This document shows positions 1-64,000 of a DNA stretch of 64,000 bases, one piece after another (the stretch's first letter is position 1; each line of letters opens with the position of its first letter). The position numbers and the translations under genes were made by a program. The DNA is taken from the NCBI GenBank assembly GCA_004296775.1, contig RHGE01000005.1, positions 1 to 64,000 of the forward strand, given 5' to 3'. The stretch is from Marinilabiliaceae bacterium JC017 (GTDB lineage Bacteria > Bacteroidota > Bacteroidia > Bacteroidales > Marinilabiliaceae). The notes under the pieces are model-generated. The model saw nothing but the letters and a program-made list of their open reading frames with translations. It ran no database searches and was not told the DNA's origin.

Positions 1-1
1 T

Positions 2-124
2 TTGGCCTTTCATGCTTTTGACGATATTGTATATAGAACCAGAGAACTTATCAGACCGAATAGGGTATTTGAAAGGAAAAAGAAACCAAAAAAGCTATAC
101 TCAATGAATTACAAACGATTATGA
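2..124 (+). CDS. C-terminal fragment of an unidentified protein (5' end outside window)
   Basis: The second frame is open from the window edge and ends at a TGA at 122-124, leaving about 40 residues. The tail is strongly basic, with a run of lysines and arginines followed by YSMNYKRL. I do not recognise the family. A basic tail of this type can close a DDE transposase, but that is a guess from composition only. It lies on the opposite strand to the polysaccharide cluster and converges on it. It could also be a chance open frame. Confidence 0.3.
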   Translation: MAFHAFDDIVYRTRELIRPNRVFERKKKPKKLYSMNYKRL

Positions 125-245
125 TAATGGCTTAACTAAACGACATTGCCTCAACATTACTAATGATACAACCAAACTTAGAAACTTTATCTGTTCCTCT
201 AAGTCTCTGCACTTTTAATTTGATTATTACCTTTCAAATAAATTT

Positions 246-1451
246 TTAATCAAACAAACTCAAAAAATACGCACTAAAATGTTGAATGGTATGGTTAGTC
301 ATGACCTTTTTCCGGGCACGATGCCCTTTTTGATGACATTCTTCCGGATTGGCTAACAACTGGTATATCGCACCGGCAACTGTCGATGCATCAAACTGAA
401 CAAGGATCCCTTCGGCTTCAGTGACCAACTGACGGGTGTCGCCCACATCACTGGCCACAGTGGCATTCTCAGCCGCCATGGCCTCCAGAAGGGCTTGACT
501 GGGATAGTTCTCCGTTTGTTGAATGGATACAAAAACAGATGACTTCCGCAAAATAAGCCATGGCTCCATATCTATTCCATCCATTATTACTTTCCGTAAC
601 TGGTGCCGGGCAATGTATTTTTTCATGTCTGCCATCAACATGCCTCCTCCCATGAAATAAAACCGAACCTGTGACATGCCCGGGTATTTCATCTGAAACA
701 CTTTAATGGCCTCGAGCATCAACATGGGATTCTTCAGCGGAACCAGCCGAGCCATGAACACCACCCAGGGTTCTTTGGGGTGTTCAGCATAATAAGGCCT
801 GTAATCCACAAAACTATTGGGTGTCACGGTTATTTTTTCGTCAGGAACGTTCATTCCTATGTGGCGGTATGCTGTAACCAACCTCGTGGATAAAAAATCA
901 AGCTTATCAGCGTGGTTCATCACCCAGTATTGGCTGTTGAAAAACTGATTCACACTCCGGTGCCAGAAATGTTTATTATTACTGTTAACACTGTAGATAA
1001 ACGGAATACCAAGTAACCGACAAAGCGGCCAGGTCCAGATGCCGCCCTGCCATACCCCATAAAGAGCAGTAAACTTGTATTTATGATGTACCGATATAAA
1101 TGTAACAGCCAACAATATCCAATCAATAACATTACGCAGAAAACACTTAACCTTCCCTGGCCATTGCCAAACATGCCCCTTCGATCGTTTTTTTCGTCCT
1201 TTACCATTCGAAGCAGAAACAGCCGATGAAGATTTTTTCTTTTTCGGACGAAGCTGATTAACCACAATCACATTAGCAGTGGATTGAAGTAAGCCATTAC
1301 GACGCATCAGATCAAAAAGCGACCGGTTGATAATTAACACAAAGTCACTCCTGGAATTGATCAAATGATTGAACAGACTGATGTAGCGTTTTTCAGCCCC
1401 TCCAAATCCGCCTTGCATATTGAGCACACATATAGCCTTATGAGTAGTCAT
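246..1451 (-). CDS. GT4-family glycosyltransferase
   Basis: Likely transfers a sugar from an activated donor during surface-polysaccharide assembly, at the cytoplasmic face of the inner membrane. Residues 14-22 (GGFGGAEKR) form the N-terminal glycine-rich loop common in GT4 enzymes. The C-terminal half holds the donor-site E-x7-E motif (TENYPSQALLE, near residue 315), followed by the usual ASDVGDTRQLV segment. Length (401 aa) is normal for GT-B fold enzymes. Residues 68-92 are a low-complexity K/R/S/G insertion, unusual for the family. It is last in a minus-strand polysaccharide cluster but separated from the upstream gene by about 500 bp, so it may have its own promoter. The sugar specificity cannot be read from sequence. 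Confidence 0.85.
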   Translation of the reverse strand: MTTHKAICVLNMQGGFGGAEKRYISLFNHLINSRSDFVLIINRSLFDLMRRNGLLQSTANVIVVNQLRPKKKKSSSAVSASNGKGRKKRSKGHVWQWPGKVKCFLRNVIDWILLAVTFISVHHKYKFTALYGVWQGGIWTWPLCRLLGIPFIYSVNSNNKHFWHRSVNQFFNSQYWVMNHADKLDFLSTRLVTAYRHIGMNVPDEKITVTPNSFVDYRPYYAEHPKEPWVVFMARLVPLKNPMLMLEAIKVFQMKYPGMSQVRFYFMGGGMLMADMKKYIARHQLRKVIMDGIDMEPWLILRKSSVFVSIQQTENYPSQALLEAMAAENATVASDVGDTRQLVTEAEGILVQFDASTVAGAIYQLLANPEECHQKGHRARKKVMTNHTIQHFSAYFLSLFD

Positions 1452-1960
1452 TTATAATAGATTATCAGAAGTGAAATAATAGACTTGAAACCAGTATTGT
1501 CCAAAATAAATTAGTATTAACCAATGTGCTCAAGCCGCACGGGCTTTTACTTTTTTTCAACAGCAAAAAAAGTAAACAAAAAACGCCGCCGCTCACAATA
1601 AATAACTAAAATCTAACTCCTTTCCACTGAAAGAAAATAACTTGCTGCGCTCTAACAGATTTTCTTTCTTAACGTTCCAATCCGTTAAATTTCTAAACGT
1701 TATTTCTTGAAGGCGGGATACCCAATGAAGCACCAATATTTCAAAAACACCACTAACAAACTATAACTATTAACTTTAGTCATTTTAATCATTAATTATT
1801 TAGAACACTAATGACTTGAAACAAATAACACTTTCACAATTAAGTTTTAAACACACAAGAGAATAATTAAAAAAAGAACTCAACATCTCTGTATTCACCA
1901 GTCTTATGTCTTGATACTTGCATCTTGCTACTAATGATTCATCATATAGAAATCGACACC
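1452..1960. other. 509-bp intergenic stretch inside the polysaccharide cluster
   Basis: No convincing coding frame on either strand. The stretch is A/T-rich with many stop codons. It contains the paired hairpins listed at 1531-1574 and otherwise low-complexity sequence. It interrupts a cluster whose other genes are spaced by less than 40 bp, so a deleted gene or an inserted non-coding repeat is plausible. Confidence 0.6.
1531..1574. repeat. Two adjacent hairpins, candidate dispersed intergenic repeat
   Basis: Two inverted repeats sit side by side. The first pairs AAGCC with GGCTT around a short GC-rich loop (about 1532-1546). The second pairs TACTTTTTTT (1548-1557) with AAAAAAAGTA (1565-1574) across the seven-base loop CAACAGC. 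It is followed by ACAAAAAACGCCGCCGCT. The perfect second stem and the intergenic location suggest a REP-like unit repeated elsewhere in the genome; that is inference, since only one copy was seen in this window. Confidence 0.45.
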
Positions 1961-3346
1961 TCAATCACACTTATCTACCTTAGTTTTGTCTACCAACAAT
2001 TTATACTTCCCGTTTTTATCAGGCATGATGTTATCAACAATGTTCACGTTCCACGTTAATGCGTCTCCCAGGTAGTCGTTCAAATAACTGTCTAGTTTCG
2101 AAAGATCACTTTCATCAAAGGCATCCCCTACAACCAAATTAATCACTACCTGCCGTGCTCCGGTTTTCACCACCTGGTAGTGCTTCAGATCCCTGATATC
2201 ATTTAACAGAGAAGCTCCGAAAAAACTGGGAACAACCCAATGTCTGCCATCAGCTAACTGCAACATGTCAGATTCTCTCCCCGAGATGCTGCCAATCATA
2301 TCAAAAGGAACGGAACAAGCAGCTGTGCCAGGCCGCCCCATATCGCCGTTTTTGTACCTAATCAATGGCATAACATAATTCTCCAGATCAGTAATTAAAA
2401 GGGAAGCTTCACCAGTCTGACTGACCGAAGGTTCAAACTCCACGATGGCTTTGGGTGAAATGACATGATATTGCTGACAATAGCGACACTGAAAAGCGAT
2501 GCCGTTAATTTCCCGACAACCATACTCATCATATACCGGCCCAAGCATTTCTTCTATCACATGCCGCTGATAGGCATGCAGGTTCTCCGCCGTTGTCATC
2601 ACACATTTAACACGGGGAACTTCTAACCCTTCCCGCATTAAAAAATGGGCAAACAAATAGATGGCATTGGTATAGCCATCCAGGTAATCGAAGTTACCTT
2701 TCCTGAAAGTTTGATATAGATTAAACAATGTCCCCTTTTCATAAAGCTTATAGGCCGGAAACTTAACCTGGTTGAAAACCCATGATTTTATTTTAGATGA
2801 CACCCGGGTCCAAGAATGTTTTACGAAATGGCTGTTTCCCCATATATGCATCCCCCGCATACCTATTTTATATTCTCCCAAAGTCCACCCTAAAAGAATA
2901 GCAGCCTTACCGGACGAAAAAGCCTGTTTATCTTGTATAAACCGTACAGGTTTCCCTGTAGATCCACTGGAAAGTCCCCTAAATATTTTTTTCCCGTCGA
3001 TGCAGGATAAATCGGTCATCTCCTCCCGATGTTCCTGGATATCCTGCCGTGTTAAAGGAGGTAGTTTTTCCAGGTCTGAAATGATTGTCACCGAAAACGG
3101 GTCAAAACCTGCTTCCTGAAACCGTTGCTTATAAAACGGAATGGTTGATCCGGCATGAATTAACAGTTTTTTCAACTTTTCAACCCGCCAAACCTCCAAC
3201 TCATCTTTACTCCAGGTTAGCATGCGGGAATACTGATGGAAATAATGTTTTACATTCAACCCATTTCCTAAATCATATCCAGAAAGAAAAAAATGTTTAG
3301 CAATTTCCCGCCGGTAATTAGTATCGGTTCTTTTTCTATTCCCCAT
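1961..3346 (-). CDS. CapK/PaaK-like adenylate-forming enzyme of polysaccharide cluster
   Basis: Belongs to the phenylacetate-CoA ligase / CapK branch of the ANL superfamily, which activates a carboxylate with ATP. CapK-type members occur in capsule and exopolysaccharide loci, where their substrate is mostly unknown. The ATP-binding P-loop is clear: SSGSTGKP at residues 126-133. Downstream are YGCREINGIAFQC and CRYCQQYH, a Cys/His-rich patch often seen in this subfamily. The 461-aa length fits. It begins 8 bp after the upstream glycosyltransferase gene, so co-transcription is likely. It probably modifies or activates a precursor of the glycan; true CoA ligation is not established. Confidence 0.8.
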   Translation of the reverse strand: MGNRKRTDTNYRREIAKHFFLSGYDLGNGLNVKHYFHQYSRMLTWSKDELEVWRVEKLKKLLIHAGSTIPFYKQRFQEAGFDPFSVTIISDLEKLPPLTRQDIQEHREEMTDLSCIDGKKIFRGLSSGSTGKPVRFIQDKQAFSSGKAAILLGWTLGEYKIGMRGMHIWGNSHFVKHSWTRVSSKIKSWVFNQVKFPAYKLYEKGTLFNLYQTFRKGNFDYLDGYTNAIYLFAHFLMREGLEVPRVKCVMTTAENLHAYQRHVIEEMLGPVYDEYGCREINGIAFQCRYCQQYHVISPKAIVEFEPSVSQTGEASLLITDLENYVMPLIRYKNGDMGRPGTAACSVPFDMIGSISGRESDMLQLADGRHWVVPSFFGASLLNDIRDLKHYQVVKTGARQVVINLVVGDAFDESDLSKLDSYLNDYLGDALTWNVNIVDNIMPDKNGKYKLLVDKTKVDKCD

Positions 3347-3354
3347 GCTAATAT

Positions 3355-4566
3355 TTATTTAACAGAAAGCCCCATTGCCGACATCATCTGGTCATAAACC
3401 ACATTGCCTTTACTCTGCCAGGCATACTCTTTAAATGCAAATCCTGCACAATATGCTTTCAGCTCATCATTTTGATAGAACTTCTCGTAAATCTCCGTCA
3501 ATAAGACATCAGGATAACGATATAAATCAATCACCATTCCCAGGCCATTGGCTTCCACCACAGGCGCCAGGGTGTGTACATGAGGTGTACAGATAACCGG
3601 CAACCCGGAACCAATGTATTCAGTAAACTTTGTCGGAAACGAATGATGATTCAACGGCAGATCGTCCCGCAACATCAGCGCCACGTCGCCGGCCATCTGC
3701 ACCTGACAAAGCTCCTTTTGATTAAGACGGTTAATCATCCAGGCTGATTCCGGTATTTGATGACGCTCAATTTCTGCCAGAAATTTATCCGGCACGCTGG
3801 TGGTATTAATCATGAAAAAACTGTTGGGATACTTGCTATAAAACCGACTAAAGAAAGTCACCATCTCAGGTACCATTTGGTAACTGCGATCGGTACCTGA
3901 ATAGACAAAAACCAATTTATCCTCCAACTTAAACCACTTCCGGAAAGCACGGGCATCAGACTTTGAATAATTAAAAACATTGGCGTCGTAGTAATTGTAC
4001 TTTGGCAGGTAACTGATTTTTTCCGGCAAATCGGAAAACTGGTCCGAGACGGACGCCACCAAAGCTGACCGGCGGAAAATAAAACGCTGAATGTATTCAA
4101 AAACCTTCACCTGCCACAAAGGCCGTCCCTCCTTTTTAAGCTCATCCACCCGGTCTCCACGCATATCAAAAACAATCTTTGCGCGACCTAAAAAGCCAGC
4201 AGTACTAGCCAGAAATGCTCCCACATGGTTATAAGCATACACAACTTTGGGCCGATAGTGGATAAAAATAAAACCAATGCGGACGTTATTCAAGATAAAC
4301 TCCAACACCTGGTAGAAAGGTACGCCTCTGGGAAACCAGCGCTTTAGAAACACCAACTTCACTTGATGATCCAATCCTTTTTGTTTAAAATAAACATGGT
4401 TCCGTATTTTGTCCCTGTCGGTATTATTTAAAGAACAGAGAATAACTCTATACCCATCCCGAAGGAAGAAGGGCAAAAGGAATTCAAAAATATTCTGAAA
4501 ATTTCTGATTTTCTCCTTTCGGTAATAACTCACTGGAAGCAGAAATACAATGGATTTTTTTTGCAT
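3355..4566 (-). CDS. GT4-family glycosyltransferase
   Basis: A GT-B fold glycosyltransferase of 403 aa. The recognisable part is the C-terminal donor-binding domain: the segment FTEYIGSGLPVICTPHVHT, followed by an acidic/glycine stretch (VEANGLGMVIDL), matches the GT4 donor site, although the first glutamate of the usual E-x7-E is not obvious. The N-terminal half is less typical and starts with a hydrophobic strand (SIVFLLPVSYY). It sits 34 bp downstream of the GT2 gene and 8 bp upstream of the CapK-like gene, within one minus-strand transcription unit. It probably adds one residue of the lipid-linked repeat unit. Specificity is unknown. Confidence 0.8.
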   Translation of the reverse strand: MQKKSIVFLLPVSYYRKEKIRNFQNIFEFLLPFFLRDGYRVILCSLNNTDRDKIRNHVYFKQKGLDHQVKLVFLKRWFPRGVPFYQVLEFILNNVRIGFIFIHYRPKVVYAYNHVGAFLASTAGFLGRAKIVFDMRGDRVDELKKEGRPLWQVKVFEYIQRFIFRRSALVASVSDQFSDLPEKISYLPKYNYYDANVFNYSKSDARAFRKWFKLEDKLVFVYSGTDRSYQMVPEMVTFFSRFYSKYPNSFFMINTTSVPDKFLAEIERHQIPESAWMINRLNQKELCQVQMAGDVALMLRDDLPLNHHSFPTKFTEYIGSGLPVICTPHVHTLAPVVEANGLGMVIDLYRYPDVLLTEIYEKFYQNDELKAYCAGFAFKEYAWQSKGNVVYDQMMSAMGLSVK

Positions 4567-4600
4567 CTAATTGAGATTAGGTTTGAAACAATTTTTTTTA

Positions 4601-5551
4601 TTAAAAGTCAATGTTTGCCTTACCAGTTCGCCCCAACAAGCCATGCCACATGCCCAGATAATAATATTTTAATAGCCGGATCCCGGCCAACCGACGTCCC
4701 CACCTGAATTTAACAGGTAAAAACACAAACTCTTTAACCAAAAACCAGATCAAACCCGCATAGAAACCATTTTGCTTTAAAAATCGCACCTTATTACGCC
4801 GTGAATAATAATACTCAAAGCAATACCTTTCAAGGCTCCGCCTTCTTTTTCCATAAAAATGCCAACAACGCGCCAAACTGGTCACCCGGATTTTCCAACC
4901 CGATTGAATTACCCGGAAACATAAATCACGTTCATCCCCATACATGAAATTATCCTCATTCCACAATCCAACCTGTTGATATACTTCTCGTCGTATACAC
5001 AAAGCTGCTCCAGAGAGATAATTCCCCTCCAACTCTAACCGGAATTGATTGGGATTTTCGATCAACCGATTCTTAAACACATTCCGGGTAGATCCTAAAG
5101 CATAATTTGTAATGAGCTGAAAAAATTGTATCCGGTTTTCATACTGCCTATCAGTCCCACGAAAAATAACCGGTCCTATCATCCCTACTTGCGCCCCTTT
5201 GCGCATAGGTGTCAATAAATGTTCTATAAAAAACTCATCCAGTCGCAGGTCGGTATTGAGCATGATTAAAAAATCGGCTCCGTCTCCAAATGCTCGTTGA
5301 GCATTGTAATTGTGTCCCTTGGCAAAACCTTTGTTTGAAGGCGAATATTCTGCTTTAGCATCAGGATATAATGATTGTAATAAATCCATATTACCATCAA
5401 CTGAGGCACTATCCAGCACATATAGGGTAAAGTTCGTTACGCTTTGATTTTTCAGGCTTTCAACCAAACGGGGAATATGCTTCCGCTCATTGTGTAAAAC
5501 CAATGAAACAGCAATTTTTACATCCGTATGATTATCATTAACCTTCTTCAT
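4601..5551 (-). CDS. GT2-family glycosyltransferase (rhamnosyltransferase-like)
   Basis: A GT-A fold, family 2 glycosyltransferase acting on a lipid-linked glycan at the cytoplasmic membrane face. The nucleotide-sugar strand AVSLVLHNE is at residues 14-22, the metal-binding acidic motif appears as MLNTDLRL (97-104), and YGDERDLCFR (204-213) supplies the acceptor-side ED motif. The shape (about 316 aa, FMYGDE segment, basic C-terminal tail) resembles WbbL-type rhamnosyltransferases, but donor identity is inferred. The start ATG overlaps the stop of the upstream Wzy gene by four bases (ATGA), implying translational coupling. Confidence 0.88.
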   Translation of the reverse strand: MKKVNDNHTDVKIAVSLVLHNERKHIPRLVESLKNQSVTNFTLYVLDSASVDGNMDLLQSLYPDAKAEYSPSNKGFAKGHNYNAQRAFGDGADFLIMLNTDLRLDEFFIEHLLTPMRKGAQVGMIGPVIFRGTDRQYENRIQFFQLITNYALGSTRNVFKNRLIENPNQFRLELEGNYLSGAALCIRREVYQQVGLWNEDNFMYGDERDLCFRVIQSGWKIRVTSLARCWHFYGKRRRSLERYCFEYYYSRRNKVRFLKQNGFYAGLIWFLVKEFVFLPVKFRWGRRLAGIRLLKYYYLGMWHGLLGRTGKANIDF

Positions 5552-6972
5552 GATGTTTCCTCCTGATTAGTAGTTTTACCAATGGTATCATGAATTATTT
5601 CACTCTCACGTAAACGATAAAAAGCAGCCACCAATACCGCTGCAAAAAAATTGATTATCATGCGTCCATAATCCAGCTCTTTAAATAGGTAATTAGGCCG
5701 GAACAGAAATGTTTTCAACAAAAAGGCAAACACCATAAACAACATGGCTAGCTCCATACGATGCCTTTGTAAATAGGCACGGGACATGCGCCCTTTGACG
5801 AAACGGGAAACTTTGAGATAAATGGCAATAAACTGGAAATAAAAAAGCATGTAAACCAATAGCCCTACCACTCCAAATAAAGCCAGATGACCGGTTAATG
5901 GCAGATCGGCAACTTCGTAATCACTTTCATCAAACTTCAACGAGTAGTAATGTTCCATCCTGGCACCGGTTCCGAAATAGGGTACCTGACGAATGATGTC
6001 GAAGTGAGCTGGTATTTGATTATTCAATCTGCCCTCCTGTTTCCCGGAAGTATAAACCTGTCCGGTAACAAAACGGTAAAAATCATCACCTAACCGATAA
6101 GCCAAATCAAAATAACGAGGAAAGGTAAGGGTCAATACAGAGAAAAAGATCAAACCAACCACCAACACTTTTTGTATGGTTTTTACCACAGACATTCTGA
6201 ACCATTTAAACAAAAGGTACGCCGGCGCAGCTATCATGGCAGCCAACGTGAGGTACACACTCTTGGTTAATGAAAGAATGATGGCCACAAAAACCAGTGA
6301 TGCCGCCAGGTGCAAACTCCATTTATACCGATAGGGGACTTTGAAGATCAACACAAAAATGGATACCGGAATGATAAATTCAGAGATCCCGGTACTATAT
6401 AAGCTATAGCGCATAATACCGGAACCGGAATACCTTTCAAGCTGCATCACAGGCAGTAATTCTACATCAAAGATCAAGCCTGCCAAATAAACCAGATTCA
6501 CTCCCAGTGTGATAAAAACCCACATGTTCATAAATAAACTAAAGCTTCGCAAACAAAACACATAAGCCGGAATAAGTATCACAAATCCAAAAACATTCAT
6601 TCGTTCCCTCATAAGGAAATACCTCAGAAAGTAGTTTATATCATTACCAGACACAATGTAACCATACACCACCACGTGGTACACCAGAAAAATCAATTGA
6701 ACTCCGAGGATCCATTTAAAATATTTGTCTTTAAACAATGCTGACTTATCAACCTTAGACGAAAAGAACGGCACAAAAGCCAACATCAGAAAAATGTCTT
6801 CGAAATAAATCCCTCCTAATGCAGCCTTACTCATGTTTACTTTAAAATAGCCACTGGGATCAAAGAGTAATAACAGAAACAACCAAAAGAAAAAATCTGG
6901 CTTTTTCATTATCAACCATAGCATAAAACCACCGGTCACCAGAGCTAATAATATTACCAGCCATTCATTCAT
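5548..6972 (-). CDS. O-antigen polymerase / ligase-like membrane protein (Wzy type)
   Basis: A 474-aa integral membrane protein with ten or more hydrophobic segments spread along its length and a long periplasmic-type loop at about residues 290-355, the layout of Wzy polymerases and WaaL ligases. These enzymes join repeat units or attach the glycan to a carrier in the periplasm. The loop contains GRLNNQIPAHFDIIRQVPYFG, a position where this family has conserved Arg and Gly residues. Between a flippase gene and a GT2 gene, polymerase is the more likely role than ligase. Sequence alone does not separate the two. Confidence 0.75.
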   Translation of the reverse strand: MNEWLVILLALVTGGFMLWLIMKKPDFFFWLFLLLLFDPSGYFKVNMSKAALGGIYFEDIFLMLAFVPFFSSKVDKSALFKDKYFKWILGVQLIFLVYHVVVYGYIVSGNDINYFLRYFLMRERMNVFGFVILIPAYVFCLRSFSLFMNMWVFITLGVNLVYLAGLIFDVELLPVMQLERYSGSGIMRYSLYSTGISEFIIPVSIFVLIFKVPYRYKWSLHLAASLVFVAIILSLTKSVYLTLAAMIAAPAYLLFKWFRMSVVKTIQKVLVVGLIFFSVLTLTFPRYFDLAYRLGDDFYRFVTGQVYTSGKQEGRLNNQIPAHFDIIRQVPYFGTGARMEHYYSLKFDESDYEVADLPLTGHLALFGVVGLLVYMLFYFQFIAIYLKVSRFVKGRMSRAYLQRHRMELAMLFMVFAFLLKTFLFRPNYLFKELDYGRMIINFFAAVLVAAFYRLRESEIIHDTIGKTTNQEETS

Positions 6973-6998
6973 CCCTTATTCTTTTTATTTAAATGCCG

Positions 6999-8465
6999 TT
7001 ACCCTATTATTCTGTCTTTTCCCAGCTTCACCATCTTAACAACCTGTTTCACTGAAATCAACCTAAAAAGAAATGGAAGGGTGATACCTGCACAACTTAA
7101 AACAAGGTAGTACCACCATCTCAATTCAACTAAGTTCAAGTATTTACACAATGGAATCAACGATCCTATGAAAAACATCAAGAAATAGAACACAAATATC
7201 TTGAGGTAATTATAATCGATGGGCATATACCGGTGAGAAACCCATATTTTCAATCCCCAATAAATCAGAAATGAAAAAAGAGTGGTGATAGCTGCCCCCA
7301 AAAAGCCATAAAGAGGTATCGCTATAAAGTTCAATCCAATATTGACAAGCGCACAAACAATAGTAATCCACGTAAAATGCCAGGTTTTTTCAGCAATAAC
7401 AATTCCAGGTCCCATCAGCTGGTACGATTGCGCGGCAATATGGGCGAAAGTGAGAAAAGAAACAGCCACTGCACCCGGCATGTAGTCTTTGGTGGCAATG
7501 AATCCAACTAATTCAAAACTAAAAATAGAGATTATAACAGCCACCACACTTGTTATTCCCAGGTACAAATCATACATCTTGACAGCAGCTTCCCGCGACT
7601 CTTCCTTAAATTGATCTTTATCCCTAAAGAAAGTCTCCATAAACAATACCCCAAAACTCATCTGAACGGCCATATTAATAAACAACACAGGTTGCGAAAA
7701 AGTGCTTCCGATAGAATATTTCCCAATTTCATCTAATGTAGAATAGTGAAGCAGGAAAAACCGATCAGATACATTGAGCACCCACACGGCAATCGCAGAC
7801 CAGATAAGGGGAAATCCAAATTTCAGCATTTTAATAGCCCACTTCCAACGAAATTTGAAACTGTATTTCTTTCGGCTAAATGTTAAAAAAGATACTGCCA
7901 CTACAATGGTGCTACTAATCAATCTGGCTGAAAGGGAACCATTCACTCCATATCGCAATACAACAACAAGCCCAATTCCCAAAAGAATATTGGTGATTGA
8001 TTTTAGCAGAATCAGAAAACTGAATTTCCAGGGATGTTTATACAACCTGTAAAGACGTGTTTGTTCAGACATCATCAGATTAACCGGAATTAATGCTAAA
8101 GCCAGGGCTACTGCTAATTTATATTCACTTGTTTGAAATAATAAAAAAGAAAGGTTTTCATGAAACACTAGAAGGACTAAAGCGGGAATAAACATGAAAA
8201 TACGAATAACAAAAAGGGTATATATAATATCGCGCCGCTGGTTTTTTGCTTTAAAAAAATAGAAACCCCCGGCCGTTTCCAATCCCAGTCCCAAAACTGA
8301 AGTAACTAACATGGTCATCGTCGAAAGAGAATCCAACACCCCAAATTCGCCAACGGTTAAAGCTCGCGTATAGAATGGCAGAAGTAAAAATCCAAGTAGT
8401 TTTTTAATGCCACTACCTAAACCATAAACAAGAGAATCCTTGACAAATTTTTTATTAATACCCAT
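6999..8465 (-). CDS. Polysaccharide flippase (Wzx/MATE-like, MOP superfamily)
   Basis: Moves lipid-linked oligosaccharide units across the inner membrane. The protein has 488 aa and about 12-14 predicted membrane helices. The N-terminus (FVKDSLVYGLGSGIKKLLGFLLLPFY) is the classic first helix of polysaccharide biosynthesis flippases, with TRALTVGEFGVLD after it. This is the first gene of the minus-strand cluster, so the cluster promoter should lie in the roughly 300 bp between it and the metK terminator; I could not point to a clean promoter there. A second, unrelated-looking flippase lies at 16000-17319. Confidence 0.88.
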   Translation of the reverse strand: MGINKKFVKDSLVYGLGSGIKKLLGFLLLPFYTRALTVGEFGVLDSLSTMTMLVTSVLGLGLETAGGFYFFKAKNQRRDIIYTLFVIRIFMFIPALVLLVFHENLSFLLFQTSEYKLAVALALALIPVNLMMSEQTRLYRLYKHPWKFSFLILLKSITNILLGIGLVVVLRYGVNGSLSARLISSTIVVAVSFLTFSRKKYSFKFRWKWAIKMLKFGFPLIWSAIAVWVLNVSDRFFLLHYSTLDEIGKYSIGSTFSQPVLFINMAVQMSFGVLFMETFFRDKDQFKEESREAAVKMYDLYLGITSVVAVIISIFSFELVGFIATKDYMPGAVAVSFLTFAHIAAQSYQLMGPGIVIAEKTWHFTWITIVCALVNIGLNFIAIPLYGFLGAAITTLFSFLIYWGLKIWVSHRYMPIDYNYLKIFVFYFLMFFIGSLIPLCKYLNLVELRWWYYLVLSCAGITLPFLFRLISVKQVVKMVKLGKDRIIG

Positions 8466-8705
8466 GAAGTTTGAATTCCTGCTTTTCCTCTATGCCGATG
8501 TTTTCAGGCCGTTTACGAAAATACAATAACAAACCTATTTACCTCTATTTTTTTGACGGTCTTATATTTAGAAAAGATAAACATCAAGAAATCCGATACG
8601 GCATTTAGCTAAAAGGTTCGTTACAAAATAAGGAAAAACACAAGCCCTTAGCACCTTAGTATTAATAACTCTTTTTGTTCTTGTTTATTCAACAAACTTT
8701 TAGAA

Positions 8706-8742
8706 AACAAAAAAGCACAACCGATTACGGCTGTGCTTTTTC
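8706..8742 (-). terminator. Intrinsic terminator of metK
   Basis: A ten-bp stem with a four-base loop, directly after the metK stop. Read on the minus strand the stem is complete with one G-U pair and is followed by a run of T. Read on the plus strand the same position is an A-C mismatch, which supports minus-strand use. Confidence 0.85.
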
Positions 8743-8763
8743 ATGTGAAATACACTAATGTAT

Positions 8764-10011
8764 TTATAAATTAAAGACCTCTTTTATCTTATCTACATAA
8801 TCAAGTTTCTCCCAAGTGAAGAATTCCACTTCTCTTTCTTCTTCCTGACCATTTACTATGAACTTAACTGTATCAACATAAGGCTTTCTACCCACATGTC
8901 CATAAGCTCCAGTTGGTTCATAGATCGGATTCTTCAACCCTAAACGTCGGATAATCGCCCTTGGTCGTAAATCAAACAAATGACTCACCATTTCAGCAAT
9001 TTGACCATCGGTGAAGTTCACTTTCGCGGTTCCATAAGTGTTAATATAAAATCCAACAGGTTCGGCCACACCAATAGCATAGGCCACCTGAACTAGAACT
9101 TCATCTGCTACTCCAGCAGCTACCATATTTTTTGCAATGTGGCGAGTGGCATAAGCCGCTGACCTGTCCACTTTAGAACTGTCTTTTCCACTAAAGGCAC
9201 CTCCACCATGAGCACCCTTACCACCATAAGTATCCACAATTATCTTACGCCCGGTAAGCCCTGTATCCCCATGAGGTCCCCCGATCACAAACTTTCCGGT
9301 AGGATTCACGTGCAATACAAAACCATTAAACAACTCTTGCTGTGGTTTAGGCAACAATGCTTTTACTCTTGGAATAAGAATCTCTTTCACATCTTTTCTA
9401 ATCACCGCCAACATCGCATCATCCTCATCAAACTCATCATGTTGAGTAGAAATCACAACGGTATGTACACGTTTTGGTGTATTATCATCGTTATATTCAA
9501 TGGTTACCTGTGACTTTGAATCCGGTCGCAAATAAGTCATCACTTTTTCCTCACGACGAATAGCAGCAAGCTCTTTAAGCAGTAAATGTGATAGATAAAG
9601 CGGTAATGGCAAATAATCCTCAGTGTCTTTACAGGCATAGCCAAACATCATCCCCTGGTCACCTGCTCCTTGATTATCCTCTTCTTCACGCTCCACTCCC
9701 CTGCTAATATCAACAGATTGTTCGTGTAGAGCAGAAATAACACCACAAGAACCCGAATCAAACATATAATCAGACTTCGTATAACCAATCCGATCAATCA
9801 CTCTCCGAGCGACCTTTTGAACTGGTACATAACCTAAGGTTTTCACCTCCCCACTAATCACAACTAAACCAGTCGTAACAAGTGTCTCACATGCGACTTT
9901 TGATTCCGGATCTTGTCTAAGTAATTCATCTAAAACCGCATCTGAAATCTGATCGGCAATCTTATCAGGATGCCCTTCTGATACTGATTCTGATGTAAAT
10001 AAATATCCCAT
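8764..10011 (-). CDS. metK: S-adenosylmethionine synthetase
   Basis: Makes S-adenosylmethionine from methionine and ATP in the cytoplasm. The signature segments are intact: [17 protein letters not shown] (13-29), [12 protein letters not shown] (near 120) and [19 protein letters not shown] (near 270), which carry the metal, phosphate and methionine ligands. Length (415 aa) is close to the family norm. The start is fixed by the conserved opening [21 protein letters not shown] riboswitch lies about 107 bases upstream in the leader, so expression is expected to respond to SAM. An intrinsic terminator follows immediately, making this a single-gene unit. Confidence 0.98.
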
Positions 10012-10119
10012 AATTCAAAATGCTTAGTACACTGCCTTATAGAGAACAGTGCTAATAAGTTATACAACGAAATAAAATCTAAAAAAGGTGAAAAGAAAAG
10101 GGATGAGCTTAACGAGATA

Positions 10120-10168
10120 CGTTTTAGCATTTTTTTTAGTGGTTGCAATCAGCCAAATCCTTCCACTT
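10120..10168 (-). promoter_or_regulatory. SAM-II riboswitch aptamer in the metK leader
   Basis: On the minus strand the leader contains, in order, AGTGG, GGATTTGGC, TGATTGCAACCACT, an A-rich linker and GCTAAAA. These match the SAM-II (metA motif) consensus: a GUGG/CCAC P1 stem, the GAUUUG loop, the UUGCA(A/G)CCAC segment and the 3' GCUAAA strand that closes the pseudoknot. P1 strands map to 10163-10167 and 10138-10142, and GCTAAA to 10123-10128. Placement upstream of metK fits a SAM sensor. Unlike compact SAM-II units, the aptamer ends over 100 bases before the start codon, so it does not simply overlap the ribosome site. Confidence 0.9.
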
Positions 10169-10328
10169 TTCACTTGCTCACAAAGGAAATAAATATTCTC
10201 AAATCTCGCAAGGAAATAGATTTTTTCCTTCCATATAAACTCTATCAAATTTCATCCAACCTAACACCCTGTAATCCTGAGGTTTTTATTTTCTATTTAT
10301 ATTTTCATTCATTTTTTTTTACCATTTA

Positions 10329-10359
10329 TTTGGAGGTAGTCATTTTTGCTATATCTTTG
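10329..10359 (+). promoter_or_regulatory. Bacteroidota consensus promoter for the tRNA-Glu/rpsT unit
   Basis: TTTG at 10329-10332, a 19-base spacer and TATCTTTG at 10352-10359 match the Bacteroidota housekeeping promoter (TTTG / TAnnTTTG) exactly. Transcription should begin a few bases after 10359, about 35-40 bases before the first tRNA. Confidence 0.8.
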
Positions 10360-10402
10360 CATCCGCATTTGAAAACAAAACAACTGTGCAAATGCAAATT
10401 AA

Positions 10403-10474
10403 GGTCCCTTCGTCTAACGGTTAGGACGTAAGATTTTCATTCTTGAAATAGGGGTTCGATTCCCCTAGGGACTA
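10403..10474 (+). tRNA. tRNA-Glu (UUC), copy 1
   Basis: The acceptor strands GGTCCCT and AGGGACT pair with a terminal G-U. The anticodon loop TTTTCAT gives anticodon TTC, and the T arm is GGGGTTCGATTCCCC. CCA is not encoded. The copy is identical to the two downstream copies over the full gene. Confidence 0.97.
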
Positions 10475-10506
10475 CTAAAAAAGGTACTAATTATATATCA
10501 AGAAAG

Positions 10507-10758
10507 ATGGCAAATCATCAGTCAGCAAAAAAGAGAATTAGACAGATTGAGAAGAGAAGACTTCATAACAAGTATTACGCAAAAAGTGCACGTAATGCAG
10601 TTAAGCAGTTGCGCTCAACTACTGATAAAACTTCAGCTCAAGAACTGTATCCAAAAGTAGTTTCAATGCTGGATAAATTAGCCAAGAGAAATATTATTCA
10701 CAAAAATAAAGCAGCAAACTTAAAATCTAAGTTAGCTGGTCACATAAACAAGCTATAA
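10507..10758 (+). CDS. rpsT: 30S ribosomal protein S20
   Basis: Small basic 16S-binding protein that helps early 30S assembly. The 83-aa sequence opens with [18 protein letters not shown] and has the S20 pattern of [10 protein letters not shown] and a lysine-rich helix ([20 protein letters not shown]). Start and length agree with the family. It lies between tRNA-Glu copies 1 and 2 and shares their promoter, so the mRNA must be released by tRNA processing on both sides. The flanking gaps (32 and 14 bases) leave little untranslated sequence. Confidence 0.97.
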
Positions 10759-10772
10759 CAGCAAAATTACCT

Positions 10773-10844
10773 GGTCCCTTCGTCTAACGGTTAGGACGTA
10801 AGATTTTCATTCTTGAAATAGGGGTTCGATTCCCCTAGGGACTA
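10773..10844 (+). tRNA. tRNA-Glu (UUC), copy 2
   Basis: Base-for-base the same as copy 1, including the few bases after the discriminator. It begins 14 bases after the rpsT stop codon. Anticodon TTC; CCA not encoded. Confidence 0.97.
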
Positions 10845-10905
10845 CTAAGCATCTTTTAAACACAGAAGATGTTTTAAAGGTGAGTTGTATAGTTATTTAT
10901 TATTT

Positions 10906-10977
10906 GGTCCCTTCGTCTAACGGTTAGGACGTAAGATTTTCATTCTTGAAATAGGGGTTCGATTCCCCTAGGGACTA
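10906..10977 (+). tRNA. tRNA-Glu (UUC), copy 3
   Basis: Third identical copy, 61 bases after copy 2 and followed at once by a strong terminator. Anticodon TTC; CCA not encoded. Confidence 0.97.
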
Positions 10978-10980
10978 CAT

Positions 10981-11009
10981 AACACCTCCTCAAAAGGGAG
11001 GTGTTTTTT
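10981..11009 (+). terminator. Intrinsic terminator of the tRNA-Glu/rpsT unit
   Basis: The stem ACACCTCC/GGGAGGTGT around a short A-rich loop is followed by TTTTTT, three bases after the third tRNA. A near-consensus promoter (TTTG 11007-11010, TATCTTTC 11027-11034, 16-base spacer) follows and may drive radC and the genes behind it. Confidence 0.9.
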
Positions 11010-11055
11010 GTATTTTATCGTTTCATTATCTTTCTTAACTTAAAGAGAAAAATTT

Positions 11056-11754
11056 ATGAGCGATTACCAACATCTCCGCATAAAAGAATGGGCCCTTGAA
11101 GACCGCCCACGCGAAAAGCTACTTGCAAAAGGTATTCAATCATTATCTGATGCCGAACTACTTGCCATTCTTATTGGCTCAGGTTCTCAAAAAGAGTCTG
11201 CTGTAGACTTGGCTAAAAAAATTTTAAAAGATACTTCTTTCAACCTAATTGAACTTGGTAAAGTCTCCATCAATCAATTGAAATCGACCTATCATGGCAT
11301 TGGAGAAGCCAAAGCCATCACAATCGTTTCGGCCCTTGAACTTGGCCGAAGACGAAAGTTCAGTGAATCAATTATTCGGTCTAAAATTACCAGCAGCCGT
11401 GATGTATTTTATCAATTTCAACCTTCAATAGGAGATCTCCCACATGAAGAGTTCTGGATACTCCTTCTCAATCGGTCAAACAAAATCATTTCACGCCTCA
11501 AATTAAGTCAGGGTGGAATTTCCGGAACTGTTATCGACGTACGTTTAATCATGAAAAATGCAATTGAAAACCTGGCTACCTCCATTATATTATGTCATAA
11601 TCATCCTTCAGGAAACCTACAGCCCAGTGAAGCTGACTTAGCAATTACAAAAAAACTTAAAGAATCCGGAAATATCTTAGACATACCGGTATTAGATCAT
11701 ATTATTGTTACAGATCATGGTTATTATAGTTTCGCAGATGAAGGATTAATATAA
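11056..11754 (+). CDS. radC: RadC-family JAB/MPN-domain protein
   Basis: A member of the RadC (UPF0758) family. The MPN/JAB metalloprotease-like core has the zinc motif HNHPSGNLQPSEAD (181-194), preceded by the conserved HEEFW at 130-134. The N-terminal third has a helix-hairpin-helix-like stretch (YHGIGEAKA, 79-87). The historical DNA-repair role is not well supported for the family and the biochemical function remains unclear. It is the first gene of a tight plus-strand run with only 5 bp to the next gene, so it appears co-transcribed with the surface-glycan genes. RadC genes are also frequent on mobile DNA. Confidence 0.93.
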   Translation: MSDYQHLRIKEWALEDRPREKLLAKGIQSLSDAELLAILIGSGSQKESAVDLAKKILKDTSFNLIELGKVSINQLKSTYHGIGEAKAITIVSALELGRRRKFSESIIRSKITSSRDVFYQFQPSIGDLPHEEFWILLLNRSNKIISRLKLSQGGISGTVIDVRLIMKNAIENLATSIILCHNHPSGNLQPSEADLAITKKLKESGNILDIPVLDHIIVTDHGYYSFADEGLI

Positions 11755-11759
11755 CAAGA

Positions 11760-12659
11760 ATGGCTTTAAATCACTTAAAATATGATGAAATAAACCGTTT
11801 GAAATGGGATTCCTGCATTCGACAAGCCTTTAATGGAATAACCTATGCCTACTCCTGGTTTCTGGATATTGTCTGTGATGAATGGGAAGCTCTCGTAGAA
11901 GACGATTACCTAACCGTTATGCCACTTCCGATCAAAAAAACCTGGGGAATCCCCATGATATTTCAACCATTTTGGGCTCACCAGCTGGGAATATTCTCAA
12001 AGGCGCAGATGTCTCCAGAAAAAACCGAACTATTCCTAGAAAGCATTCCTTATAAAAATGTATCCATAATGCTAAATGCATATAACCGACTTCCTTCCTC
12101 TTCCTTAAAAAAACACACACAGGAAATGACATATGGGGCAATTGATTTAATCTCGTCGTACAGTGCAATTCAGAAGGTCCTCACTCCAAAAATCAGCAAT
12201 AAAGTATCCATTGCAAAAAAACACAGCATTTCTGTTTCCAGATCAATTGACGCAAATGAGTACATTCAATTCAAAAAACAACAAAAAACAAAGGGATGGA
12301 ATCCGGCAATAGTCAAACGAATTATCTCCTTCTCTACTAGATACAAAAGTGCCGGAACCTATGGTGCTTACAACAGACATAACGAATTAATCGCACAAGC
12401 ATTCTTCATCAAATCAAATCAACGCTTATTACTAATTGATACCGTGGCCTCTGAGGAAGGAGAAAAGAAAGCTGGGTTATATGCAATCATTCTTCATGTA
12501 ATAAAAAACAATGCAGAAACAAACCTCACTCTTGAATTTCCGTATTCCGATCAAGCATTAAGTCGAAACTTCCAGCAAACTTCGCATCACTTTTTACAAT
12601 ATAAAAAGGGAATTGGACGTTTATTGGATGGGTTATTCAAACAGAGATATTACTTATAA
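11760..12659 (+). CDS. FemAB/GNAT-like protein, paralogue 1
   Basis: A 299-aa cytoplasmic protein resembling the FemAB-like/GNAT-fold proteins found in Bacteroidota polysaccharide loci. No signal peptide or membrane segment. The N-terminal half has the WDSCI..AFNGITYAYSWFLD and MPLPIKK features shared with the gene at 13565-14467, and the C-terminal half looks like an acyl-CoA/tRNA-type GNAT core (GAYNRHNELIAQAFFI). In this copy the C-terminal FEGS segment of its paralogue is replaced by LEFPYSD. The likely role is transfer of an acyl or aminoacyl group to a glycan or lipid-linked precursor; no substrate can be named. It ends in a TAATG overlap with the deacetylase gene. Confidence 0.65.
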   Translation: MALNHLKYDEINRLKWDSCIRQAFNGITYAYSWFLDIVCDEWEALVEDDYLTVMPLPIKKTWGIPMIFQPFWAHQLGIFSKAQMSPEKTELFLESIPYKNVSIMLNAYNRLPSSSLKKHTQEMTYGAIDLISSYSAIQKVLTPKISNKVSIAKKHSISVSRSIDANEYIQFKKQQKTKGWNPAIVKRIISFSTRYKSAGTYGAYNRHNELIAQAFFIKSNQRLLLIDTVASEEGEKKAGLYAIILHVIKNNAETNLTLEFPYSDQALSRNFQQTSHHFLQYKKGIGRLLDGLFKQRYYL

Positions 12660-13561
12660 TGTCAAAAATAAATTACATTCTACCTTTTTACCACGCTGTA
12701 AGCGATGAACAACTTCCTCATTTGAGGCATTTATTTCTGGTAAAGAAGATAATTGATTTTAAGAAGGACCTTGATTTTTTCTGTTCTAAATATCAACCAG
12801 TATCTCTTGAAGAATTTTATAATCTGGCTAGAAATGGGTTTCATTCATTAAAAAAGCCAGTTTTTCATTTATCGTTTGACGATGGATTACGTCAGTGTTA
12901 TGATATAATTTTACCTATTTTAGAAGCCAAAGGCATTCCAGCGACCTTTTTTATTAATTCAGGTTTTATCGATAATAAAGATCTATTTTTCAGGTTTAAA
13001 GCTTCAATAGTGATAGATAAATTACACAAAAGAGGCATAAAGAACAAGAAAGATCAAAGAGAGATTTTACAATTGAACTATCACCAAAAAGATAGTTTTG
13101 AAAGCTTGGCAAAAAAATTCAATATTGATTTTGATGTTTATTTAAACCAAGCAAAACCGTATCTAGATCTAATACAACTTAAAGATATGAAATCGAGAGG
13201 ATTTTCCATAGGCGCTCATAGTATTGACCATCCTGAATTTAGATTTCTGGAAATGGATGAAAGAATTCGGCAATTACAGTTGTCAATGCAATACATCTGT
13301 GAAAAGTTTGATTCTCCAGTAAAAGCGTTCTCCTTTCCTTTCACTGATTATAAGATGACCCAAACCTTTTTTAGAGAAATTAAAAAACTTGAGCTATCGG
13401 ACATTTCCTTTGGTACTGCAGGGATAAAAGAAGATTACGCGAAAATGAACTACCAACGAATACCAATGGAAACAATGTATTCAGGAAAACTAACCTATTT
13501 TTATCAGTTAGTTAAAAGCAAAATAAGAGCAAAATTAGGGATTAATATAGTTCAAAGATAA
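12659..13561 (+). CDS. Polysaccharide deacetylase family protein (NodB domain)
   Basis: A carbohydrate esterase family 4 type protein predicted to remove N- or O-acetyl groups from a sugar polymer or precursor. The NodB motif 1 LSFDDG is at residues 71-76, and the metal-binding HSIDH at 187-191 provides the two histidines, so the active-site set looks complete. The protein is 300 aa. No signal peptide is evident, so it may act in the cytoplasm on a precursor or the N-terminus may be atypical. It is translationally coupled to the upstream FemAB-like gene (TAATG) and 3 bp before the next one. FemAB plus deacetylase recalls exosortase-linked polysaccharide loci, though no exosortase was seen. 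Confidence 0.85.
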   Translation: MSKINYILPFYHAVSDEQLPHLRHLFLVKKIIDFKKDLDFFCSKYQPVSLEEFYNLARNGFHSLKKPVFHLSFDDGLRQCYDIILPILEAKGIPATFFINSGFIDNKDLFFRFKASIVIDKLHKRGIKNKKDQREILQLNYHQKDSFESLAKKFNIDFDVYLNQAKPYLDLIQLKDMKSRGFSIGAHSIDHPEFRFLEMDERIRQLQLSMQYICEKFDSPVKAFSFPFTDYKMTQTFFREIKKLELSDISFGTAGIKEDYAKMNYQRIPMETMYSGKLTYFYQLVKSKIRAKLGINIVQR

Positions 13562-13564
13562 TTC

Positions 13565-14467
13565 ATGAATATAAAAACAATAAATGGATCGCAAATAAGG
13601 TATTTAGAAAGACACGAAATAAATGATAAAAAATGGGATGCTTGTGTAAATAACTCAATTACTCCTTTAGTTTATGGATTAACCTGGTATTTAGATAATT
13701 GTTGCGAGAAATGGGATGGAATTATTTTAGGAAATTATGATACTATTATGCCAGTACCTTTAAAAAATAAATTTGGATTTCAGCTTGCCTTAACTCCATA
13801 TTTTATTCAGAAATTGGGAATTTTTTCTTCAAACCCAATAACTCAAAAAACCGTTAATTCTTTTTACAATTTGGTTCCTGCGAAATTTTTTTTTATAAAT
13901 ACAGTATCAAATTATATTCCTAAAATAACATTAAAAAAAATCACCCTATGTCCTGATTACGAATTACTCTTAGATCGACCCTATGAAAGTATTTATAGAA
14001 ATTACTCGTCCCATTCAAAATATAATGTTAGACGAAGCCTAAAAGAAAAATTAAAATTTGAATCAACTAATGACATTGAGTGGTTTAAAACTTTTGCGAA
14101 TAAATATAGACGTTTTTATTTGCCAGAAAAAGAAAAAGCCAGTTTAGGACAAATACTAAAATCTGCCTTTGAAAAAGGGTGTGGTCATATCGTAATATCC
14201 AAAAATTTAGAAAATCAAATTAATGCCGCTATTTTCCTCATTATCTACAACAATACAATATATTACCATTCTCCCATTTCAACCCCAGAAGGGTATACGC
14301 AAAGAGCCCTATACTTTTTACTTGATTCTATTATTAAAAAATATTCAAATAGTGGGTATATAATAGATTTTGAAGGTTCAAAAATTGATAATATTGCTCG
14401 CTTTTTTAAAGGTTTTGGAGGTACTCTAAATTACTATACTCAACTATCAATGATTAAATTATACTAG
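13565..14467 (+). CDS. FemAB/GNAT-like protein, paralogue 2
   Basis: A 300-aa paralogue of the gene at 11760-12659, sharing KWDACV, LTWYLD, MPVPLK and the IFS segment near residue 95. The C-terminal GNAT part is more typical here, with IIDFEGSKIDNIARFFKGFGG near 270-290. That segment is common in Bacteroidota GNAT/FemAB-like proteins of unknown function. It is probably an acyl- or aminoacyltransferase of the glycan module. The gene is markedly A/T-rich. Its stop is directly adjacent to the next ATG, so co-translation is likely. Confidence 0.68.
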   Translation: MNIKTINGSQIRYLERHEINDKKWDACVNNSITPLVYGLTWYLDNCCEKWDGIILGNYDTIMPVPLKNKFGFQLALTPYFIQKLGIFSSNPITQKTVNSFYNLVPAKFFFINTVSNYIPKITLKKITLCPDYELLLDRPYESIYRNYSSHSKYNVRRSLKEKLKFESTNDIEWFKTFANKYRRFYLPEKEKASLGQILKSAFEKGCGHIVISKNLENQINAAIFLIIYNNTIYYHSPISTPEGYTQRALYFLLDSIIKKYSNSGYIIDFEGSKIDNIARFFKGFGGTLNYYTQLSMIKLY

Positions 14468-15238
14468 ATGTATATAATAAAGAAACTCTACCAAACAATA
14501 GTTCCCGAAAAAATAAGAATGTCATTATGGAAGAAATATTACAAGTATACTTCTTTTTTATTTGGCCCAGGAGATAAATATCACTGTAACATTTGTAATA
14601 AATCATTTCGTCGATTTCGATCACATGGGATAATTAAACGAAATAATGCAAAATGTCCTTATTGTTTATCTTTAGAACGAACCAGACTCTTATGGTTCTA
14701 TTTAGATAAAGAAGTGAATATTACTGATAAATCATGGAAAATTCTACATGTAGCACCAGAAGAAGGACTAAAAAACAGATTAAAAAAAATTAATTCCTCA
14801 CATTACTTTGATATAGATATAAATCCCACTTGTGCATACATTAAAATGGATCTGACCGACTTAAGATTTCAAAAAAACTTTTTTAATTTAATTATTTGCT
14901 CTCATGTCTTAGGCCATATAACCAATGAAGGAAAAGCCTTATCAGAAATTTTCCGCGTATTAGACAAATCTGGCATTGCTTTAATAATGACCGTCTTAAG
15001 CGAACGTGAATCAACTTTTGAAAATATCAATATAATTTCCAGAAAAGAACGCATACAAAATTTTGGCGAACCAGATTTAGTTCGACTACATGGAAAAGAT
15101 TTTCCTGAGCGGCTTAAACTAGCCGGCTTCAAGGTTGAAGAAATAGATTATAGGATAAATCTAGGAAGGGATAATTGTGAAATATTTTCACTTGGAGATG
15201 GAAAAAGAGAGAGAATTTTTAAGTGTAGCAAGCGATAA
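14468..15238 (+). CDS. SAM-dependent methyltransferase with N-terminal zinc ribbon, copy 1
   Basis: The N-terminal part has CNIC (40-43) and CPYC (63-66), a four-cysteine zinc-ribbon pattern, followed by SLERTR (68-73). A class I methyltransferase domain follows, with ILHVAPEEGL as an unusual motif I, an acidic DIDINPT strand, and ICSHVLGHI as motif IV. Broadly related proteins occur in bacterial polysaccharide loci, but their acceptors are not established. The 256-aa protein has no signal peptide. It is followed 6 bp later by a clear paralogue, so the pair arose by tandem duplication. It probably methylates a sugar or lipid-linked precursor. Confidence 0.78.
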   Translation: MYIIKKLYQTIVPEKIRMSLWKKYYKYTSFLFGPGDKYHCNICNKSFRRFRSHGIIKRNNAKCPYCLSLERTRLLWFYLDKEVNITDKSWKILHVAPEEGLKNRLKKINSSHYFDIDINPTCAYIKMDLTDLRFQKNFFNLIICSHVLGHITNEGKALSEIFRVLDKSGIALIMTVLSERESTFENINIISRKERIQNFGEPDLVRLHGKDFPERLKLAGFKVEEIDYRINLGRDNCEIFSLGDGKRERIFKCSKR

Positions 15239-15244
15239 TATAAC

Positions 15245-16003
15245 ATGATACGTAGAATATACCAATTTCTTTTCAGTGCTAGATTAAGATTAAAAATTAA
15301 AAAGAAGCGAATATGGTTGCTTTCTATTTTATATCATGGTAATAAATATAGTTGTAATATTTGCGGCAAAACTTCAAGGAAATTTATTACTCACGGTCAT
15401 ATCCCAAGAAAAAATGCACGTTGCCCTAATTGCTTATCCCTTGAAAGAACTAGAGTTCTTTTGTTCTATTTAGAAAATGAGATAAATATAAATCATGAGA
15501 ACTTAAAGATACTGCATTTTGCTCCTGAACCTGGACTAGAAGAAAAATTACGAAAAATTCCAACCAATAAATACATAACTGCAGATATAAATCCAGAAGC
15601 AGCAGATATTCAAGTTGACATTATTGACATCCCCTTTATAGATAATAGTTTCGACCTGATCATATGTTCTCATGTTTTAGTTGAAGTACCTGAAGAAATT
15701 AAGGCATTAAAAGAGTTAAGAAGAGTAGTTAATAAGCATGGTTGTGTTTTGTTAATAACACAAATATTTAACAATCAACTCACTGATAACTTACCGATGT
15801 ATATGCATAAAAAAGAAAGAGAGAAAACTTATGGCGCAAATATTTGCCGAACTCATGGCATTGATTTTTCTTCTATTGTTGCACAAACTGGATTTAACGT
15901 TGAAGTTATAGATTATCGGCATGTATTAGGTAGTGAAATGATTAAAAAATATTCGCTTGGGGCAGGAAATTTTGAAACTATTTTCAAATGTAGCAAAAAG
16001 TGA
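15245..16003 (+). CDS. SAM-dependent methyltransferase with N-terminal zinc ribbon, copy 2
   Basis: Paralogue of the preceding gene, 252 aa. Cysteines fall at 37, 40, 60 and 63 (CNIC and CPNC), followed by SLERTR. Motif I is ILHFAPEPGL, with DINPEAAD and ICSHVLVEV behind it. The two copies align over their whole length, including the FKCSK C-terminus, but differ at many positions, so the duplication is old or the copies diverged quickly. Two specificities in series, for example two positions on one sugar, would explain keeping both; that is inference. The stop codon overlaps the GTG start of the flippase gene by four bases. Confidence 0.78.
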   Translation: MIRRIYQFLFSARLRLKIKKKRIWLLSILYHGNKYSCNICGKTSRKFITHGHIPRKNARCPNCLSLERTRVLLFYLENEININHENLKILHFAPEPGLEEKLRKIPTNKYITADINPEAADIQVDIIDIPFIDNSFDLIICSHVLVEVPEEIKALKELRRVVNKHGCVLLITQIFNNQLTDNLPMYMHKKEREKTYGANICRTHGIDFSSIVAQTGFNVEVIDYRHVLGSEMIKKYSLGAGNFETIFKCSKK

Positions 16004-17319
16004 TTAGAAGCGTTATCCATACTATTGGTGCAAAAAGCACAGAATCCATAATTAACTTCCTATTTGCCTGGATATGTTCTTTTTACCTAGGAAGTAATAC
16101 ATATGGAGAAATTACACTTCTGGCTTTAATTGTATTTTTTATTTCCCAAGCTAATGGAATCATTACTGGCAACTCATTGCTTTATTATTCTTCTAAAGCA
16201 TCTAAAAAATCCTTGTTTATCATTTCATTTACATGGATTATCATCATCGCAATCTCATTGCTAATCACTATTTCTTTTTTAATGGAGCAGACACTTATGA
16301 GCTCCATCAATAAGGATACTATGTTGATTATTCCTTTATTAGTATCATTAACATCTGCTGTCGCAGTTTTTCAGAATTATTTATACGGACATGAACTTAT
16401 TTTTAAAGCAAATTATTTCAATATTCTATTGGCTTTATTCAAATTGGTTGTTATTACTATATTAACAGTTGGTTATCGACTATTAAATATTTGGGCTTAT
16501 ATTTTTTCCTTCACAACGGCATATTCACTTGTTTTCATTGCACAATTAATCGTTGTTATAAGAATAAAAACAGATCCTAACAATATATCTATTCATTCAT
16601 GTAGAGTTCTTATAAAAAAAATGTTTACTTATGGAATACCTATGCAAACCAGCCTAACTATTCAAGCTCTAAATCAGAGAATAAGTTATTTCTTTATTTC
16701 ATCATTTTTAACAACCTCCCATTTAGGTGTTTTTAGTTTAGGTCTACAAATTACGGAAAGTTTAAAAATGGTTGGCATTAGTATTTCTGATGTGCTTCTA
16801 ACTAAAATTGCGAATACCAAAAGCAGTAAAAAGAATATTCATTTAACTCTTAAATCCTTTAAATTTGTTAGTATAATTACCATGTCTGGGATACTACTAT
16901 TTCTTTTTCTTCCAAACAGTCTTTTTATTTTCTTATTTGGAACAGAATATAAATGCTTAAAACAAATCATTTTGTCGTTATTACCAGGATTGTTTTTTAA
17001 CTCTACTCTACTTACTCTTATTCAATTCTTTAATGGAAGCGGAAATCCAAAAATTAATTTTTACATTTCAATATTAGGCATAATCATTATATCCAGCATT
17101 CAAATTCCTCTAATGAATCATTTCCAAATCATTGGAGCTGGCGTATCAACTTCTTTTATGTTTGCAATTTCGTTTATAATTGGAATTAAATTCTTCCTTA
17201 AATACACAAATATAAAATCTAAAGTACTAGTCCCAAAGAAAGAAGATTTTTTTGAAATTTTATCCCTAGCTTATAAAGTGTACGTCAAGTTAAAAATTAA
17301 CCATGAAAAAACTAGATAA
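16000..17319 (+). CDS. Polysaccharide flippase-like membrane protein (MOP superfamily)
   Basis: A 439-aa protein with about 12-14 hydrophobic helices, in the layout of Wzx/MATE-type exporters of lipid-linked glycans. A GTG start is used: GTG at 16000-16002 overlaps the upstream TGA, and the conserved first helix follows directly (AKSTESIINFLFAW). The central region MFTYGIPMQTSLTIQALNQRISYFF matches the typical mid-protein start of the second flippase half. It is the only obvious membrane component of this plus-strand module and differs strongly from the flippase at 6999-8465, so the window encodes two separate exporters. The last 17 bases overlap the next gene. Confidence 0.8.
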   Translation: MIRSVIHTIGAKSTESIINFLFAWICSFYLGSNTYGEITLLALIVFFISQANGIITGNSLLYYSSKASKKSLFIISFTWIIIIAISLLITISFLMEQTLMSSINKDTMLIIPLLVSLTSAVAVFQNYLYGHELIFKANYFNILLALFKLVVITILTVGYRLLNIWAYIFSFTTAYSLVFIAQLIVVIRIKTDPNNISIHSCRVLIKKMFTYGIPMQTSLTIQALNQRISYFFISSFLTTSHLGVFSLGLQITESLKMVGISISDVLLTKIANTKSSKKNIHLTLKSFKFVSIITMSGILLFLFLPNSLFIFLFGTEYKCLKQIILSLLPGLFFNSTLLTLIQFFNGSGNPKINFYISILGIIIISSIQIPLMNHFQIIGAGVSTSFMFAISFIIGIKFFLKYTNIKSKVLVPKKEDFFEILSLAYKVYVKLKINHEKTR

Positions 17320-18109
17320 ATTAAATACTTCACAAAGCAAAAAGCTTTTCAACAAAAAAAAATCCATCCCAATTAAATCATCAACGTTAAAGCTAATTTT
17401 TCCATATTACTCTAAACTTATATGTGGAAAAAAAGAGAAACTATATTTAATATTGGGAATTATAAAATCTGCTTCCGAAATAACGATCCTGAATAACACA
17501 GCAATAATACGGGTGAATTTTATAGCTCATCAATTTGGCCCCAAACCAGGCCAACAATGGATAATAAAATTCCCTAAACTATATCAAGAACTTTCATTGA
17601 ACTACAATCTATATATTCCTAAATCATTTGACTTTAATAAAGAAGGAAAACTCCCTGGTCTGGCAGGTGGAAAACCACTTGGAGGTGGAGATATTCCAAC
17701 AGGATATAATGGTTGGAGTTCAAGAATGATGTTTCTAAAAGGAGGAAAGCTTTGTGTGTATCTATATCATTATAAAATGAAGACAGAATTTGGAAGAATG
17801 CTATTGCTTCACAAATCAAACAGCAAGCCTTATTTACTACAAAAGGACAGTTGGATTAACATTAAACAATCGATAAGACTTAATAGCATAAATAATTCAG
17901 ACGGCAAGGTCATTATATACATAAACAACAAGCAAATGTTGAAAGTGGACAATATCTGCTTTCGAAAAACAGAAAAGCTAAATATCGATAAATTAATCTT
18001 CTCATGCTTTATAGGCGGAGATAAAATAGGTTCTGGTCCAGACAATCAAACATTTCTATGTTTCAACAATTTCCAATTGTCGCAAGATCATCGTAGTTTC
18101 GAAAAATAA
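17303..18109 (+). CDS. PL14-like (alginate-lyase-type) jelly-roll protein
   Basis: A 268-aa protein with a predicted beta-rich fold. Residues 115-123 (GKLPGLAGG) and 138-144 (WSSRMMF), with YLYHYK at 153-158, match the conserved block of polysaccharide lyase family 14. In that family the lysine of the GKLPGL segment is important for cleavage of uronate polymers. No signal peptide is visible; the N-terminal 45 residues are lysine-rich. A lyase-type protein inside an export operon could trim the polymer, set its length or release it, but catalytic activity is unproven and a binding role is possible. It overlaps the flippase gene by 17 bases. Confidence 0.65.
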   Translation: MKKLDKLNTSQSKKLFNKKKSIPIKSSTLKLIFPYYSKLICGKKEKLYLILGIIKSASEITILNNTAIIRVNFIAHQFGPKPGQQWIIKFPKLYQELSLNYNLYIPKSFDFNKEGKLPGLAGGKPLGGGDIPTGYNGWSSRMMFLKGGKLCVYLYHYKMKTEFGRMLLLHKSNSKPYLLQKDSWINIKQSIRLNSINNSDGKVIIYINNKQMLKVDNICFRKTEKLNIDKLIFSCFIGGDKIGSGPDNQTFLCFNNFQLSQDHRSFEK

Positions 18110-18119
18110 GATTCTATTT

Positions 18120-18710
18120 ATGAAATTATTTAAGTACTTATTTGATCGTTTTGACCAGAATATATTTCGATGGTTAGTTAAGTTTATATATCCTCAATAT
18201 AAAAGACCTCGAACTGGTTACATGAAGCATTACAAGGTATTGTATCAGTACTTTTTCATGCAAAAAATAATGGGTTTTAATAGGCTTGTTCCATGGCCTG
18301 TAGATTTTAGAAGTAAAATATTAGGTTGGAAGCATATTGAAAAAGGAATTATTTGCGATCCTGGAGATAATCCGGGAATATACATCAATGCTTTTGGAGG
18401 ATTGAAATTTGGAGATAACGTGGAATTAGGCCCAAATATTACGATTGTTACAACGAACCACTACAAATACGATCAAAGAAAAATTTCTAACACAACAGGC
18501 ATAAAAATAGGTAATAATGTGTGGATTGGAGCAAATTGTGTAATTTTGCCGGGATCTATTATTGGGGATGAAGTTACAATAGGAGCCGGATGCGTTATTT
18601 CTGGTGAAGTACCATCAAAATCTACTGTTGTAAGAGGTGATAATAGCATTAAAATAATCCCTAAGACGAAAGATTACGAATGGGATATATATAAAGAGAG
18701 ATTAACTTAA
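18120..18710 (+). CDS. Hexapeptide-repeat O-acyltransferase (LbH family)
   Basis: A left-handed beta-helix acyltransferase of 196 aa, likely adding acetyl or another acyl group to a sugar. The hexapeptide repeats run from about residue 95 to 165 (IGNNVWIGANC, IIGDEVTIGAGCVISG). The probable catalytic histidine is H114 in TTNHYKYD, the usual position in maltose/galactoside-type acetyltransferases. An N-terminal region of about 70 residues rich in aromatics may help membrane association. It closes the glycan module, 10 bp after the PL14-like gene and 18 bp before upp. Confidence 0.88.
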   Translation: MKLFKYLFDRFDQNIFRWLVKFIYPQYKRPRTGYMKHYKVLYQYFFMQKIMGFNRLVPWPVDFRSKILGWKHIEKGIICDPGDNPGIYINAFGGLKFGDNVELGPNITIVTTNHYKYDQRKISNTTGIKIGNNVWIGANCVILPGSIIGDEVTIGAGCVISGEVPSKSTVVRGDNSIKIIPKTKDYEWDIYKERLT

Positions 18711-18728
18711 ATACACATTTCAACATAA

Positions 18729-19382
18729 ATGGAAATAAAAATATTCAATCAACACAACACACTTTTCAACCGTTTTATTGCCGAAATACGGGATGTAAAT
18801 ATTCAACATGACCCGATGCGTTTTCGTCGAAACCTGGAGCGTATGGGTGAAGTCTTTTCTTATGAAATAAGCAAGGTGCTTCCTTATCAGGAAGCTGAAA
18901 TAACCACCCCACTTGGAACTGCCAAGGAAATGTTACCAGAGAGTAATGTGGTAGTTGCTTCCATATTGCGGGCCGGACTTCCGCTTCATCAGGGTATTCT
19001 GAATTATTTCGACCGTGCTGAAAATGCATTTGTTTCAGCCTACAGAAATTATAACGACGACGGGGATTTTGAAATTCACATTGAATACATCTCCTCCCCC
19101 TCTTTGGATGATAAAATTGTTCTTTTAAGTGATCCCATGCTGGCAACCGGGAATTCAATGGAGTTAGCATACAAAGCACTACTGAAAAAAGGAAATCCTA
19201 AACACGTACACGTTGTGGCTATCATCGCCAGCCAAGCTGGCCTTGACTACCTAAAAACCGTGTTGGCAGATGAACCTGTTACTTTGTGGATTGGTGCAGT
19301 AGATGCAGAATTAAATGCCAAATCATACATTATTCCAGGATTAGGAGATGCAGGGGACCTGGCATACGGAACCAAACTTTAA
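18729..19382 (+). CDS. upp: Uracil phosphoribosyltransferase
   Basis: Salvages uracil with PRPP to UMP. The PRPP-binding loop DPMLATGNS is at residues 135-143, ILRAGLP is at 79-85, and the uracil-binding C-terminus GLGDAGDLAYGT is intact. The 217-aa length is typical. Only 18 bp separates it from the acyltransferase gene, so this housekeeping gene appears to be read through from the glycan module, or uses a promoter inside it. Its base composition is less A/T-rich than the genes just upstream, consistent with a boundary here. It converges with folK and overlaps its end by 4 bases. Confidence 0.97.
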   Translation: MEIKIFNQHNTLFNRFIAEIRDVNIQHDPMRFRRNLERMGEVFSYEISKVLPYQEAEITTPLGTAKEMLPESNVVVASILRAGLPLHQGILNYFDRAENAFVSAYRNYNDDGDFEIHIEYISSPSLDDKIVLLSDPMLATGNSMELAYKALLKKGNPKHVHVVAIIASQAGLDYLKTVLADEPVTLWIGAVDAELNAKSYIIPGLGDAGDLAYGTKL

Positions 19383-19867
19383 TCAAGTACAGCAACCCAT
19401 CCATTATCCGAACAATCCATTAGAAGTTCTTTCATGTTCTTCCCAAAAATGGGGTGTAGCATGAGAGACCAGTGATCCTGTAGCGGCATCAACGTAAATT
19501 TGCGTTGATGCAAACGCGGATGAGGGATGGTTAAAACAGGTGTTTCGATGATGTAATCGTTGAAAAATAACAAATCAATATCAATAGGCCGGGACTGATA
19601 CTCAGTTCCGGTTTTTGTTTGACGCCCCAACTCAATCTCTAAACCTTGAGTAATTTCCAAAACCTCATTGGGAGATAAATTAGTCTTCACTTCTATAACC
19701 TGGTTTAAAAAAAGCTCATCCGCATCGAAACCCCAAGCACTACTTTGATAAGTAGCCGATTGTTTGACAATGGAACCAACAAATTCTTCAATCAAACTTA
19801 TCGCTTTCTGAAAAGTACCATTTACATCGCCAAGGTTGCCCCCTAATAATAAAATAACCTGATCCAT
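19379..19867 (-). CDS. folK: 2-amino-4-hydroxy-6-hydroxymethyldihydropteridine pyrophosphokinase
   Basis: Transfers pyrophosphate from ATP to the pterin in folate synthesis. GGNLGD at 9-14, RPIDIDLL at 93-100 and the ATP-site segment HPRLHQRKFTLMPL at 116-129 are the family signatures. Length is 162 aa, normal for a stand-alone HPPK. Transcribed toward upp, with a 4-base overlap of the two stop ends. It is divergent from sppA across about 150 bp. Confidence 0.96.
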   Translation of the reverse strand: MDQVILLLGGNLGDVNGTFQKAISLIEEFVGSIVKQSATYQSSAWGFDADELFLNQVIEVKTNLSPNEVLEITQGLEIELGRQTKTGTEYQSRPIDIDLLFFNDYIIETPVLTIPHPRLHQRKFTLMPLQDHWSLMLHPIFGKNMKELLMDCSDNGWVAVLD

Positions 19868-20015
19868 CTTTTCTAATCCTTATTTAAATCATCGATTTGG
19901 TCCACAAATCTTATCGGCTATAAAATATTCGTAAAGATATTATGCTTTTTTTTGATATTTTTGTTTAATTGCTAAACGACAAAAATACATCGCATTACCA
20001 CAAAACCTTAATATC

Positions 20016-21770
20016 ATGAGTAATTTTTTTAAGTATTTTTTTGCAACTATCCTGGGGGTCATCGTCAGTACCCTGCTTATGGTCTTTATCCTGGTTGGCA
20101 TCATAGCATCAGGAGACAAAGAAGTTAAAATTGACGAGAATTCCATTTTAGTTCTTGAACTGAATCGCCCCATTGTTGAAAGGGTTGTTGAAGATCCTTT
20201 TGAGGAGGCCTTTGCCTCTCTATCCGGAAAACCCACACCTGAGGGATTAAACCGGATTCTAAAAAACATTGATAAGGCAAAGAAAGATCCTAAGATTGTT
20301 GGCATCTACCTGGAATCAGGAAGGCTTAATGCCGGCTACGCTACCATTGAAGAGATCAGGAATGCGTTAATTGATTTTAAAGAGTCGGGTAAATTCATCT
20401 ACAGCTTTGCCCCTATTTATTCTCAGAAAGCCTATTACCTGGCAACAGCAGCAGACAAAATATACCTGAATCCAAGCGGCATGCTAGAATTCAAAGGTTT
20501 ATTCGCACAACGTACCTTTTTCAAAGGAACACTCGATAAGATTGGCGTTGAAATGCAAATTTTCAAACATGGAAAATTCAAGTCGGCCGTGGAACCCTTT
20601 ATCCGTGAAGAGATGAGTGAACCAGCTCGTTTACAAACCGAAACATATATTAACTCCATGTGGCACCACCTGGTAGCAAAAATAGCTGACCAAAGAGATA
20701 TATCAGTGGACAACCTCCAGGAACTGGCCAACGACATGCCCATGTTCAGGGAACAAGATCAACTAGTAGCAGCAGGATTGATCGATGGTTTAAAATATAA
20801 AGACGAAGTAATTACCGAATTAAAAGAACTGACAGATACACCAGATGACGAAGACCTTGAGAGTGTAACACTTAAAAAATATGCCAAAGTATTTGTAGCC
20901 GGAGAAAATAAAGGTCTGGCCAAAGATAAAATTGCAGTGATATACGCCGAAGGAGAAATAGACGGTGCTAATCCAAACGAAGGTATCCGTTCAGAAAAAA
21001 TATCAAAAACGATACGCAAAGCCCGTCGTGATGAAAAAATTAAAGCCATTGTCTTTCGAATTAACTCTCCGGGTGGCTCAGCACTGGGATCAGAAATTAT
21101 CTGGCGTGAAGTGAAGCTAGCTCGCGAAACTAAGCCGGTTATCGTATCGATGGGCGACCTGGCGGCCTCAGGTGGATATTACATTGCTTGTGAAGCCGAC
21201 ACCATTGTTGCACACCCAACCACACTAACCGGATCAATTGGTATTTTTGGCATGATACCCAACACCGCAGGCTTAATGAAGAAAATCGGTATTAGCTTCG
21301 ATGGTGTAAAAACCAACAAATTTGCCGACATGCCAAGCATCAATCGTCCATTCACCAAAGAAGAGAGAGCACTGCTTCAAAACTACATAGAACTGGGTTA
21401 TCAGAATTTCATTCAACGTTGCGCCGATGGCCGAGACACCAGTACCGATGCCATTGATAAAATTGGTCAGGGACGTGTATGGAGTGGCGAAAACGCAGTT
21501 GGTATCAATTTGGTTGATATCCTGGGAGGCGTAAATGATGCCATTGATATTGCTGCTGAAAAAAGTGGTCTTGAGAAATACCGCATTGTGGAGCTTCCTG
21601 AAATACCTGATCCGCTTCAGGAGTTTATTAAAGAACTGACGGGAGAAGCAAAAATGTTTGTAGGTAAAAGCCTGATGGGCGATGAATATAAATACCTGGA
21701 AACAATTGAGAACCTGAAAAACGGATCACAAATTCAGGCCCGAATCCCTTATAATCTTGAAGTAAATTAA
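20016..21770 (+). CDS. sppA: Signal peptide peptidase SppA, 67K type
   Basis: Inner-membrane protease that degrades cleaved signal peptides and, in some bacteria, supports stress survival. One N-terminal membrane helix (about residues 9-33) is followed by two ClpP-like domains, the long 67K architecture (584 aa). The catalytic dyad is visible: the general-base lysine in FKSAVEP (K189) and the serine in MGDLAASGGYY (S385). Tandem domain spacing agrees with the E. coli form. A hairpin at 21790-21824 follows the stop. Confidence 0.95.
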   Translation: MSNFFKYFFATILGVIVSTLLMVFILVGIIASGDKEVKIDENSILVLELNRPIVERVVEDPFEEAFASLSGKPTPEGLNRILKNIDKAKKDPKIVGIYLESGRLNAGYATIEEIRNALIDFKESGKFIYSFAPIYSQKAYYLATAADKIYLNPSGMLEFKGLFAQRTFFKGTLDKIGVEMQIFKHGKFKSAVEPFIREEMSEPARLQTETYINSMWHHLVAKIADQRDISVDNLQELANDMPMFREQDQLVAAGLIDGLKYKDEVITELKELTDTPDDEDLESVTLKKYAKVFVAGENKGLAKDKIAVIYAEGEIDGANPNEGIRSEKISKTIRKARRDEKIKAIVFRINSPGGSALGSEIIWREVKLARETKPVIVSMGDLAASGGYYIACEADTIVAHPTTLTGSIGIFGMIPNTAGLMKKIGISFDGVKTNKFADMPSINRPFTKEERALLQNYIELGYQNFIQRCADGRDTSTDAIDKIGQGRVWSGENAVGINLVDILGGVNDAIDIAAEKSGLEKYRIVELPEIPDPLQEFIKELTGEAKMFVGKSLMGDEYKYLETIENLKNGSQIQARIPYNLEVN

Positions 21771-21789
21771 TAATTTAGCAGCCTGAAAC

Positions 21790-21824
21790 CGACCCGGCAT
21801 CTCTTGTGAGTTGCCGGGTTCATA
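21790..21824 (+). terminator. Hairpin between sppA and lpxK
   Basis: ACCCGGCA (21792-21799) pairs with TGCCGGGT (21812-21819) across a 12-base loop. The following T tract is weak, so read-through to lpxK is possible. Its position means any lpxK start upstream of 21833 would lie inside the hairpin, which argues against it. Confidence 0.65.
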
Positions 21825-21832
21825 TTTATCTA

Positions 21833-22888
21833 ATGGGAATACGAAAACTACTTTGGCCTCTGTCTATTATCTACGGAGGCATTTTAATGCTTAGAAATAA
21901 ATATTTTGACTGGGGTTGGTTGCCATCGCAACGCTACAACCTGCCAGTAATCTCTGTGGGTAATCTTACGGTAGGCGGAACAGGCAAAACACCCATTACC
22001 GAGTACCTGATTCGCCTTTTAAATAAAGAGCACCAACTGGCACTGCTCAGCCGCGGGTATAAACGCAAAACCAAAGGAGTGATTATCTCCAGCAATCACA
22101 GCACAGCTGATGAAATAGGAGATGAACCTTACCAGGTAAAACACAAATATCCGGGAATAACCGTAGCTGTTGCGGAAAAAAGAACAGAAGGAATTGAACG
22201 GCTGATGGTGGAAATTGATCCTGAAATTATTCTATTGGATGATGCCTTTCAACACCGGTATGTATCGGCTGGATTATCTATTCTTATTGTGGATTATTAC
22301 CGCCCGATCTGGAAAGACTTCCCTTTTCCGGCAGGTAACCTGAGAGAGCCACGATCCGGCAAACAAAGGGCAGATATTATTATCGTGAACAAATGTCCAC
22401 GGAATCTTTCCGAAACAGAAAGGCGTCAGATGATTAAAAAAATTAAGCCTCTGCCCCATCAGCAAGTATTCTTCACCTACATCGGTTATTCAACACCAGT
22501 AGCCTTAAAGAAAGAAGTTACGGTAACGCCCGGAAAAGAGATGGATGTGTTGGCCCTTACCGGCATTGGCTATCCCAAGCCATTTTTTGAATATCTAAGC
22601 TCCTGTTACAATAAGGTAAACACCCTTACTTTTCCTGACCATCACGATTTTACAAAGAAAAATATTGACACCATCACGCAGGTTTTTTCCGACACAAAGA
22701 ATGAGAAAAAAGCCATTATCACCACAGAGAAAGATGCTGTTAGATTAAAAAACCTACCTTATCTTTCCGAAGAGATAAAAAAACTAATTTGGTACATTCC
22801 CATTGAAACCAGATTTTTATTCAACGATAAAGAAAAGTTTGACCAAATAATCACCAACTATGTTGAAAAAGATAAACGAAACAGCTGA
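21833..22888 (+). CDS. lpxK: Tetraacyldisaccharide 4'-kinase
   Basis: Phosphorylates the 4' position of the lipid A precursor at the inner-membrane face. The Walker A motif GNLTVGGTGKTP is at residues 43-54, with a single N-terminal hydrophobic anchor (LLWPLSIIYGGILML) before it, as in other LpxK proteins. I chose ATG 21833 (MGIRKLLWPLS) because an upstream in-frame start at 21806 would fall in the terminator hairpin. Other motifs: ILLDDAFQHR and TEKDAVRLKN. The 351-aa length fits. The last 29 bases overlap the purine nucleoside phosphorylase gene. Confidence 0.95.
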   Translation: MGIRKLLWPLSIIYGGILMLRNKYFDWGWLPSQRYNLPVISVGNLTVGGTGKTPITEYLIRLLNKEHQLALLSRGYKRKTKGVIISSNHSTADEIGDEPYQVKHKYPGITVAVAEKRTEGIERLMVEIDPEIILLDDAFQHRYVSAGLSILIVDYYRPIWKDFPFPAGNLREPRSGKQRADIIIVNKCPRNLSETERRQMIKKIKPLPHQQVFFTYIGYSTPVALKKEVTVTPGKEMDVLALTGIGYPKPFFEYLSSCYNKVNTLTFPDHHDFTKKNIDTITQVFSDTKNEKKAIITTEKDAVRLKNLPYLSEEIKKLIWYIPIETRFLFNDKEKFDQIITNYVEKDKRNS

Positions 22889-23672
22889 GTTTTTGCTGGG
22901 GAAGACAAAATGTCAACCAAAGGCAGCCATTATTCTAGGTACTGGCCTGGGGGGCTTAGTCGATGAAATTGCCATTGAGCAATCAATCTCCTATGCTGAC
23001 ATCCCCAATTTCCCCATATCGACCGTTGAAGGGCATGCCGGCCGCCTCATCTTTGGAGAAATTAAAGGGGTAAAAATCGTAGCCATGCAAGGACGCTTTC
23101 ATTATTACGAAGGCTACTCCATGCAGGAAGTGACTTTCCCGGTACGCGTAATGCATCAAATGGGGATTAAAAACCTTTTTGTATCCAATGCCAGTGGCGG
23201 ACTAAATCCCGATTTTAAGGTAGGCGATATCATGATCATCTCTGACCACATAAATATGTTTGGCGCTAACCCGTTAATCGGAAAAAATCTGGCTGAATTG
23301 GGGCCACGTTTTCCTGACATGAGCGAACCTTATAGTAAAAAATTAATCAGCCAGGCGCTTTCAATCGGTGAAAAAAATAACATCAGCTTAAAACAGGGTG
23401 TCTATGTGGGTACGAGTGGCCCTACTTTTGAAACCCCATCAGAATACAAGATGTTCCGTATTTTAGGAGCTGACGCGGTAGGTATGTCAACCGTGCCTGA
23501 AATTATCGTGGCCCGCCATATGGATATGCCCTGCTTTGGCATCTCTATCATTACCGACTCGGGTGTACCGGGACAGATTGTGGAAGTATCGCACGAAGAA
23601 GTACAAAAGGTAGCTGCTGCAGCCGAGCCTAAGATGACCCAAGTGATGAAAGAACTGGTTGCTTCGCTGTAG
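22860..23672 (+). CDS. punA: Purine nucleoside phosphorylase (trimeric type)
   Basis: Splits inosine or guanosine with phosphate to the base and ribose 1-phosphate. Typical segments are ILGTGLGGL (25-33), VEGHAGRL (phosphate site, near 57), SNASGGLNP (near 113) and the purine-site stretch GTSGPTFETPSEYKMF, followed by GADAVGMSTVPE. Length 270 aa. The ATG at 22860 gives the usual opening (MLKKINETAEFL) and overlaps lpxK by 29 bases in another frame, suggesting coupled translation. A strong terminator follows at 23718-23758. Confidence 0.95.
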   Translation: MLKKINETAEFLLGKTKCQPKAAIILGTGLGGLVDEIAIEQSISYADIPNFPISTVEGHAGRLIFGEIKGVKIVAMQGRFHYYEGYSMQEVTFPVRVMHQMGIKNLFVSNASGGLNPDFKVGDIMIISDHINMFGANPLIGKNLAELGPRFPDMSEPYSKKLISQALSIGEKNNISLKQGVYVGTSGPTFETPSEYKMFRILGADAVGMSTVPEIIVARHMDMPCFGISIITDSGVPGQIVEVSHEEVQKVAAAAEPKMTQVMKELVASL

Positions 23673-23717
23673 CTTTATCCTTCTGATAACACATAAAACA
23701 ACATCACAATATATTAG

Positions 23718-23758
23718 TATCCCTGGCTGAAAAATATTTCAACCAGGGATCTTTTTTA
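23718..23758 (+). terminator. Intrinsic terminator after purine nucleoside phosphorylase
   Basis: ATCCCTGG and CCAGGGAT flank a second short stem (TGAAA/TTTCA) with one mismatch, and CTTTTTT follows on the plus strand. Confidence 0.85.
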
Positions 23759-23921
23759 AGGGTCATTAATCCATACATGATCCCTAATTACGCACAACTT
23801 AACCAAATTTCATACACCAAATATATCCACCATTCAATTCCTGTTTACATTTTGATAGTTTGTAAGTTTTTGGAGCCTTTTTTAGATTTTTTATAAGCTC
23901 AGGACGATTCCTCCTTATAGT

Positions 23922-24092
23922 CTATCACACCACTGAAGCAATATGTCATGCCACATCTTTATTTTATGACACCACTTTATGTTTTAGTCATGCCACCTTA
24001 CATTCTATCAGGCCACATTTACTTTTGACGACACCACGAAACGATTTAGCGATCCCAGGTTACATTTTATCACTTCAGCCTTTTACATTCTT
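23922..24092. repeat. Degenerate 21-bp tandem array A (eight units)
   Basis: Read on the minus strand, units begin with GTGG(C/T)(A/G)T and continue with an A-rich part. On the plus strand the matching CCAC (or degenerate) tetramers start at 23930, 23951, 23972, 23993, 24013, 24034, 24055 and 24075, giving steps of 21, 21, 21, 20, 21, 21 and 20. Units alternate loosely between GTGGCATGA and GTGGTGTCA forms. There are no spacers, so it is not CRISPR. Multiple roughly 20-bp repeats of this style occur at the ends of IS21-family elements; a decayed IS end is one reading, a protein-binding array another. Confidence 0.75.
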
Positions 24093-24155
24093 TCGTTTTT
24101 TTTAAGCTGATAAAAACTTAATTGATGATTTTAAAATACATCCACGGAAGATTAG

Positions 24156-27017
24156 TTATTCCTTTTCCACTCCCACCACACAGGTTAACTTAGTCACTTC
24201 TTTCTTGCCTGATGGATAAAACGTACTGATATAAATGATATAGATGCCTGGTTTGGCTTTTTGACCAGCATCACCCAGCCCATCCCAGGTAAAAAAACCT
24301 TCGGTACCCATTAATTGCTTATCTGCTAATCGACAAATTTCATATCCTGAGGGATGATAAATACTTACCGTGACCATTCCTTCGGGTTCGAGATTTCTGT
24401 AATTTAACATCAAGCGATCGTCCATGCCATCGCCATTTGGGGTAAAAACTTCCGATTGTAAAGAGAATCGGTCTTCTTGCATGTTATTAGAAGCAAGGGC
24501 CTGAGAATTTCTTGCAGTAGGTGTGGCATAACCAACATCAGCCGAAGCGGTACGCCAATTTTGCGGATCATTTGAAGAATACTCCACGAAGACACGCTCC
24601 AGTGAAATTCCTTCAGCCGAATTTAACAAGGCGTAATGCATATCCCTGGAATAACAAAGACTATCGATTTTTTGTCCGGCCTGGTTGGTTAATGCTAAAC
24701 ATCCTTCATCATCGGGCAAAGAAGGAAAAGGATTGACATTTAAAATCAAGTGGGGATTTTCACATCTATAATCCTGCATCAGCAAAAGACTATCGGGTGT
24801 AAACACGAAGTAGTCTTCCGGGAAGAGCAACCGGTGCTGATTGGTAATCCCAAACAGCTTTTCTATTTTACCATACTGTTGACATTGGGCCAAACGCAGA
24901 TCCGACAGATCGATAATTTTATCGGACCGGTTGAAAACTTCAATAAAATCTTCGCCTCCTGATAAAGGATTAAAAAGGATTTCATTTATCACCACATCGC
25001 CCGTTTCTACTGTATCAGACGCACCAAATCGAAACTCCCTTGATAGCTCCAGGGAATTTCCGGCAACATCTTGTAAGCCCAGCTGCTTCAGGCTGTAAAT
25101 TTGATTTTTCTTAAATACGCCCTCAAAGCTTATCACTAAGGAAGTCATAAACACACTGTCGATGGCCGCCACATTATATCCCACCTCATTAGATGAAATG
25201 GTAATCGCATCTGTCGTTATTCCGTCAAGAATAACGCTCTCAGTAAAAAATATTTTAAGCGTACTGTCACTAAGCATTGACAAATGATGAACCTGAGGTG
25301 CAACGTCATCTTTATTTTCCCCGACAATAGAATTCACATACCCGGGCGTTCCTCCATTAAAATCCACGGAATAACCCCAATTATCTGAAAGCCCGCTGCG
25401 GTTATCCCTGTCAACACATTCCATCGACCAACCACCATCATCTTTAAAGTTAAGCTCACTAAATCTTTCAGCTGAATAAAATAGTGCATCACTCACTTCC
25501 CCTGTAGGCGTAACAAAAACTATCCGACAAACCTCATTGGTTAATATCGGCCATGAGCTAACGGAAAGGGCATTGTGATAATTCTCCCATAACTCCTTCT
25601 TAGAAGATGGAAAAAGGATCACTAAGTCACCCGGCTCTACCAAATAATCATTTAATACAACATGTTTATCATTCACGCTGAGTATCCATCCTTCCAGCGA
25701 TAATGGAAAAGGTGACCGATTAACCAATTCAATAAATTCACTATCGGGCAATCCAACCACCGGAGAAGGATCCGTCATTATTTCAGAAAAAACCAAATCA
25801 TGCCGATGCCCCAAATAATAAAACAACGGCACCTTGTTGGTTACAATAGTATCTCCTCGCCAGTCATAAACATTGCTTATCCGAAGCTCGTTGTGATGAC
25901 CTTCGGGAATTGCTTCTGAGAAAAACACCTTTAAAGTATCCTCGCTTGCAATAAGATTGACAGGCCTTATATTATCAGGAAGCAAAACAAGGTTTGCCTG
26001 AGAGACAGTGCTATTATCTAGGGTATCAGAAAAAATTAGATCAACTTGATGTGCTGATACCAAACAAACAAAATCAAGATAATTACGACGGTATTCGAAA
26101 GATATAATCGTATCTGTTATAGAATTACCAGACAAATCCCTCAGGCCTGAAATCAATAAGTGCTCCTCCTCCACATCCTTTAATCCCGGATCTAAAAACA
26201 GTGAGACCTGGGATTGCTCAAATGTATCCACAGTCACTGCTGAAATAATGCAGTCGCTGTTTTCTATTAATGAAAAAGCTGAAGGAAGAACTGTTTCCTG
26301 ATCCAATAATTCAGAAAAGACCAGACTCATGTGAGAACCGTTAATTAATTCCCAACTATTTAACCACGGTATGTCGCGATCCACAAAGGTCTCCCCGGAT
26401 ATTGAAATATCATCAACGAAAAACTTCTGACTTCTCGTAGCTGTGTATTTACAATAAATCCCAAAGTATTGAGAAGTAAATCCTATTGGATAAGTGCTCG
26501 ACCCTTCTAATTCCCATCCATTACCAACATCTGCCATTAACGACCACACATCCCCTTCCCGCGTAACTTTAACTCTCACATTGACATGAGAAACATCTAC
26601 ACGATCATCAAGTCCATCAATCAAAAGGGTTGATTTTCCATCCTCCTTCACATGAAGACAGATATCATCAGTTGACTTTCCTATTTCCACATAGACGGCA
26701 TTTGAAAGATTGTCAATTGTAGGACTATCTGCCACCAGATATATGCGTAAATAATTACTCGAAGAAGGATTAAAGGCTAACTCAACTGAAACTTCCCATG
26801 TTGCATTTTCAACCACCTCGCTCCTTGTGAACAGGTATGCGTCAGAGGTTTCTGCCGGAGCGGTGAGTTGCAGTTGACCTTGATCATTAACACTAAAACG
26901 ATCAGTAGACCCTATCCATTGAGGCCCATTTAAAAAATCTCCATCGTCAAAACTCTCCTTAACTTGTGCGGCACAGAGTTGAGACACAGCGTAAAAAAAG
27001 ATAAAAAAGCGTTTCAT
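24156..27017 (-). CDS. Large secreted lamin-tail-domain protein
   Basis: A 953-aa exported protein. A signal peptide is at residues 1-17 (FFIFFYAVSQLCAAQ). A jelly-roll-like region covers about 20-210. Two lamin-tail (LTD) domains lie at about 405-510 (SEIMTDPSP..SEFIELVN) and 685-800 (INEILFNPLSGGEDFIEVFN), each preceded by Ig-like SbsA-type segments (LVFSEXLD, LKIFFTESV). The C-terminus (855-953) begins VFTPNGDGMDD and ends in an Ig-like FlgD/gliding-type module with WDG and GIYIIYIS, the kind of tail used for type IX secretion or surface attachment; which one is inference. Bacterial LTD proteins often accompany secreted nucleases or adhesins, but no enzyme domain is visible here. Confidence 0.82.
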   Translation of the reverse strand: MKRFFIFFYAVSQLCAAQVKESFDDGDFLNGPQWIGSTDRFSVNDQGQLQLTAPAETSDAYLFTRSEVVENATWEVSVELAFNPSSSNYLRIYLVADSPTIDNLSNAVYVEIGKSTDDICLHVKEDGKSTLLIDGLDDRVDVSHVNVRVKVTREGDVWSLMADVGNGWELEGSSTYPIGFTSQYFGIYCKYTATRSQKFFVDDISISGETFVDRDIPWLNSWELINGSHMSLVFSELLDQETVLPSAFSLIENSDCIISAVTVDTFEQSQVSLFLDPGLKDVEEEHLLISGLRDLSGNSITDTIISFEYRRNYLDFVCLVSAHQVDLIFSDTLDNSTVSQANLVLLPDNIRPVNLIASEDTLKVFFSEAIPEGHHNELRISNVYDWRGDTIVTNKVPLFYYLGHRHDLVFSEIMTDPSPVVGLPDSEFIELVNRSPFPLSLEGWILSVNDKHVVLNDYLVEPGDLVILFPSSKKELWENYHNALSVSSWPILTNEVCRIVFVTPTGEVSDALFYSAERFSELNFKDDGGWSMECVDRDNRSGLSDNWGYSVDFNGGTPGYVNSIVGENKDDVAPQVHHLSMLSDSTLKIFFTESVILDGITTDAITISSNEVGYNVAAIDSVFMTSLVISFEGVFKKNQIYSLKQLGLQDVAGNSLELSREFRFGASDTVETGDVVINEILFNPLSGGEDFIEVFNRSDKIIDLSDLRLAQCQQYGKIEKLFGITNQHRLLFPEDYFVFTPDSLLLMQDYRCENPHLILNVNPFPSLPDDEGCLALTNQAGQKIDSLCYSRDMHYALLNSAEGISLERVFVEYSSNDPQNWRTASADVGYATPTARNSQALASNNMQEDRFSLQSEVFTPNGDGMDDRLMLNYRNLEPEGMVTVSIYHPSGYEICRLADKQLMGTEGFFTWDGLGDAGQKAKPGIYIIYISTFYPSGKKEVTKLTCVVGVEKE

Positions 27018-27142
27018 GATATTCAGATTTCTAACAATTAATTGTATTTTTGCACCCAGTGTTATATTTTACACACTTTTTAGATAATATTAATTTAACC
27101 AATAATATTTATCCATAAAAACTAAATTTAAAATTTTCGCAA

Positions 27143-28153
27143 ATGAGAGTAGCAATCGTTGGAGCAAGCGGCGCAGTAGGTCAGGAATTTTTACAAGTAT
27201 TGGAAGAACGCAAGTTTCCATTGACCGAATTAGTTCTATTTGGATCATCTCGTAGTGCAGGTAAAACATACTCTTTTAATGGTCAGGAATTGGTTGTTAA
27301 GGAATTGAAACACGGTGATGATTTTAAAAATATTGACATTGCCCTTACCTCTGCAGGCGGAAGTATTTCTAAAGAATATGCTGAAACCATAACAAAACAT
27401 GGTACCATAATGATAGACAACTCAAGCGCATTCAGAATGGATGAAGATGTGCCTTTGGTTGTCCCTGAAGCAAATCCGGAAGATTGTAAAATAGCTCCCC
27501 GTAATATCATTGCCAATCCAAACTGCACGACCATTCAAATGGTTGTGGCATTAAAAGCTATTGAATCGCTCTCTCACATCAAACGTGTTCATGTATCCAC
27601 CTACCAGGCAGCAAGCGGTGCAGGTGCCAGCGGCATGCAGGAACTAGCCAATCAGATCAAACAAATAGTAAATGAAAAGGAAATTGACGTGGAGGCTTTC
27701 CAGTATCAACTAGCCATGAACCTGATTCCACAAGTCGATGTCTTCACCGAAAACGGCTATACCAAAGAAGAGATGAAGATGTATAATGAAACACAAAAGA
27801 TTATGCATTCAGACATTCAGGTTAGCGCTACCTGTGTGCGCGTTCCCATTATGCGGGCACATTCTGAGACAGTCTGGCTAGAAACTGAATCACCTATATC
27901 ACCCAAACAAGCAAGTGAAGCATTCCGTCAGGCTGAAGGTATAATTGTGATGGATAGTCCTGAAGAAAAAGAATATCCCATGCCATTATTCCTGGCAGGC
28001 AGAGATGAAGTATTTGTTGGACGAATTCGCAAAGACCTGACAAATCCAAATGGATTAGCCTTCTGGTGTGTATCAGATCAAATTAAAAAAGGGGCTGCTC
28101 TAAATGCCGTTCAAATCGCAGAATACATGGTAAATGAAGGCTTGGTGAAGTAA
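27143..28153 (+). CDS. asd: Aspartate-semialdehyde dehydrogenase
   Basis: Reduces aspartyl phosphate to the semialdehyde, feeding lysine/diaminopimelate, threonine and methionine synthesis. The NADP loop GASGAVG is at 7-13, the catalytic cysteine is C128 in NPNCTT, and the substrate-binding RAHSETVW is downstream. The 336-aa length and [14 protein letters not shown] start are canonical. A TATTTTTG element at 27045-27052 could be its -7 region. Two terminators follow. It converges with tsf. Confidence 0.97.
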
Positions 28154-28178
28154 TTCAAATAATTATCTGCAAAACATT

Positions 28179-28210
28179 AAAAAAACTGTCAAATTAAAGG
28201 CAGCTTTTTT
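28179..28210 (+). terminator. First terminator after asd
   Basis: AAAAAACTGTC pairs with GGCAGCTTTTTT across an A/T loop, with one bulge and a G-U pair. The T run follows on the plus strand. Confidence 0.7.
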
Positions 28211-28223
28211 ATGTACCACAGAG

Positions 28224-28257
28224 CAAAAAAAAAGGAGCCTAAAGGCTCCTTTTTTTA
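28224..28257. terminator. Bidirectional terminator between asd and tsf
   Basis: AAAAAAAGGAGCC and GGCTCCTTTTTTT flank a TAAA loop. The stem has an A run on one side and a T run on the other, so it can end transcription from asd (plus) and from the rplM-tsf operon (minus). Confidence 0.92.
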
Positions 28258-28273
28258 TATCTATGATGATAAA

Positions 28274-29101
28274 TTAGTTATTCAATGAATAACGCTTAAA
28301 GTCAGAAGCAACCAAACCTTTACTAGCTCCATCAAGGTATTGCTTAATGGTAAGTTTGTTGTCCTTAACGAATGCTTGCTCCATCAAAGTACTTTCTTTG
28401 AAGAATTTATTCAAGCGACCTTGAGCAATTTTATCAAGCATTGCTTCAGGTTTTCCTTCGTTACGAGCCATGTCACGACCAATTTCAAGCTCTTTATCAA
28501 TTACCTCCTGAGGTACACAGTCTCTGTTTACAGATACAGGGCTCATAGCAGCTGCTTGCATAGCAACGTCTCTGGCAACCTGCTCTTCAACATCAGCCTG
28601 GTTGAAACCAACTAAAGTAGCTAGTTTATTACCTGGGTGAATGTAAGCAACAACAGTTTCAGCTTCCACTTTTTCGTAAGCAGCTAAATCCAATTTCTCA
28701 CCAATCACTCCAATTTGTTCAACGACCACATCGCCAACAGCAGTACCATTCAGCTCAAGCGCTTTAAGTGCTTCCAAGTCAGCAGGTGATTGCTCTAATG
28801 CAAGGTCAAGAATAGAATCGGCTAAAGCTACGAAACCTTCGTTTTTAGCAACAAAGTCTGTTTCGCAATTCAACACGATCAAAGCCCCTCTTTTTCTATC
28901 AGCAGTAACCTTAGCTAAAACAACACCTTCACTGGCCTCACGGTCGGCACGCTTACTTGCAATAGCTTGCCCTTTTTTACGAATAATTTCAACGGCTTTT
29001 TCAAAATCGCCTTCGGCTTCGGTAAGAGCTTTCTTACAATCCATCATACCTGCACCGGTTGTTTTCCTTAATTTGCTTACATCAGCAGCAGTGATAGCCA
29101 T
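28274..29101 (-). CDS. tsf: Elongation factor Ts
   Basis: Nucleotide-exchange factor for EF-Tu. The N-terminal UBA-like domain with VSKLRKTTGAGMMDCKKALTEA is diagnostic, and the core has LNCETDFVAKNEGF. Length 275 aa is in the usual range. It is last in the order rplM, rpsI, rpsB, tsf, 33 bp after rpsB, and ends at a bidirectional terminator. Confidence 0.98.
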   Translation of the reverse strand: MAITAADVSKLRKTTGAGMMDCKKALTEAEGDFEKAVEIIRKKGQAIASKRADREASEGVVLAKVTADRKRGALIVLNCETDFVAKNEGFVALADSILDLALEQSPADLEALKALELNGTAVGDVVVEQIGVIGEKLDLAAYEKVEAETVVAYIHPGNKLATLVGFNQADVEEQVARDVAMQAAAMSPVSVNRDCVPQEVIDKELEIGRDMARNEGKPEAMLDKIAQGRLNKFFKESTLMEQAFVKDNKLTIKQYLDGASKGLVASDFKRYSLNN

Positions 29102-29134
29102 GATATGTTAATTTTTTTAGGTTAATCGATTTAT

Positions 29135-29974
29135 TTATTCTTTGTCGGCAGCTTTTTCAGATGCGCCAGCTTCTTTTGCAGGGGCTTCAGGCGCCTCTTC
29201 TTTTTTAGCTCTTGCTCTTCTTGGCTCACCTTTTCTGGGCTTTCCGCCTTTTTTATCTTTAGCTCCGGCTTCGCTATCTCTCTCTGCTTTTCGCTCCTGT
29301 AAACCTTCTTGAATAGCTTTGGCCATCACTTCTGTAATCAGCTCGATAGATTTTGTTGCATCATCGTTTGCTGGAATTACATAATCAATATTTGAAGGAT
29401 CAGAATTGGTATCAACAATTCCAAATACCGGGATATTCAAACGCTTAGCTTCTTTTACAGCAATGTGTTCTTTCATTACATCAACAACAAACATTGCAGC
29501 AGGAAGACGTGTCAGGTCAGCGATACTTCCTAATGTCTTATCAAGTTTCGCACGCTGACGTGTAATTTGAAGCCTTTCTCTTTTTGACAAGCTTTTCCAT
29601 GATGGATCTACCATCAACTTATCAATTGAGGTCATCTTTTTAACTGCTTTACGAATGGTGGGGAAGTTGGTCAGCATACCACCGGGCCAGCGTTCAACCA
29701 CATATGGCATATTTACTCCACCTACTTTTTCAGCGATTATTTCCTTTGCCTGCTTTTTAGTAGCTACAAATAACACTTTCCGGCCTGATTTTGCAATCTG
29801 TTTTAGTGCATTGGCAGCATCTTCAATTTTCGCAGCAGTCTTGTGCAAGTCAATAATATGGATACCATTGCGCTCCATGAAGATATAAGGAGCCATGGCT
29901 GGATTCCATTTTCTTTTTAAGTGACCGAAGTGTACTCCGGCATCTAATAATTCTTGAAAATCAATCTTTGACAT
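29135..29974 (-). CDS. rpsB: 30S ribosomal protein S2
   Basis: Structural protein of the small subunit. Signature segments: LLDAGVHFGHLKRKWNP near the start, the IHIIDL strand, and VVDVMKEHIAVKEAKRLNIPVFGIVDTNSDP in the second half. The protein is 279 aa because of a C-terminal extension (from about residue 228) rich in Ala, Glu and Lys, a lineage-specific, probably disordered tail. It precedes tsf as in most bacteria. Confidence 0.98.
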   Translation of the reverse strand: MSKIDFQELLDAGVHFGHLKRKWNPAMAPYIFMERNGIHIIDLHKTAAKIEDAANALKQIAKSGRKVLFVATKKQAKEIIAEKVGGVNMPYVVERWPGGMLTNFPTIRKAVKKMTSIDKLMVDPSWKSLSKRERLQITRQRAKLDKTLGSIADLTRLPAAMFVVDVMKEHIAVKEAKRLNIPVFGIVDTNSDPSNIDYVIPANDDATKSIELITEVMAKAIQEGLQERKAERDSEAGAKDKKGGKPRKGEPRRARAKKEEAPEAPAKEAGASEKAADKE

Positions 29975-30077
29975 TGTCTTTTAATTAAGTCGTTTACTTT
30001 CTGTTTAGGCAACCTTCAAGTAGTCCCCCTCAAGGAAAAGTCTTAACGGTTTAGATACTAAACTCACTTGTAAAATC

Positions 30078-30464
30078 TTAACGTTTAGAGAACTGGAATC
30101 TCTTACGTGCTTTTGGTTGACCTGGTTTCTTACGCTCAACTACACGTGAGTCACGAGTCATGAAACCTTCAGCTTTTAAAGCAGGTTTATTCTCTTCGTC
30201 AATTTTAACAAGTGCTCTTGAAATGGCCAATCTTAAAGCTTCCGCCTGACCTTTGTAGCCTCCACCGCACAAATTCACTTTGATATCGTAGTTTTCAGCT
30301 ACACCAATAACATTCAATGGTTGCTTTACGATATATTGCAAAGTTGCTGCAGGGAAATACTCGGTAAGATCACGTTTGTTGATAGTAATCTGGCCTTTTC
30401 CTTCTTTAAGGTATATACGGGCAACGGCCGCTTTTCTTCTACCTATGGCGTTAATTACCTCCAT
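30078..30464 (-). CDS. rpsI: 30S ribosomal protein S9
   Basis: Decoding-site protein whose basic C-terminal tail reaches the P-site tRNA. The 128-aa sequence starts MEVINAIGRRKAAVARIYL and ends with KKPGQPKARKRFQFSKR, both typical. It lies 5 bp after rplM and is expressed with it. Confidence 0.98.
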   Translation of the reverse strand: MEVINAIGRRKAAVARIYLKEGKGQITINKRDLTEYFPAATLQYIVKQPLNVIGVAENYDIKVNLCGGGYKGQAEALRLAISRALVKIDEENKPALKAEGFMTRDSRVVERKKPGQPKARKRFQFSKR

Positions 30465-30469
30465 ACTAA

Positions 30470-30925
30470 TTATTTAATTGTATTTAAATCGATTACCTTT
30501 GGCTGCTGAGCTTCATGTTTGTGCTCAGATCCTACATAAACAAAGAGATTTCTGTAAAGTTGACGACCTAAACGTGATTTAGGTAACATCCCTTTTACGG
30601 ATCTCTCTACTAATCTCTCAGGCTTCTTAGCAAAAAGTTGAGCCGGGGTCACTTCCCTTTGTCCGCCAGGATAACCGCTGTGGTAGAAAAATACCCGGTC
30701 GTTCCATTTGTTTCCAGTCAAACGAACCTTGTCAGCATTAATAATAATAACATTATCTCCGCAATCAACATGTGGAGTGTAATTGGGCTTGTACTTCCCT
30801 CTGAGCAATTTGGCTACTTTTGATGCCAAACGCCCTACTACCTGATCGGTTGCATCAACGACAACCCACTCTTTATTAGCGGTAGCTTTGTTCGCCGAAA
30901 TCGTCTTGTAACTTAACGTATTCAC
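30470..30925 (-). CDS. rplM: 50S ribosomal protein L13
   Basis: Early-assembly protein of the large subunit. The body (KEWVVVDATDQVVGRLAS, GDNVIIINADKVRLTGNK, VKGMLPKSRLGRQ) is clearly L13. I place the start at the GTG at 30923-30925, giving (M)NTLSYKTISANKAT and 151 aa. An in-frame TTG further upstream (30976) would lie inside a promoter element and make the protein too long. AAGGAAG sits a few bases before the GTG. First gene of the rplM-rpsI-rpsB-tsf operon. Confidence 0.96.
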   Translation of the reverse strand: MNTLSYKTISANKATANKEWVVVDATDQVVGRLASKVAKLLRGKYKPNYTPHVDCGDNVIIINADKVRLTGNKWNDRVFFYHSGYPGGQREVTPAQLFAKKPERLVERSVKGMLPKSRLGRQLYRNLFVYVGSEHKHEAQQPKVIDLNTIK

Positions 30926-30973
30926 AGTCTTCCTTTTAAAAATTAGACCAACTTTATTATTTAAAACAGTTTG

Positions 30974-31000
30974 CAAAGATACAACTATACCACATTCAAA
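30974..31000 (-). promoter_or_regulatory. Proximal promoter candidate for rplM
   Basis: On the minus strand, TTTG (30997-31000) precedes TATCTTTG (30974-30981). The 15-base spacer is shorter than the usual 19. A transcript from here would have a leader of about 45 bases before the GTG start. Confidence 0.5.
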
Positions 31001-31093
31001 ACCTCTGATTTTTAATAAAACGTTACTAATAACGCTTACAAAAGATTGAGATGCAATTTAATTGTACCTTTCGGCACGGATAATAATCGGCCG

Positions 31094-31125
31094 CAAAAGT
31101 AACCCTTTTTTTTATTATATACCAA
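31094..31125 (-). promoter_or_regulatory. Distal promoter candidate for rplM
   Basis: On the minus strand, TTGG (31122-31125) and TACTTTTG (31094-31101) are 20 bases apart. A transcript would carry a leader of about 160 bases that includes a small CGTTA/TAACG hairpin near 31020-31035 followed by TTTTATT, a possible control site. Confidence 0.45.
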
Positions 31126-31220
31126 CATTTTACACAAAAACTACGGTCCCCTTTTGGAGGATAGAAAAGATTCCTGCAATTTCGCTATTTTCATGGACTC
31201 ATTTAATGAAGAAAATATAA

Positions 31221-31691
31221 ATGAACGATAAAGATCAATTTATGCGCAAAGCCATTGACCTATCCATCAAAAACATCGAAAAAGGTGGAGGTCCATTTGG
31301 CGCTGTCATTGTAAAAGAAGGAAAAATCATTGCCACAGGTACCAACCGTGTAACCCATGAAAACGACCCAACCTCGCACGCGGAGGTTAATGTCATTCGT
31401 GAAGCAGCCAGGATACTTGGCACATTCGACTTAAGCGATTGTGAAATATATACCTCCTGTGAACCATGCCCAATGTGTTTAGGTGCTATTTATTGGGCCC
31501 GCATATCTTCGGTTTATTACGGCAACGATAAATATGATGCGGCGCAAATAGGGTTTGATGACCAATTCATTTATGAAGAAATTGACCGACCATTACAAAA
31601 ACGAAAAGTTCCTGCCATACAAATTATGAATGAGGAAGCAATAGAAGCTTTTTCTCTTTGGGATAAAAAAACAGACAAAACACCATATTGA
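31221..31691 (+). CDS. guaD: Guanine deaminase (cytidine-deaminase-fold)
   Basis: Converts guanine to xanthine in purine catabolism. Zinc and proton-shuttle residues: HAE at 53-55 and PCPMC at 82-86. The C-terminal GFDDQFIYEEIDRP is the segment that separates Bacillus-type GuaD from tRNA adenosine deaminases, where it contributes to the active site, so guanine is favoured as substrate. Length 156 aa matches. The next gene begins 3 bp after its stop. Confidence 0.88.
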   Translation: MNDKDQFMRKAIDLSIKNIEKGGGPFGAVIVKEGKIIATGTNRVTHENDPTSHAEVNVIREAARILGTFDLSDCEIYTSCEPCPMCLGAIYWARISSVYYGNDKYDAAQIGFDDQFIYEEIDRPLQKRKVPAIQIMNEEAIEAFSLWDKKTDKTPY

Positions 31692-31694
31692 ATT

Positions 31695-32213
31695 ATGAAC
31701 AAGCGACTGGATGCCTATTTTTTTGAAAGAAATGCACTTGATATTGCACCAGAAATACTGGGTAAAATAATTGCTCGTCGCCTACCGGATGGTACTTGCC
31801 TGCGCACCACCATTACCGAGGTGGAAGTATACCTGGGGGAAGAAGATCTTGCCTGCCATGCCTGTAAAGGACGCACCCCCCGAACAGAGATAATGTACCA
31901 TACCGGTGGTCATGCCTATGTCTATTTAATCTATGGCATGTACTGGATGCTCAATTTTGTTACCGGCACTACTGATGATCCACAAGCTATTCTAATCAGA
32001 GGCACACACGAAGCCAATGGTCCGGGCAAACTAGGCCGATTCTTACAACTCGACAAATCTTTTTATGGCGAAAACCTTTGCCTTTCATCCCGGCTTTGGG
32101 TAGAATCAAATGGCTCGCCGGACGCATCATATTTCACAGCTCCAAGAATAGGGATAAATTACGCCGGTCCGGTTTGGAGTAAAAAACCATGGCGCTATAT
32201 TATCTCCCCTTGA
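31695..32213 (+). CDS. 3-methyladenine DNA glycosylase (AAG/MPG type)
   Basis: Removes alkylated purines from DNA to start base-excision repair. The active-site block TEVEVYLGEEDLACHACKG contains the catalytic glutamate (E44) and intercalating tyrosine (Y46) of the human AAG family, followed by RTEIMY and AYVYLIYGMYWMLN. At 172 aa it is a compact form. It is likely co-transcribed with guaD and converges with the outer-membrane-type gene behind it. Confidence 0.93.
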   Translation: MNKRLDAYFFERNALDIAPEILGKIIARRLPDGTCLRTTITEVEVYLGEEDLACHACKGRTPRTEIMYHTGGHAYVYLIYGMYWMLNFVTGTTDDPQAILIRGTHEANGPGKLGRFLQLDKSFYGENLCLSSRLWVESNGSPDASYFTAPRIGINYAGPVWSKKPWRYIISP

Positions 32214-32219
32214 CCACTT

Positions 32220-33365
32220 TTAATTAAACGCAATCTTTGTAATTGAGAAATTGGGAGTAAATACCAGATTAACTCCATAAGCATAATCGAATTGGCTGGC
32301 AGGAATGTCATAATACCCTTCAAAAACTAAACTAAATTTGATTTGTTTTAAAAAGGTCCTGGTATAACTAAGCTTCCCTGTTGCCATATAGCGATATTCA
32401 TTATAAAAATCCGGGCGATACATTGATATCGACTGAAACAACGGACTCCCCTTTGGAGCAATAAAGTTTCTGGCCTGCCAATACCCAAACATGAGATCCC
32501 CATACTTGTAAGTCAAATCCATGACAGGATAAAAAGCCTGCCCCAAATCAAATGGCAACCCGGACACCTGTGTCAGATCCTGGTACCACATAAAATAGGT
32601 TGCGAGTGACATCTTCCTCAAAAAGCCATCCCCCAGTTTCCGACTCAATCTTAACCCGGTCATAATATTAGCCAAGGATTGCATCTCTTCAGTATAATCA
32701 CTGATTTGACCTCCTAAATGCGTCGCAACCATTTGAAACGGTAAGGATACATCCCATTTCCCTATTGGATTAGTCAATGTGAGCCTGGAATTGACCCCGG
32801 CAGTGAATTTCTCTGGTATTTCATCCCCATTAAAAATAAACTGTTCCCAATCCAACCAGGTATCCATATAATAACGCGGCGAATTATAAATAAACTGTAA
32901 TCCTGTTTCAACAGGCCGAAAATACTGGCGTTCACCATCAAATAAAGGCTCCAGCATTTCATGATGCACATCTCCCCGTAACGCCCCCATTATCAAATCC
33001 AACTGATCGGTTAATTTAGCATGCACAGAGATAACAGGAATAACTTCAGTGAATTTGTTCACTCCACTATACTCCAGCAAGTGCAGACCGGCTTTAAACC
33101 TAAGACGCGAACCTGCATAATACATCACAGAAGGCTGAATGGCATAACCCAGCAGCGTATAACCTTCAACGTATTCCCCGAAATACTCATTATTTTTCAT
33201 GAAGTTGTTATTTTCCAAACGAAACAACAACTGATTCTCTGCCCTTGTATCAAATTCAGGATAATTATAACGCCAAGCCTGGCTTACTTGTCCCTGCACC
33301 TCAATTCCAATAAAAAGCAATAAAAAACTTAGAAAAAAATGATAATTATTTCCCCCTTTTGACAT
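32220..33365 (-). CDS. Probable outer-membrane beta-barrel protein
   Basis: About 381 aa from the ATG at 33365, which gives a clean signal peptide (FFLSFLLLFIGIEVQGQ). The mature part is rich in alternating aromatic and polar strands (YRYMATGKLSYTR, KFSLVFEGYYDIP), the style of an outer-membrane barrel. It ends NFSITKIAFN. I do not recognise a named family. It stands alone between the glycosylase and the response regulator. Function unknown. Confidence 0.6.
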   Translation of the reverse strand: MSKGGNNYHFFLSFLLLFIGIEVQGQVSQAWRYNYPEFDTRAENQLLFRLENNNFMKNNEYFGEYVEGYTLLGYAIQPSVMYYAGSRLRFKAGLHLLEYSGVNKFTEVIPVISVHAKLTDQLDLIMGALRGDVHHEMLEPLFDGERQYFRPVETGLQFIYNSPRYYMDTWLDWEQFIFNGDEIPEKFTAGVNSRLTLTNPIGKWDVSLPFQMVATHLGGQISDYTEEMQSLANIMTGLRLSRKLGDGFLRKMSLATYFMWYQDLTQVSGLPFDLGQAFYPVMDLTYKYGDLMFGYWQARNFIAPKGSPLFQSISMYRPDFYNEYRYMATGKLSYTRTFLKQIKFSLVFEGYYDIPASQFDYAYGVNLVFTPNFSITKIAFN

Positions 33366-33483
33366 AACCCAACATCCATACAATTCCCTTCGTCAACTTT
33401 TACAGTCATTTCATCAAAAAGGTTATAGGTTTCGTCACTTTTTTATATGAATTATTAATAACCCAACTAATTACCTCACACAT

Positions 33484-34254
33484 CTAAATACTGACATCCC
33501 TAAAAACAGCAGGTTCAAGCTGTCGAAGCAACAAAGGATACTTCCGCCATTCAAATTCGATCAACTCCCCACTACTCAGTAAGATCATTCGCTTAGCTTC
33601 ATCAACCTTTTTTATGTGCTGAAGACTCACCAGATTATGTGGATGACACCTGAAAAACCCATGCGAAGCCAGCAACGCTTCATAACGCCTGAGGGGTTTA
33701 GGAACAAAGAAACTTTCCCCATTCTCAAAATAAAATATGGCTCCTCCAATAACGGCTTTTCCCCACACAATCTCATTTACCGGAAACATCTTAACAGATT
33801 CCTCTCCTTGCATCACAATCTGTTTGTCATCAACTCCGCTTTGCATATTCCGGAATAAAGCCTTCAGTTTTATCTGATAATTATCTTCATGGAGTTCATC
33901 AATGGCTTTTTCAATGGCAATTATAAGATCATTTGCATCAAAAGGCTTAAAAATAAAATCAACGGCTGAAAACTCCAGTGCCTCCAATACAAACTCATGA
34001 TAAGCAGACATAAACACCACTTTAAAAGAACTGTTATTAACATCTCTCAGCAATTCAAAAACCGTTCCCTCTTTCAGGTGAATATCTAAAATTAAGAGAT
34101 CTGGTCGGTACTTTTCTATAGCCCTTTTGGAATCTTCTACATTATCGGTAATTGCCACCACTTGAATTTCAGGGAAATTAGTTGTCAAGAGATGTGAAAC
34201 AATCTTTTGATTGTAACGATCATCTTCTACCAATAATAATTTAATCGATTCCAT
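33484..34254 (-). CDS. LytTR-family response regulator
   Basis: Cytoplasmic DNA-binding regulator, 256 aa. The receiver domain (1-125) has the phosphoacceptor aspartate in LLILDIHL (D55 region) and the conserved lysine in FIFKPF. The LytTR domain (about 145-250) includes GESFFVPKPLRRYEALL and FFRCHPHNLVSL. It lies 5 bp after the TPR histidine kinase gene and is almost certainly its partner. The targets are unknown. Confidence 0.93.
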   Translation of the reverse strand: MESIKLLLVEDDRYNQKIVSHLLTTNFPEIQVVAITDNVEDSKRAIEKYRPDLLILDIHLKEGTVFELLRDVNNSSFKVVFMSAYHEFVLEALEFSAVDFIFKPFDANDLIIAIEKAIDELHEDNYQIKLKALFRNMQSGVDDKQIVMQGEESVKMFPVNEIVWGKAVIGGAIFYFENGESFFVPKPLRRYEALLASHGFFRCHPHNLVSLQHIKKVDEAKRMILLSSGELIEFEWRKYPLLLRQLEPAVFRDVSI

Positions 34255-34259
34255 ACCTT

Positions 34260-36215
34260 TCAGTTATTACGTTTAAAAACAATTAACGGCAAACCAAAAC
34301 TCACTAACGTTCCCCTATCGAAAGGATTATCCTGTCTTTTATCTTTTATGGAAAATGACGTTGGGCGACGAGCATCTTTCTTTAATACTTCCAGCCGCTC
34401 TTTAGTAATCTTCAGGGCCATTGACTCATGCTTTTTACTATTTGAACGCTCACTTTTAGACTGCTCAATTCCGATGCCATTATCATCCACGTTAATTAGC
34501 AGAGTTTCTTGCTCCGCCTCCTTCATAAAACTGACAAGTAACTGCCCTTCATCATCCATATTACCAAACCCATGCTCAATCGCATTCTCTAAGAAAGGCT
34601 GGGTTAACATCGGTGGTACCATTACTGTATCTAAATCTAGCGACTCATCAACTTTAATATGGTATTTAAACGGAACATTAAACCTCAGCTTTTGTATATC
34701 AAGGTAATATTTGATCACCTCCAGCTCATCCTTTAAGGATATGTAGTCACGATTGCTACTACGTAGCACTTGCCTCATCAACTTTGAAAAATCGGATAAA
34801 AAACGCACTGACTTTTCCATGTCATTCTCGAGTATAAATACCTGAATCGCACTTAAGGCATTAAAAATAAAATGTGGATTCATTTGTGTTCTCAGCAAAC
34901 GTTGCTGATAATGAAGAATCCGGTACCTGTTTCGCAGGCGATTTTGCCGCATAATCAACGCGATCACAAAAATCAGTACGCCTACCAACAATGCGCCTGA
35001 AAAGATCATCATCTTTTGTTGTGCTATAAGCGTTTCCTGTACTTGCCTCTCCTGATTTAGCAAGCCAATCTGTCCCTGCTGTTTCTCGGAAGCTAATGTG
35101 GCCTCCATGGTCGACAGGTAATGCATATTCTTTTCATTAAGCAACGTATCCTTATAGGTAGAGCTCAACTTTTGAAAGGCCAAAGCAGCTTTAAAATCCC
35201 CTTTCACCTCATATGCTTTGCTTAACAAACGGGACGATTCCTCCATTAAGTATCTGGAACCTATCTTTTTTGCAATTCGCTGTCCCTTTTTCAGGTTTTC
35301 AAAAGCCTGGGGAAGCTTTCCTGATTCCAGGTATATTTCACCAATATGCATACAACTTGTAGCAATCTGCATCATATCTCCCTCTTCCAGGTTAATCTTT
35401 AAAGCCTTCTCCAGGTAAAACATTGCTTGTTGCATTTGTCCTTTTGCAATGTAAGCATCCCCTATACCGTTATAACAAATAGCCTCACCAATCTGTGACT
35501 CAATCTTCCGGTTCTCTTCCAGCGACAAAACAAAATATTGAAGCGCCGTATCCGGCTCATTTAATTGTAACCAGGAATCCCCTATATTATTATAATTAAT
35601 AGCTCTACCCAATCCATTGCCGGCGGCATCTGCCACCTTAAAAGACTTCTTAAAATACTCGATGGAAGAATGATAACGGGTAAGATTGAAATTCACATTT
35701 CCTATCCCGTTTAAAGCCACTTCTATAATAAATGAATCCTGAATAGCTTCCGCTATCTTTAACGCCTTTAAATGCATATCAAGCGCCAGTGTATTTTCAT
35801 CAACACGACGGTAAACAACACCTATCTGATTATAATAAAAGGCTAACAAATCTTCCCGCTTAAGATCCTTTGCAATTGTTAACGCTTTTTGGTAACACTC
35901 CATCGATTCACCATACAAAGAGCAATTGCGATAACGCTTACCCACAATGTTGTATATCTGAGCCATTGGGACTTTTAAATCACTTTTCTCAGCAAGTTCA
36001 ATAGCTTCAGTCAAATAGTTATCAAAGGGCTCAGCCACATTTTTTTTATCATTAAAGTACTCTCTTGACTGTTGAATTAATGTTTCTACGACAAGTGAAT
36101 CAGTGTTACTAACCCTTTCGACATCATTATTATCCGCCTTCAATGATTTTCGTTCAGGCGTCTTACACCCCACAAACACTACTAAAATGTAAATAGTATA
36201 CAATTGAAATTTCAT
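34260..36215 (-). CDS. TPR-containing sensor histidine kinase (LytS-like)
   Basis: About 651 aa from the ATG at 36215, which yields a lipoprotein-like leader (LVVFVGC, Cys17). Roughly six TPR repeats fill residues 55-350 (each like YNQIGVVY, NNIGDSW). A coiled segment and one membrane helix (FSGALLVGVLIFVIALIM) follow. The cytoplasmic kinase has the LytS-type phosphoacceptor box QMNPHFIFNAL, LTQPFLENAIEHGF (N box) and DDNGIG (G1). TPRs outside the membrane suggest sensing through a protein partner. Paired with the LytTR regulator downstream. Confidence 0.92.
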   Translation of the reverse strand: MKFQLYTIYILVVFVGCKTPERKSLKADNNDVERVSNTDSLVVETLIQQSREYFNDKKNVAEPFDNYLTEAIELAEKSDLKVPMAQIYNIVGKRYRNCSLYGESMECYQKALTIAKDLKREDLLAFYYNQIGVVYRRVDENTLALDMHLKALKIAEAIQDSFIIEVALNGIGNVNFNLTRYHSSIEYFKKSFKVADAAGNGLGRAINYNNIGDSWLQLNEPDTALQYFVLSLEENRKIESQIGEAICYNGIGDAYIAKGQMQQAMFYLEKALKINLEEGDMMQIATSCMHIGEIYLESGKLPQAFENLKKGQRIAKKIGSRYLMEESSRLLSKAYEVKGDFKAALAFQKLSSTYKDTLLNEKNMHYLSTMEATLASEKQQGQIGLLNQERQVQETLIAQQKMMIFSGALLVGVLIFVIALIMRQNRLRNRYRILHYQQRLLRTQMNPHFIFNALSAIQVFILENDMEKSVRFLSDFSKLMRQVLRSSNRDYISLKDELEVIKYYLDIQKLRFNVPFKYHIKVDESLDLDTVMVPPMLTQPFLENAIEHGFGNMDDEGQLLVSFMKEAEQETLLINVDDNGIGIEQSKSERSNSKKHESMALKITKERLEVLKKDARRPTSFSIKDKRQDNPFDRGTLVSFGLPLIVFKRNN

Positions 36216-36364
36216 CCTCAGATTCTTAAGCTTGAGGTACAAAATAAAAAAAAATAACATTTTCAACCCTTTTTACACCACATTGTTATAAACATTATTT
36301 GAACATGCTATTAATTCTGACATAACCTTTTAAACAGATACCAAACAAATTTTCCACAAAGGAT

Positions 36365-36372
36365 TATCTTTG
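36365..36372 (+). promoter_or_regulatory. -7 promoter element for dus
   Basis: TATCTTTG matches the Bacteroidota -7 box; no good TTTG is found at the right distance upstream. The dus start lies only 16 bases beyond, so the leader would be about ten bases. Confidence 0.4.
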
Positions 36373-36388
36373 CGAAAAATTAGGCAAC

Positions 36389-37387
36389 GTGAAGATAGGA
36401 GATTTAGATTTGGGGCAAAACCCGCTTCTTTTAGCCCCCATGGAAGATGTGACAGACCCGTCATTTCGGGTATTGTGTAAAAGATATGGTGCGGATTTGA
36501 TGTACACAGAGTTTGTGTCGGCTGATGCTTTAATCCGGCACGTTGAACGCACCAAGAACAAAATGACTATTCTGCCGGAAGAACGGCCGGTTGGCATCCA
36601 GATCTATGGGAAAGAAACAGACACCATGGTGGAAGCCGCCAAAATTGCTGAAGAAGCCAACCCTGAACTGATCGATATCAACTTTGGTTGCCCGGTGAAG
36701 AAAATCGCAAAAAAAGGAGCCGGTGCTGGTATGTTACAAGACATCCCCAAAATGCTTGAAATCACTTCTGCTGTAGTGAAGGCTGTGAACCTGCCGGTAA
36801 CAGTAAAAACCCGTCTCGGGTGGGATGATAACAACAAAATAATTACAAACATCGCCGAACCCCTGCAAGATACCGGTATTGCAGCCCTGACTATCCACGG
36901 GCGCACACGCGCACAGATGTACACCGGCGAAGCTGACTGGTCCTTAATTGGTGAAGTGAAGAATAACCCCAGGATACATATCCCTATTATTGGGAACGGA
37001 GACTTAACAAATCCGGTTAAAGCACGTGATTATCTTAATCGTTACGGGGTTGATGCCCTCATGATTGGCCGTCCAAGCATTGGTCGTCCCTGGATCTTTA
37101 AAGAGATAAAGCATTACCTGCAAACCGGCGAACTTCTTCCCCCGCCTTCGATTCCGGAACATGTAGCCATGTTAAAGGAGCAATTGGATCATGCCGTAAA
37201 TTGGTTCGATGAGCGACGAGGTATTTTACACATGCGCCGGCACATGGCTGTCTCCTTTAAAGGCCTGCCCAACTTCAGACCTCTAAAAATTAAAATGCTT
37301 CGCACGGATGGTTATGAAGAACTTATACAGGTTTTGGATGTAATAGCTGATACTTATAAAGAATATCACTCTTTGTATGAGGAATAA
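36389..37387 (+). CDS. dus: tRNA-dihydrouridine synthase (DusB-like)
   Basis: Flavoenzyme that reduces uridines in tRNA. The opening LLLAPMEDVTDPSFR, the catalytic cysteine C101 in INFGCPVKKIAKKGAG, and GNGDLTNP..MIGRPSIGRPWIF are diagnostic. A GTG start at 36389 gives MKIGDLDLGQNP, matching family starts. Length 332 aa. Its last 22 bases overlap the convergent permease gene. Confidence 0.95.
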   Translation: MKIGDLDLGQNPLLLAPMEDVTDPSFRVLCKRYGADLMYTEFVSADALIRHVERTKNKMTILPEERPVGIQIYGKETDTMVEAAKIAEEANPELIDINFGCPVKKIAKKGAGAGMLQDIPKMLEITSAVVKAVNLPVTVKTRLGWDDNNKIITNIAEPLQDTGIAALTIHGRTRAQMYTGEADWSLIGEVKNNPRIHIPIIGNGDLTNPVKARDYLNRYGVDALMIGRPSIGRPWIFKEIKHYLQTGELLPPPSIPEHVAMLKEQLDHAVNWFDERRGILHMRRHMAVSFKGLPNFRPLKIKMLRTDGYEELIQVLDVIADTYKEYHSLYEE

Positions 37388-38601
37388 TAACCTCGTACAA
37401 TAACCCTTACCGGATACCAGGCTGCTAAGAAGCCGATAGTAGACACGGTCACTAATACGGCCAGAACATCGGTGAATTGCAGCTCAACCGGGTAGGCATC
37501 CACAATAAAACTTCCCATTCCCTGAAATTTCAAAAGGCCGAATGTTTGTTGTAACCAAACAATTACCGCACCCAGGATTAATCCACCAAAAACCCCTAAC
37601 AAAGAGATCATCCATCCTTCCACTAAAAAGATACGCGTGATCAGTTTTCGGTCGGCACCCAGACTACGTAATGTAAAGATGCTCTCTTTCTTTTCATAAA
37701 TAAGCATGGACAAGGTTCCGATAACATTGAAGGCGGCTATCATCATGATAAACGAAAGAATAAGGTAGGCCATTAGTTTCTCCACCTTCATCATCTTGTA
37801 AAAAGACTCATGTTGCTCTTCCCGGTTCTTAATCCTGAAATGATCACCCAATAATTCACCCAATTGTTTTTTAACAGCGGGCATATTTTCATAATCATCG
37901 ATCCTCAGTTTCAATGAAGAGACCGTAGATCCATCATATTCATAGAGCCGACGTGCCTGATCAATATTCACGAGGATATAATTAGCGTCGTACTCCATTT
38001 GCTTAACGAGAAAAATACCCGATGGGCGCAGGTATTCCATATTAAAAGCATTTTGTGGATTAGCCATGTTAATATGCCCGGTTCGTCGAGGCACATACAT
38101 TACCAAAGGCGTAACAAAATTAAGTCGTACCGCTAGTTGATCCGCCAGAATCATACCCAACACACCCCGATTCTCTCCTTTTTTATTGAGATTAAAAACA
38201 CCTTCATCCATAATGGAATCAATCTCCGTCACCTGGCTAAAGATGGTATCTACTCCCATCACCACACCAGGCATTTGCCGTTTTCCAAACTTCAGTAAGG
38301 CATTATCTTCCACTATTTCGGAAACAGCCACTACACCATCCAATGATTTAATGCGGTCAAGCGGAATAGAATCCACTGAAAACACTTTCCCCGCCTTTGG
38401 TACAATTTGCAAATCAGGATCAAAGGTATTATAAAGACTCCCGACAAATCCATGCAGCCCATTAAAGACAGACAAAACAACCAGCAAAGCCATGGAACCA
38501 GTAAGAATACCAGCCACAGAGATCATGGAAATAATATTGATAATATTCTGTGATTTCTTGGCGATCAAATAGCGTTTTGCAATGGATAGAGCCAGCTTCA
38601 T
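37366..38601 (-). CDS. ABC transporter permease, LolC/LolE-like
   Basis: Inner-membrane component of a lipoprotein-releasing (Lol) or FtsX/MacB-type exporter. One N-terminal membrane helix (NIISMISVAGILTGSMALLVVLSVFNG) is followed by a large periplasmic domain (about 60-270) and three C-terminal helices, the LolCE topology. LRSLGADRKLI between helices matches the family. No ATPase gene is adjacent, as is common for Lol permeases in Bacteroidota. 411 aa. Lipoprotein release is the likely but unproven role. Confidence 0.88.
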   Translation of the reverse strand: MKLALSIAKRYLIAKKSQNIINIISMISVAGILTGSMALLVVLSVFNGLHGFVGSLYNTFDPDLQIVPKAGKVFSVDSIPLDRIKSLDGVVAVSEIVEDNALLKFGKRQMPGVVMGVDTIFSQVTEIDSIMDEGVFNLNKKGENRGVLGMILADQLAVRLNFVTPLVMYVPRRTGHINMANPQNAFNMEYLRPSGIFLVKQMEYDANYILVNIDQARRLYEYDGSTVSSLKLRIDDYENMPAVKKQLGELLGDHFRIKNREEQHESFYKMMKVEKLMAYLILSFIMMIAAFNVIGTLSMLIYEKKESIFTLRSLGADRKLITRIFLVEGWMISLLGVFGGLILGAVIVWLQQTFGLLKFQGMGSFIVDAYPVELQFTDVLAVLVTVSTIGFLAAWYPVRVIVRGYYSSYKE

Positions 38602-38623
38602 GGAGTCAATAATAGGTGGTGAT

Positions 38624-39451
38624 TTATAGTTTTTTAGCTTTTACAATCAAACCGGTGCCGGTTTGATGCTTTCCTCTCACATCAAACATATTCAACACAA
38701 AAGCCAAAGGATAAGTAATTAAATAATAAAATGGTATGAGAATGAAAAATAGCTTACTTGCATTCAACATGAGGATCGGATATTTCATGGAAAGCTTCCA
38801 CGACAATTTCCCGGGTGTTCCATACGAATAAGCTGTTTCAATAGCAGAGAAGCCGGCACGTTTTAGCTTATCGGCAATATCCTGGACATTATACCCGTCT
38901 CGTACATGCTCGTCGATAAACCCGGAAGCCTCTTCCCCATGATGATCATGGTCATGCGTATCTGATCCCCCCTGATCCGATGGTGTAGAGATTAACAACA
39001 TCCCGCCTTTTCTCATCGAATGAAAGAAGTTCCGGAATACCATTTCATCCTCTTCGATGTGCTCCATGACATCCACCGATAAAACAAAATCGTATTTATC
39101 CGGCTCGGAGAACTTTGTCAAATCCGCATAGCGAAACTGCACACGGTCAGCGCATCCTATCTTTCTAAAGAAATTATTACAATCTTCAATCTGTTCCTCT
39201 TTCACGTCCACCCCCGTCACCTTCCAGTTGACATTGAGGCTAGACAGGTAATAAACGTATTGTCCGAATCCACTGCCAGCATCCAGGATATTTTCCACCC
39301 CGGAGGCTTGCTTTTTCCATTGCCGCACAGCCCGTCGAATGTGCCACGACCGTAGCAACAGCAAATCAAGCAACCGATAGAACAGAATACGTAAATAAGG
39401 TGTTTGATTAAAAACTTTTCCCAGCGATCGTTTTATCGGATCATATTGCAT
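38624..39451 (-). CDS. Class I SAM-dependent methyltransferase
   Basis: A 275-aa methyltransferase. Motif I is ILDAGSGFGQYVYYL (55-69), the acidic end of strand beta2 is GVDV, and DFVLSVDVMEHI supplies motif IV. The C-terminal third has a hydrophobic segment (LFFILIPFYYLITYPLAFVLNMF) that may bind membrane, pointing to a lipid or quinone-like substrate; this is inference. It lies 8 bp after rbfA and 22 bp before the Lol-like permease gene. Confidence 0.85.
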   Translation of the reverse strand: MQYDPIKRSLGKVFNQTPYLRILFYRLLDLLLLRSWHIRRAVRQWKKQASGVENILDAGSGFGQYVYYLSSLNVNWKVTGVDVKEEQIEDCNNFFRKIGCADRVQFRYADLTKFSEPDKYDFVLSVDVMEHIEEDEMVFRNFFHSMRKGGMLLISTPSDQGGSDTHDHDHHGEEASGFIDEHVRDGYNVQDIADKLKRAGFSAIETAYSYGTPGKLSWKLSMKYPILMLNASKLFFILIPFYYLITYPLAFVLNMFDVRGKHQTGTGLIVKAKKL

Positions 39452-39459
39452 GTATTATC

Positions 39460-39795
39460 CTACTTTAAAAGCTTATTAATATTATCGATATAATCCAGGG
39501 TATCATCCAGATAAAACTGCAACTCGGGAATAATACGCAACTGCTTCCCCACACGTTGCCCCAACATATATCTTAATCGCGATGATTGCTCTTTAATCTG
39601 CTTAAAAACCTCCTGGGCATTGGTGGACGGAAATATGCTCAGATAAATTTTAGCCATTCCCATATCAGGACTGATTCTTGCCACAGTCACACTCACCATG
39701 GTTCCACTTGTCACATCACGTGCTTCACGCTGAAACACCTCACTCATCTCCTTCTGAAGCAATCGGGATATTTTCTTCTGCCTTGTTGATTCCAT
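39460..39795 (-). CDS. rbfA: Ribosome-binding factor A
   Basis: Assists late 30S maturation, important in the cold. The KH-like fold is recognisable in ISRLLQKEMSEVFQREARD and the conserved SSRLRYMLGQRVGKQLRIIPELQFYLDD. Length 111 aa is normal. First gene of a three-gene minus-strand unit with the methyltransferase and permease. Confidence 0.95.
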   Translation of the reverse strand: MESTRQKKISRLLQKEMSEVFQREARDVTSGTMVSVTVARISPDMGMAKIYLSIFPSTNAQEVFKQIKEQSSRLRYMLGQRVGKQLRIIPELQFYLDDTLDYIDNINKLLK

Positions 39796-40185
39796 TAATT
39801 AATTTTTTAATTGCACGAAATTAAGCTTTTTCACCGGATTTTGCTACTTCATGAAAGTATGGGGATTTGATTATTTTAACTTTCATTTATTTCACCGTTC
39901 TTATTGCTTTTTTAAGCATGAAACGCTTCCTTCAGCCAAGCCCGAAAAATACAATTCTCATCATTATGGCAATCGTTCTTAAATTTCAATTAATTCCCCA
40001 TTCAGATAGACGTATTTACCTCTTCCCCCACGCCCCATTTCCAGTAAATCAACTCTTATCCATTTAATTTTTTAAAATCTTGAATTAGTCTATTAAACGT
40101 TGTAATTTGGTTTTCCTTTTAACAATCTATATCTAATTCAATTACCTACAGACTTTTAAATTTTTTAACCCCAAATTTTAATATC
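39796..40185. other. 390-bp intergenic stretch
   Basis: Divergent control region between rbfA and the small lipoprotein gene. A/T-rich. A 66-codon open frame at 39867-40067 has no recognisable features and I do not call it. No clear consensus promoter was found. Confidence 0.5.
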
Positions 40186-40590
40186 ATGAAAAAGTTTTCA
40201 ATTTTCCTTGTTCTTGTGACAATGTCAGCCATCATGATTGCTTTTAATGCTTGTAATGATGATGATGACCAAACCCCGGATCGACCAACCATTACTGTCC
40301 CAAGCGGCATTCAACCAGTTTCGGTTGACGGAATGAAAGACCTGACTTTTACCATTAAAATTCCGGGCGGGTTCGCCAGTTCAAGTCACATTTCTGCCGG
40401 CGGTACCTTTGCCGTTCCCTCTCCTTTAGACTTGGAAGTAGGAGATAAAGAAGGAACTATTACCGGCGTATTCAAAGCAGGCGATGATCCCGGAGCCGGA
40501 GCAGTGACTTTAACCGTAACAGATCAAAATGGCAAAACAGACACGGAAACCATCGCTTTAGAAATAACGCCGGTTTCTCAAGCAAAATAA
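40186..40590 (+). CDS. Small surface lipoprotein of unknown function
   Basis: A 134-aa protein with a lipoprotein signal: hydrophobic h-region followed by AFNAC with Cys23. Next comes a D-rich linker (NDDDDQ) that in Bacteroidota often marks surface-exported lipoproteins. The mature part is one predicted Ig-like or cadherin-like beta domain (GTITGVFKAGDDPGAGAVTLTVTDQNG). No named family recognised. Monocistronic, with a strong terminator behind it. Confidence 0.75.
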   Translation: MKKFSIFLVLVTMSAIMIAFNACNDDDDQTPDRPTITVPSGIQPVSVDGMKDLTFTIKIPGGFASSSHISAGGTFAVPSPLDLEVGDKEGTITGVFKAGDDPGAGAVTLTVTDQNGKTDTETIALEITPVSQAK

Positions 40591-40905
40591 TAAAACACTA
40601 TTTTCCCATTTTAAAAGAAAGGCCTTCATTAAAAAAGGCCTTTCTTTTATGCCTCAATTACAAATCCCCGTCTTACTGCTTTGAATTACTATAAAACTCA
40701 AAGAATATTTTTATAATTATAAGACTACCCCCTTTCAGGACACAACTGAAAAAAGGAAGAGTTACCTTTTCATAGAAGACAGATTGTTTGGGTATTCCAG
40801 AGAAGTTTTAGTTTTTAATTAAAACCTTCCTCCGTCAGGCAGAAAGAAAGGCAACCAGGTTTCCCTTCGAATAAATTAGAAATTTCCCTAAGTATATTGG
40901 TTAAG
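40591..40905. other. 315-bp intergenic stretch between convergent genes
   Basis: Holds the terminator at 40612-40648 and otherwise no coding frame or regular structure that I can see. Confidence 0.6.
40612..40648 (+). terminator. Intrinsic terminator after the lipoprotein gene
   Basis: AAAAGAAAGGCCTT pairs with AAGGCCTTTCTTTT, a 14-bp stem with a short A/T loop, ending in a T-rich tail. Confidence 0.9.
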
Positions 40906-41190
40906 TTATTCATTCAGTATTTTGATGCTTATTTCATCGCTGAGTAATTCAGCAATATCCCGAACAAATGATTCAAAATACGGTGACGATTTGTGATAAT
41001 CTATAGCCTCCTGATTTTTATATTCCTCGTAAAATAAATATTCATCACTCTCCGAGTTGTTTTTATACATCTGGTATTCTAAACAACCTTCTTCCATATT
41101 TGACTTTTCTATTAATGGTTGAGCCAGATTTTCAAAAGTATCCGCTTTTGTTTCTTTCACTTTAAACTTTGCAACGACAATTTTTTTCAT
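40906..41190 (-). CDS. ABM-domain (YgiN-like) putative monooxygenase
   Basis: A 94-aa ferredoxin-like-fold protein of the antibiotic biosynthesis monooxygenase family, which includes quinol monooxygenases. Diagnostic stretches are CLEYQMYKNNSESDEYLFYEEYKNQEA and DYHKSSPYFESF. It normally forms dimers. Substrate unknown; many members act in oxidative or quinone stress. No partner gene is adjacent. Confidence 0.85.
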   Translation of the reverse strand: MKKIVVAKFKVKETKADTFENLAQPLIEKSNMEEGCLEYQMYKNNSESDEYLFYEEYKNQEAIDYHKSSPYFESFVRDIAELLSDEISIKILNE

Positions 41191-41856
41191 GGTTTTCTAT
41201 GTTTAAAATTTAGATTTAAGATCTATCCGGATTAATAAGATTAACAACACTCCTACTCATTCAAGGGCACATTTCACCTTTACTTCAATCCATTGCCTTT
41301 ATATTTTTTGATTGTTTACCCAAACACATATCTGTTGATTGGTTTTTACTGCCTTTACTATTTTATGAATAAGGAGATATAATTTGTTGTTACATTTATG
41401 TTTTACGTATCTCAAAAGTATCTACCTGAATTTATAAATCCAACATCGGTTATTTAAATTTTTCATTATCATTTTATGGGAAAACGCAATTCGTTTTTTA
41501 GATGGTTCGTTCAGGCATTTATCATCTACCACGGCAATCAAGAGCGATTTATACATTTATTAGAAAATGACTTGAATATTACATCTTACTTTCCTAATCT
41601 ATAATGAATGGAATAAGTCTGTTATTAAGGAACAAATAAATGATACCTTCATAACTACCAGGTAGCATAGTTATTGGGAAGTGATGGCGTAATTATCGTT
41701 TGTTTTCCCTTTATTTCAATCGTTGAAAACAAGGTTAATGAATGGATTTTGCATCCAATTGAAATTAATATCATTGCAGATATTTCTGAAATCTCGTCAC
41801 CCAAAGAGTCTGGCTCTACTTTATTTTCCTACCTTTATTTATTAAAACACGCCGTT
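41191..41856. other. 666-bp intergenic stretch
   Basis: A/T-rich. The M28 gene could be extended upstream in frame to 41674, but the added 61 residues lack family similarity and would hide the signal peptide. A 42-codon frame at 41476-41604 (starts MGKRNSFFRWF) is listed separately with low confidence. No repeat or terminator seen. Confidence 0.5.
41476..41604 (+). CDS. Possible 42-aa small protein
   Basis: A short frame with an ATG start, an aromatic N-terminal helix (FFRWFVQAFIIYHG) and an acidic second half. There is no recognised family and no clear promoter. It may be a chance frame; kept only because it is the one plausible frame in this gap. Confidence 0.2.
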   Translation: MGKRNSFFRWFVQAFIIYHGNQERFIHLLENDLNITSYFPNL

Positions 41857-43305
41857 ATGAAAAAGATCCAACTTTTCATTCTCCTCGGTTTTTCCACTTC
41901 TCTATTCGCTCAAAATTTAGAAGTTAGCAAAGATGCTGTGAAATTTATTACCAAAAAAAACCTAAAACACCACGTATACATTTTGGCTTCCGACTCCCTG
42001 CAAGGACGCAACACCGGCGAAACGGGGCAAAAAAAGGCAGCCCGCTATATTGCGCGTGAATTTAAAACCATGGGACTCAAAAAGGTAAACAACAATTATC
42101 TGCATAGCTTTGAATTGTGGCAACGCCAATGGCACGATGTATATCTGGAGCATAATGCCCGTCGCTTTAACGACCTGGAACAAATTGCTTATTTATCGTT
42201 TAGTCCCATTAACGAAGAGATTGAAAAGGAAGTAATTTTCATCGGAGATGGCTGTAATGCCAATTTGCATGCACGCAATTTGGCCGACAAAATAGTGGTG
42301 GCCTCCATTAATAATATGAGAGCCTGGTATCCGCTGGCTGATCGGTTAAAAAAAGAGAATCCTTTTGGTTTGTTTTTATTTAATCCAACAGACGATCTTC
42401 AATTCGATGTCATAAAAAACCAAATTATTCCCTTACGACACAATAAAACCATTAGCAACAAGGAGCTCCGGCCAACCCAATCATCCGCCTACCAGGTGTT
42501 TGCACTTAATAATAACATGACCCGTGAATTATTCTCAGTCCCAACAGACAGCCTTAAACAACTTTCGGATGCCGGAACCGCTTACTTGATTCCAGCCACC
42601 CGAATTAAGTTAAAATGCCAGATGTTAATTCATAAAATAGAAACTGAAAATATAGTAGGTTACCTGCCAGGTAAGGCCCAAACCAAAGAAACCCTGGTTA
42701 TCACAGCTCACTACGATCATGTTGGAAAAATAGGTGATACCATTTACTACGGAGCCGATGACAATGCCAGTGGAACAGCAACGCTGCTGGAAATAGCCAG
42801 ATCTTTCACTCTACTTCCGGATAAAACCTATAAAAATATTCTATTTGTGGCTACTACCGCCGAAGAAAAAGGCATGTATGGTGCCTCCTATTTTATGGAA
42901 CATTATGATTCCACCCGATACAATATCCTAGCCAACATTAATATTGACATGGTGGGCCGTCGCGATTCTGTTGGCAAGAAAAACTACATTTACCTCATTG
43001 GCACCGAGCAATTTCCTGAATTCGATCAATTGGTTACCCGGGCAAATTCCCTATCGCACCCCCTAAAACTTGACTATAGCTATGCCCACAGCAGTGGTTT
43101 TGGTTCCATGCTTCAACTTTCAGACCACTATGCCTTTTATAACCAAAACATCCCTATACTTTGCTTCTTCAACGGCCTGCATCCCGATTACCATAAACCA
43201 ACAGACACGCCGGATAAAATAGAATATAACGAACTAGAGAAACGCGCCCGCCTCATCTTTCTTACTTCCTATTTAGCGGCCCAAAAAGAGCCATTCCGAA
43301 ACTAA
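41857..43305 (+). CDS. M28-family zinc metallopeptidase, exported
   Basis: A secreted or periplasmic aminopeptidase, 482 aa from ATG 41857, where a signal peptide begins (KKIQLFILLGFSTSLFAQ). The dinuclear zinc set is visible: HYDH (H285), GADDNASG (D302), TAEEKG, NIDMVG and the late HPDYHKPTDT. A protease-associated-like insert lies between the N-terminal part and the catalytic core. It sits about 80 bp before a POT peptide transporter gene, suggesting joint use of peptides. Confidence 0.92.
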   Translation: MKKIQLFILLGFSTSLFAQNLEVSKDAVKFITKKNLKHHVYILASDSLQGRNTGETGQKKAARYIAREFKTMGLKKVNNNYLHSFELWQRQWHDVYLEHNARRFNDLEQIAYLSFSPINEEIEKEVIFIGDGCNANLHARNLADKIVVASINNMRAWYPLADRLKKENPFGLFLFNPTDDLQFDVIKNQIIPLRHNKTISNKELRPTQSSAYQVFALNNNMTRELFSVPTDSLKQLSDAGTAYLIPATRIKLKCQMLIHKIETENIVGYLPGKAQTKETLVITAHYDHVGKIGDTIYYGADDNASGTATLLEIARSFTLLPDKTYKNILFVATTAEEKGMYGASYFMEHYDSTRYNILANINIDMVGRRDSVGKKNYIYLIGTEQFPEFDQLVTRANSLSHPLKLDYSYAHSSGFGSMLQLSDHYAFYNQNIPILCFFNGLHPDYHKPTDTPDKIEYNELEKRARLIFLTSYLAAQKEPFRN

Positions 43306-43382
43306 AATGACCTATTTCCTTTCATTTGTTTGCGAAAGCCACTATTTTAGACGGCCTTGAAAAGGAAACTAAATCATTTTAT

Positions 43383-44837
43383 ATGTCACAAATATTAAAT
43401 ACCATCAGGAAATTACCCAGAGCTTTCTGGGTTTCCAATACGATGGAGCTCTTTGAACGCTGGGCGTGGTATGGCTTCTACATGGCTTTTGCTATTTACC
43501 TTGTTGGATCGAAAGATACTGGCGCATTAGGGTTTACTGCCGGACAAAAAGGAATCATCATGGGAACCGGTTCCATGTTACTATATTTCCTGCCCGTCAT
43601 TACCGGTGCCCTTTCCGACCGCATCGGCTACAAACGGGTATTGATCCTCTCCTTTGCCATGTATGTAACGGGCTATTGGATGGTTGGTCACTTCAATACC
43701 TTTGTTACGGTTTTTGCCGCTTATATTTACCTGGCGGTTGCCGGTGCCCTCTTTAAGCCCATCATATCGGCCATGATTTCTAAGACCACTACCGGCGAAT
43801 CGGCCTCCATTGGTTTTGGTATTTTCTATATGATGATCAACATTGGTGGTTTTATCGGCCCCTTTATTGCCGGTGCCATATATAAAACCAGCTGGGACCT
43901 GGTTTTTTATATTTCAATGATCACCATTGGCATTAACTACATCTTTGTTTTCTTCTTTTTCAAAGAACCCGGCAGAGATCAGGAAAAACAGCCCGAACCT
44001 TTTTCTCGCGTAGTTATTCAGGCGTTCAAAAATATTGGTATCACACTGATGAATTTCAAATATGTGTTATTCCTTGTGATAATGATTGCGTTCTGGACCG
44101 CCTTTAACCAATTGTATTATTCTTTTCCGGTATTTGTTGACGACTGGGTAGATACATCAAATGTTTATCAGGCACTACATTCCGTATGGCCATGGCTGGC
44201 AGAAAAGATAGGCACTGCAGAAGGGGCGCTTTCGGCGGTTACTATTGGTAGTTTAGATGCCTTTTTTATCATTGTATTCCAAATATGGATATCCGGCCTG
44301 GTGATGCGCATTAAACCACTGAATGCCATGATGACGGGTATCTTCATTCTGGGCATTGGCGTTGGAATGATGTTTTCCTTCCAGAATGGATTCTATGTGA
44401 TTGCCGGTATCCTGGTATTTGGTATTGGTGAAATGGCCAGTAGCCCTAAATTTACGGAATACATAGGCAGCATTGCACCACCGGACAAGAAAGCTTTATA
44501 CATGGGGACCTCGTTCCTGCCCATAGCCGCAGCGCACCAGCTTGCCGGCCTCCTCTCGGGTGACATCTACGATCGTGCCTCTGGCAAACTATTCCTGCTT
44601 AAACAGGAGATTGCTAAACGCGGCTTGGAGATACCCAATATTTCAGAATCGTTTAGTAAGAATGATTACTGGAACAGAGCAATGGAACTAACCGGCATGA
44701 ACAATCAGGAACTAACTAATTTTATCTGGACCAATTACAATCCAGCGAAAATATGGGTACTGTATGCCGGTATTGCCTTCGGTGCTGTAATTGCCCTTTT
44801 CCTGTATGATAAATTAATATTGAAGTCAAAATCATAA
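43383..44837 (+). CDS. POT/PTR2-family peptide transporter
   Basis: Proton-coupled di/tripeptide importer of the major facilitator superfamily, about 484 aa with 12 or more helices. Family marks: MELFERWAWYGFY near the start (variant of the ExxERFxYY motif) and FGIFYMMINIGGFIGPFIAG, the PTR2 signature. I use ATG 43383 (MSQILNTIRKLP); an in-frame TTG 57 bases upstream would add unrelated residues. The ERWAWYG form is characteristic of the Bacteroidota subgroup. Confidence 0.92.
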   Translation: MSQILNTIRKLPRAFWVSNTMELFERWAWYGFYMAFAIYLVGSKDTGALGFTAGQKGIIMGTGSMLLYFLPVITGALSDRIGYKRVLILSFAMYVTGYWMVGHFNTFVTVFAAYIYLAVAGALFKPIISAMISKTTTGESASIGFGIFYMMINIGGFIGPFIAGAIYKTSWDLVFYISMITIGINYIFVFFFFKEPGRDQEKQPEPFSRVVIQAFKNIGITLMNFKYVLFLVIMIAFWTAFNQLYYSFPVFVDDWVDTSNVYQALHSVWPWLAEKIGTAEGALSAVTIGSLDAFFIIVFQIWISGLVMRIKPLNAMMTGIFILGIGVGMMFSFQNGFYVIAGILVFGIGEMASSPKFTEYIGSIAPPDKKALYMGTSFLPIAAAHQLAGLLSGDIYDRASGKLFLLKQEIAKRGLEIPNISESFSKNDYWNRAMELTGMNNQELTNFIWTNYNPAKIWVLYAGIAFGAVIALFLYDKLILKSKS

Positions 44838-44855
44838 CAGTGATATTTTATTTTA

Positions 44856-44886
44856 CAAAGGCGGTCAAATTATGATCGCCTTTTTT
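44856..44886 (+). terminator. Intrinsic terminator after the POT transporter
   Basis: AAAGGCGGTCA pairs with TGATCGCCTTT with one G-U, followed by TTTTTT. It covers an ATG at 44872 that is in frame with the next gene, which excludes that ATG as a start. Confidence 0.88.
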
Positions 44887-44937
44887 ACGTGTAAAATATC
44901 TTTCATCTGTCTTAATAATACCCTAACACAAATTCAG

Positions 44938-45960
44938 ATGAACCGACACATTTTATTTCTATCAATTATTATGGCCACTCTTCTTGGTCAGCTGAAGGCG
45001 CAAGAAAAAGGCACCTTTACTATTTCCACTTCTCCTGCTTCAGCCACGGTCTCCATTGATGGTATTCCGGATGTCACTAAAAAAACCCCTTGTACGTTTA
45101 GCCAATACCTGTGTTTGCGATACAAACTGCGGATTGAAAAAAGAAATTACCAACCCCTTGACACAATAATTACCTGTAACCCTGACACTATAACAGACTA
45201 CCATTTTACATTACGCTCCAAAACCGGCACCATGCAGGTGATTACTATGCCCGAAGGTGCTGCTGTATATATTAACGATCAGTTTGTGGGAAAAACACCC
45301 TTAAATGATTTCCCGGTACCTTGCGGTGCCAATGCAATCAGGCTGGAAGCGGCCGGCTATGGTAAACTTGAACAAACCTATGTGGTTGACGAAGAAAAAA
45401 CACTCCAGATACTCAAAGATTTTACAAAAAACGGAACGGTTGTGAATAATCATTTCAGTAATCCCGATTCACACAACACTTCATTACCTACTACCGATCC
45501 GACAGAAGACACTAACACCAATTCACAGAGTGGCTTTGGTACAATAGGTTTCTTTGCCACCGTAGGGAGCAATGGTGTGAAAGGCACTTCTTGTCGTTAC
45601 GGAGCAGACATTGCCCATTACCTGCGTTTTTTTGGAGAAAGCAACAGCACTTCGGATGTTTCAGGAGTCGGTCTTGAAGGCATATTACCCCTGGACCTGG
45701 AATACGTCGCATTCTATATAAAGGGCGGCGTGGTAAGCAGAAATTACAAATCAAAAGAAGGTGTTAAAAGTAATACCAGCTTTGTTACACTGGGCGGCGG
45801 CATATCCATTAAGCCATCCCCTAATTTTCAGCTATTCGGCGAGGTGGAACATGGCATGTTCGATGAAGATCAGGATGAAACAAACAAAACCAGTTGGTCG
45901 AAAACATTTCCCAAGGCCAGCAAAACGAGCGCCTGGTTTGGCCTGCGGGTAGCCTTCTAA
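44938..45960 (+). CDS. PEGA-domain protein, exported
   Basis: About 340 aa from ATG 44938 with a signal peptide (ILFLSIIMATLLGQLKAQ). Two PEGA repeats follow (TISTSPASATVSIDG near residue 30 and MPEGAAVYINDQFVGKTPL near 105), beta modules common in envelope and S-layer proteins. After a Ser/Thr/Asp linker (about 165-195), the C-terminal part is barrel-like and ends in an aromatic (WFGLRVAF), typical of outer-membrane proteins. Role unknown; probably envelope-anchored. Confidence 0.82.
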   Translation: MNRHILFLSIIMATLLGQLKAQEKGTFTISTSPASATVSIDGIPDVTKKTPCTFSQYLCLRYKLRIEKRNYQPLDTIITCNPDTITDYHFTLRSKTGTMQVITMPEGAAVYINDQFVGKTPLNDFPVPCGANAIRLEAAGYGKLEQTYVVDEEKTLQILKDFTKNGTVVNNHFSNPDSHNTSLPTTDPTEDTNTNSQSGFGTIGFFATVGSNGVKGTSCRYGADIAHYLRFFGESNSTSDVSGVGLEGILPLDLEYVAFYIKGGVVSRNYKSKEGVKSNTSFVTLGGGISIKPSPNFQLFGEVEHGMFDEDQDETNKTSWSKTFPKASKTSAWFGLRVAF

Positions 45961-46703
45961 CAAACCACTCCTTCCTGACTGATAACAAGGCTACTAAAAC
46001 ACTCCCCTCGCATACTTCACCCTTCCCTTCGAGGTGTGCGCCGTTCCCCCAGCCTATTTCGCGTTTCCCTTTGGGTATTTCGCCTTTCCCCCAGCCTATT
46101 TTGCGCTTCCCTTTGAGCATTTCACGCTTCCCCTGATACTTTTCGCTCTTCCCCCAGACCCCCGACACCCCTCCCTATAACATTTCGTTATTCTCATTGT
46201 GTTTTTCCATAACACATTCTTATACTTCGTTTTTGGGTGATACCTGTCTCATTTATACACTTCATCATGCACACTTTCGGTTTATTACTTGGATTCAATG
46301 TTGTATTTTTCTTGCCCAATAATTTATTACTATTGTTGAAGCCCTTTATACTTCTTCCTGCTTCCTTATAGGCTTCTCCTTACCCTATCCTATTATACCG
46401 CTCCTTTCTCTTTTAACTGACAACCTGGTGTTTATTTCCCACTCTTCTGACATAGTTCACTTAATCCACATAGAACGCGGGCCCATATTGTTGATTGTTA
46501 ATATCAAATAATGATTAACTCTCTACAATAAATTTTTGTTTCCCTGTAAAACCAATTAAATATACACACCTACTAAAAAACGGCCCATTAGTTATTTTGC
46601 ATTATGAATTTCAATATAAATATATCATGAAGCCTTAATTGTTTATTTTTGCAATAACGACTAACGTCACTCACATATAACTCATCAAACAAATACAACA
46701 ACC
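45961..46703. other. 743-bp intergenic stretch
   Basis: Contains the 21-bp array B (46002-46168). The remaining 500 bp is A/T-rich with no coding frame that I can support. A TATTTTTG -7-like element lies at 46644-46651, about 50 bases before the CPBP gene, but no matching TTTG was found 19 bases upstream. Confidence 0.6.
46002..46168. repeat. 21-bp tandem array B (eight units)
   Basis: TTCCC-type cores (the first is CTCCC) start at 46002, 46023, 46044, 46065, 46086, 46107, 46128 and 46149, an exact 21-base step across eight units. Flanking bases alternate between CCAGCCTATTT and TTTGGGTATTT forms. Because 21 is divisible by three, one minus-strand frame reads as a seven-residue repeat of the form GK(R/G)E(I/M)xx. 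That frame starts at a GTG and runs antisense into the PEGA gene, so coding is doubtful. The units show no resemblance to array A beyond the period. Confidence 0.8.
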
Positions 46704-47612
46704 ATGAAAGGTATCAAGGCAGATCTTCATCCTTCCCAAAAGCTCTTTATACTAACGCTATTGATTATTGCATCGAGTCTAATAACGTTTTCACTTATAG
46801 GAATCATTGCCATATCAATATTTGGAGGATCCGCCCTGAGTAATACGGCGCTTCTAACCAACATTCCTTTTCTGAAAACCTTTCAGATAGTACAAAGCAT
46901 GGGAATTTTCATCATTCCATCGGCCTTGGCAACCTATATCTTCTTTAAAAAACCATACCTGGATATGAAAGGGATGAAACTTGCAACACCAATTCCTATT
47001 TTAGCTTCGGTGGGAATCATCATTATTAGTCAGGCATTCATTAACTGGTCGGGTTATATCAATCACCAGCTTCAATTACCTGAATCGTGGACCTTTTTGG
47101 AAAGCTGGATTACCAATAAGGAGCAACAAGCCATGGAAATCACGCAGATATTCATAGAAACAACCACCGTTCCAGGCTTTTTGGTAAATGTATTCATGAT
47201 TGCTATCCTACCTGCCATTGGGGAAGAATGGTTATTCAGAGGCTTAATACAACGTTATCTGGGGGAATGGATAAGCAAACCACATTTGGCGATTTTCATT
47301 ACCTCGGTTTTATTCAGTGCCATGCACCTGCAGTTCCTTTCTTTTTTACCGCGGTTTATCCTGGGAATGGTTCTTGGTTACCTTTTCTACTGGGGAAAAA
47401 ATATGTGGCTACCGATAACTGCTCATTTCACTAACAATTTTTTGGCATTACTTCTGTTCCACTATTACAAATTCACGTCTCCTGACGCCAATCCGCTGGA
47501 AGTTGACACCACAGCCATTCCCATTGAGCTTGCTCTGTTAAGTTTTGCCGGAATGATTGGCATATTAATCTTTATAAAAATGATCAGTCCCCGGGAGAAA
47601 ATCAAGAGTTAA
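46704..47612 (+). CDS. CPBP-family intramembrane metalloprotease
   Basis: A 302-aa membrane protein with about eight hydrophobic segments. The CPBP (Abi/CAAX-like) motifs are intact: EEWLFRG (E174, E175, R179), FSAMH after about 30 residues, and HFTNN in the last third. The family includes CAAX proteases and bacteriocin-immunity proteins; the substrate here is unknown. Its end overlaps the convergent gene by 11 bases. Confidence 0.9.
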   Translation: MKGIKADLHPSQKLFILTLLIIASSLITFSLIGIIAISIFGGSALSNTALLTNIPFLKTFQIVQSMGIFIIPSALATYIFFKKPYLDMKGMKLATPIPILASVGIIIISQAFINWSGYINHQLQLPESWTFLESWITNKEQQAMEITQIFIETTTVPGFLVNVFMIAILPAIGEEWLFRGLIQRYLGEWISKPHLAIFITSVLFSAMHLQFLSFLPRFILGMVLGYLFYWGKNMWLPITAHFTNNFLALLLFHYYKFTSPDANPLEVDTTAIPIELALLSFAGMIGILIFIKMISPREKIKS

Positions 47613-48306
47613 GCTGCTCCTTTTCATGCTTTCTTAATAGGTATACGACCCCATATACAGCGCTTTTAGCGCGCTTCTCTTCAGGGTTATGATCTTCGAA
47701 GCGGGCTTCTACTTCGTTCCAAACATTCAAGATGAGCCGGTCGGCCTTTTCGCGTAACTCCAGGACTTTTTCATGCATCTTTTCAGTGGTAGCCAAAAGA
47801 TCTTTGTGGTTATTGGAATACTCTACAAACTTCTCGTATTTCACCTTTACCATGGCGATAGATGGGTTGTATATCCGACTTCCTCCGGTCATCATACGTT
47901 TCTCTTCGCCTTTTATCACCCTTTCGCCCCAATGAATTAAAGCTTGTTCAGTGGTTAGTTCCGGCACGGATTTATCTTCCACCTCCAGTCCGTAATAAGT
48001 ACGTACATCAGGTTTAATTTCACCCCTTATTATGCCCATATTGACTACCTGCAAAAAATGTGAAACATACAGACGCGCCGATTTGAATTGATCAATCGAC
48101 AAACGTCCATACTTAGCCTGACGGTCTTTACTGAAATTATATTGTGAAATGGCTTGTTCGAATTGGGGAAGAAAAGCTTGTAGTTCGAGTAAAAGTCGCT
48201 GCGAAAATGCCAATTCATACGGAACAATTAGCACTCCTTGTTTCTGAGCGGCTTTCAAAGCTCTCAAACGAGCCTGATCTGTATTGGGCAAACGGCGATA
48301 TGGCAT
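47602..48306 (-). CDS. Conserved hypothetical protein
   Basis: A 234-aa soluble, helix-rich protein with no signal peptide or membrane segment. Notable stretches are RLSIDQFKSARLYVSHFLQVVNMGI and a C-terminal helical region rich in E/K (MHEKVLELREKADRLILNVWNEVEARFED). I do not recognise a named family. Monocistronic by position, convergent with the CPBP gene. Codon use and regular ATG start make it a credible gene. Confidence 0.75.
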   Translation of the reverse strand: MPYRRLPNTDQARLRALKAAQKQGVLIVPYELAFSQRLLLELQAFLPQFEQAISQYNFSKDRQAKYGRLSIDQFKSARLYVSHFLQVVNMGIIRGEIKPDVRTYYGLEVEDKSVPELTTEQALIHWGERVIKGEEKRMMTGGSRIYNPSIAMVKVKYEKFVEYSNNHKDLLATTEKMHEKVLELREKADRLILNVWNEVEARFEDHNPEEKRAKSAVYGVVYLLRKHEKEQLNS

Positions 48307-48371
48307 AAAAACAAGCTTAAAAGCAACTAATGGCGCCTAATGTAGCAAAAAACAGAAGCAATTGCAAAGAC

Positions 48372-48409
48372 AAAAAAAAAGTGGCCTTTATAAAAAAAGC
48401 CACTTTTGT
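48372..48409 (-). terminator. Intrinsic terminator after the sdh/frd operon
   Basis: AAAAGTGGC pairs with GCCACTTTT across an A/T loop. On the minus strand the stem is followed by a T run. Sits 20 bp beyond the sdhB stop. Confidence 0.85.
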
Positions 48410-48429
48410 ATGTTATGAAAGAATTGATA

Positions 48430-49185
48430 TTAGTCCTGTGCTTTCGCTTTGATGAACTCACGGTTCAAACGAGCGATATTAGCCAGTGAAATTCCTTTCG
48501 GACACTCCACTTCACATGCACCGGTATTGGTACAATTACCAAAGCCTAATTCATCCATTTTAGATACCATATTCTTAGCACGACGAGCTGCTTCCACTTT
48601 ACCCTGAGGTAATAAAGCCAATTGACTTACTTTAGCAGAAACAAACAACATTGCAGAACCGTTTTTACAAGCGGCCACACATGCTCCACATCCAATACAG
48701 GAAGCGGCATCCATTGCTTCGTCAGCATCAGCCTTTGAAATAGGCATGGCATTAGCATCAGGTACACCACCGGTGTTTACTGATACATAACCTCCGGCAG
48801 CAATAATTTTGTCGAAAGCCTGACGATCAACGATCAAGTCTTTGATCACAGGGAAACCAGCCGAGCGCCATGGTTCAATGGTGATGGTATCACCATCGTT
48901 GAAATTACGCATGTGTAACTGGCAAGTTGTAACCCTATCATCAGGTCCGTGTGGATGTCCATTGATATATAATGAACACATACCGCAAATACCCTCACGG
49001 CAGTCGTGATCGAATGCAACCGGTTCTTTTCCTTCGTTGATCAATTGTTCATTAAGAACATCAAGCATTTCAAGGAATGAACTATCAGTTGAAATATTAC
49101 TTACCTGATAGGTTTCAAAACGGCCTTTTTCTTTAGGTCCGTTCTGACGCCACACTTTTAATGTGAGATTTATACTATTTTCCAT
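48430..49185 (-). CDS. sdhB: Succinate dehydrogenase/fumarate reductase iron-sulfur subunit
   Basis: Electron-transfer subunit of respiratory complex II. 251 aa from ATG 49185 ([16 protein letters not shown]); an upstream ATG would add ten unrelated residues. The 2Fe-2S cluster ligands are in CREGICGMC and a later C (VTTCQLH), the 4Fe-4S in [11 protein letters not shown], and the 3Fe-4S in [14 protein letters not shown]. In anaerobic Bacteroidota the same enzyme works mainly as fumarate reductase, so the direction in vivo is uncertain. Confidence 0.96.
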
Positions 49186-49230
49186 GTTACTTTTCTTCTT
49201 AAATTGTTGAACCAAATAACAGGCCGGCTA

Positions 49231-51171
49231 TTATTTATAATTCCTCTGTATCAACTTCACATTTTCAAATACCAGGTCTTCTTTGTGCATTACCGGCGCT
49301 TTATCTTCACCCTGATATTCCCAACAAGATACATAGGCAAACTTATCGTCCTGACGAAGGGCTTCTCCCTCAGGTGTCTGATATTCTTCACGGAAGTGAC
49401 CACCACATGACTCTTCACGATTTAATCCATCGCGGGCCATCAGTTCGCCAATCTCAATGAAGTCAGCCAAACGATTAGCTTTTTCAAGTTCAACATTCAT
49501 TCCTTCTTCAGAACCCGGGATACGAACATTCGTCCAGAACTCCTTTTTAACTTCTTTGATACGCTCCAATGCCTTTTGCAGACCTTCTTTATTACGAGCC
49601 ATACCAACGAAATCCCACATTACCACTCCAAGCTCTTTGTGAATTGAGTCAACCGAACGCTTACCTTTAATCTTCATTAACTTGGTAATACGATCATTAA
49701 TTGCTTTCTCTGCTTCCACAAACTCTTTTTCATCGGTAGTCATACGTGGTGTAGCAATATCATCAGCCAAATAATTCTGGATGGTGTATGGCAACACGAA
49801 ATAACCATCAGCCAATCCCTGCATCAAAGCAGAAGCCCCGAGACGGTTGGCTCCGTGATCAGAGAAATTAGCTTCACCAATACTAAACAAACCAGGAACG
49901 GTAGTTTGCAAGTTATAATCTACCCAAATACCACCCATTGTGTAGTGAATAGCAGGATAAATCATCATTGGTGTTTCATATGGATTGTCATCTACGATTT
50001 TTTCGTACATCTGGAACAAGTTGCCATAACGATCTTCGATGGCTTCTTTTCCTAAACGCTCGATAGATGTTTTAAAGTCAAGATAAACAGCTAATCCTGT
50101 TGTACCTACTCCGAAACCGGCATCACAACGTTCTTTTGCAGCACGAGAAGCCACATCACGAGGTACCAGGTTACCAAAAGCAGGGTATCTTCTTTCAAGA
50201 TAGTAATCGCGATCTTCTTCAGCAATCTGCGTAGGCTTCAACTTACCGGCACGAATCGCTTCAGCATCTTCTTTCTTCTTAGGTACCCAAATACGTCCGT
50301 CGTTACGCAATGACTCAGACATCAAAGTCAATTTACTCTGGAACTCACCGTGAACAGGAATACATGTTGGGTGAATCTGAGCAAAACAAGGATTTGCAAA
50401 AGCAGCCCCTTTATGGTACGCTTTCAATGCGGCAGAACCATTAGATCCCATTGCATTGGTTGACAAGAAAAAAGCATTTCCATAACCGCCAGTACCTAAT
50501 ACTACTGCATGAGCAAAATGCTTCTCCAACTTACCAGTTACCAAATCACGTGTAATAATACCACGAGCTTTGCCATCTACAATAACAATATCAACAAGTT
50601 CGGTACGCGTATGCATTTCTACTGTTCCGGCATTTACCTGGCGCATCAAAGCTTGGTAAGCACCTAACAACAGCTGCTGTCCGGTTTGACCTTTTGCATA
50701 AAAAGTACGGCTAACCTGTGCTCCACCGAATGAACGGTTATCAAGCAACCCTCCATATTCACGGGCAAAAGGTACACCCTGAGCCACACATTGGTCAATA
50801 ATACTGTTACTAACCTCAGCAAGACGGTATACATTCGCTTCACGAGCCCTATAGTCACCACCTTTTACAGTATCATAAAACAACCTGAAGATGGAGTCAC
50901 CATCATTTGGGTAGTTTTTAGCAGCATTAATACCTCCCTGTGCAGCAATAGAGTGTGCACGACGAGGTGAATCTTGTATCGTAAATATTTTTACATTGAA
51001 CCCCATTTCACCCAGCGAGGATGCAGCAGAAGCACCTGCCAGCCCGGTACCAACAATGATAACATCAAGTTTTCTCTTATTGGAGGGGTTTACCAGTTTT
51101 TGATTGGCTTTATAGTTTGACCACTTCTGGGCGAGAGGCCCTTCGGGTATTTTAGCATCTAACTTAATCAT
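49231..51171 (-). CDS. sdhA: Succinate dehydrogenase/fumarate reductase flavoprotein subunit
   Basis: Catalytic subunit with covalently bound FAD, 646 aa. The FAD loop is [18 protein letters not shown] (near 41-58), the flavinylation histidine is in [14 protein letters not shown], and the active-site arginine is in the [18 protein letters not shown] region. The start [17 protein letters not shown] is the form found in Bacteroidota enzymes of this cytochrome b558 class. Second gene of the sdhC-sdhA-sdhB operon. Confidence 0.97.
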
Positions 51172-51193
51172 AACTTCTCAGTTTTAGTGGAGA

Positions 51194-51895
51194 TTATCCT
51201 TGAAAGAAAAGATATTGTAACACAGCAATAAGGGTAAATCCAATCCCAACAAACCATGCAAACACGGTGCCGATAACAGTCCATCTTTTACGCCAGATAG
51301 AGTTGCTTAGTCCGAATGTTTGGAAAGCAGACCAGAAACCATGAGTCAAGTGATATGCCAGACCCAGAGATCCTATTGCATATACAATTACCACCCAAAG
51401 CATACCGAATGTACCATTAACTAACGCATAAGCGTTTTCAACTTGCGTCTCAACACCAGCTACTGTGATGTGAGTATGACCCAATAGTGAATCACCGGTA
51501 ATTTTCATTTTTACCCAGAAGTTTGCAATGTGCACCACAAGAAAAGCTAGAATAACAGCACCTAAAACGTACATATTCTTGGAAGCCCAAGCTACGTTTT
51601 TAGTATTATTACCAGAGGCATAACGATCATTACCTCTTGCTTTCTGGTTTTGCAGCGTTAAAATGCTGGCATAAATAATGTGAACCAGAAAACCTAAGCC
51701 TAAAACTGGTTCCATTAATTTGATCAATGGATTTGTTGCCATGAAATGCGCAGCGGCATTAAACAACTCTCCTCCATCAGGAACTAGCAAAAGTGCATTT
51801 AGCGAAAGGTGAACCAACAAAAAGGTCACTAAAAAAAGTCCCGTAATACTCATCAGGAACTTTTTCCCAATTGAGGAACCGAAAAAATTACTCAT
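51194..51895 (-). CDS. sdhC: Succinate dehydrogenase/fumarate reductase cytochrome b558 subunit
   Basis: Membrane anchor with five helices that carries two hemes and reacts with menaquinone. 233 aa from ATG 51895 (MSNFFGSSIGKKFLMSITGLF). Histidines in VHLSLNALL, FLVHIIYA, VVHIANF and AYHLTHGFWSAFQTFG are the expected axial ligands. A single large anchor, rather than sdhC plus sdhD, marks the Bacteroidota/Epsilon-type complex. First gene of the operon with a promoter at 51955-51986. Confidence 0.95.
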   Translation of the reverse strand: MSNFFGSSIGKKFLMSITGLFLVTFLLVHLSLNALLLVPDGGELFNAAAHFMATNPLIKLMEPVLGLGFLVHIIYASILTLQNQKARGNDRYASGNNTKNVAWASKNMYVLGAVILAFLVVHIANFWVKMKITGDSLLGHTHITVAGVETQVENAYALVNGTFGMLWVVIVYAIGSLGLAYHLTHGFWSAFQTFGLSNSIWRKRWTVIGTVFAWFVGIGFTLIAVLQYLFFQG

Positions 51896-51954
51896 AGGAA
51901 TCCTTTTTAATTTATTTTTGTAACACAATCAAATAAACTATTTAATAACGGCTG

Positions 51955-51986
51955 CAAATGTAGAAGGGTTTGTTTCTATCAGCAAG
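51955..51986 (-). promoter_or_regulatory. Promoter of the sdh/frd operon
   Basis: On the minus strand CTTG (51983-51986) and TACATTTG (51955-51962) are 20 bases apart, close to the Bacteroidota consensus. The leader would be about 50-55 bases. Confidence 0.6.
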
Positions 51987-52155
51987 AAAAAATAAAGAAA
52001 TAATTCTATATTTATATCAATTCTAATTAACATTCCTTCGTTACCCTATTTTTTGTAATCGTTAACCTTTTTTTAATAACAGATTAATCTTTTAAATTCT
52101 AACACAAAACCATACCCAACTAATAACTGCAATTTCTTCTCCACTTGTTAAATGC

Positions 52156-52956
52156 ATGAATAAGACTTACCATTACAAAGGAACAGATATTAATTATCAC
52201 CAATCCGGCTCAGGGCCTTCTGTTGTTCTTCTTCACGGATATCTTGAAAATCACAAGATATGGCTTCCCTACCTCAACATTCTGAAAGATTATCAGGTGA
52301 TCATTCCCGATCTTCCTGGCCATGGCAAGTCAGGAGTATTACACAAAGACAATAGCATCTCCGGCTATGCACAAATTATTACTGAGCTACTATCGACTCT
52401 TAATATTAAAAACTATAGCATCATCAGCCATTCCATGGGGGGTTATGTGGCACTGGAAATGACACACAAGTATCCGGAGAATATTCAGGGACTTGTTCTC
52501 ATTAGTACACATCCCTATACCGATTCACCTCAAAAACAACTACGGCGCCAAAAAGAAATTGACTTTATCCATAAAGGAAAAAAGAAACTACTCATCCAAC
52601 AACACTTAATGCAATTCTCTAATCTTCAACAAAGAGAACTGATTAAAGAAATGACTCAAGAAATATCAGATGAAGGAATGATTGCCAATTTGGAAAATAT
52701 GAAAAACAGACAAAACCACTTATCCCTCTTTCTTAACCCTCCGTGTAAAGCCTGTTATTTATGGGGCGAAAACGACACTACTATTGACTTAAAGAAAATT
52801 ACAAACAACGAATTTACCGACACCAAAGTAAAATATAAAATCATCCACCAAGGAGGACACCTACTTGTCATAACGCATTTAAATTTAATTGCATCATATC
52901 TCCAAACAGCTCTTAACCTATTTACTAGACCAGACAAAGGCTCTGACTGGATATGA
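52156..52956 (+). CDS. Alpha/beta-fold hydrolase
   Basis: A 266-aa serine hydrolase with the nucleophile elbow SHSMGG (S93), an oxyanion HGYLENHK segment, LPGHGKS after strand 4, and a late HQGGH providing the catalytic histidine. The acid is probably in LWGENDTTID. No signal peptide. Substrate unknown; the family covers esterases and lactonases. Confidence 0.9.
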   Translation: MNKTYHYKGTDINYHQSGSGPSVVLLHGYLENHKIWLPYLNILKDYQVIIPDLPGHGKSGVLHKDNSISGYAQIITELLSTLNIKNYSIISHSMGGYVALEMTHKYPENIQGLVLISTHPYTDSPQKQLRRQKEIDFIHKGKKKLLIQQHLMQFSNLQQRELIKEMTQEISDEGMIANLENMKNRQNHLSLFLNPPCKACYLWGENDTTIDLKKITNNEFTDTKVKYKIIHQGGHLLVITHLNLIASYLQTALNLFTRPDKGSDWI

Positions 52957-53041
52957 CACTAATCCTAATTATTTTTTAGCTCTCTTATCTGGCAATTAAA
53001 AATATTTTTGCCATATTCACGTCGAATAATATTGATTATTT

Positions 53042-54586
53042 ATGAGGATTTTTAAGCCTCTTCTTCGCTGGGAAGCCAAACAACCTGACACACCAAACGC
53101 TAATCCAACAGAAGAAGAAAAAGAGTCTGGATTATTTTCTCATGCCATTCTGGACAGAAATGGCATCATTGTCGAAGTAAGCAAAGAATTCTCTAAGCTT
53201 ACCGGAGTGCGCCGTCTGTCTCTCAAAAGCAATCACATCAAACAAGTATTAACTAACCATTCTACCCAAGTAGTACAAACACTCCTTAATAAAATATCCC
53301 AATCATACCCGCTTGAAACAACTGAAATAAATCTTAAACAAAAAGGAGATAAAACAATACCACTTGAACTAATATTAACCCTATATAATCAACATGGTAA
53401 TCGTCGAATACTAGCAATATTCAAAAACATAAATCCACAAAAAAAAGAAGTAGCTGACTTATTCGCACAAAAAGAACATTACAGGTTGATTGCAGAGAAT
53501 ACGGCATATGTGCAGCTGCTAATAGATCGTAACATGAATTGTTTATTTGCTAGCCCGTCATGCATGAAACTTTCCGGTTATACCATTGAAGAAATAAAAC
53601 AAAAAAACTTATACACACTTATTCATCCCAATGACTTTGACCAGATATGGGAAATCATCAACACCACTAAACTAACCGAAAAAGGACTATTCCGCTTCCG
53701 CATAAAACACAAAAATGGTCACATCATCCCGGTGGAGTGCCACTTGAAAAAGATTATTAATGACTTCGGACAAATTGATCACTTTATCATCAGCCTGCAC
53801 GACATCACTACCCAGCGCAACTATGAATTACAGTTGATAAAAGCCCGAAAAGAAGCGGAAAAATCGATTAAATTAAAGAACAGCTTTCTGACATCAATCA
53901 CCCACGAACTAAGAACACCATTAAATGCCATCATAGGCTTTTCTAGGATTATTGACCAACAACAATCCAAGGATAATGACACGAATCACTACATACAACA
54001 CATAGAATCAAGTGGATTGCAACTACTAAGCCTGATTGATAACCTGCTCTATTTTTCCAAACTTGAAAACAACGAATTCCATATAACTCCCCATCTCATA
54101 AATATTAATGAATTCTTCAGGTCACTGGCTCCAACAATACACAGAGATCAAAAAAAATTTCACAAAGAAAATTTGGAAATAATAGGAGAATGGGATATTG
54201 CACTAAATCTAAAAACCATTTTTACCGATCCGGATATCCTGCGTAAAATTTTCATCAATTTACTCGACAATGCCTTAAAATTCACCAGAGAAGGCTTTGT
54301 AAAATACGGATGTCGCCCATATGGCATCCAGAAATTTATGTTTTTCGTAGAAGACACCGGAATTGGGATTCCCAAAAATTACCAAGAGGTCATTTTCGAA
54401 AAATTCAGACAAATGGATCAATCTATTACACGTAAATATGCCGGGTCAGGTCTGGGATTAACTGTTACAAAAAAAATGGTTGAGATATTGGGAGGTGACA
54501 TCTGGGTTAAGTCAGAAGATGGCAAAGGCGCTTCATTCTACTTCACACTTCCCACTAAAATAAAAACAGACATGTCGGTTAGGTAA
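53042..54586 (+). CDS. PAS-domain sensor histidine kinase
   Basis: A 514-aa soluble or membrane-associated hybrid-less kinase. Two PAS-type domains fill about residues 30-135 and 145-255 (GLFRFRIKHKNGHIIPVECHL is the PAC end). The dimerisation/phosphotransfer box SFLTSITHELRTPLNAI has the phosphoacceptor H288. The catalytic domain has NLLDNALKFT, VEDTGIGIP and GSGLGLTV. No membrane helix is obvious, so it likely senses a cytoplasmic cue. No response regulator lies next to it. Confidence 0.93.
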   Translation: MRIFKPLLRWEAKQPDTPNANPTEEEKESGLFSHAILDRNGIIVEVSKEFSKLTGVRRLSLKSNHIKQVLTNHSTQVVQTLLNKISQSYPLETTEINLKQKGDKTIPLELILTLYNQHGNRRILAIFKNINPQKKEVADLFAQKEHYRLIAENTAYVQLLIDRNMNCLFASPSCMKLSGYTIEEIKQKNLYTLIHPNDFDQIWEIINTTKLTEKGLFRFRIKHKNGHIIPVECHLKKIINDFGQIDHFIISLHDITTQRNYELQLIKARKEAEKSIKLKNSFLTSITHELRTPLNAIIGFSRIIDQQQSKDNDTNHYIQHIESSGLQLLSLIDNLLYFSKLENNEFHITPHLININEFFRSLAPTIHRDQKKFHKENLEIIGEWDIALNLKTIFTDPDILRKIFINLLDNALKFTREGFVKYGCRPYGIQKFMFFVEDTGIGIPKNYQEVIFEKFRQMDQSITRKYAGSGLGLTVTKKMVEILGGDIWVKSEDGKGASFYFTLPTKIKTDMSVR

Positions 54587-54635
54587 TGGCTCTAGCTGGT
54601 TACCAAGGCAAGTTTTTATTTCCTGTAAAGTTTTC

Positions 54636-54643
54636 TATTTTTG
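54636..54643 (+). promoter_or_regulatory. -7 promoter element for frr
   Basis: TATTTTTG matches TAnnTTTG, 37 bases before the frr start. The -33 region has a T run but no exact TTTG. Confidence 0.4.
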
Positions 54644-54679
54644 TTAAAAGTTTAGTGTAAACTCAATCTTTTTACAACA

Positions 54680-55243
54680 ATGCAAGAAGATATTGAATTA
54701 ATTATCGAAGATGCCAAAGAGCGCATGGAAAAGGCACTTGTACACCTTGACCATGAACTTGGTAAAATACGTGCCGGGAAAGCCAACCCTAGAATGCTTG
54801 ACAGCTTACTTGTTGATTATTATGGATCAATGACACCGCTTAGTCAGGTCGCTAACGTCAGCACACCTGATGCACGTACAATTGCTATCCAGCCCTGGGA
54901 AAAATCCATGATTGGAGCCATTGAAAAAGCTATTCTCGCTGCCAACCTGGGCATGAATCCCGACAATAACGGAGACATTGTCCGCATTAATGTTCCACCT
55001 TTGACAGAGGAACGTCGCAGGGATTTGGTCAAGCAAGTTAAAGTGGAAGGTGAAGATGCAAAAGTTAGTATCCGCGCAGCCCGCCGCGACAGCAATGAAC
55101 TACTGAAAAAACTAAAAAAGGACGGTTTATCTGAAGATTTGGAAAAGGATGCAGAAAATGAAGTCCAAAAGATTACAGATAGTTTCATCAAGCAAGTTGA
55201 AGATCAACTAAACAAGAAAGAAAACGATATCTTAACTGTATAA
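54680..55243 (+). CDS. frr: Ribosome recycling factor
   Basis: Splits post-termination ribosomes with EF-G. The 187-aa three-helix/ beta-alpha-beta protein shows the diagnostic LGKIRAGKANPRMLD, VSTPDARTIAIQPWEKSMIGAIEKAI, and NVPPLTEERRRDLVKQ. Monocistronic, with a terminator just after the stop. Confidence 0.98.
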   Translation: MQEDIELIIEDAKERMEKALVHLDHELGKIRAGKANPRMLDSLLVDYYGSMTPLSQVANVSTPDARTIAIQPWEKSMIGAIEKAILAANLGMNPDNNGDIVRINVPPLTEERRRDLVKQVKVEGEDAKVSIRAARRDSNELLKKLKKDGLSEDLEKDAENEVQKITDSFIKQVEDQLNKKENDILTV

Positions 55244-55561
55244 TTTTCACAAACCCGCATTAATAATGCGGGTTTTTAATTAAAAAATATCTATGGATTT
55301 TAGCTCCACACAAATCTTTTATGATTTCACCTGATTTCTAATCAACCCATATCCATGAATATTTAATAAATCATCATTATTAATGCCCGATTTTCCCTTC
55401 CAATCACATATCTCTTCTGCAAGTAAGAGTGTTTTCAAACCGTGGCATACTCCCTTGGATGATTCTTATCCTCTTAAAAGAGAAGTTATTTCTCCTTATG
55501 CTCCGCATCTATAAACTAAAGACTGAAAAAGACCTCAATCTCACCAATACATTCAAACAAT
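55244..55561. other. 318-bp intergenic stretch between convergent genes
   Basis: Holds the frr terminator at 55251-55278. The rest has no coding frame that I can support and no clear repeat. Confidence 0.6.
55251..55278 (+). terminator. Intrinsic terminator after frr
   Basis: ACCCGCAT pairs with ATGCGGGT, then TTTTT, 8 bases after the stop codon. Confidence 0.88.
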
Positions 55562-56581
55562 TTAAGTGCGCCCCTCCGGACAATTGGCACAAATATTGAT
55601 TTCATTCCTGTTTTTTAAAACAGAAGACCTGAATGCCTGTGCCTTCTTTCCCTTCCATATCTCCACAACATCACTATCCCCGACACGTCCAAGCACATAA
55701 TCACTATCTTTATCATAACAACATGGCAACATCTCTCCCTCCCACGTAAAAACAGCTGAAATCCACTGTTTCCAGCAATGGTTAGAACCTCTTTTGCTAA
55801 AAAAAACACCATCATTAGTTCCATACCTTCTAAATCTAGATTGATGCGGAGGATGTACAGTGCCGTTCCCAAAATCATTAAATTGGGCACTCTTAATTTC
55901 CACCTTATCAACTCCCAGTTCCCGGGCAAAAGCCGGGAAGGCACCCACTTCATGTTCATTGTGTTCAAACACGATAAACTGGGCTACCAAAAAGGGATGT
56001 TTCACCTTCATTTCCTTTTTCACTGCCACCATAATCCTGATAGCATTCACCACTTTTGCCAACTCCCCACCCACACGATATTTCTCGTATGTTGACTGAG
56101 AAAGGCCATCAACAGAAAATATCAACCGTTTAAGTCCGGCCTCAATCAACTGTTGCGCCAGGCGACGACTAAAGACCTGTCCATTAGTACTGGTTACTGA
56201 ATAGATATTGAGCAGCGAAGCTTCCCTGACAAGAGAAGGAAAATGGGAAAATAAGAAAGGCTCCCCCTGAAGGTAAAGGTTCACATATGCCAAATGGGGC
56301 GAGAATCCTGTCAAGATCTCCTTGTAACTCTGAATATCAATGCTCCCTTTCGCCCTATTAAGAGTACCGGCTCCGGTGGGACATTCCGGACAATGCAAAT
56401 TACAAACACTTGTGGGCTCTACTGAAATAGCCAGTGGTTTTCCCCAATGAATACTCCTTCGAGCCAGCCGACTGACAAGGAAACTAGCATAGAGTTTAAT
56501 ACCGTTGAATAATCGTTTCCAGGAGAAACACTGCAGGTATCCCGCGGCCTCTCTTCCAACAATGCTTCCCCTTTCTACCAT
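55562..56581 (-). CDS. Radical SAM/SPASM-domain enzyme
   Basis: A 339-aa radical SAM protein. The 4Fe-4S motif CNLHCPEC (C60, C64, C67) lies after about 50 residues of hydrophobic and basic N-terminus. The SAM-barrel follows (TSTNGQVFSRRL, FSVDGLSQSTYEKYRVGG). The C-terminus has SPASM cysteines: GSNHCWKQW, MLPCCYDKDSDYVLG and NICANCPEG. SPASM enzymes usually modify peptides or proteins, or sugars and cofactors; no precursor peptide gene was identified. The ATG overlaps the stop of the OmpA-type gene (TAATG), so translation is coupled. Confidence 0.9.
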   Translation of the reverse strand: MVERGSIVGREAAGYLQCFSWKRLFNGIKLYASFLVSRLARRSIHWGKPLAISVEPTSVCNLHCPECPTGAGTLNRAKGSIDIQSYKEILTGFSPHLAYVNLYLQGEPFLFSHFPSLVREASLLNIYSVTSTNGQVFSRRLAQQLIEAGLKRLIFSVDGLSQSTYEKYRVGGELAKVVNAIRIMVAVKKEMKVKHPFLVAQFIVFEHNEHEVGAFPAFARELGVDKVEIKSAQFNDFGNGTVHPPHQSRFRRYGTNDGVFFSKRGSNHCWKQWISAVFTWEGEMLPCCYDKDSDYVLGRVGDSDVVEIWKGKKAQAFRSSVLKNRNEINICANCPEGRT

Positions 56582-57591
56582 TAGTTAATCTCCAACACAT
56601 CTAATACATGTGAAATACTTGGCTCCAGAATTATCTCCGTCCGTCTGTTTCGTTTGCGCCCTTCAGACGTATTGGGATCCGCTACCGGCAAATACTCACT
56701 TCGTCCGGCGGCAGCAATACGAACCGGCTCAATGCCAGAATTAGCTATCAGGATTCGAACTACTGAAGTGGCCCGTTTTACACTCAAATCCCAATTATCT
56801 AGCAACAACGTGCCTTTATAGGGTACATTATCGGTATGCCCTTCAACCAATATTTCAATATCAGGCTGATTAACCAATACAGCCCCTAATCTTTTAAGCG
56901 CACCTTTTCCCATTTCATTCACCTCATAGCTGCCCGAACGGAATAACAGCTTCTCTTCCATGGACACATAAATCTTCCCGTTTTTAGAATGCACTTCCAG
57001 TTCATCACTGGTAAACCCAGTTAATGCATCGGCCACCGCTTTTTTCAGCGACACCATGATGGAATCCTTACGATGAAGAGCTGATTCCAGTTGAAGCAAG
57101 CGTTCATTTTGAGAATTTAACCTATCATGAGTCTGTTCCAATTCTGCTATCGCTTCTTCCAGCGACCGCTTTTTATTTACCAACTCCTTCTCTGAAAGCA
57201 AAAGCTGGTCTTCCCGCTTTTGTAACTCTTCCTGTAACTGTTGCAGATACGCCAACAGCTGCTTTGATTCACTATCGCCGCCACTTCGTTGATTCCATTT
57301 CACCAAGGCATTATGGTAACTATCTTCCAGATCGCTATACCTGAAACGCAACTTTTGTAATTGTTGCCCTTGCCTTGTGGTATCTTCCTTCAACTGATCC
57401 ACCGCCTGACTCAGTCGTTTTGCATCGGCAGCAAGTTCATTATTTTTCACCCGTGCTTCTTCATTATCCTTCTTCAAATACTCATTCTCTTCTTCCAATT
57501 GAGCATTCTGATCATTTGTTTCCTGGTATTGTTTAAGTGGCACACACCCCACAAAAAAGACAATGGCTAAAATGAGCTTCAGTTGTTTCAT
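56581..57591 (-). CDS. OmpA-family lipoprotein with coiled coil
   Basis: A 336-aa envelope protein. The lipobox FFVGC has Cys16. A long coiled coil covers about residues 22-185 (many E/K/Q heptads). The OmpA/MotB peptidoglycan-binding domain (about 200-325) contains ILVEGHTDNVPYKG, the NWDLSVKRATSVVR helix and GRSEYLPVADPNTSEGRKRNRRTEI. It anchors the outer membrane to peptidoglycan or spans between layers. Its unusual partner is the coupled radical SAM gene downstream. Confidence 0.92.
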   Translation of the reverse strand: MKQLKLILAIVFFVGCVPLKQYQETNDQNAQLEEENEYLKKDNEEARVKNNELAADAKRLSQAVDQLKEDTTRQGQQLQKLRFRYSDLEDSYHNALVKWNQRSGGDSESKQLLAYLQQLQEELQKREDQLLLSEKELVNKKRSLEEAIAELEQTHDRLNSQNERLLQLESALHRKDSIMVSLKKAVADALTGFTSDELEVHSKNGKIYVSMEEKLLFRSGSYEVNEMGKGALKRLGAVLVNQPDIEILVEGHTDNVPYKGTLLLDNWDLSVKRATSVVRILIANSGIEPVRIAAAGRSEYLPVADPNTSEGRKRNRRTEIILEPSISHVLDVLEIN

Positions 57592-58273
57592 CGATTTTTT
57601 ATTTAGTCCCCGGATTTAAGTATCATGACACAAATTAATAACGGTTCCTTTTATTCATTCATCTGTGTTCAAAACACCGCATCATGGATATTTCATATTT
57701 AATAGCATCTACATGCATGGCAAAACTAAGTCCCAAAAACCATATCTCTGCCATAATTCTTAGGCAATATTTGTAATATTTTTTAAAATTTCGAAATAAC
57801 AAGAGAGCTACTGAAAGCAATTCAAACACTACTTCAACAATTATGGAAGTTTACTACCAATATAGACACTCTAACTTTCAAGGATCATCAAATCAAACAT
57901 TACAAAAACACTTCCACATTTCGGATGAGAACTTTTATTTTAAGTTGAACGCTCTAATTCATGGGGATCTGAGAATAAAATAACGCAGAATTAAATATTT
58001 TATCAACCACAATACGCCGACCGTGTTTCATTTCACCTTACAGCTTTTTATCTTTCACCATGTAATAGCTACAAATCAAAACCAAACAAACTGCACATTA
58101 AATTGTTTTATCGCCCAGCCATACTAAAGCAGCAGAAACAAGCGTTAGTGCATATGGAAAGGTTGAAACCAAAAAACAAATTTAGTTATTGGGATGAAAT
58201 CATTCTTATTATCTTTGCACACTTGTAATAACCTACAGGGTTTAATAATCGACCGAAAAAGTTCAATCCACAT
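57592..58273. other. 682-bp intergenic stretch
   Basis: Divergent region between the OmpA-type gene and dxs. A/T-rich, no supported coding frame. It contains the dxs promoter candidate at 58189-58217. No riboswitch, repeat or tRNA was found here. Confidence 0.6.
58189..58217 (+). promoter_or_regulatory. Promoter candidate for dxs
   Basis: TTGG (58189-58192), a 17-base gap and TATCTTTG (58210-58217). The -7 box is exact, the -33 box is weak. The leader would be about 50 bases. Confidence 0.5.
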
Positions 58274-60205
58274 ATGAAAGAGGGCATTACCCGATTTTTA
58301 CATACCATTGATTCGCCTGACGACTTGAAAAAAGTTAATGAGCAGGATCTACCCATTGTTTGTCGGGAACTCAGGGATTTTATTATTGACGCACTATCGT
58401 GTAATCCTGGTCACTTTGGTGCCAGTCTGGGAGTCGTTGAATTATCTGTAGCCCTCCATTATGTATTCAATTCACCCTATGACAAAATCGTATGGGATGT
58501 GGGGCATCAGGCCTATGGACACAAGATACTCACCGGCCGACGTGACCAGTTTCACACCAACCGAAAATATAATGGCATCAGTGGATTTCCTAATATATCC
58601 GAAAGTGAACACGACGCTTTTGGTGTAGGCCACTCGTCCACCTCTATTTCGGCAGCACTAGGCATGGCCGTTGCCGCCAAAAATAAGGGTGAAACTGATC
58701 GCCAGGTCATAGCTGTTATCGGGGATGGTTCCATGACAGCCGGATTAGCCTTTGAAGGCTTAAACAACCTGGCCATCAGCGATACCAACATGCTGGTTAT
58801 CCTCAATGATAACAACATGGCTATTGATCCCAACGTGGGTGGATTAAGCGACTACCTGGTAGATATAGCCACGTCACACACCTACAACAAGGTGAGACGT
58901 GAAGTATTCAAAACACTACAAAAATTAAAACTGGCAGGCCCTCGATCCAAAGAGCTTATATTAAAGGTCAACAATAACATTAAAACGTTATTAACAAAAC
59001 AGACCAATATATTTGAAGGACTAAACATCCGCTATTTTGGACCGGTAGATGGGCACGATGTACATCGTCTCACGGAAGTACTTTTAGATTTAAAAGATAT
59101 TCCCGGACCGAAAGTATTACACGTTATCACCAAAAAGGGAAAAGGCTTTAAGCTGGCCGAAGAAAACCAAACCGCCTGGCATGCGGTGGGTGCTAAATTT
59201 GACAGAACCACCGGCCAAAAGATTGAACCAGCCTCATCACTTCCCAAGCCTCCCAAATTTCAGGATGTGTTTGGACATTCCATTGTTGAGCTGGCCGAGA
59301 AAAACGAAAAAATTGTGGGCATCACGCCGGCTATGCCAACAGGTTGTAGTTTAAACATCATGATGGAAGCCATGCCCGATCGCTCATTCGACGTGGGTAT
59401 TGCCGAACAACATGCCGTCACCTTTTCTGCCGGACTGGCCGCAGCGGGACTGGTACCGTTCTGCAACATCTATTCATCCTTTATGCAACGGGCCTATGAC
59501 CAGGTGATTCACGATGTGGCCCTGCAAAACCTCAACGTGGTATTCTGTCTCGACCGTGGCGGATTGGTAGGTGCTGACGGCGCCACACACCATGGTGCTT
59601 ACGACCTCTCTTTTCTACGAAGCGTGCCCAACCTTATTGTTTCTTCACCCCGCAACGAAGAAGAGTTGCGTAACCTGATGTATACTGCCCAATTACCAGA
59701 TCAGGGCCCCTTCTCCATCCGTTATCCAAGAGGAATTGGCTCCATGATTGACTGGCGGCAACCTTTTCGCGAAACACCTATTGGAACAGGAGAAAAATTG
59801 AAGGATGGTAAAGAGATGGCCATCCTTGCCATTGGTCCGGTGACAATAAAAGCACTTCAGGTAACCGAAGCTCTCGAAAAAGAAGGCCATTCCATTGCGC
59901 TTTACGATATGCGCTTTGTTAAGCCACTTGATGAAAACATCCTGCACCATGTCTTCGCCAATTTCAACAAAGTGTTAACAATCGAAGACGGCACCATCAT
60001 CGGCGGCTTAGGCAGTGCGGTCATCGAATTCATGACCGACCATGGCTACATGGCTCATGTTAAGCGCCTGGGTATCCCTGATAAATTCATTGACCACGGT
60101 ACTCAAACAGAACTAGCCAGGGATTGCGGCTACGATAAAGATGGCATTCGAACAGCAATACTCGAAATGATCAATGTCAAGCAAAAACAGTCGCTTTCAG
60201 TATAG
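58274..60205 (+). CDS. dxs: 1-deoxy-D-xylulose-5-phosphate synthase
   Basis: First enzyme of the MEP isoprenoid pathway; condenses pyruvate and glyceraldehyde 3-phosphate with thiamine diphosphate. The ThDP motif [16 protein letters not shown] is near residue 151, closed by [31 protein letters not shown] and [17 protein letters not shown] carry the catalytic His and Glu, and [11 protein letters not shown] is the pyrimidine-domain segment. 643 aa is typical. An adenine-rich gap follows with no strong terminator. Confidence 0.97.
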
Positions 60206-60520
60206 ATCGATAGATTTTAGATAATAGACCTTATACTGATTTACATCCAGTTCATTTCCAGAACTGAAAAAGCTTAAGCGCCTATATTGTACCATTACAA
60301 CACACAATACATTAAAAATGTATTTCATACAACCATTAACCACTTTACACAAGCCTTTAATAAGCGACCGAAAGAAATTAAAACACTAATTCTTTAAAAA
60401 AAGTTAAAAAAGATAAGTGTTCTACTTCTTACAATTGTCTTAAATGCACTAAACCGAAAGATGAAAAAAATAAAACTCAAAGACATCATAACTATTTTGT
60501 CTTAGGGAAACACGTCATTT
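60206..60520. other. 315-bp intergenic stretch
   Basis: A/T-rich leader region of the DUF5686 gene. No coding frame, strong hairpin or consensus promoter was identified; a TATTTTG-like hexamer lies close to the start codon. Confidence 0.5.
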
Positions 60521-63097
60521 ATGAAACTATTCAACAGCGCTCTCACTGCAAGTCAAAAAACTGCAGGTTACTTCTTATTGAAAAATTTTAAACCCGAGAC
60601 AAAAAGCCAACTCAAAAACATACTAACAAGCATTTTACTCTTATTCGCCACCCCTGGCATAGCAGCCTCCTTCAAAGGCCAAATTAGAGATGCAAAAACC
60701 AATGAAACCATCCCCTTTGTAAATGTTATCATCCAAAACACCACCATTGGCACCATGTCTGATTTAGACGGGAATTTCACCCTCACAGCCGAAAAGGTTC
60801 CCTGCACTTTGTATATAACCCTCATAGGTTATAAACCACAAAAAATAAGAATAGAAAAAGAAGATCAGCCTTTGGAAATTCTCCTTGAAGAAGATGTTTA
60901 TTCTCTGAATGAGGTGGTGGTAAAACCTGATAATTCATATGAACGCTCCTTGTTGAGAAAAGTCATCAAGAGCCGGAATAAAAATAATCCAGCCAATTTC
61001 AAAGTAATAAACTACGATGATTACACCAGAACCACCGTTTTTCTTACTAACCTGGGCATAAAAACGGCTCAATCCGGAACATTCAAAAAATCGACCGATG
61101 CTTTTGTAAAAAATAGTGATTCAACCGTTATGATGCCGTTCTTCATGGATGAAACAATCACTAACCACCAACGTGATAAAGAAAACAAAATTGACCTTTC
61201 CCGGAAAACCTCTCAAAAATCAGATGGTATATTATCGGAGTTAAACACGCAAATCAATAACGTTCTGAATAAGAAACTCACCACTGAATTCAATTTTTAC
61301 GACAATCAAATCAATATCCTCTCACGAGGTTTTCCCAGTCCTATTTCCAGCACAGCCCTCTTGTATTACAACATCTATCTAAATGACAGCACCGTCAGTA
61401 ACAATACCAAATATTACAAATTTGAATTCTACCCCAAAAGCTATAAAAACATCACTTTCAAAGGACATTTCTGGGTAGAAGAAAACAGCTGGGCACTAAC
61501 CGAAATAAAAGCCTCCCTACCCAACTCAGCCAACCTGAACTTTGTTAAAGACCTGGAGGTATTTATCGACTACAAAAAAACAGGTCAGAACCAATGGTTT
61601 TATAATTCTCAAAAGATTAACCTGCAACTCACCCTGCGCAAGAAAGAGAGTAAAGATAATGCGCATAAAAGCTTTGCCATCCAGAAATTGATTTGTTATC
61701 AGGATATCAACACCACATCTGCATCTCCAACCCTCTTATCATCAGTAACTGATTACCATCCAGATACTGAAGAACCGGGGGATGCCCATATCTTAAGAAT
61801 CAGACAGGAGAGCGCCCCTTTAGACTCTTTTGAACAATCAGCCTACCAGGGCATTCAAACCCTTAAAGCCAACAAATTCATTAAAGTAGCCGATAAGTTC
61901 AGTGCCATGACCATCAACGGTTATTACAATATGAACAAACTAGACCTGGGGCCCTATTTCTCCTTTTACCGAAAAAATGAAATTGAAGGAGATCGTTTCA
62001 CACTTCCACTGCGTACCAGCGAAAAGCTGTTTAAAAACTTCATGATTGGTGGTTACCTGGGCTATGGTTTCAAGAATAAAGAGTTCGCTCACGGTGGTGA
62101 CTTGAAATATCAATTACCGGTGAAGAAAAGAACCATTCTTTCTACCGGCTATCATTACGACTATTTTGATCTGACCCGCAACAAATTCATTGAATTTATA
62201 AGGGAGAACCCCTACAACCAGGGAGGAGGAAATATCATTTCAGCCTTTACGTCAGCAGTGCCTAACCCGTATATAATGCGCAACCGACATGTCAACATCA
62301 CGCTGGAACACCAGTTTAATAAAAGCATCGGTATTTTAATACGCCCGTCACTGAATCGCTACTATTCCAACTACAATCTCCCTTTTACTTCGCAAGGGAT
62401 TAATATGTCGCATTTCAACACCCGCAACCTGATGCTTGACCTGCGCCTATCATTCAGCCAGGATTATGACGAAGGCTTTTTTTCACGCATTTATTACGGC
62501 AATCAGAAACCCGTCTTTCACCTCTCTGCCTTATTAGGCTCTTATGAGGTACCATTAGAAAACGGGAATAAAAATGGTTTGTATGCCAATTTCAACTTAT
62601 CCATGAAAAACAGGGTAAACCTGGGCCCTGCCTTTTTAAAATTATTAATTGAAGGCGGCTATATATTGGGGGATGTTCCCTATCCATTATTACACCTACC
62701 AAGAGGAACACGTGATATTGGGTATGCCCGCTACCATTTTAATCTATTACATCACACATCTTTTGCCAGTGATTTGTATATAAACACCCATTTAAGTTTC
62801 AATGGTGGAGGCATACTACTCAATAAAATACCCCTCATTAACAAACTTAACCTAAGAGAGACTGTTACCTATAAAGCTTTCTATGGAAAATTACTGGGCA
62901 ATCACTCTTCTGTTATGGATCTGCCCGGTTTTGTGCAGCCCCCCACTGCCGAGCCCTATATGGAAATGGGAGTCGGTATCACCAACATCTTCAAATGCCT
63001 TCGCGTGGAATATGTCAACCGGTTAAACAAAGCCGACACCTTCAACAATTTTTCATCTTCACACGGTATTCGCTTCCGCCTTGAAGTAACATTCTAA
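60521..63097 (+). CDS. DUF5686/carboxypeptidase-regulatory outer-membrane protein
   Basis: An 858-aa exported protein. A hydrophobic segment at about residues 33-50 (NILTSILLLFATPGIAAS) acts as a late signal peptide or anchor. Then comes a CarboxypepD_reg-like domain (52-135: FKGQIRDAKTNETIPFVNVIIQNT, TMSDLDGNFTL), as in TonB-linked proteins. The rest is the DUF5686 region, long and rich in beta strands, probably an outer-membrane barrel, ending in LEVTF. The function is not known. The start could also be further downstream than the ATG at 60521, since the first 32 residues are not typical of a signal peptide. Confidence 0.85.
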   Translation: MKLFNSALTASQKTAGYFLLKNFKPETKSQLKNILTSILLLFATPGIAASFKGQIRDAKTNETIPFVNVIIQNTTIGTMSDLDGNFTLTAEKVPCTLYITLIGYKPQKIRIEKEDQPLEILLEEDVYSLNEVVVKPDNSYERSLLRKVIKSRNKNNPANFKVINYDDYTRTTVFLTNLGIKTAQSGTFKKSTDAFVKNSDSTVMMPFFMDETITNHQRDKENKIDLSRKTSQKSDGILSELNTQINNVLNKKLTTEFNFYDNQINILSRGFPSPISSTALLYYNIYLNDSTVSNNTKYYKFEFYPKSYKNITFKGHFWVEENSWALTEIKASLPNSANLNFVKDLEVFIDYKKTGQNQWFYNSQKINLQLTLRKKESKDNAHKSFAIQKLICYQDINTTSASPTLLSSVTDYHPDTEEPGDAHILRIRQESAPLDSFEQSAYQGIQTLKANKFIKVADKFSAMTINGYYNMNKLDLGPYFSFYRKNEIEGDRFTLPLRTSEKLFKNFMIGGYLGYGFKNKEFAHGGDLKYQLPVKKRTILSTGYHYDYFDLTRNKFIEFIRENPYNQGGGNIISAFTSAVPNPYIMRNRHVNITLEHQFNKSIGILIRPSLNRYYSNYNLPFTSQGINMSHFNTRNLMLDLRLSFSQDYDEGFFSRIYYGNQKPVFHLSALLGSYEVPLENGNKNGLYANFNLSMKNRVNLGPAFLKLLIEGGYILGDVPYPLLHLPRGTRDIGYARYHFNLLHHTSFASDLYINTHLSFNGGGILLNKIPLINKLNLRETVTYKAFYGKLLGNHSSVMDLPGFVQPPTAEPYMEMGVGITNIFKCLRVEYVNRLNKADTFNNFSSSHGIRFRLEVTF

Positions 63098-63107
63098 TCC
63101 AGTCAAC

Positions 63108-64000
63108 ATGCAATCAAGAATTAAAGTTTTACTCTATCAACTTCTGCTTATTTTGGTTCTTTTCCAGATAAGCAGATTACTGTTTATTGGTTTTAACCAA
63201 GCCCTATTCCAAAACATGGCTTGGTCCATTGTTCCATTCCATATACTCCATAGCATCAAATTCGACCTGACGGCACTCTGCCTGGTTAACGGTCCCTTTA
63301 TCTTATTAAGCCTGCTGCCGTTTCGCTGCTGTGAAAAAAGGATCTACCAATATTTCCTGATGGTACTCTATGCTGTAACGAACACCGTGGCATTGGTCGC
63401 CAACTTTGTGGATATATTCTACTACCCCTATACGCTTAAACGATTAACATTTTCCATTTTCGGATACCTGGGAACGCAGGCCAACATGTCTTCGTTAGGC
63501 CTGGAATTCCTCATTACCTACTGGTACGCCTTCGTGGTTATGGGATTTATCGTATTCCTATTAATCCGTTTTTATCTTTTCACCCTAAAAAAGCTAACCC
63601 CTATCATCGATGCCTTTAGTTATAAAAAAGCATCAGCCCTGTGGCTCCTATCTGCCTATGTGATAGTGTCAGGTTGTAACGGCAACATAAACCTATGGGG
63701 AAATACGCTCTCTATCAAAGACGCAATTGATGACGTTTCACAACCCGAGGAAGCCGGCATCGTTCTTAATTCCGCCTTCACAATTATTTCATCTTATATG
63801 GAGAAAACAGAAAAACCTGCCTTTTTCTCCCGGGATGAATTGAATGTAATTCTTCCCCCTGTACATCCTTCCCACAACGACAGCACTTTTCGGCCCGACA
63901 ATGTGGTTATCATTATCCTGGAAAGTTTCACACGCGAAACTTTTCAAAGCTTAAACCAGGATTTGGACGGAGGACTTTACAAAGGCTATGCGCCTTTTCT
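63108..64000 (+). CDS. LTA-synthase/sulfatase-type membrane protein, N-terminal part (cut by window edge)
   Basis: Open from ATG 63108 to the window edge (297 codons), 10 bp after the DUF5686 stop. Five N-terminal membrane helices (YQLLLILVLFQISRLLF, FDLTALCLVNGPFILLSLLPF, LMVLYAVTNTVALVANFVDIFY and two more) are followed by the start of the alkaline-phosphatase-like sulfatase domain: NVVIIILESFTRETF, the strand that bears the metal ligand (E). This is the LtaS layout. In Bacteroidota such proteins likely add phosphoglycerol or phosphoethanolamine to envelope glycans; the substrate is not shown by the sequence. Confidence 0.88.
   Translation, partial: MQSRIKVLLYQLLLILVLFQISRLLFIGFNQALFQNMAWSIVPFHILHSIKFDLTALCLVNGPFILLSLLPFRCCEKRIYQYFLMVLYAVTNTVALVANFVDIFYYPYTLKRLTFSIFGYLGTQANMSSLGLEFLITYWYAFVVMGFIVFLLIRFYLFTLKKLTPIIDAFSYKKASALWLLSAYVIVSGCNGNINLWGNTLSIKDAIDDVSQPEEAGIVLNSAFTIISSYMEKTEKPAFFSRDELNVILPPVHPSHNDSTFRPDNVVIIILESFTRETFQSLNQDLDGGLYKGYAPF

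Follow-up and report, generated by a model that had tools for sequence, protein, structure and literature searches.

The genes between radC and upp at positions 11056-19382 of the window, the 64-kb stretch of DNA analysed here, are best explained, with moderate confidence, as one form of a swappable glycan cassette kept at this place by the host family, the Marinilabiliaceae, and encoding the late, glycosyltransferase (GT)-free steps for a lipid-linked amino-sugar glycan. In the proposed pathway, for which we infer the substrates, the order of the steps, the amino acid donor, the GT partner, the location of the PL14-domain protein, and the product and its use, the NodB-type deacetylase pdeac would free an amine on a sugar, gnatB would cap this amine with an amino acid from an aminoacyl-tRNA, and the methyltransferases mtA and mtB, together with hexa, would add further groups. 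Wzx would flip the decorated lipid-linked product across the membrane, while the PL14 domain would work beside it in the cytoplasm, probably on a substrate containing uronic acid; the GTs for the glycan of the module would be supplied from elsewhere.

The locus consists of ten ORFs that are all on the forward strand and, as the sequence-only reading had described, tightly packed with short overlaps, the successive gaps from radC to upp being 5, -1, 3, 0, 6, -4, -17, 10, and 18 bp. Pfam searches of the ten genes found no GT or polymerase inside the module, in agreement with that reading, and no initiating transferase. Its description of the operon as A/T-rich stands for part of the interval: the seven genes from pdeac to hexa have a G+C content of 27.7-32.5%, compared to 41.4 ± 2.4% for the 45 other ORFs of the window, but gnatA (37.1%), radC (38.1%), and upp (41.7%) are higher, so the A/T-rich block spans 12.66-18.71 kb and not the whole radC-upp interval. 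Promoter and terminator scans performed no better than on shuffled sequence. The Bacteroidota-type promoter pattern was found three times against 4.9 expected, one of the three lying ahead of the first tRNA-Glu. In the interval 10980-19400, the 20 largest direct families and the 25 longest inverted pairs consist of short, diverged repeats.

Table. Features of the radC-upp locus and its surroundings in the window
Feature	Coordinates	Strand	Description
Separate glycan cluster	246..8465	-	GT4, 461-aa protein without Pfam match, GT4-like below cut-off, GT2, Wzy_C, Wzx
tRNA-Glu, rpsT, tRNA-Glu, tRNA-Glu	10403..10978	+	Conserved left flank outside the module; rpsT read by eye
radC	11056..11754	+	Left slot border; PF04002 (RadC) 2.7e-43
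gnatA	11760..12659	+	FemAB-like; family-type clade without C-terminal F-x2/3-F-G motif
pdeac	12659..13561	+	NodB/CE4-type deacetylase; PF01522 (Polysacc_deac_1) 1.3e-17; SFDDG, HSIDH motifs
gnatB	13565..14467	+	FemX-like; proposed aminoacyl-tRNA-dependent transferase; model pLDDT 92.9
mtA	14468..15238	+	Methyltransferase, CxxC...CxxC N-terminal part; PF08241 (Methyltransf_11) 2e-9
mtB	15245..16003	+	Methyltransferase, CxxC...CxxC N-terminal part; PF08241 (Methyltransf_11) 1.1e-9
wzx	16000..17319	+	MOP-type lipid-linked glycan flippase; PF13440 9.6e-8
PL14-domain protein	17303..18109	+	PF21294 (Polysacc_lyase_14) 1.9e-29
hexa	18120..18710	+	Hexapeptide acetyltransferase; PF00132 (Hexapep) 6.1e-13
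upp	18729..19382	+	Right slot border; PF14681 (UPRTase) 1.4e-38; synteny upp-folK-sppA-lpxK-pnp

When comparing this slot across relatives, 38 of 77 loci and the window gave 39 rows, 31 in the family and 8 outside, the rest being left aside because no border was recognised on their stretch; genes in the relatives were labelled with a simple ORF script (at least 90 aa) and HMMER seeds, not from annotation. Among the 31 resolved family genomes, including that of the window, 11 have a glycan cargo of 6.6-10.7 kb between radC and upp, 15 hold only one or two FemAB-like genes, and five are empty. Counting the own genome, radC was found in 79/80 genomes and a relative of gnatA is encoded in 54/80. 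The neighbourhood search proposed by the sequence-only reading recovered a comparable gene series in relatives, which makes the association more than chance: a deacetylase-FemAB-tailoring-Wzx-acetyltransferase unit whose strand carries no GT is found again in L013, L079, L227, and L228, its gene order recurring in other genera, and six units closed by upp or folK contain both pdeac and gnatB, with a GT in one of them (L038). This recurring GT-free layout upholds the view of the locus as a glycan tailoring and export module with a content akin to FemAB and deacetylase systems. Scattered genes, mean composition, or adjacent GTs, which had been named as signs against this view, were not found inside the module, but nine of the ten other glycan cargoes of the slot do carry a GT. 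In the titles and abstract openings of open-access literature, we found no report of the radC-upp locus or of a link between a flippase and PL14.

The two FemAB/GNAT-like proteins escape recognition by Pfam, gnatA having no match and gnatB a single one below cut-off, and their profiles are related to each other with an hhalign probability of 100. The C-terminal F-x2/3-F-G motif is found in none of the 14 rows of the gnatA clade. The AlphaFold model of gnatB, predicted with a pLDDT of 92.9, is a double GNAT fold whose top structural matches are Sba18, FemA, FemX, and Sbb17 (Z 21-23), including a match to FemX over 277-279 residues (Z 21-22.5), and its profile matches FemX with an E of 0.0019. 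Based on this fold similarity, at 11-15% identity, we propose that gnatB is a FemX-like, aminoacyl-tRNA-dependent transferase. Deacetylation followed by aminoacylation is favoured because the best structural matches of gnatB are transferases of this type. Also in the structural ranking of gnatB, between the FemX-type and MprF-type matches, is 2HQY, a functionally uncharacterized Bacteroides thetaiotaomicron protein (Z 17.3).

The deacetylase pdeac has deacetylase matches in the PDB and keeps both motifs listed in the Table. Among 80 named Bacteroidota loci (the best 80 of 252 relatives, including loci cut by contig ends), 46 place DUF7033 and 10 a pdeac homologue in the same gene run as FemAB-like genes. 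DUF7033 proteins, considered as candidate CE4 enzymes, show no profile match to pdeac or to any PDB chain up to E 1. Gene order suggests that they may be kin to VimE. According to PMC7468200, the order in T. forsythia is VimF (BFO_2565), an epimerase (BFO_2566), and VimA (BFO_2568), and deacetylation by VimE followed by aminoacyl transfer by VimA, a precedent for the steps suggested here, is proposed for Porphyromonas. As a second precedent, PMC12945691 describes Orf11 as Gly-tRNA-dependent and acting on the amino sugar streptothrisamine. A search for the vim-recA layout via a RecA motif in the collected loci of relatives returned one locus (L069), not beside a FemAB-like gene.

Downstream, mtA and mtB are 46% identical and both contain C-x2-C...C-x2-C, with zinc-ribbon Pfam matches below cut-off, and wzx matches Polysacc_synt/_3 at about 1e-7. 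The PL14 domain (background in PMC8618178) scores 103.4 bits with PF21294 against a cut-off of 27 and matches 5GMT and 3A0N in the PDB. Its hydrophobicity profile displays no hydrophobic stretch and no evident signal peptide, and a single-sequence structure prediction was unusable (pLDDT 32.9). In the alignment to the two PDB chains, the protein keeps active-site-like K, SxR, and YxY (GKLPG, SSRMMF, YLY), presumably corresponding to the PL14 active-site positions K, S, R, Y, and Y. The genes wzx-PL14-hexa stand as a separate set in two Marinilabilia genomes, and in L182, whose genome belongs to a different family, Wzx and PL14 form one 710-aa protein followed by hexa; the Wzx part of this fusion has no Pfam flippase domain, was identified with a profile from six flippases of these loci, and is not close to the window Wzx (blastp E 0.014). 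Because of this set and this fusion, we place the PL14 domain, which is without an evident signal peptide, at a flippase. This coupling of wzx and PL14 is the most unusual feature of the module. PL14 is present at E<=1e-20 in 11/393 genomes of the order, including the own genome; five of the ten others were inspected, revealing the fusion in G178 and no wzx beside PL14 in G229, G049, G084, and G051.

The hexa protein is 75-80% identical to the Marinilabilia copies and 70-80% to copies that adjoin wzx and PL14 in other loci, while L013 has a hexapeptide protein that is only distantly related (68 bits). The hexa protein is found at E<=1e-45 in 14/71 family genomes and at E<=1e-50 in 2/395 genomes of the phylum (G522 and, as in the first count, the own genome). 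These 14 copies belong to wzx-PL14-hexa in three cases (own, G032, G044), to wzx-hexa without PL14 in five (G038, G004, G022, G028, G013), and to a pdeac-gnatB unit in G831, G824, and G027; the others lie next to upp at a contig edge (G014), at a contig edge (G015), and without an adjoining wzx (G042). A speculative and quite doubtful extension is that a cytoplasmic PL14 lyase assists Wzx by editing a glycan or controlling its length: it would clip or check an aminoacylated lipid-linked glycan with uronic acid ahead of export, while the adjacent acetyltransferase marks what may pass. If true, this would give a new use to a lyase family known for polymer breakdown and add a new checkpoint to glycan export.

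Concerning the source of the GTs, a divergent GT4 adjoins the unit in L079, L227, and L228, and a GT4 lies beside gnatB in L084. The sole match to the linked GT4 in the own genome is 43% identical and located on contig C190, 1.1 kb from the contig end, so its neighbours on one side are unseen. Judging by the neighbourhood in relatives, the GT partner perhaps includes this relative of the GT4 found beside the module in Carboxylicivirga. Another possible partner is the cluster at 246..8465, on whose side the window is bounded by the contig start at base 1.

Among the alternatives to the proposed pathway, gnatA and gnatB could both be acyl- or acetyl-CoA N-acyltransferases, the module then making an ordinary N-acyl sugar variant. 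FemAB-like proteins and CoA-dependent GNATs do have a common fold, with glucosamine N-acetyltransferases reaching Z 13 against the gnatB model, and an AMP-ligase with small GNATs occurs in the sister module L013 and, by homology label, in L228. However, CoA-dependent GNATs stay at Z 15 and below, aminoacyl-tRNA-dependent enzymes lead them by 6-8 Z units, and FemX is the only source of profile matches to gnatB below E 0.01, making this reading unlikely. Rather unlikely, too, is that the glycan assembled by the 0.2-8.5 kb cluster is what the module decorates and exports, which would make the two loci complementary parts of a single capsule or O-antigen pathway with metK, the tRNAs, and rpsT between them: the GT4, the GT4-like gene below cut-off, the GT2, Wzy_C, and Wzx of the cluster are within 3 kb of radC, but the cluster owns a Wzx while the module has another, and its G+C content is 38-44% against 28-33% in the module.

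The suggestion of the sequence-only reading that the block was acquired laterally next to tRNA-Glu did not hold up, and a recently imported genomic island inserted there appears very improbable. The low G+C of the seven genes would fit an import, as would the divergence of gnatB, whose highest identity (35%) is to a row outside the family. Against this, other cargoes of the slot are also low in G+C, hexa is close to the Marinilabilia copies, and in a quickly built tree both gnatA and gnatB group with Marinilabiliaceae rows, the placement of gnatB being less sure because of its flagged long branch. In addition, two or three tRNA-Glu precede radC in 26 of 28 scanned loci, ten of these 26 having a slot free of glycan cargo, no copy of the tRNA-Glu 3' end with up to three mismatches, and thus no att-like repeat, was found in the window beyond its three tRNAs, and the Pfam search of the ten genes turned up no integrase. 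An exchange among family members explains these data better than an import. The least probable reading is a loose collection of decaying glycan genes with no joint pathway, for which speak the exchangeable content of the slot, the missing C-terminal motif of gnatA, PL14 in two pieces in G042, and the hexa of L079, which may be incomplete because the match covers only positions 92-199 of 199, where the ORF script called the opposite strand. Ten open and tightly packed ORFs, a gene order recurring in other genera, and conserved catalytic-type motifs argue against it.

The locus shows a constant place in the chromosome at which a bacterial family exchanges its surface-sugar modules, and it connects the amino-acid-capped sugar chemistry of two oral bacteria to a wide set of Bacteroidota loci. 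The fusion of a lyase domain with a flippase lends itself to direct testing. If the proposed pathway is right, aminoacyl-tRNA-dependent sugar capping would be commoner in Bacteroidota than described.

Several known systems resemble the module in part. FemAB-like proteins and a deacetylase recur in exosortase-type polysaccharide loci. XrtA/PEP-CTERM loci share this pair with the module, and AsnB-like or AMP-ligase genes with some of its relatives, but an NCBIfam scan with the XrtA FemAB model TIGR03019 gave no match up to E 0.1 and Pfam no exosortase among the ten genes. Wzx/Wzy capsule or O-antigen clusters likewise combine a flippase with tailoring enzymes, whereas the module is without GT, polymerase, or initiating transferase. 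The rhizobial nodulation-factor genes nodA, nodB, nodS, and nodL deacetylate, re-acylate, methylate, and O-acetylate, an analogy of steps only, since the module has no NodC and its families are different. Compared to the FemABX proteins, including Sba18 and Sbb17 from PDB entries with streptothrisamine, the predicted gnatB fold is alike despite the low identity, and gnatA is without the C-terminal motif. The Wbp/Vim pathway, known from Porphyromonas gingivalis and Tannerella forsythia, comprises the VimE deacetylase, the VimA aminoacyl transferase, the GT VimF, WbpS, and the Wzx PorS, and is characterized by an N-aminoacyl uronic sugar as its product, carried by T9SS cargo; the own genome has 62 T9SS C-terminal tail matches. 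Like the module, this pathway includes a CE4-type deacetylase adjoining a FemAB/GNAT-type protein and a Wzx, the likeness being one of protein type, and it has AsnB-like genes, as do the sister modules L013 and L038. The module itself has no AsnB-like, GT, or Wbp gene, and the two methyltransferases, PL14, and the hexapeptide transferase are extra. Finally, the PL14 lyases AkAly30 (5GMT, an alginate lyase) and vAL-1 (3A0N) have the same domain and the same K, SxR, and YxY residues as the module protein, which differs from them in having no evident signal peptide and in adjoining a flippase, to which its counterpart in L182 is fused.

The ten ORFs from radC to upp lie on one strand at the positions that a sequence-only reading had assigned, as borne out by the ORF coordinates and gap sizes, and a Pfam scan of the ten genes confirmed its claim that no glycosyltransferase (GT) or polymerase is present. 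The G+C content is 27.7-32.5% in the seven genes at 12659-18710 and 37.1% in gnatA, compared with 41.4 ± 2.4% across 45 further ORFs in the window. The radC-upp finding is genuine and beyond the ordinary: as predicted from its genes, the module is an exchangeable decoration and export unit without a GT. In the left-hand cluster of the window, a 461-aa protein has no Pfam match up to E 0.001 and resembles by eye a CapK/PaaK adenylate-forming enzyme.

Features of the window and of loci from relatives
Feature	Location	Strand	Pfam scan	Gap to next ORF (bp)
461-aa protein	1961-3346			
radC	11056-11754	+	RadC	5
gnatA (FemAB-like)	11760-12659	+	none	-1
pdeac (NodB/CE4-type deacetylase)	12659-13561	+	Polysacc_deac_1	3
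gnatB (FemAB-like)	13565-14467	+	sub-cut-off match	0
mtA		+	methyltransferase	6
mtB		+	methyltransferase	-4
wzx (flippase)	16000-17319	+	Polysacc_synt flippase	-17
PL14	17303-18109	+	Polysacc_lyase_14	10
hexa (hexapeptide acetyltransferase)	18120-18710	+	Hexapep	18
upp	18729-19382	+	UPRTase	
Four-gene set, G029	L080:9255-13317			
wzx-PL14, G042	L094:9421-11494			
Wzx-PL14 fusion, G178	L182:8342-10474			
Convergent genes, G522	L187:1-3546			

The gene radC is present in 79 of 80 genomes, that of JC017 included, and the DNA around it was retrieved from 77 relatives. Within the family Marinilabiliaceae, metK, tRNA-Glu, and radC recur widely on the left and upp, folK, sppA, lpxK, and pnp on the right, while the interval between radC and upp, unlike its flanks, is variable. 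Both borders were recognised on a single stretch in 31 genomes of the family, counting the window; among these, the interval spans 6.6-10.7 kb in 11, holds one or two FemAB-like genes alone in 15, and measures 3-148 bp in five. A GT occurs in nine of the ten other cargoes of glycan genes (in genome G026 by script label only), and none was found in the tenth, L013 of genome G016. By script label, an FdtA-like gene pair is found in eight (L002, L004, L014, L015, L016, L017, L019, and L022), accompanied in six of them by a DegT-type aminotransferase. The conserved flanks, the varying interval, and these contents show the radC-upp site to be an exchange slot for glycan genes; the earlier idea of a laterally acquired island at tRNA-Glu is not supported.

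The series of deacetylase, gnatB, tailoring genes, Wzx, and acetyltransferase, then upp or folK, is seen besides the window in L013, L079, L227, and L228, where no same-strand GT was found within it. The acetyltransferase is a partial match only in L079 and a distant relative of hexa in L013. The tailoring part comprises two CxxC-type methyltransferases in the window, an FkbM-type and a CxxC-type methyltransferase in L079 and L227, and an AMP-ligase with GNATs in L013 and L228. L038 is the exception, with a GT4 inside its deacetylase-gnatB unit. A divergent GT4 adjoins the deacetylase in L079, L227, and L228; in five named loci, its group is found in the same gene run as DUF7033 and a FemAB-like gene. 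The single match to this group in the JC017 genome is 43% identical and lies on contig C190, 1.1 kb from its end; by neighbourhood only, it is a candidate partner of the module. The four-gene set of G029 consists of AMP-ligase and IspD-like genes, both named by eye, a FemAB-like gene, and a CxxC-type methyltransferase, with no GT within the set.

Members of the FemAB-like family occur in 54 of the 80 genomes, JC017 included. Among the best 80 of 252 stretches of named genomes with FemAB-like relatives (Bacteroidota loci L099-L178), the genes that share a run with the FemAB-like gene are DUF7033 (46 loci), upp (31), radC (28), a pdeac homologue (10), and, with DUF7033, a WecB-type epimerase (eight). 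The DUF7033 and FemAB-like runs are candidate VimE-VimA pairs across the phylum; the one DUF7033 gene of JC017 is on a different contig from the window. In G522, from another family of the class, an AsnB-like gene and hexa are convergent with FemAB-like and DUF7033 genes.

In the FemAB-like tree (123 rows), gnatA belongs to a 16-row clade with a support of 100, the others being 14 from the family and one from outside. The gnatB clade has 12 rows (support 96), the remaining 11 all from the family and eight of these the sole gene between radC and upp; the placement of the window gnatB is less sure because of its long branch. A C-terminal F-x2/3-F-G motif is found in none of 14 family gnatA rows versus 108 of 134 other rows, many of the 26 exceptions being additional copies from this gnatA group. 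The window gnatB keeps the motif, and gnatA may be its non-catalytic or altered partner.

The gnatB model (pLDDT 92.9, built from 53 sequences) best matches Sba18, FemA, FemX, and Sbb17 (Z 21-23), followed by 2HQY, a protein of unknown function (Z 17.3), MprF-type enzymes (Z about 16), and CoA-dependent GNATs at Z 15 and below. On this model, an amino-acid capping step in the module is likely. According to a review, Orf11, of the same GNAT-fold class, adds glycine to the amino sugar streptothrisamine (PMC12945691).

The order wzx, PL14, hexa is shared by the window and two Marinilabilia genomes (G032 and G044), in which it is a three-gene set amid genes unrelated by eye. Five other family genomes have wzx-hexa without PL14; in one, G022, the flanking genes equal those of a PL14-bearing site in lengths and order, so PL14 seems to have been gained or lost there. 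In G042, PL14 appears as two overlapping pieces. G178, from another family of the order, encodes one 710-aa protein with a Wzx-like N-terminal part (E 4e-45 against a profile of six flippases; no flippase domain by Pfam) and a C-terminal PL14 part (6e-35), directly followed by hexa. The lysine, S-x-R, and Y-x-Y positions of the window PL14 align with solved PL14 lyases. No hydrophobic stretch was found in it, and no signal sequence is evident by eye in the Marinilabilia copies, in contrast to the PL14 of L085. If the ends of Wzx lie on the cytoplasmic side, so would the PL14 domain. This predicted lyase-flippase link is unexpected.

Judged by gene content, the nearest known pathway is the Vim pathway. 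VimE, a putative deacetylase of P. gingivalis and T. forsythia, is proposed to take off an N-acetyl group and VimA to attach serine or glycine, the proposed product being the sugar that joins T9SS cargo to LPS (PMC7468200); VimF is described as the likely GT (PMC13086638). A T9SS tail model has 62 matches in the JC017 genome, and two of 14 control genomes match too. The module resembles the Vim pathway in its deacetylase and FemX-like pair, and its sister modules L013 and L038 contain AsnB-like genes, as the Vim pathway does.
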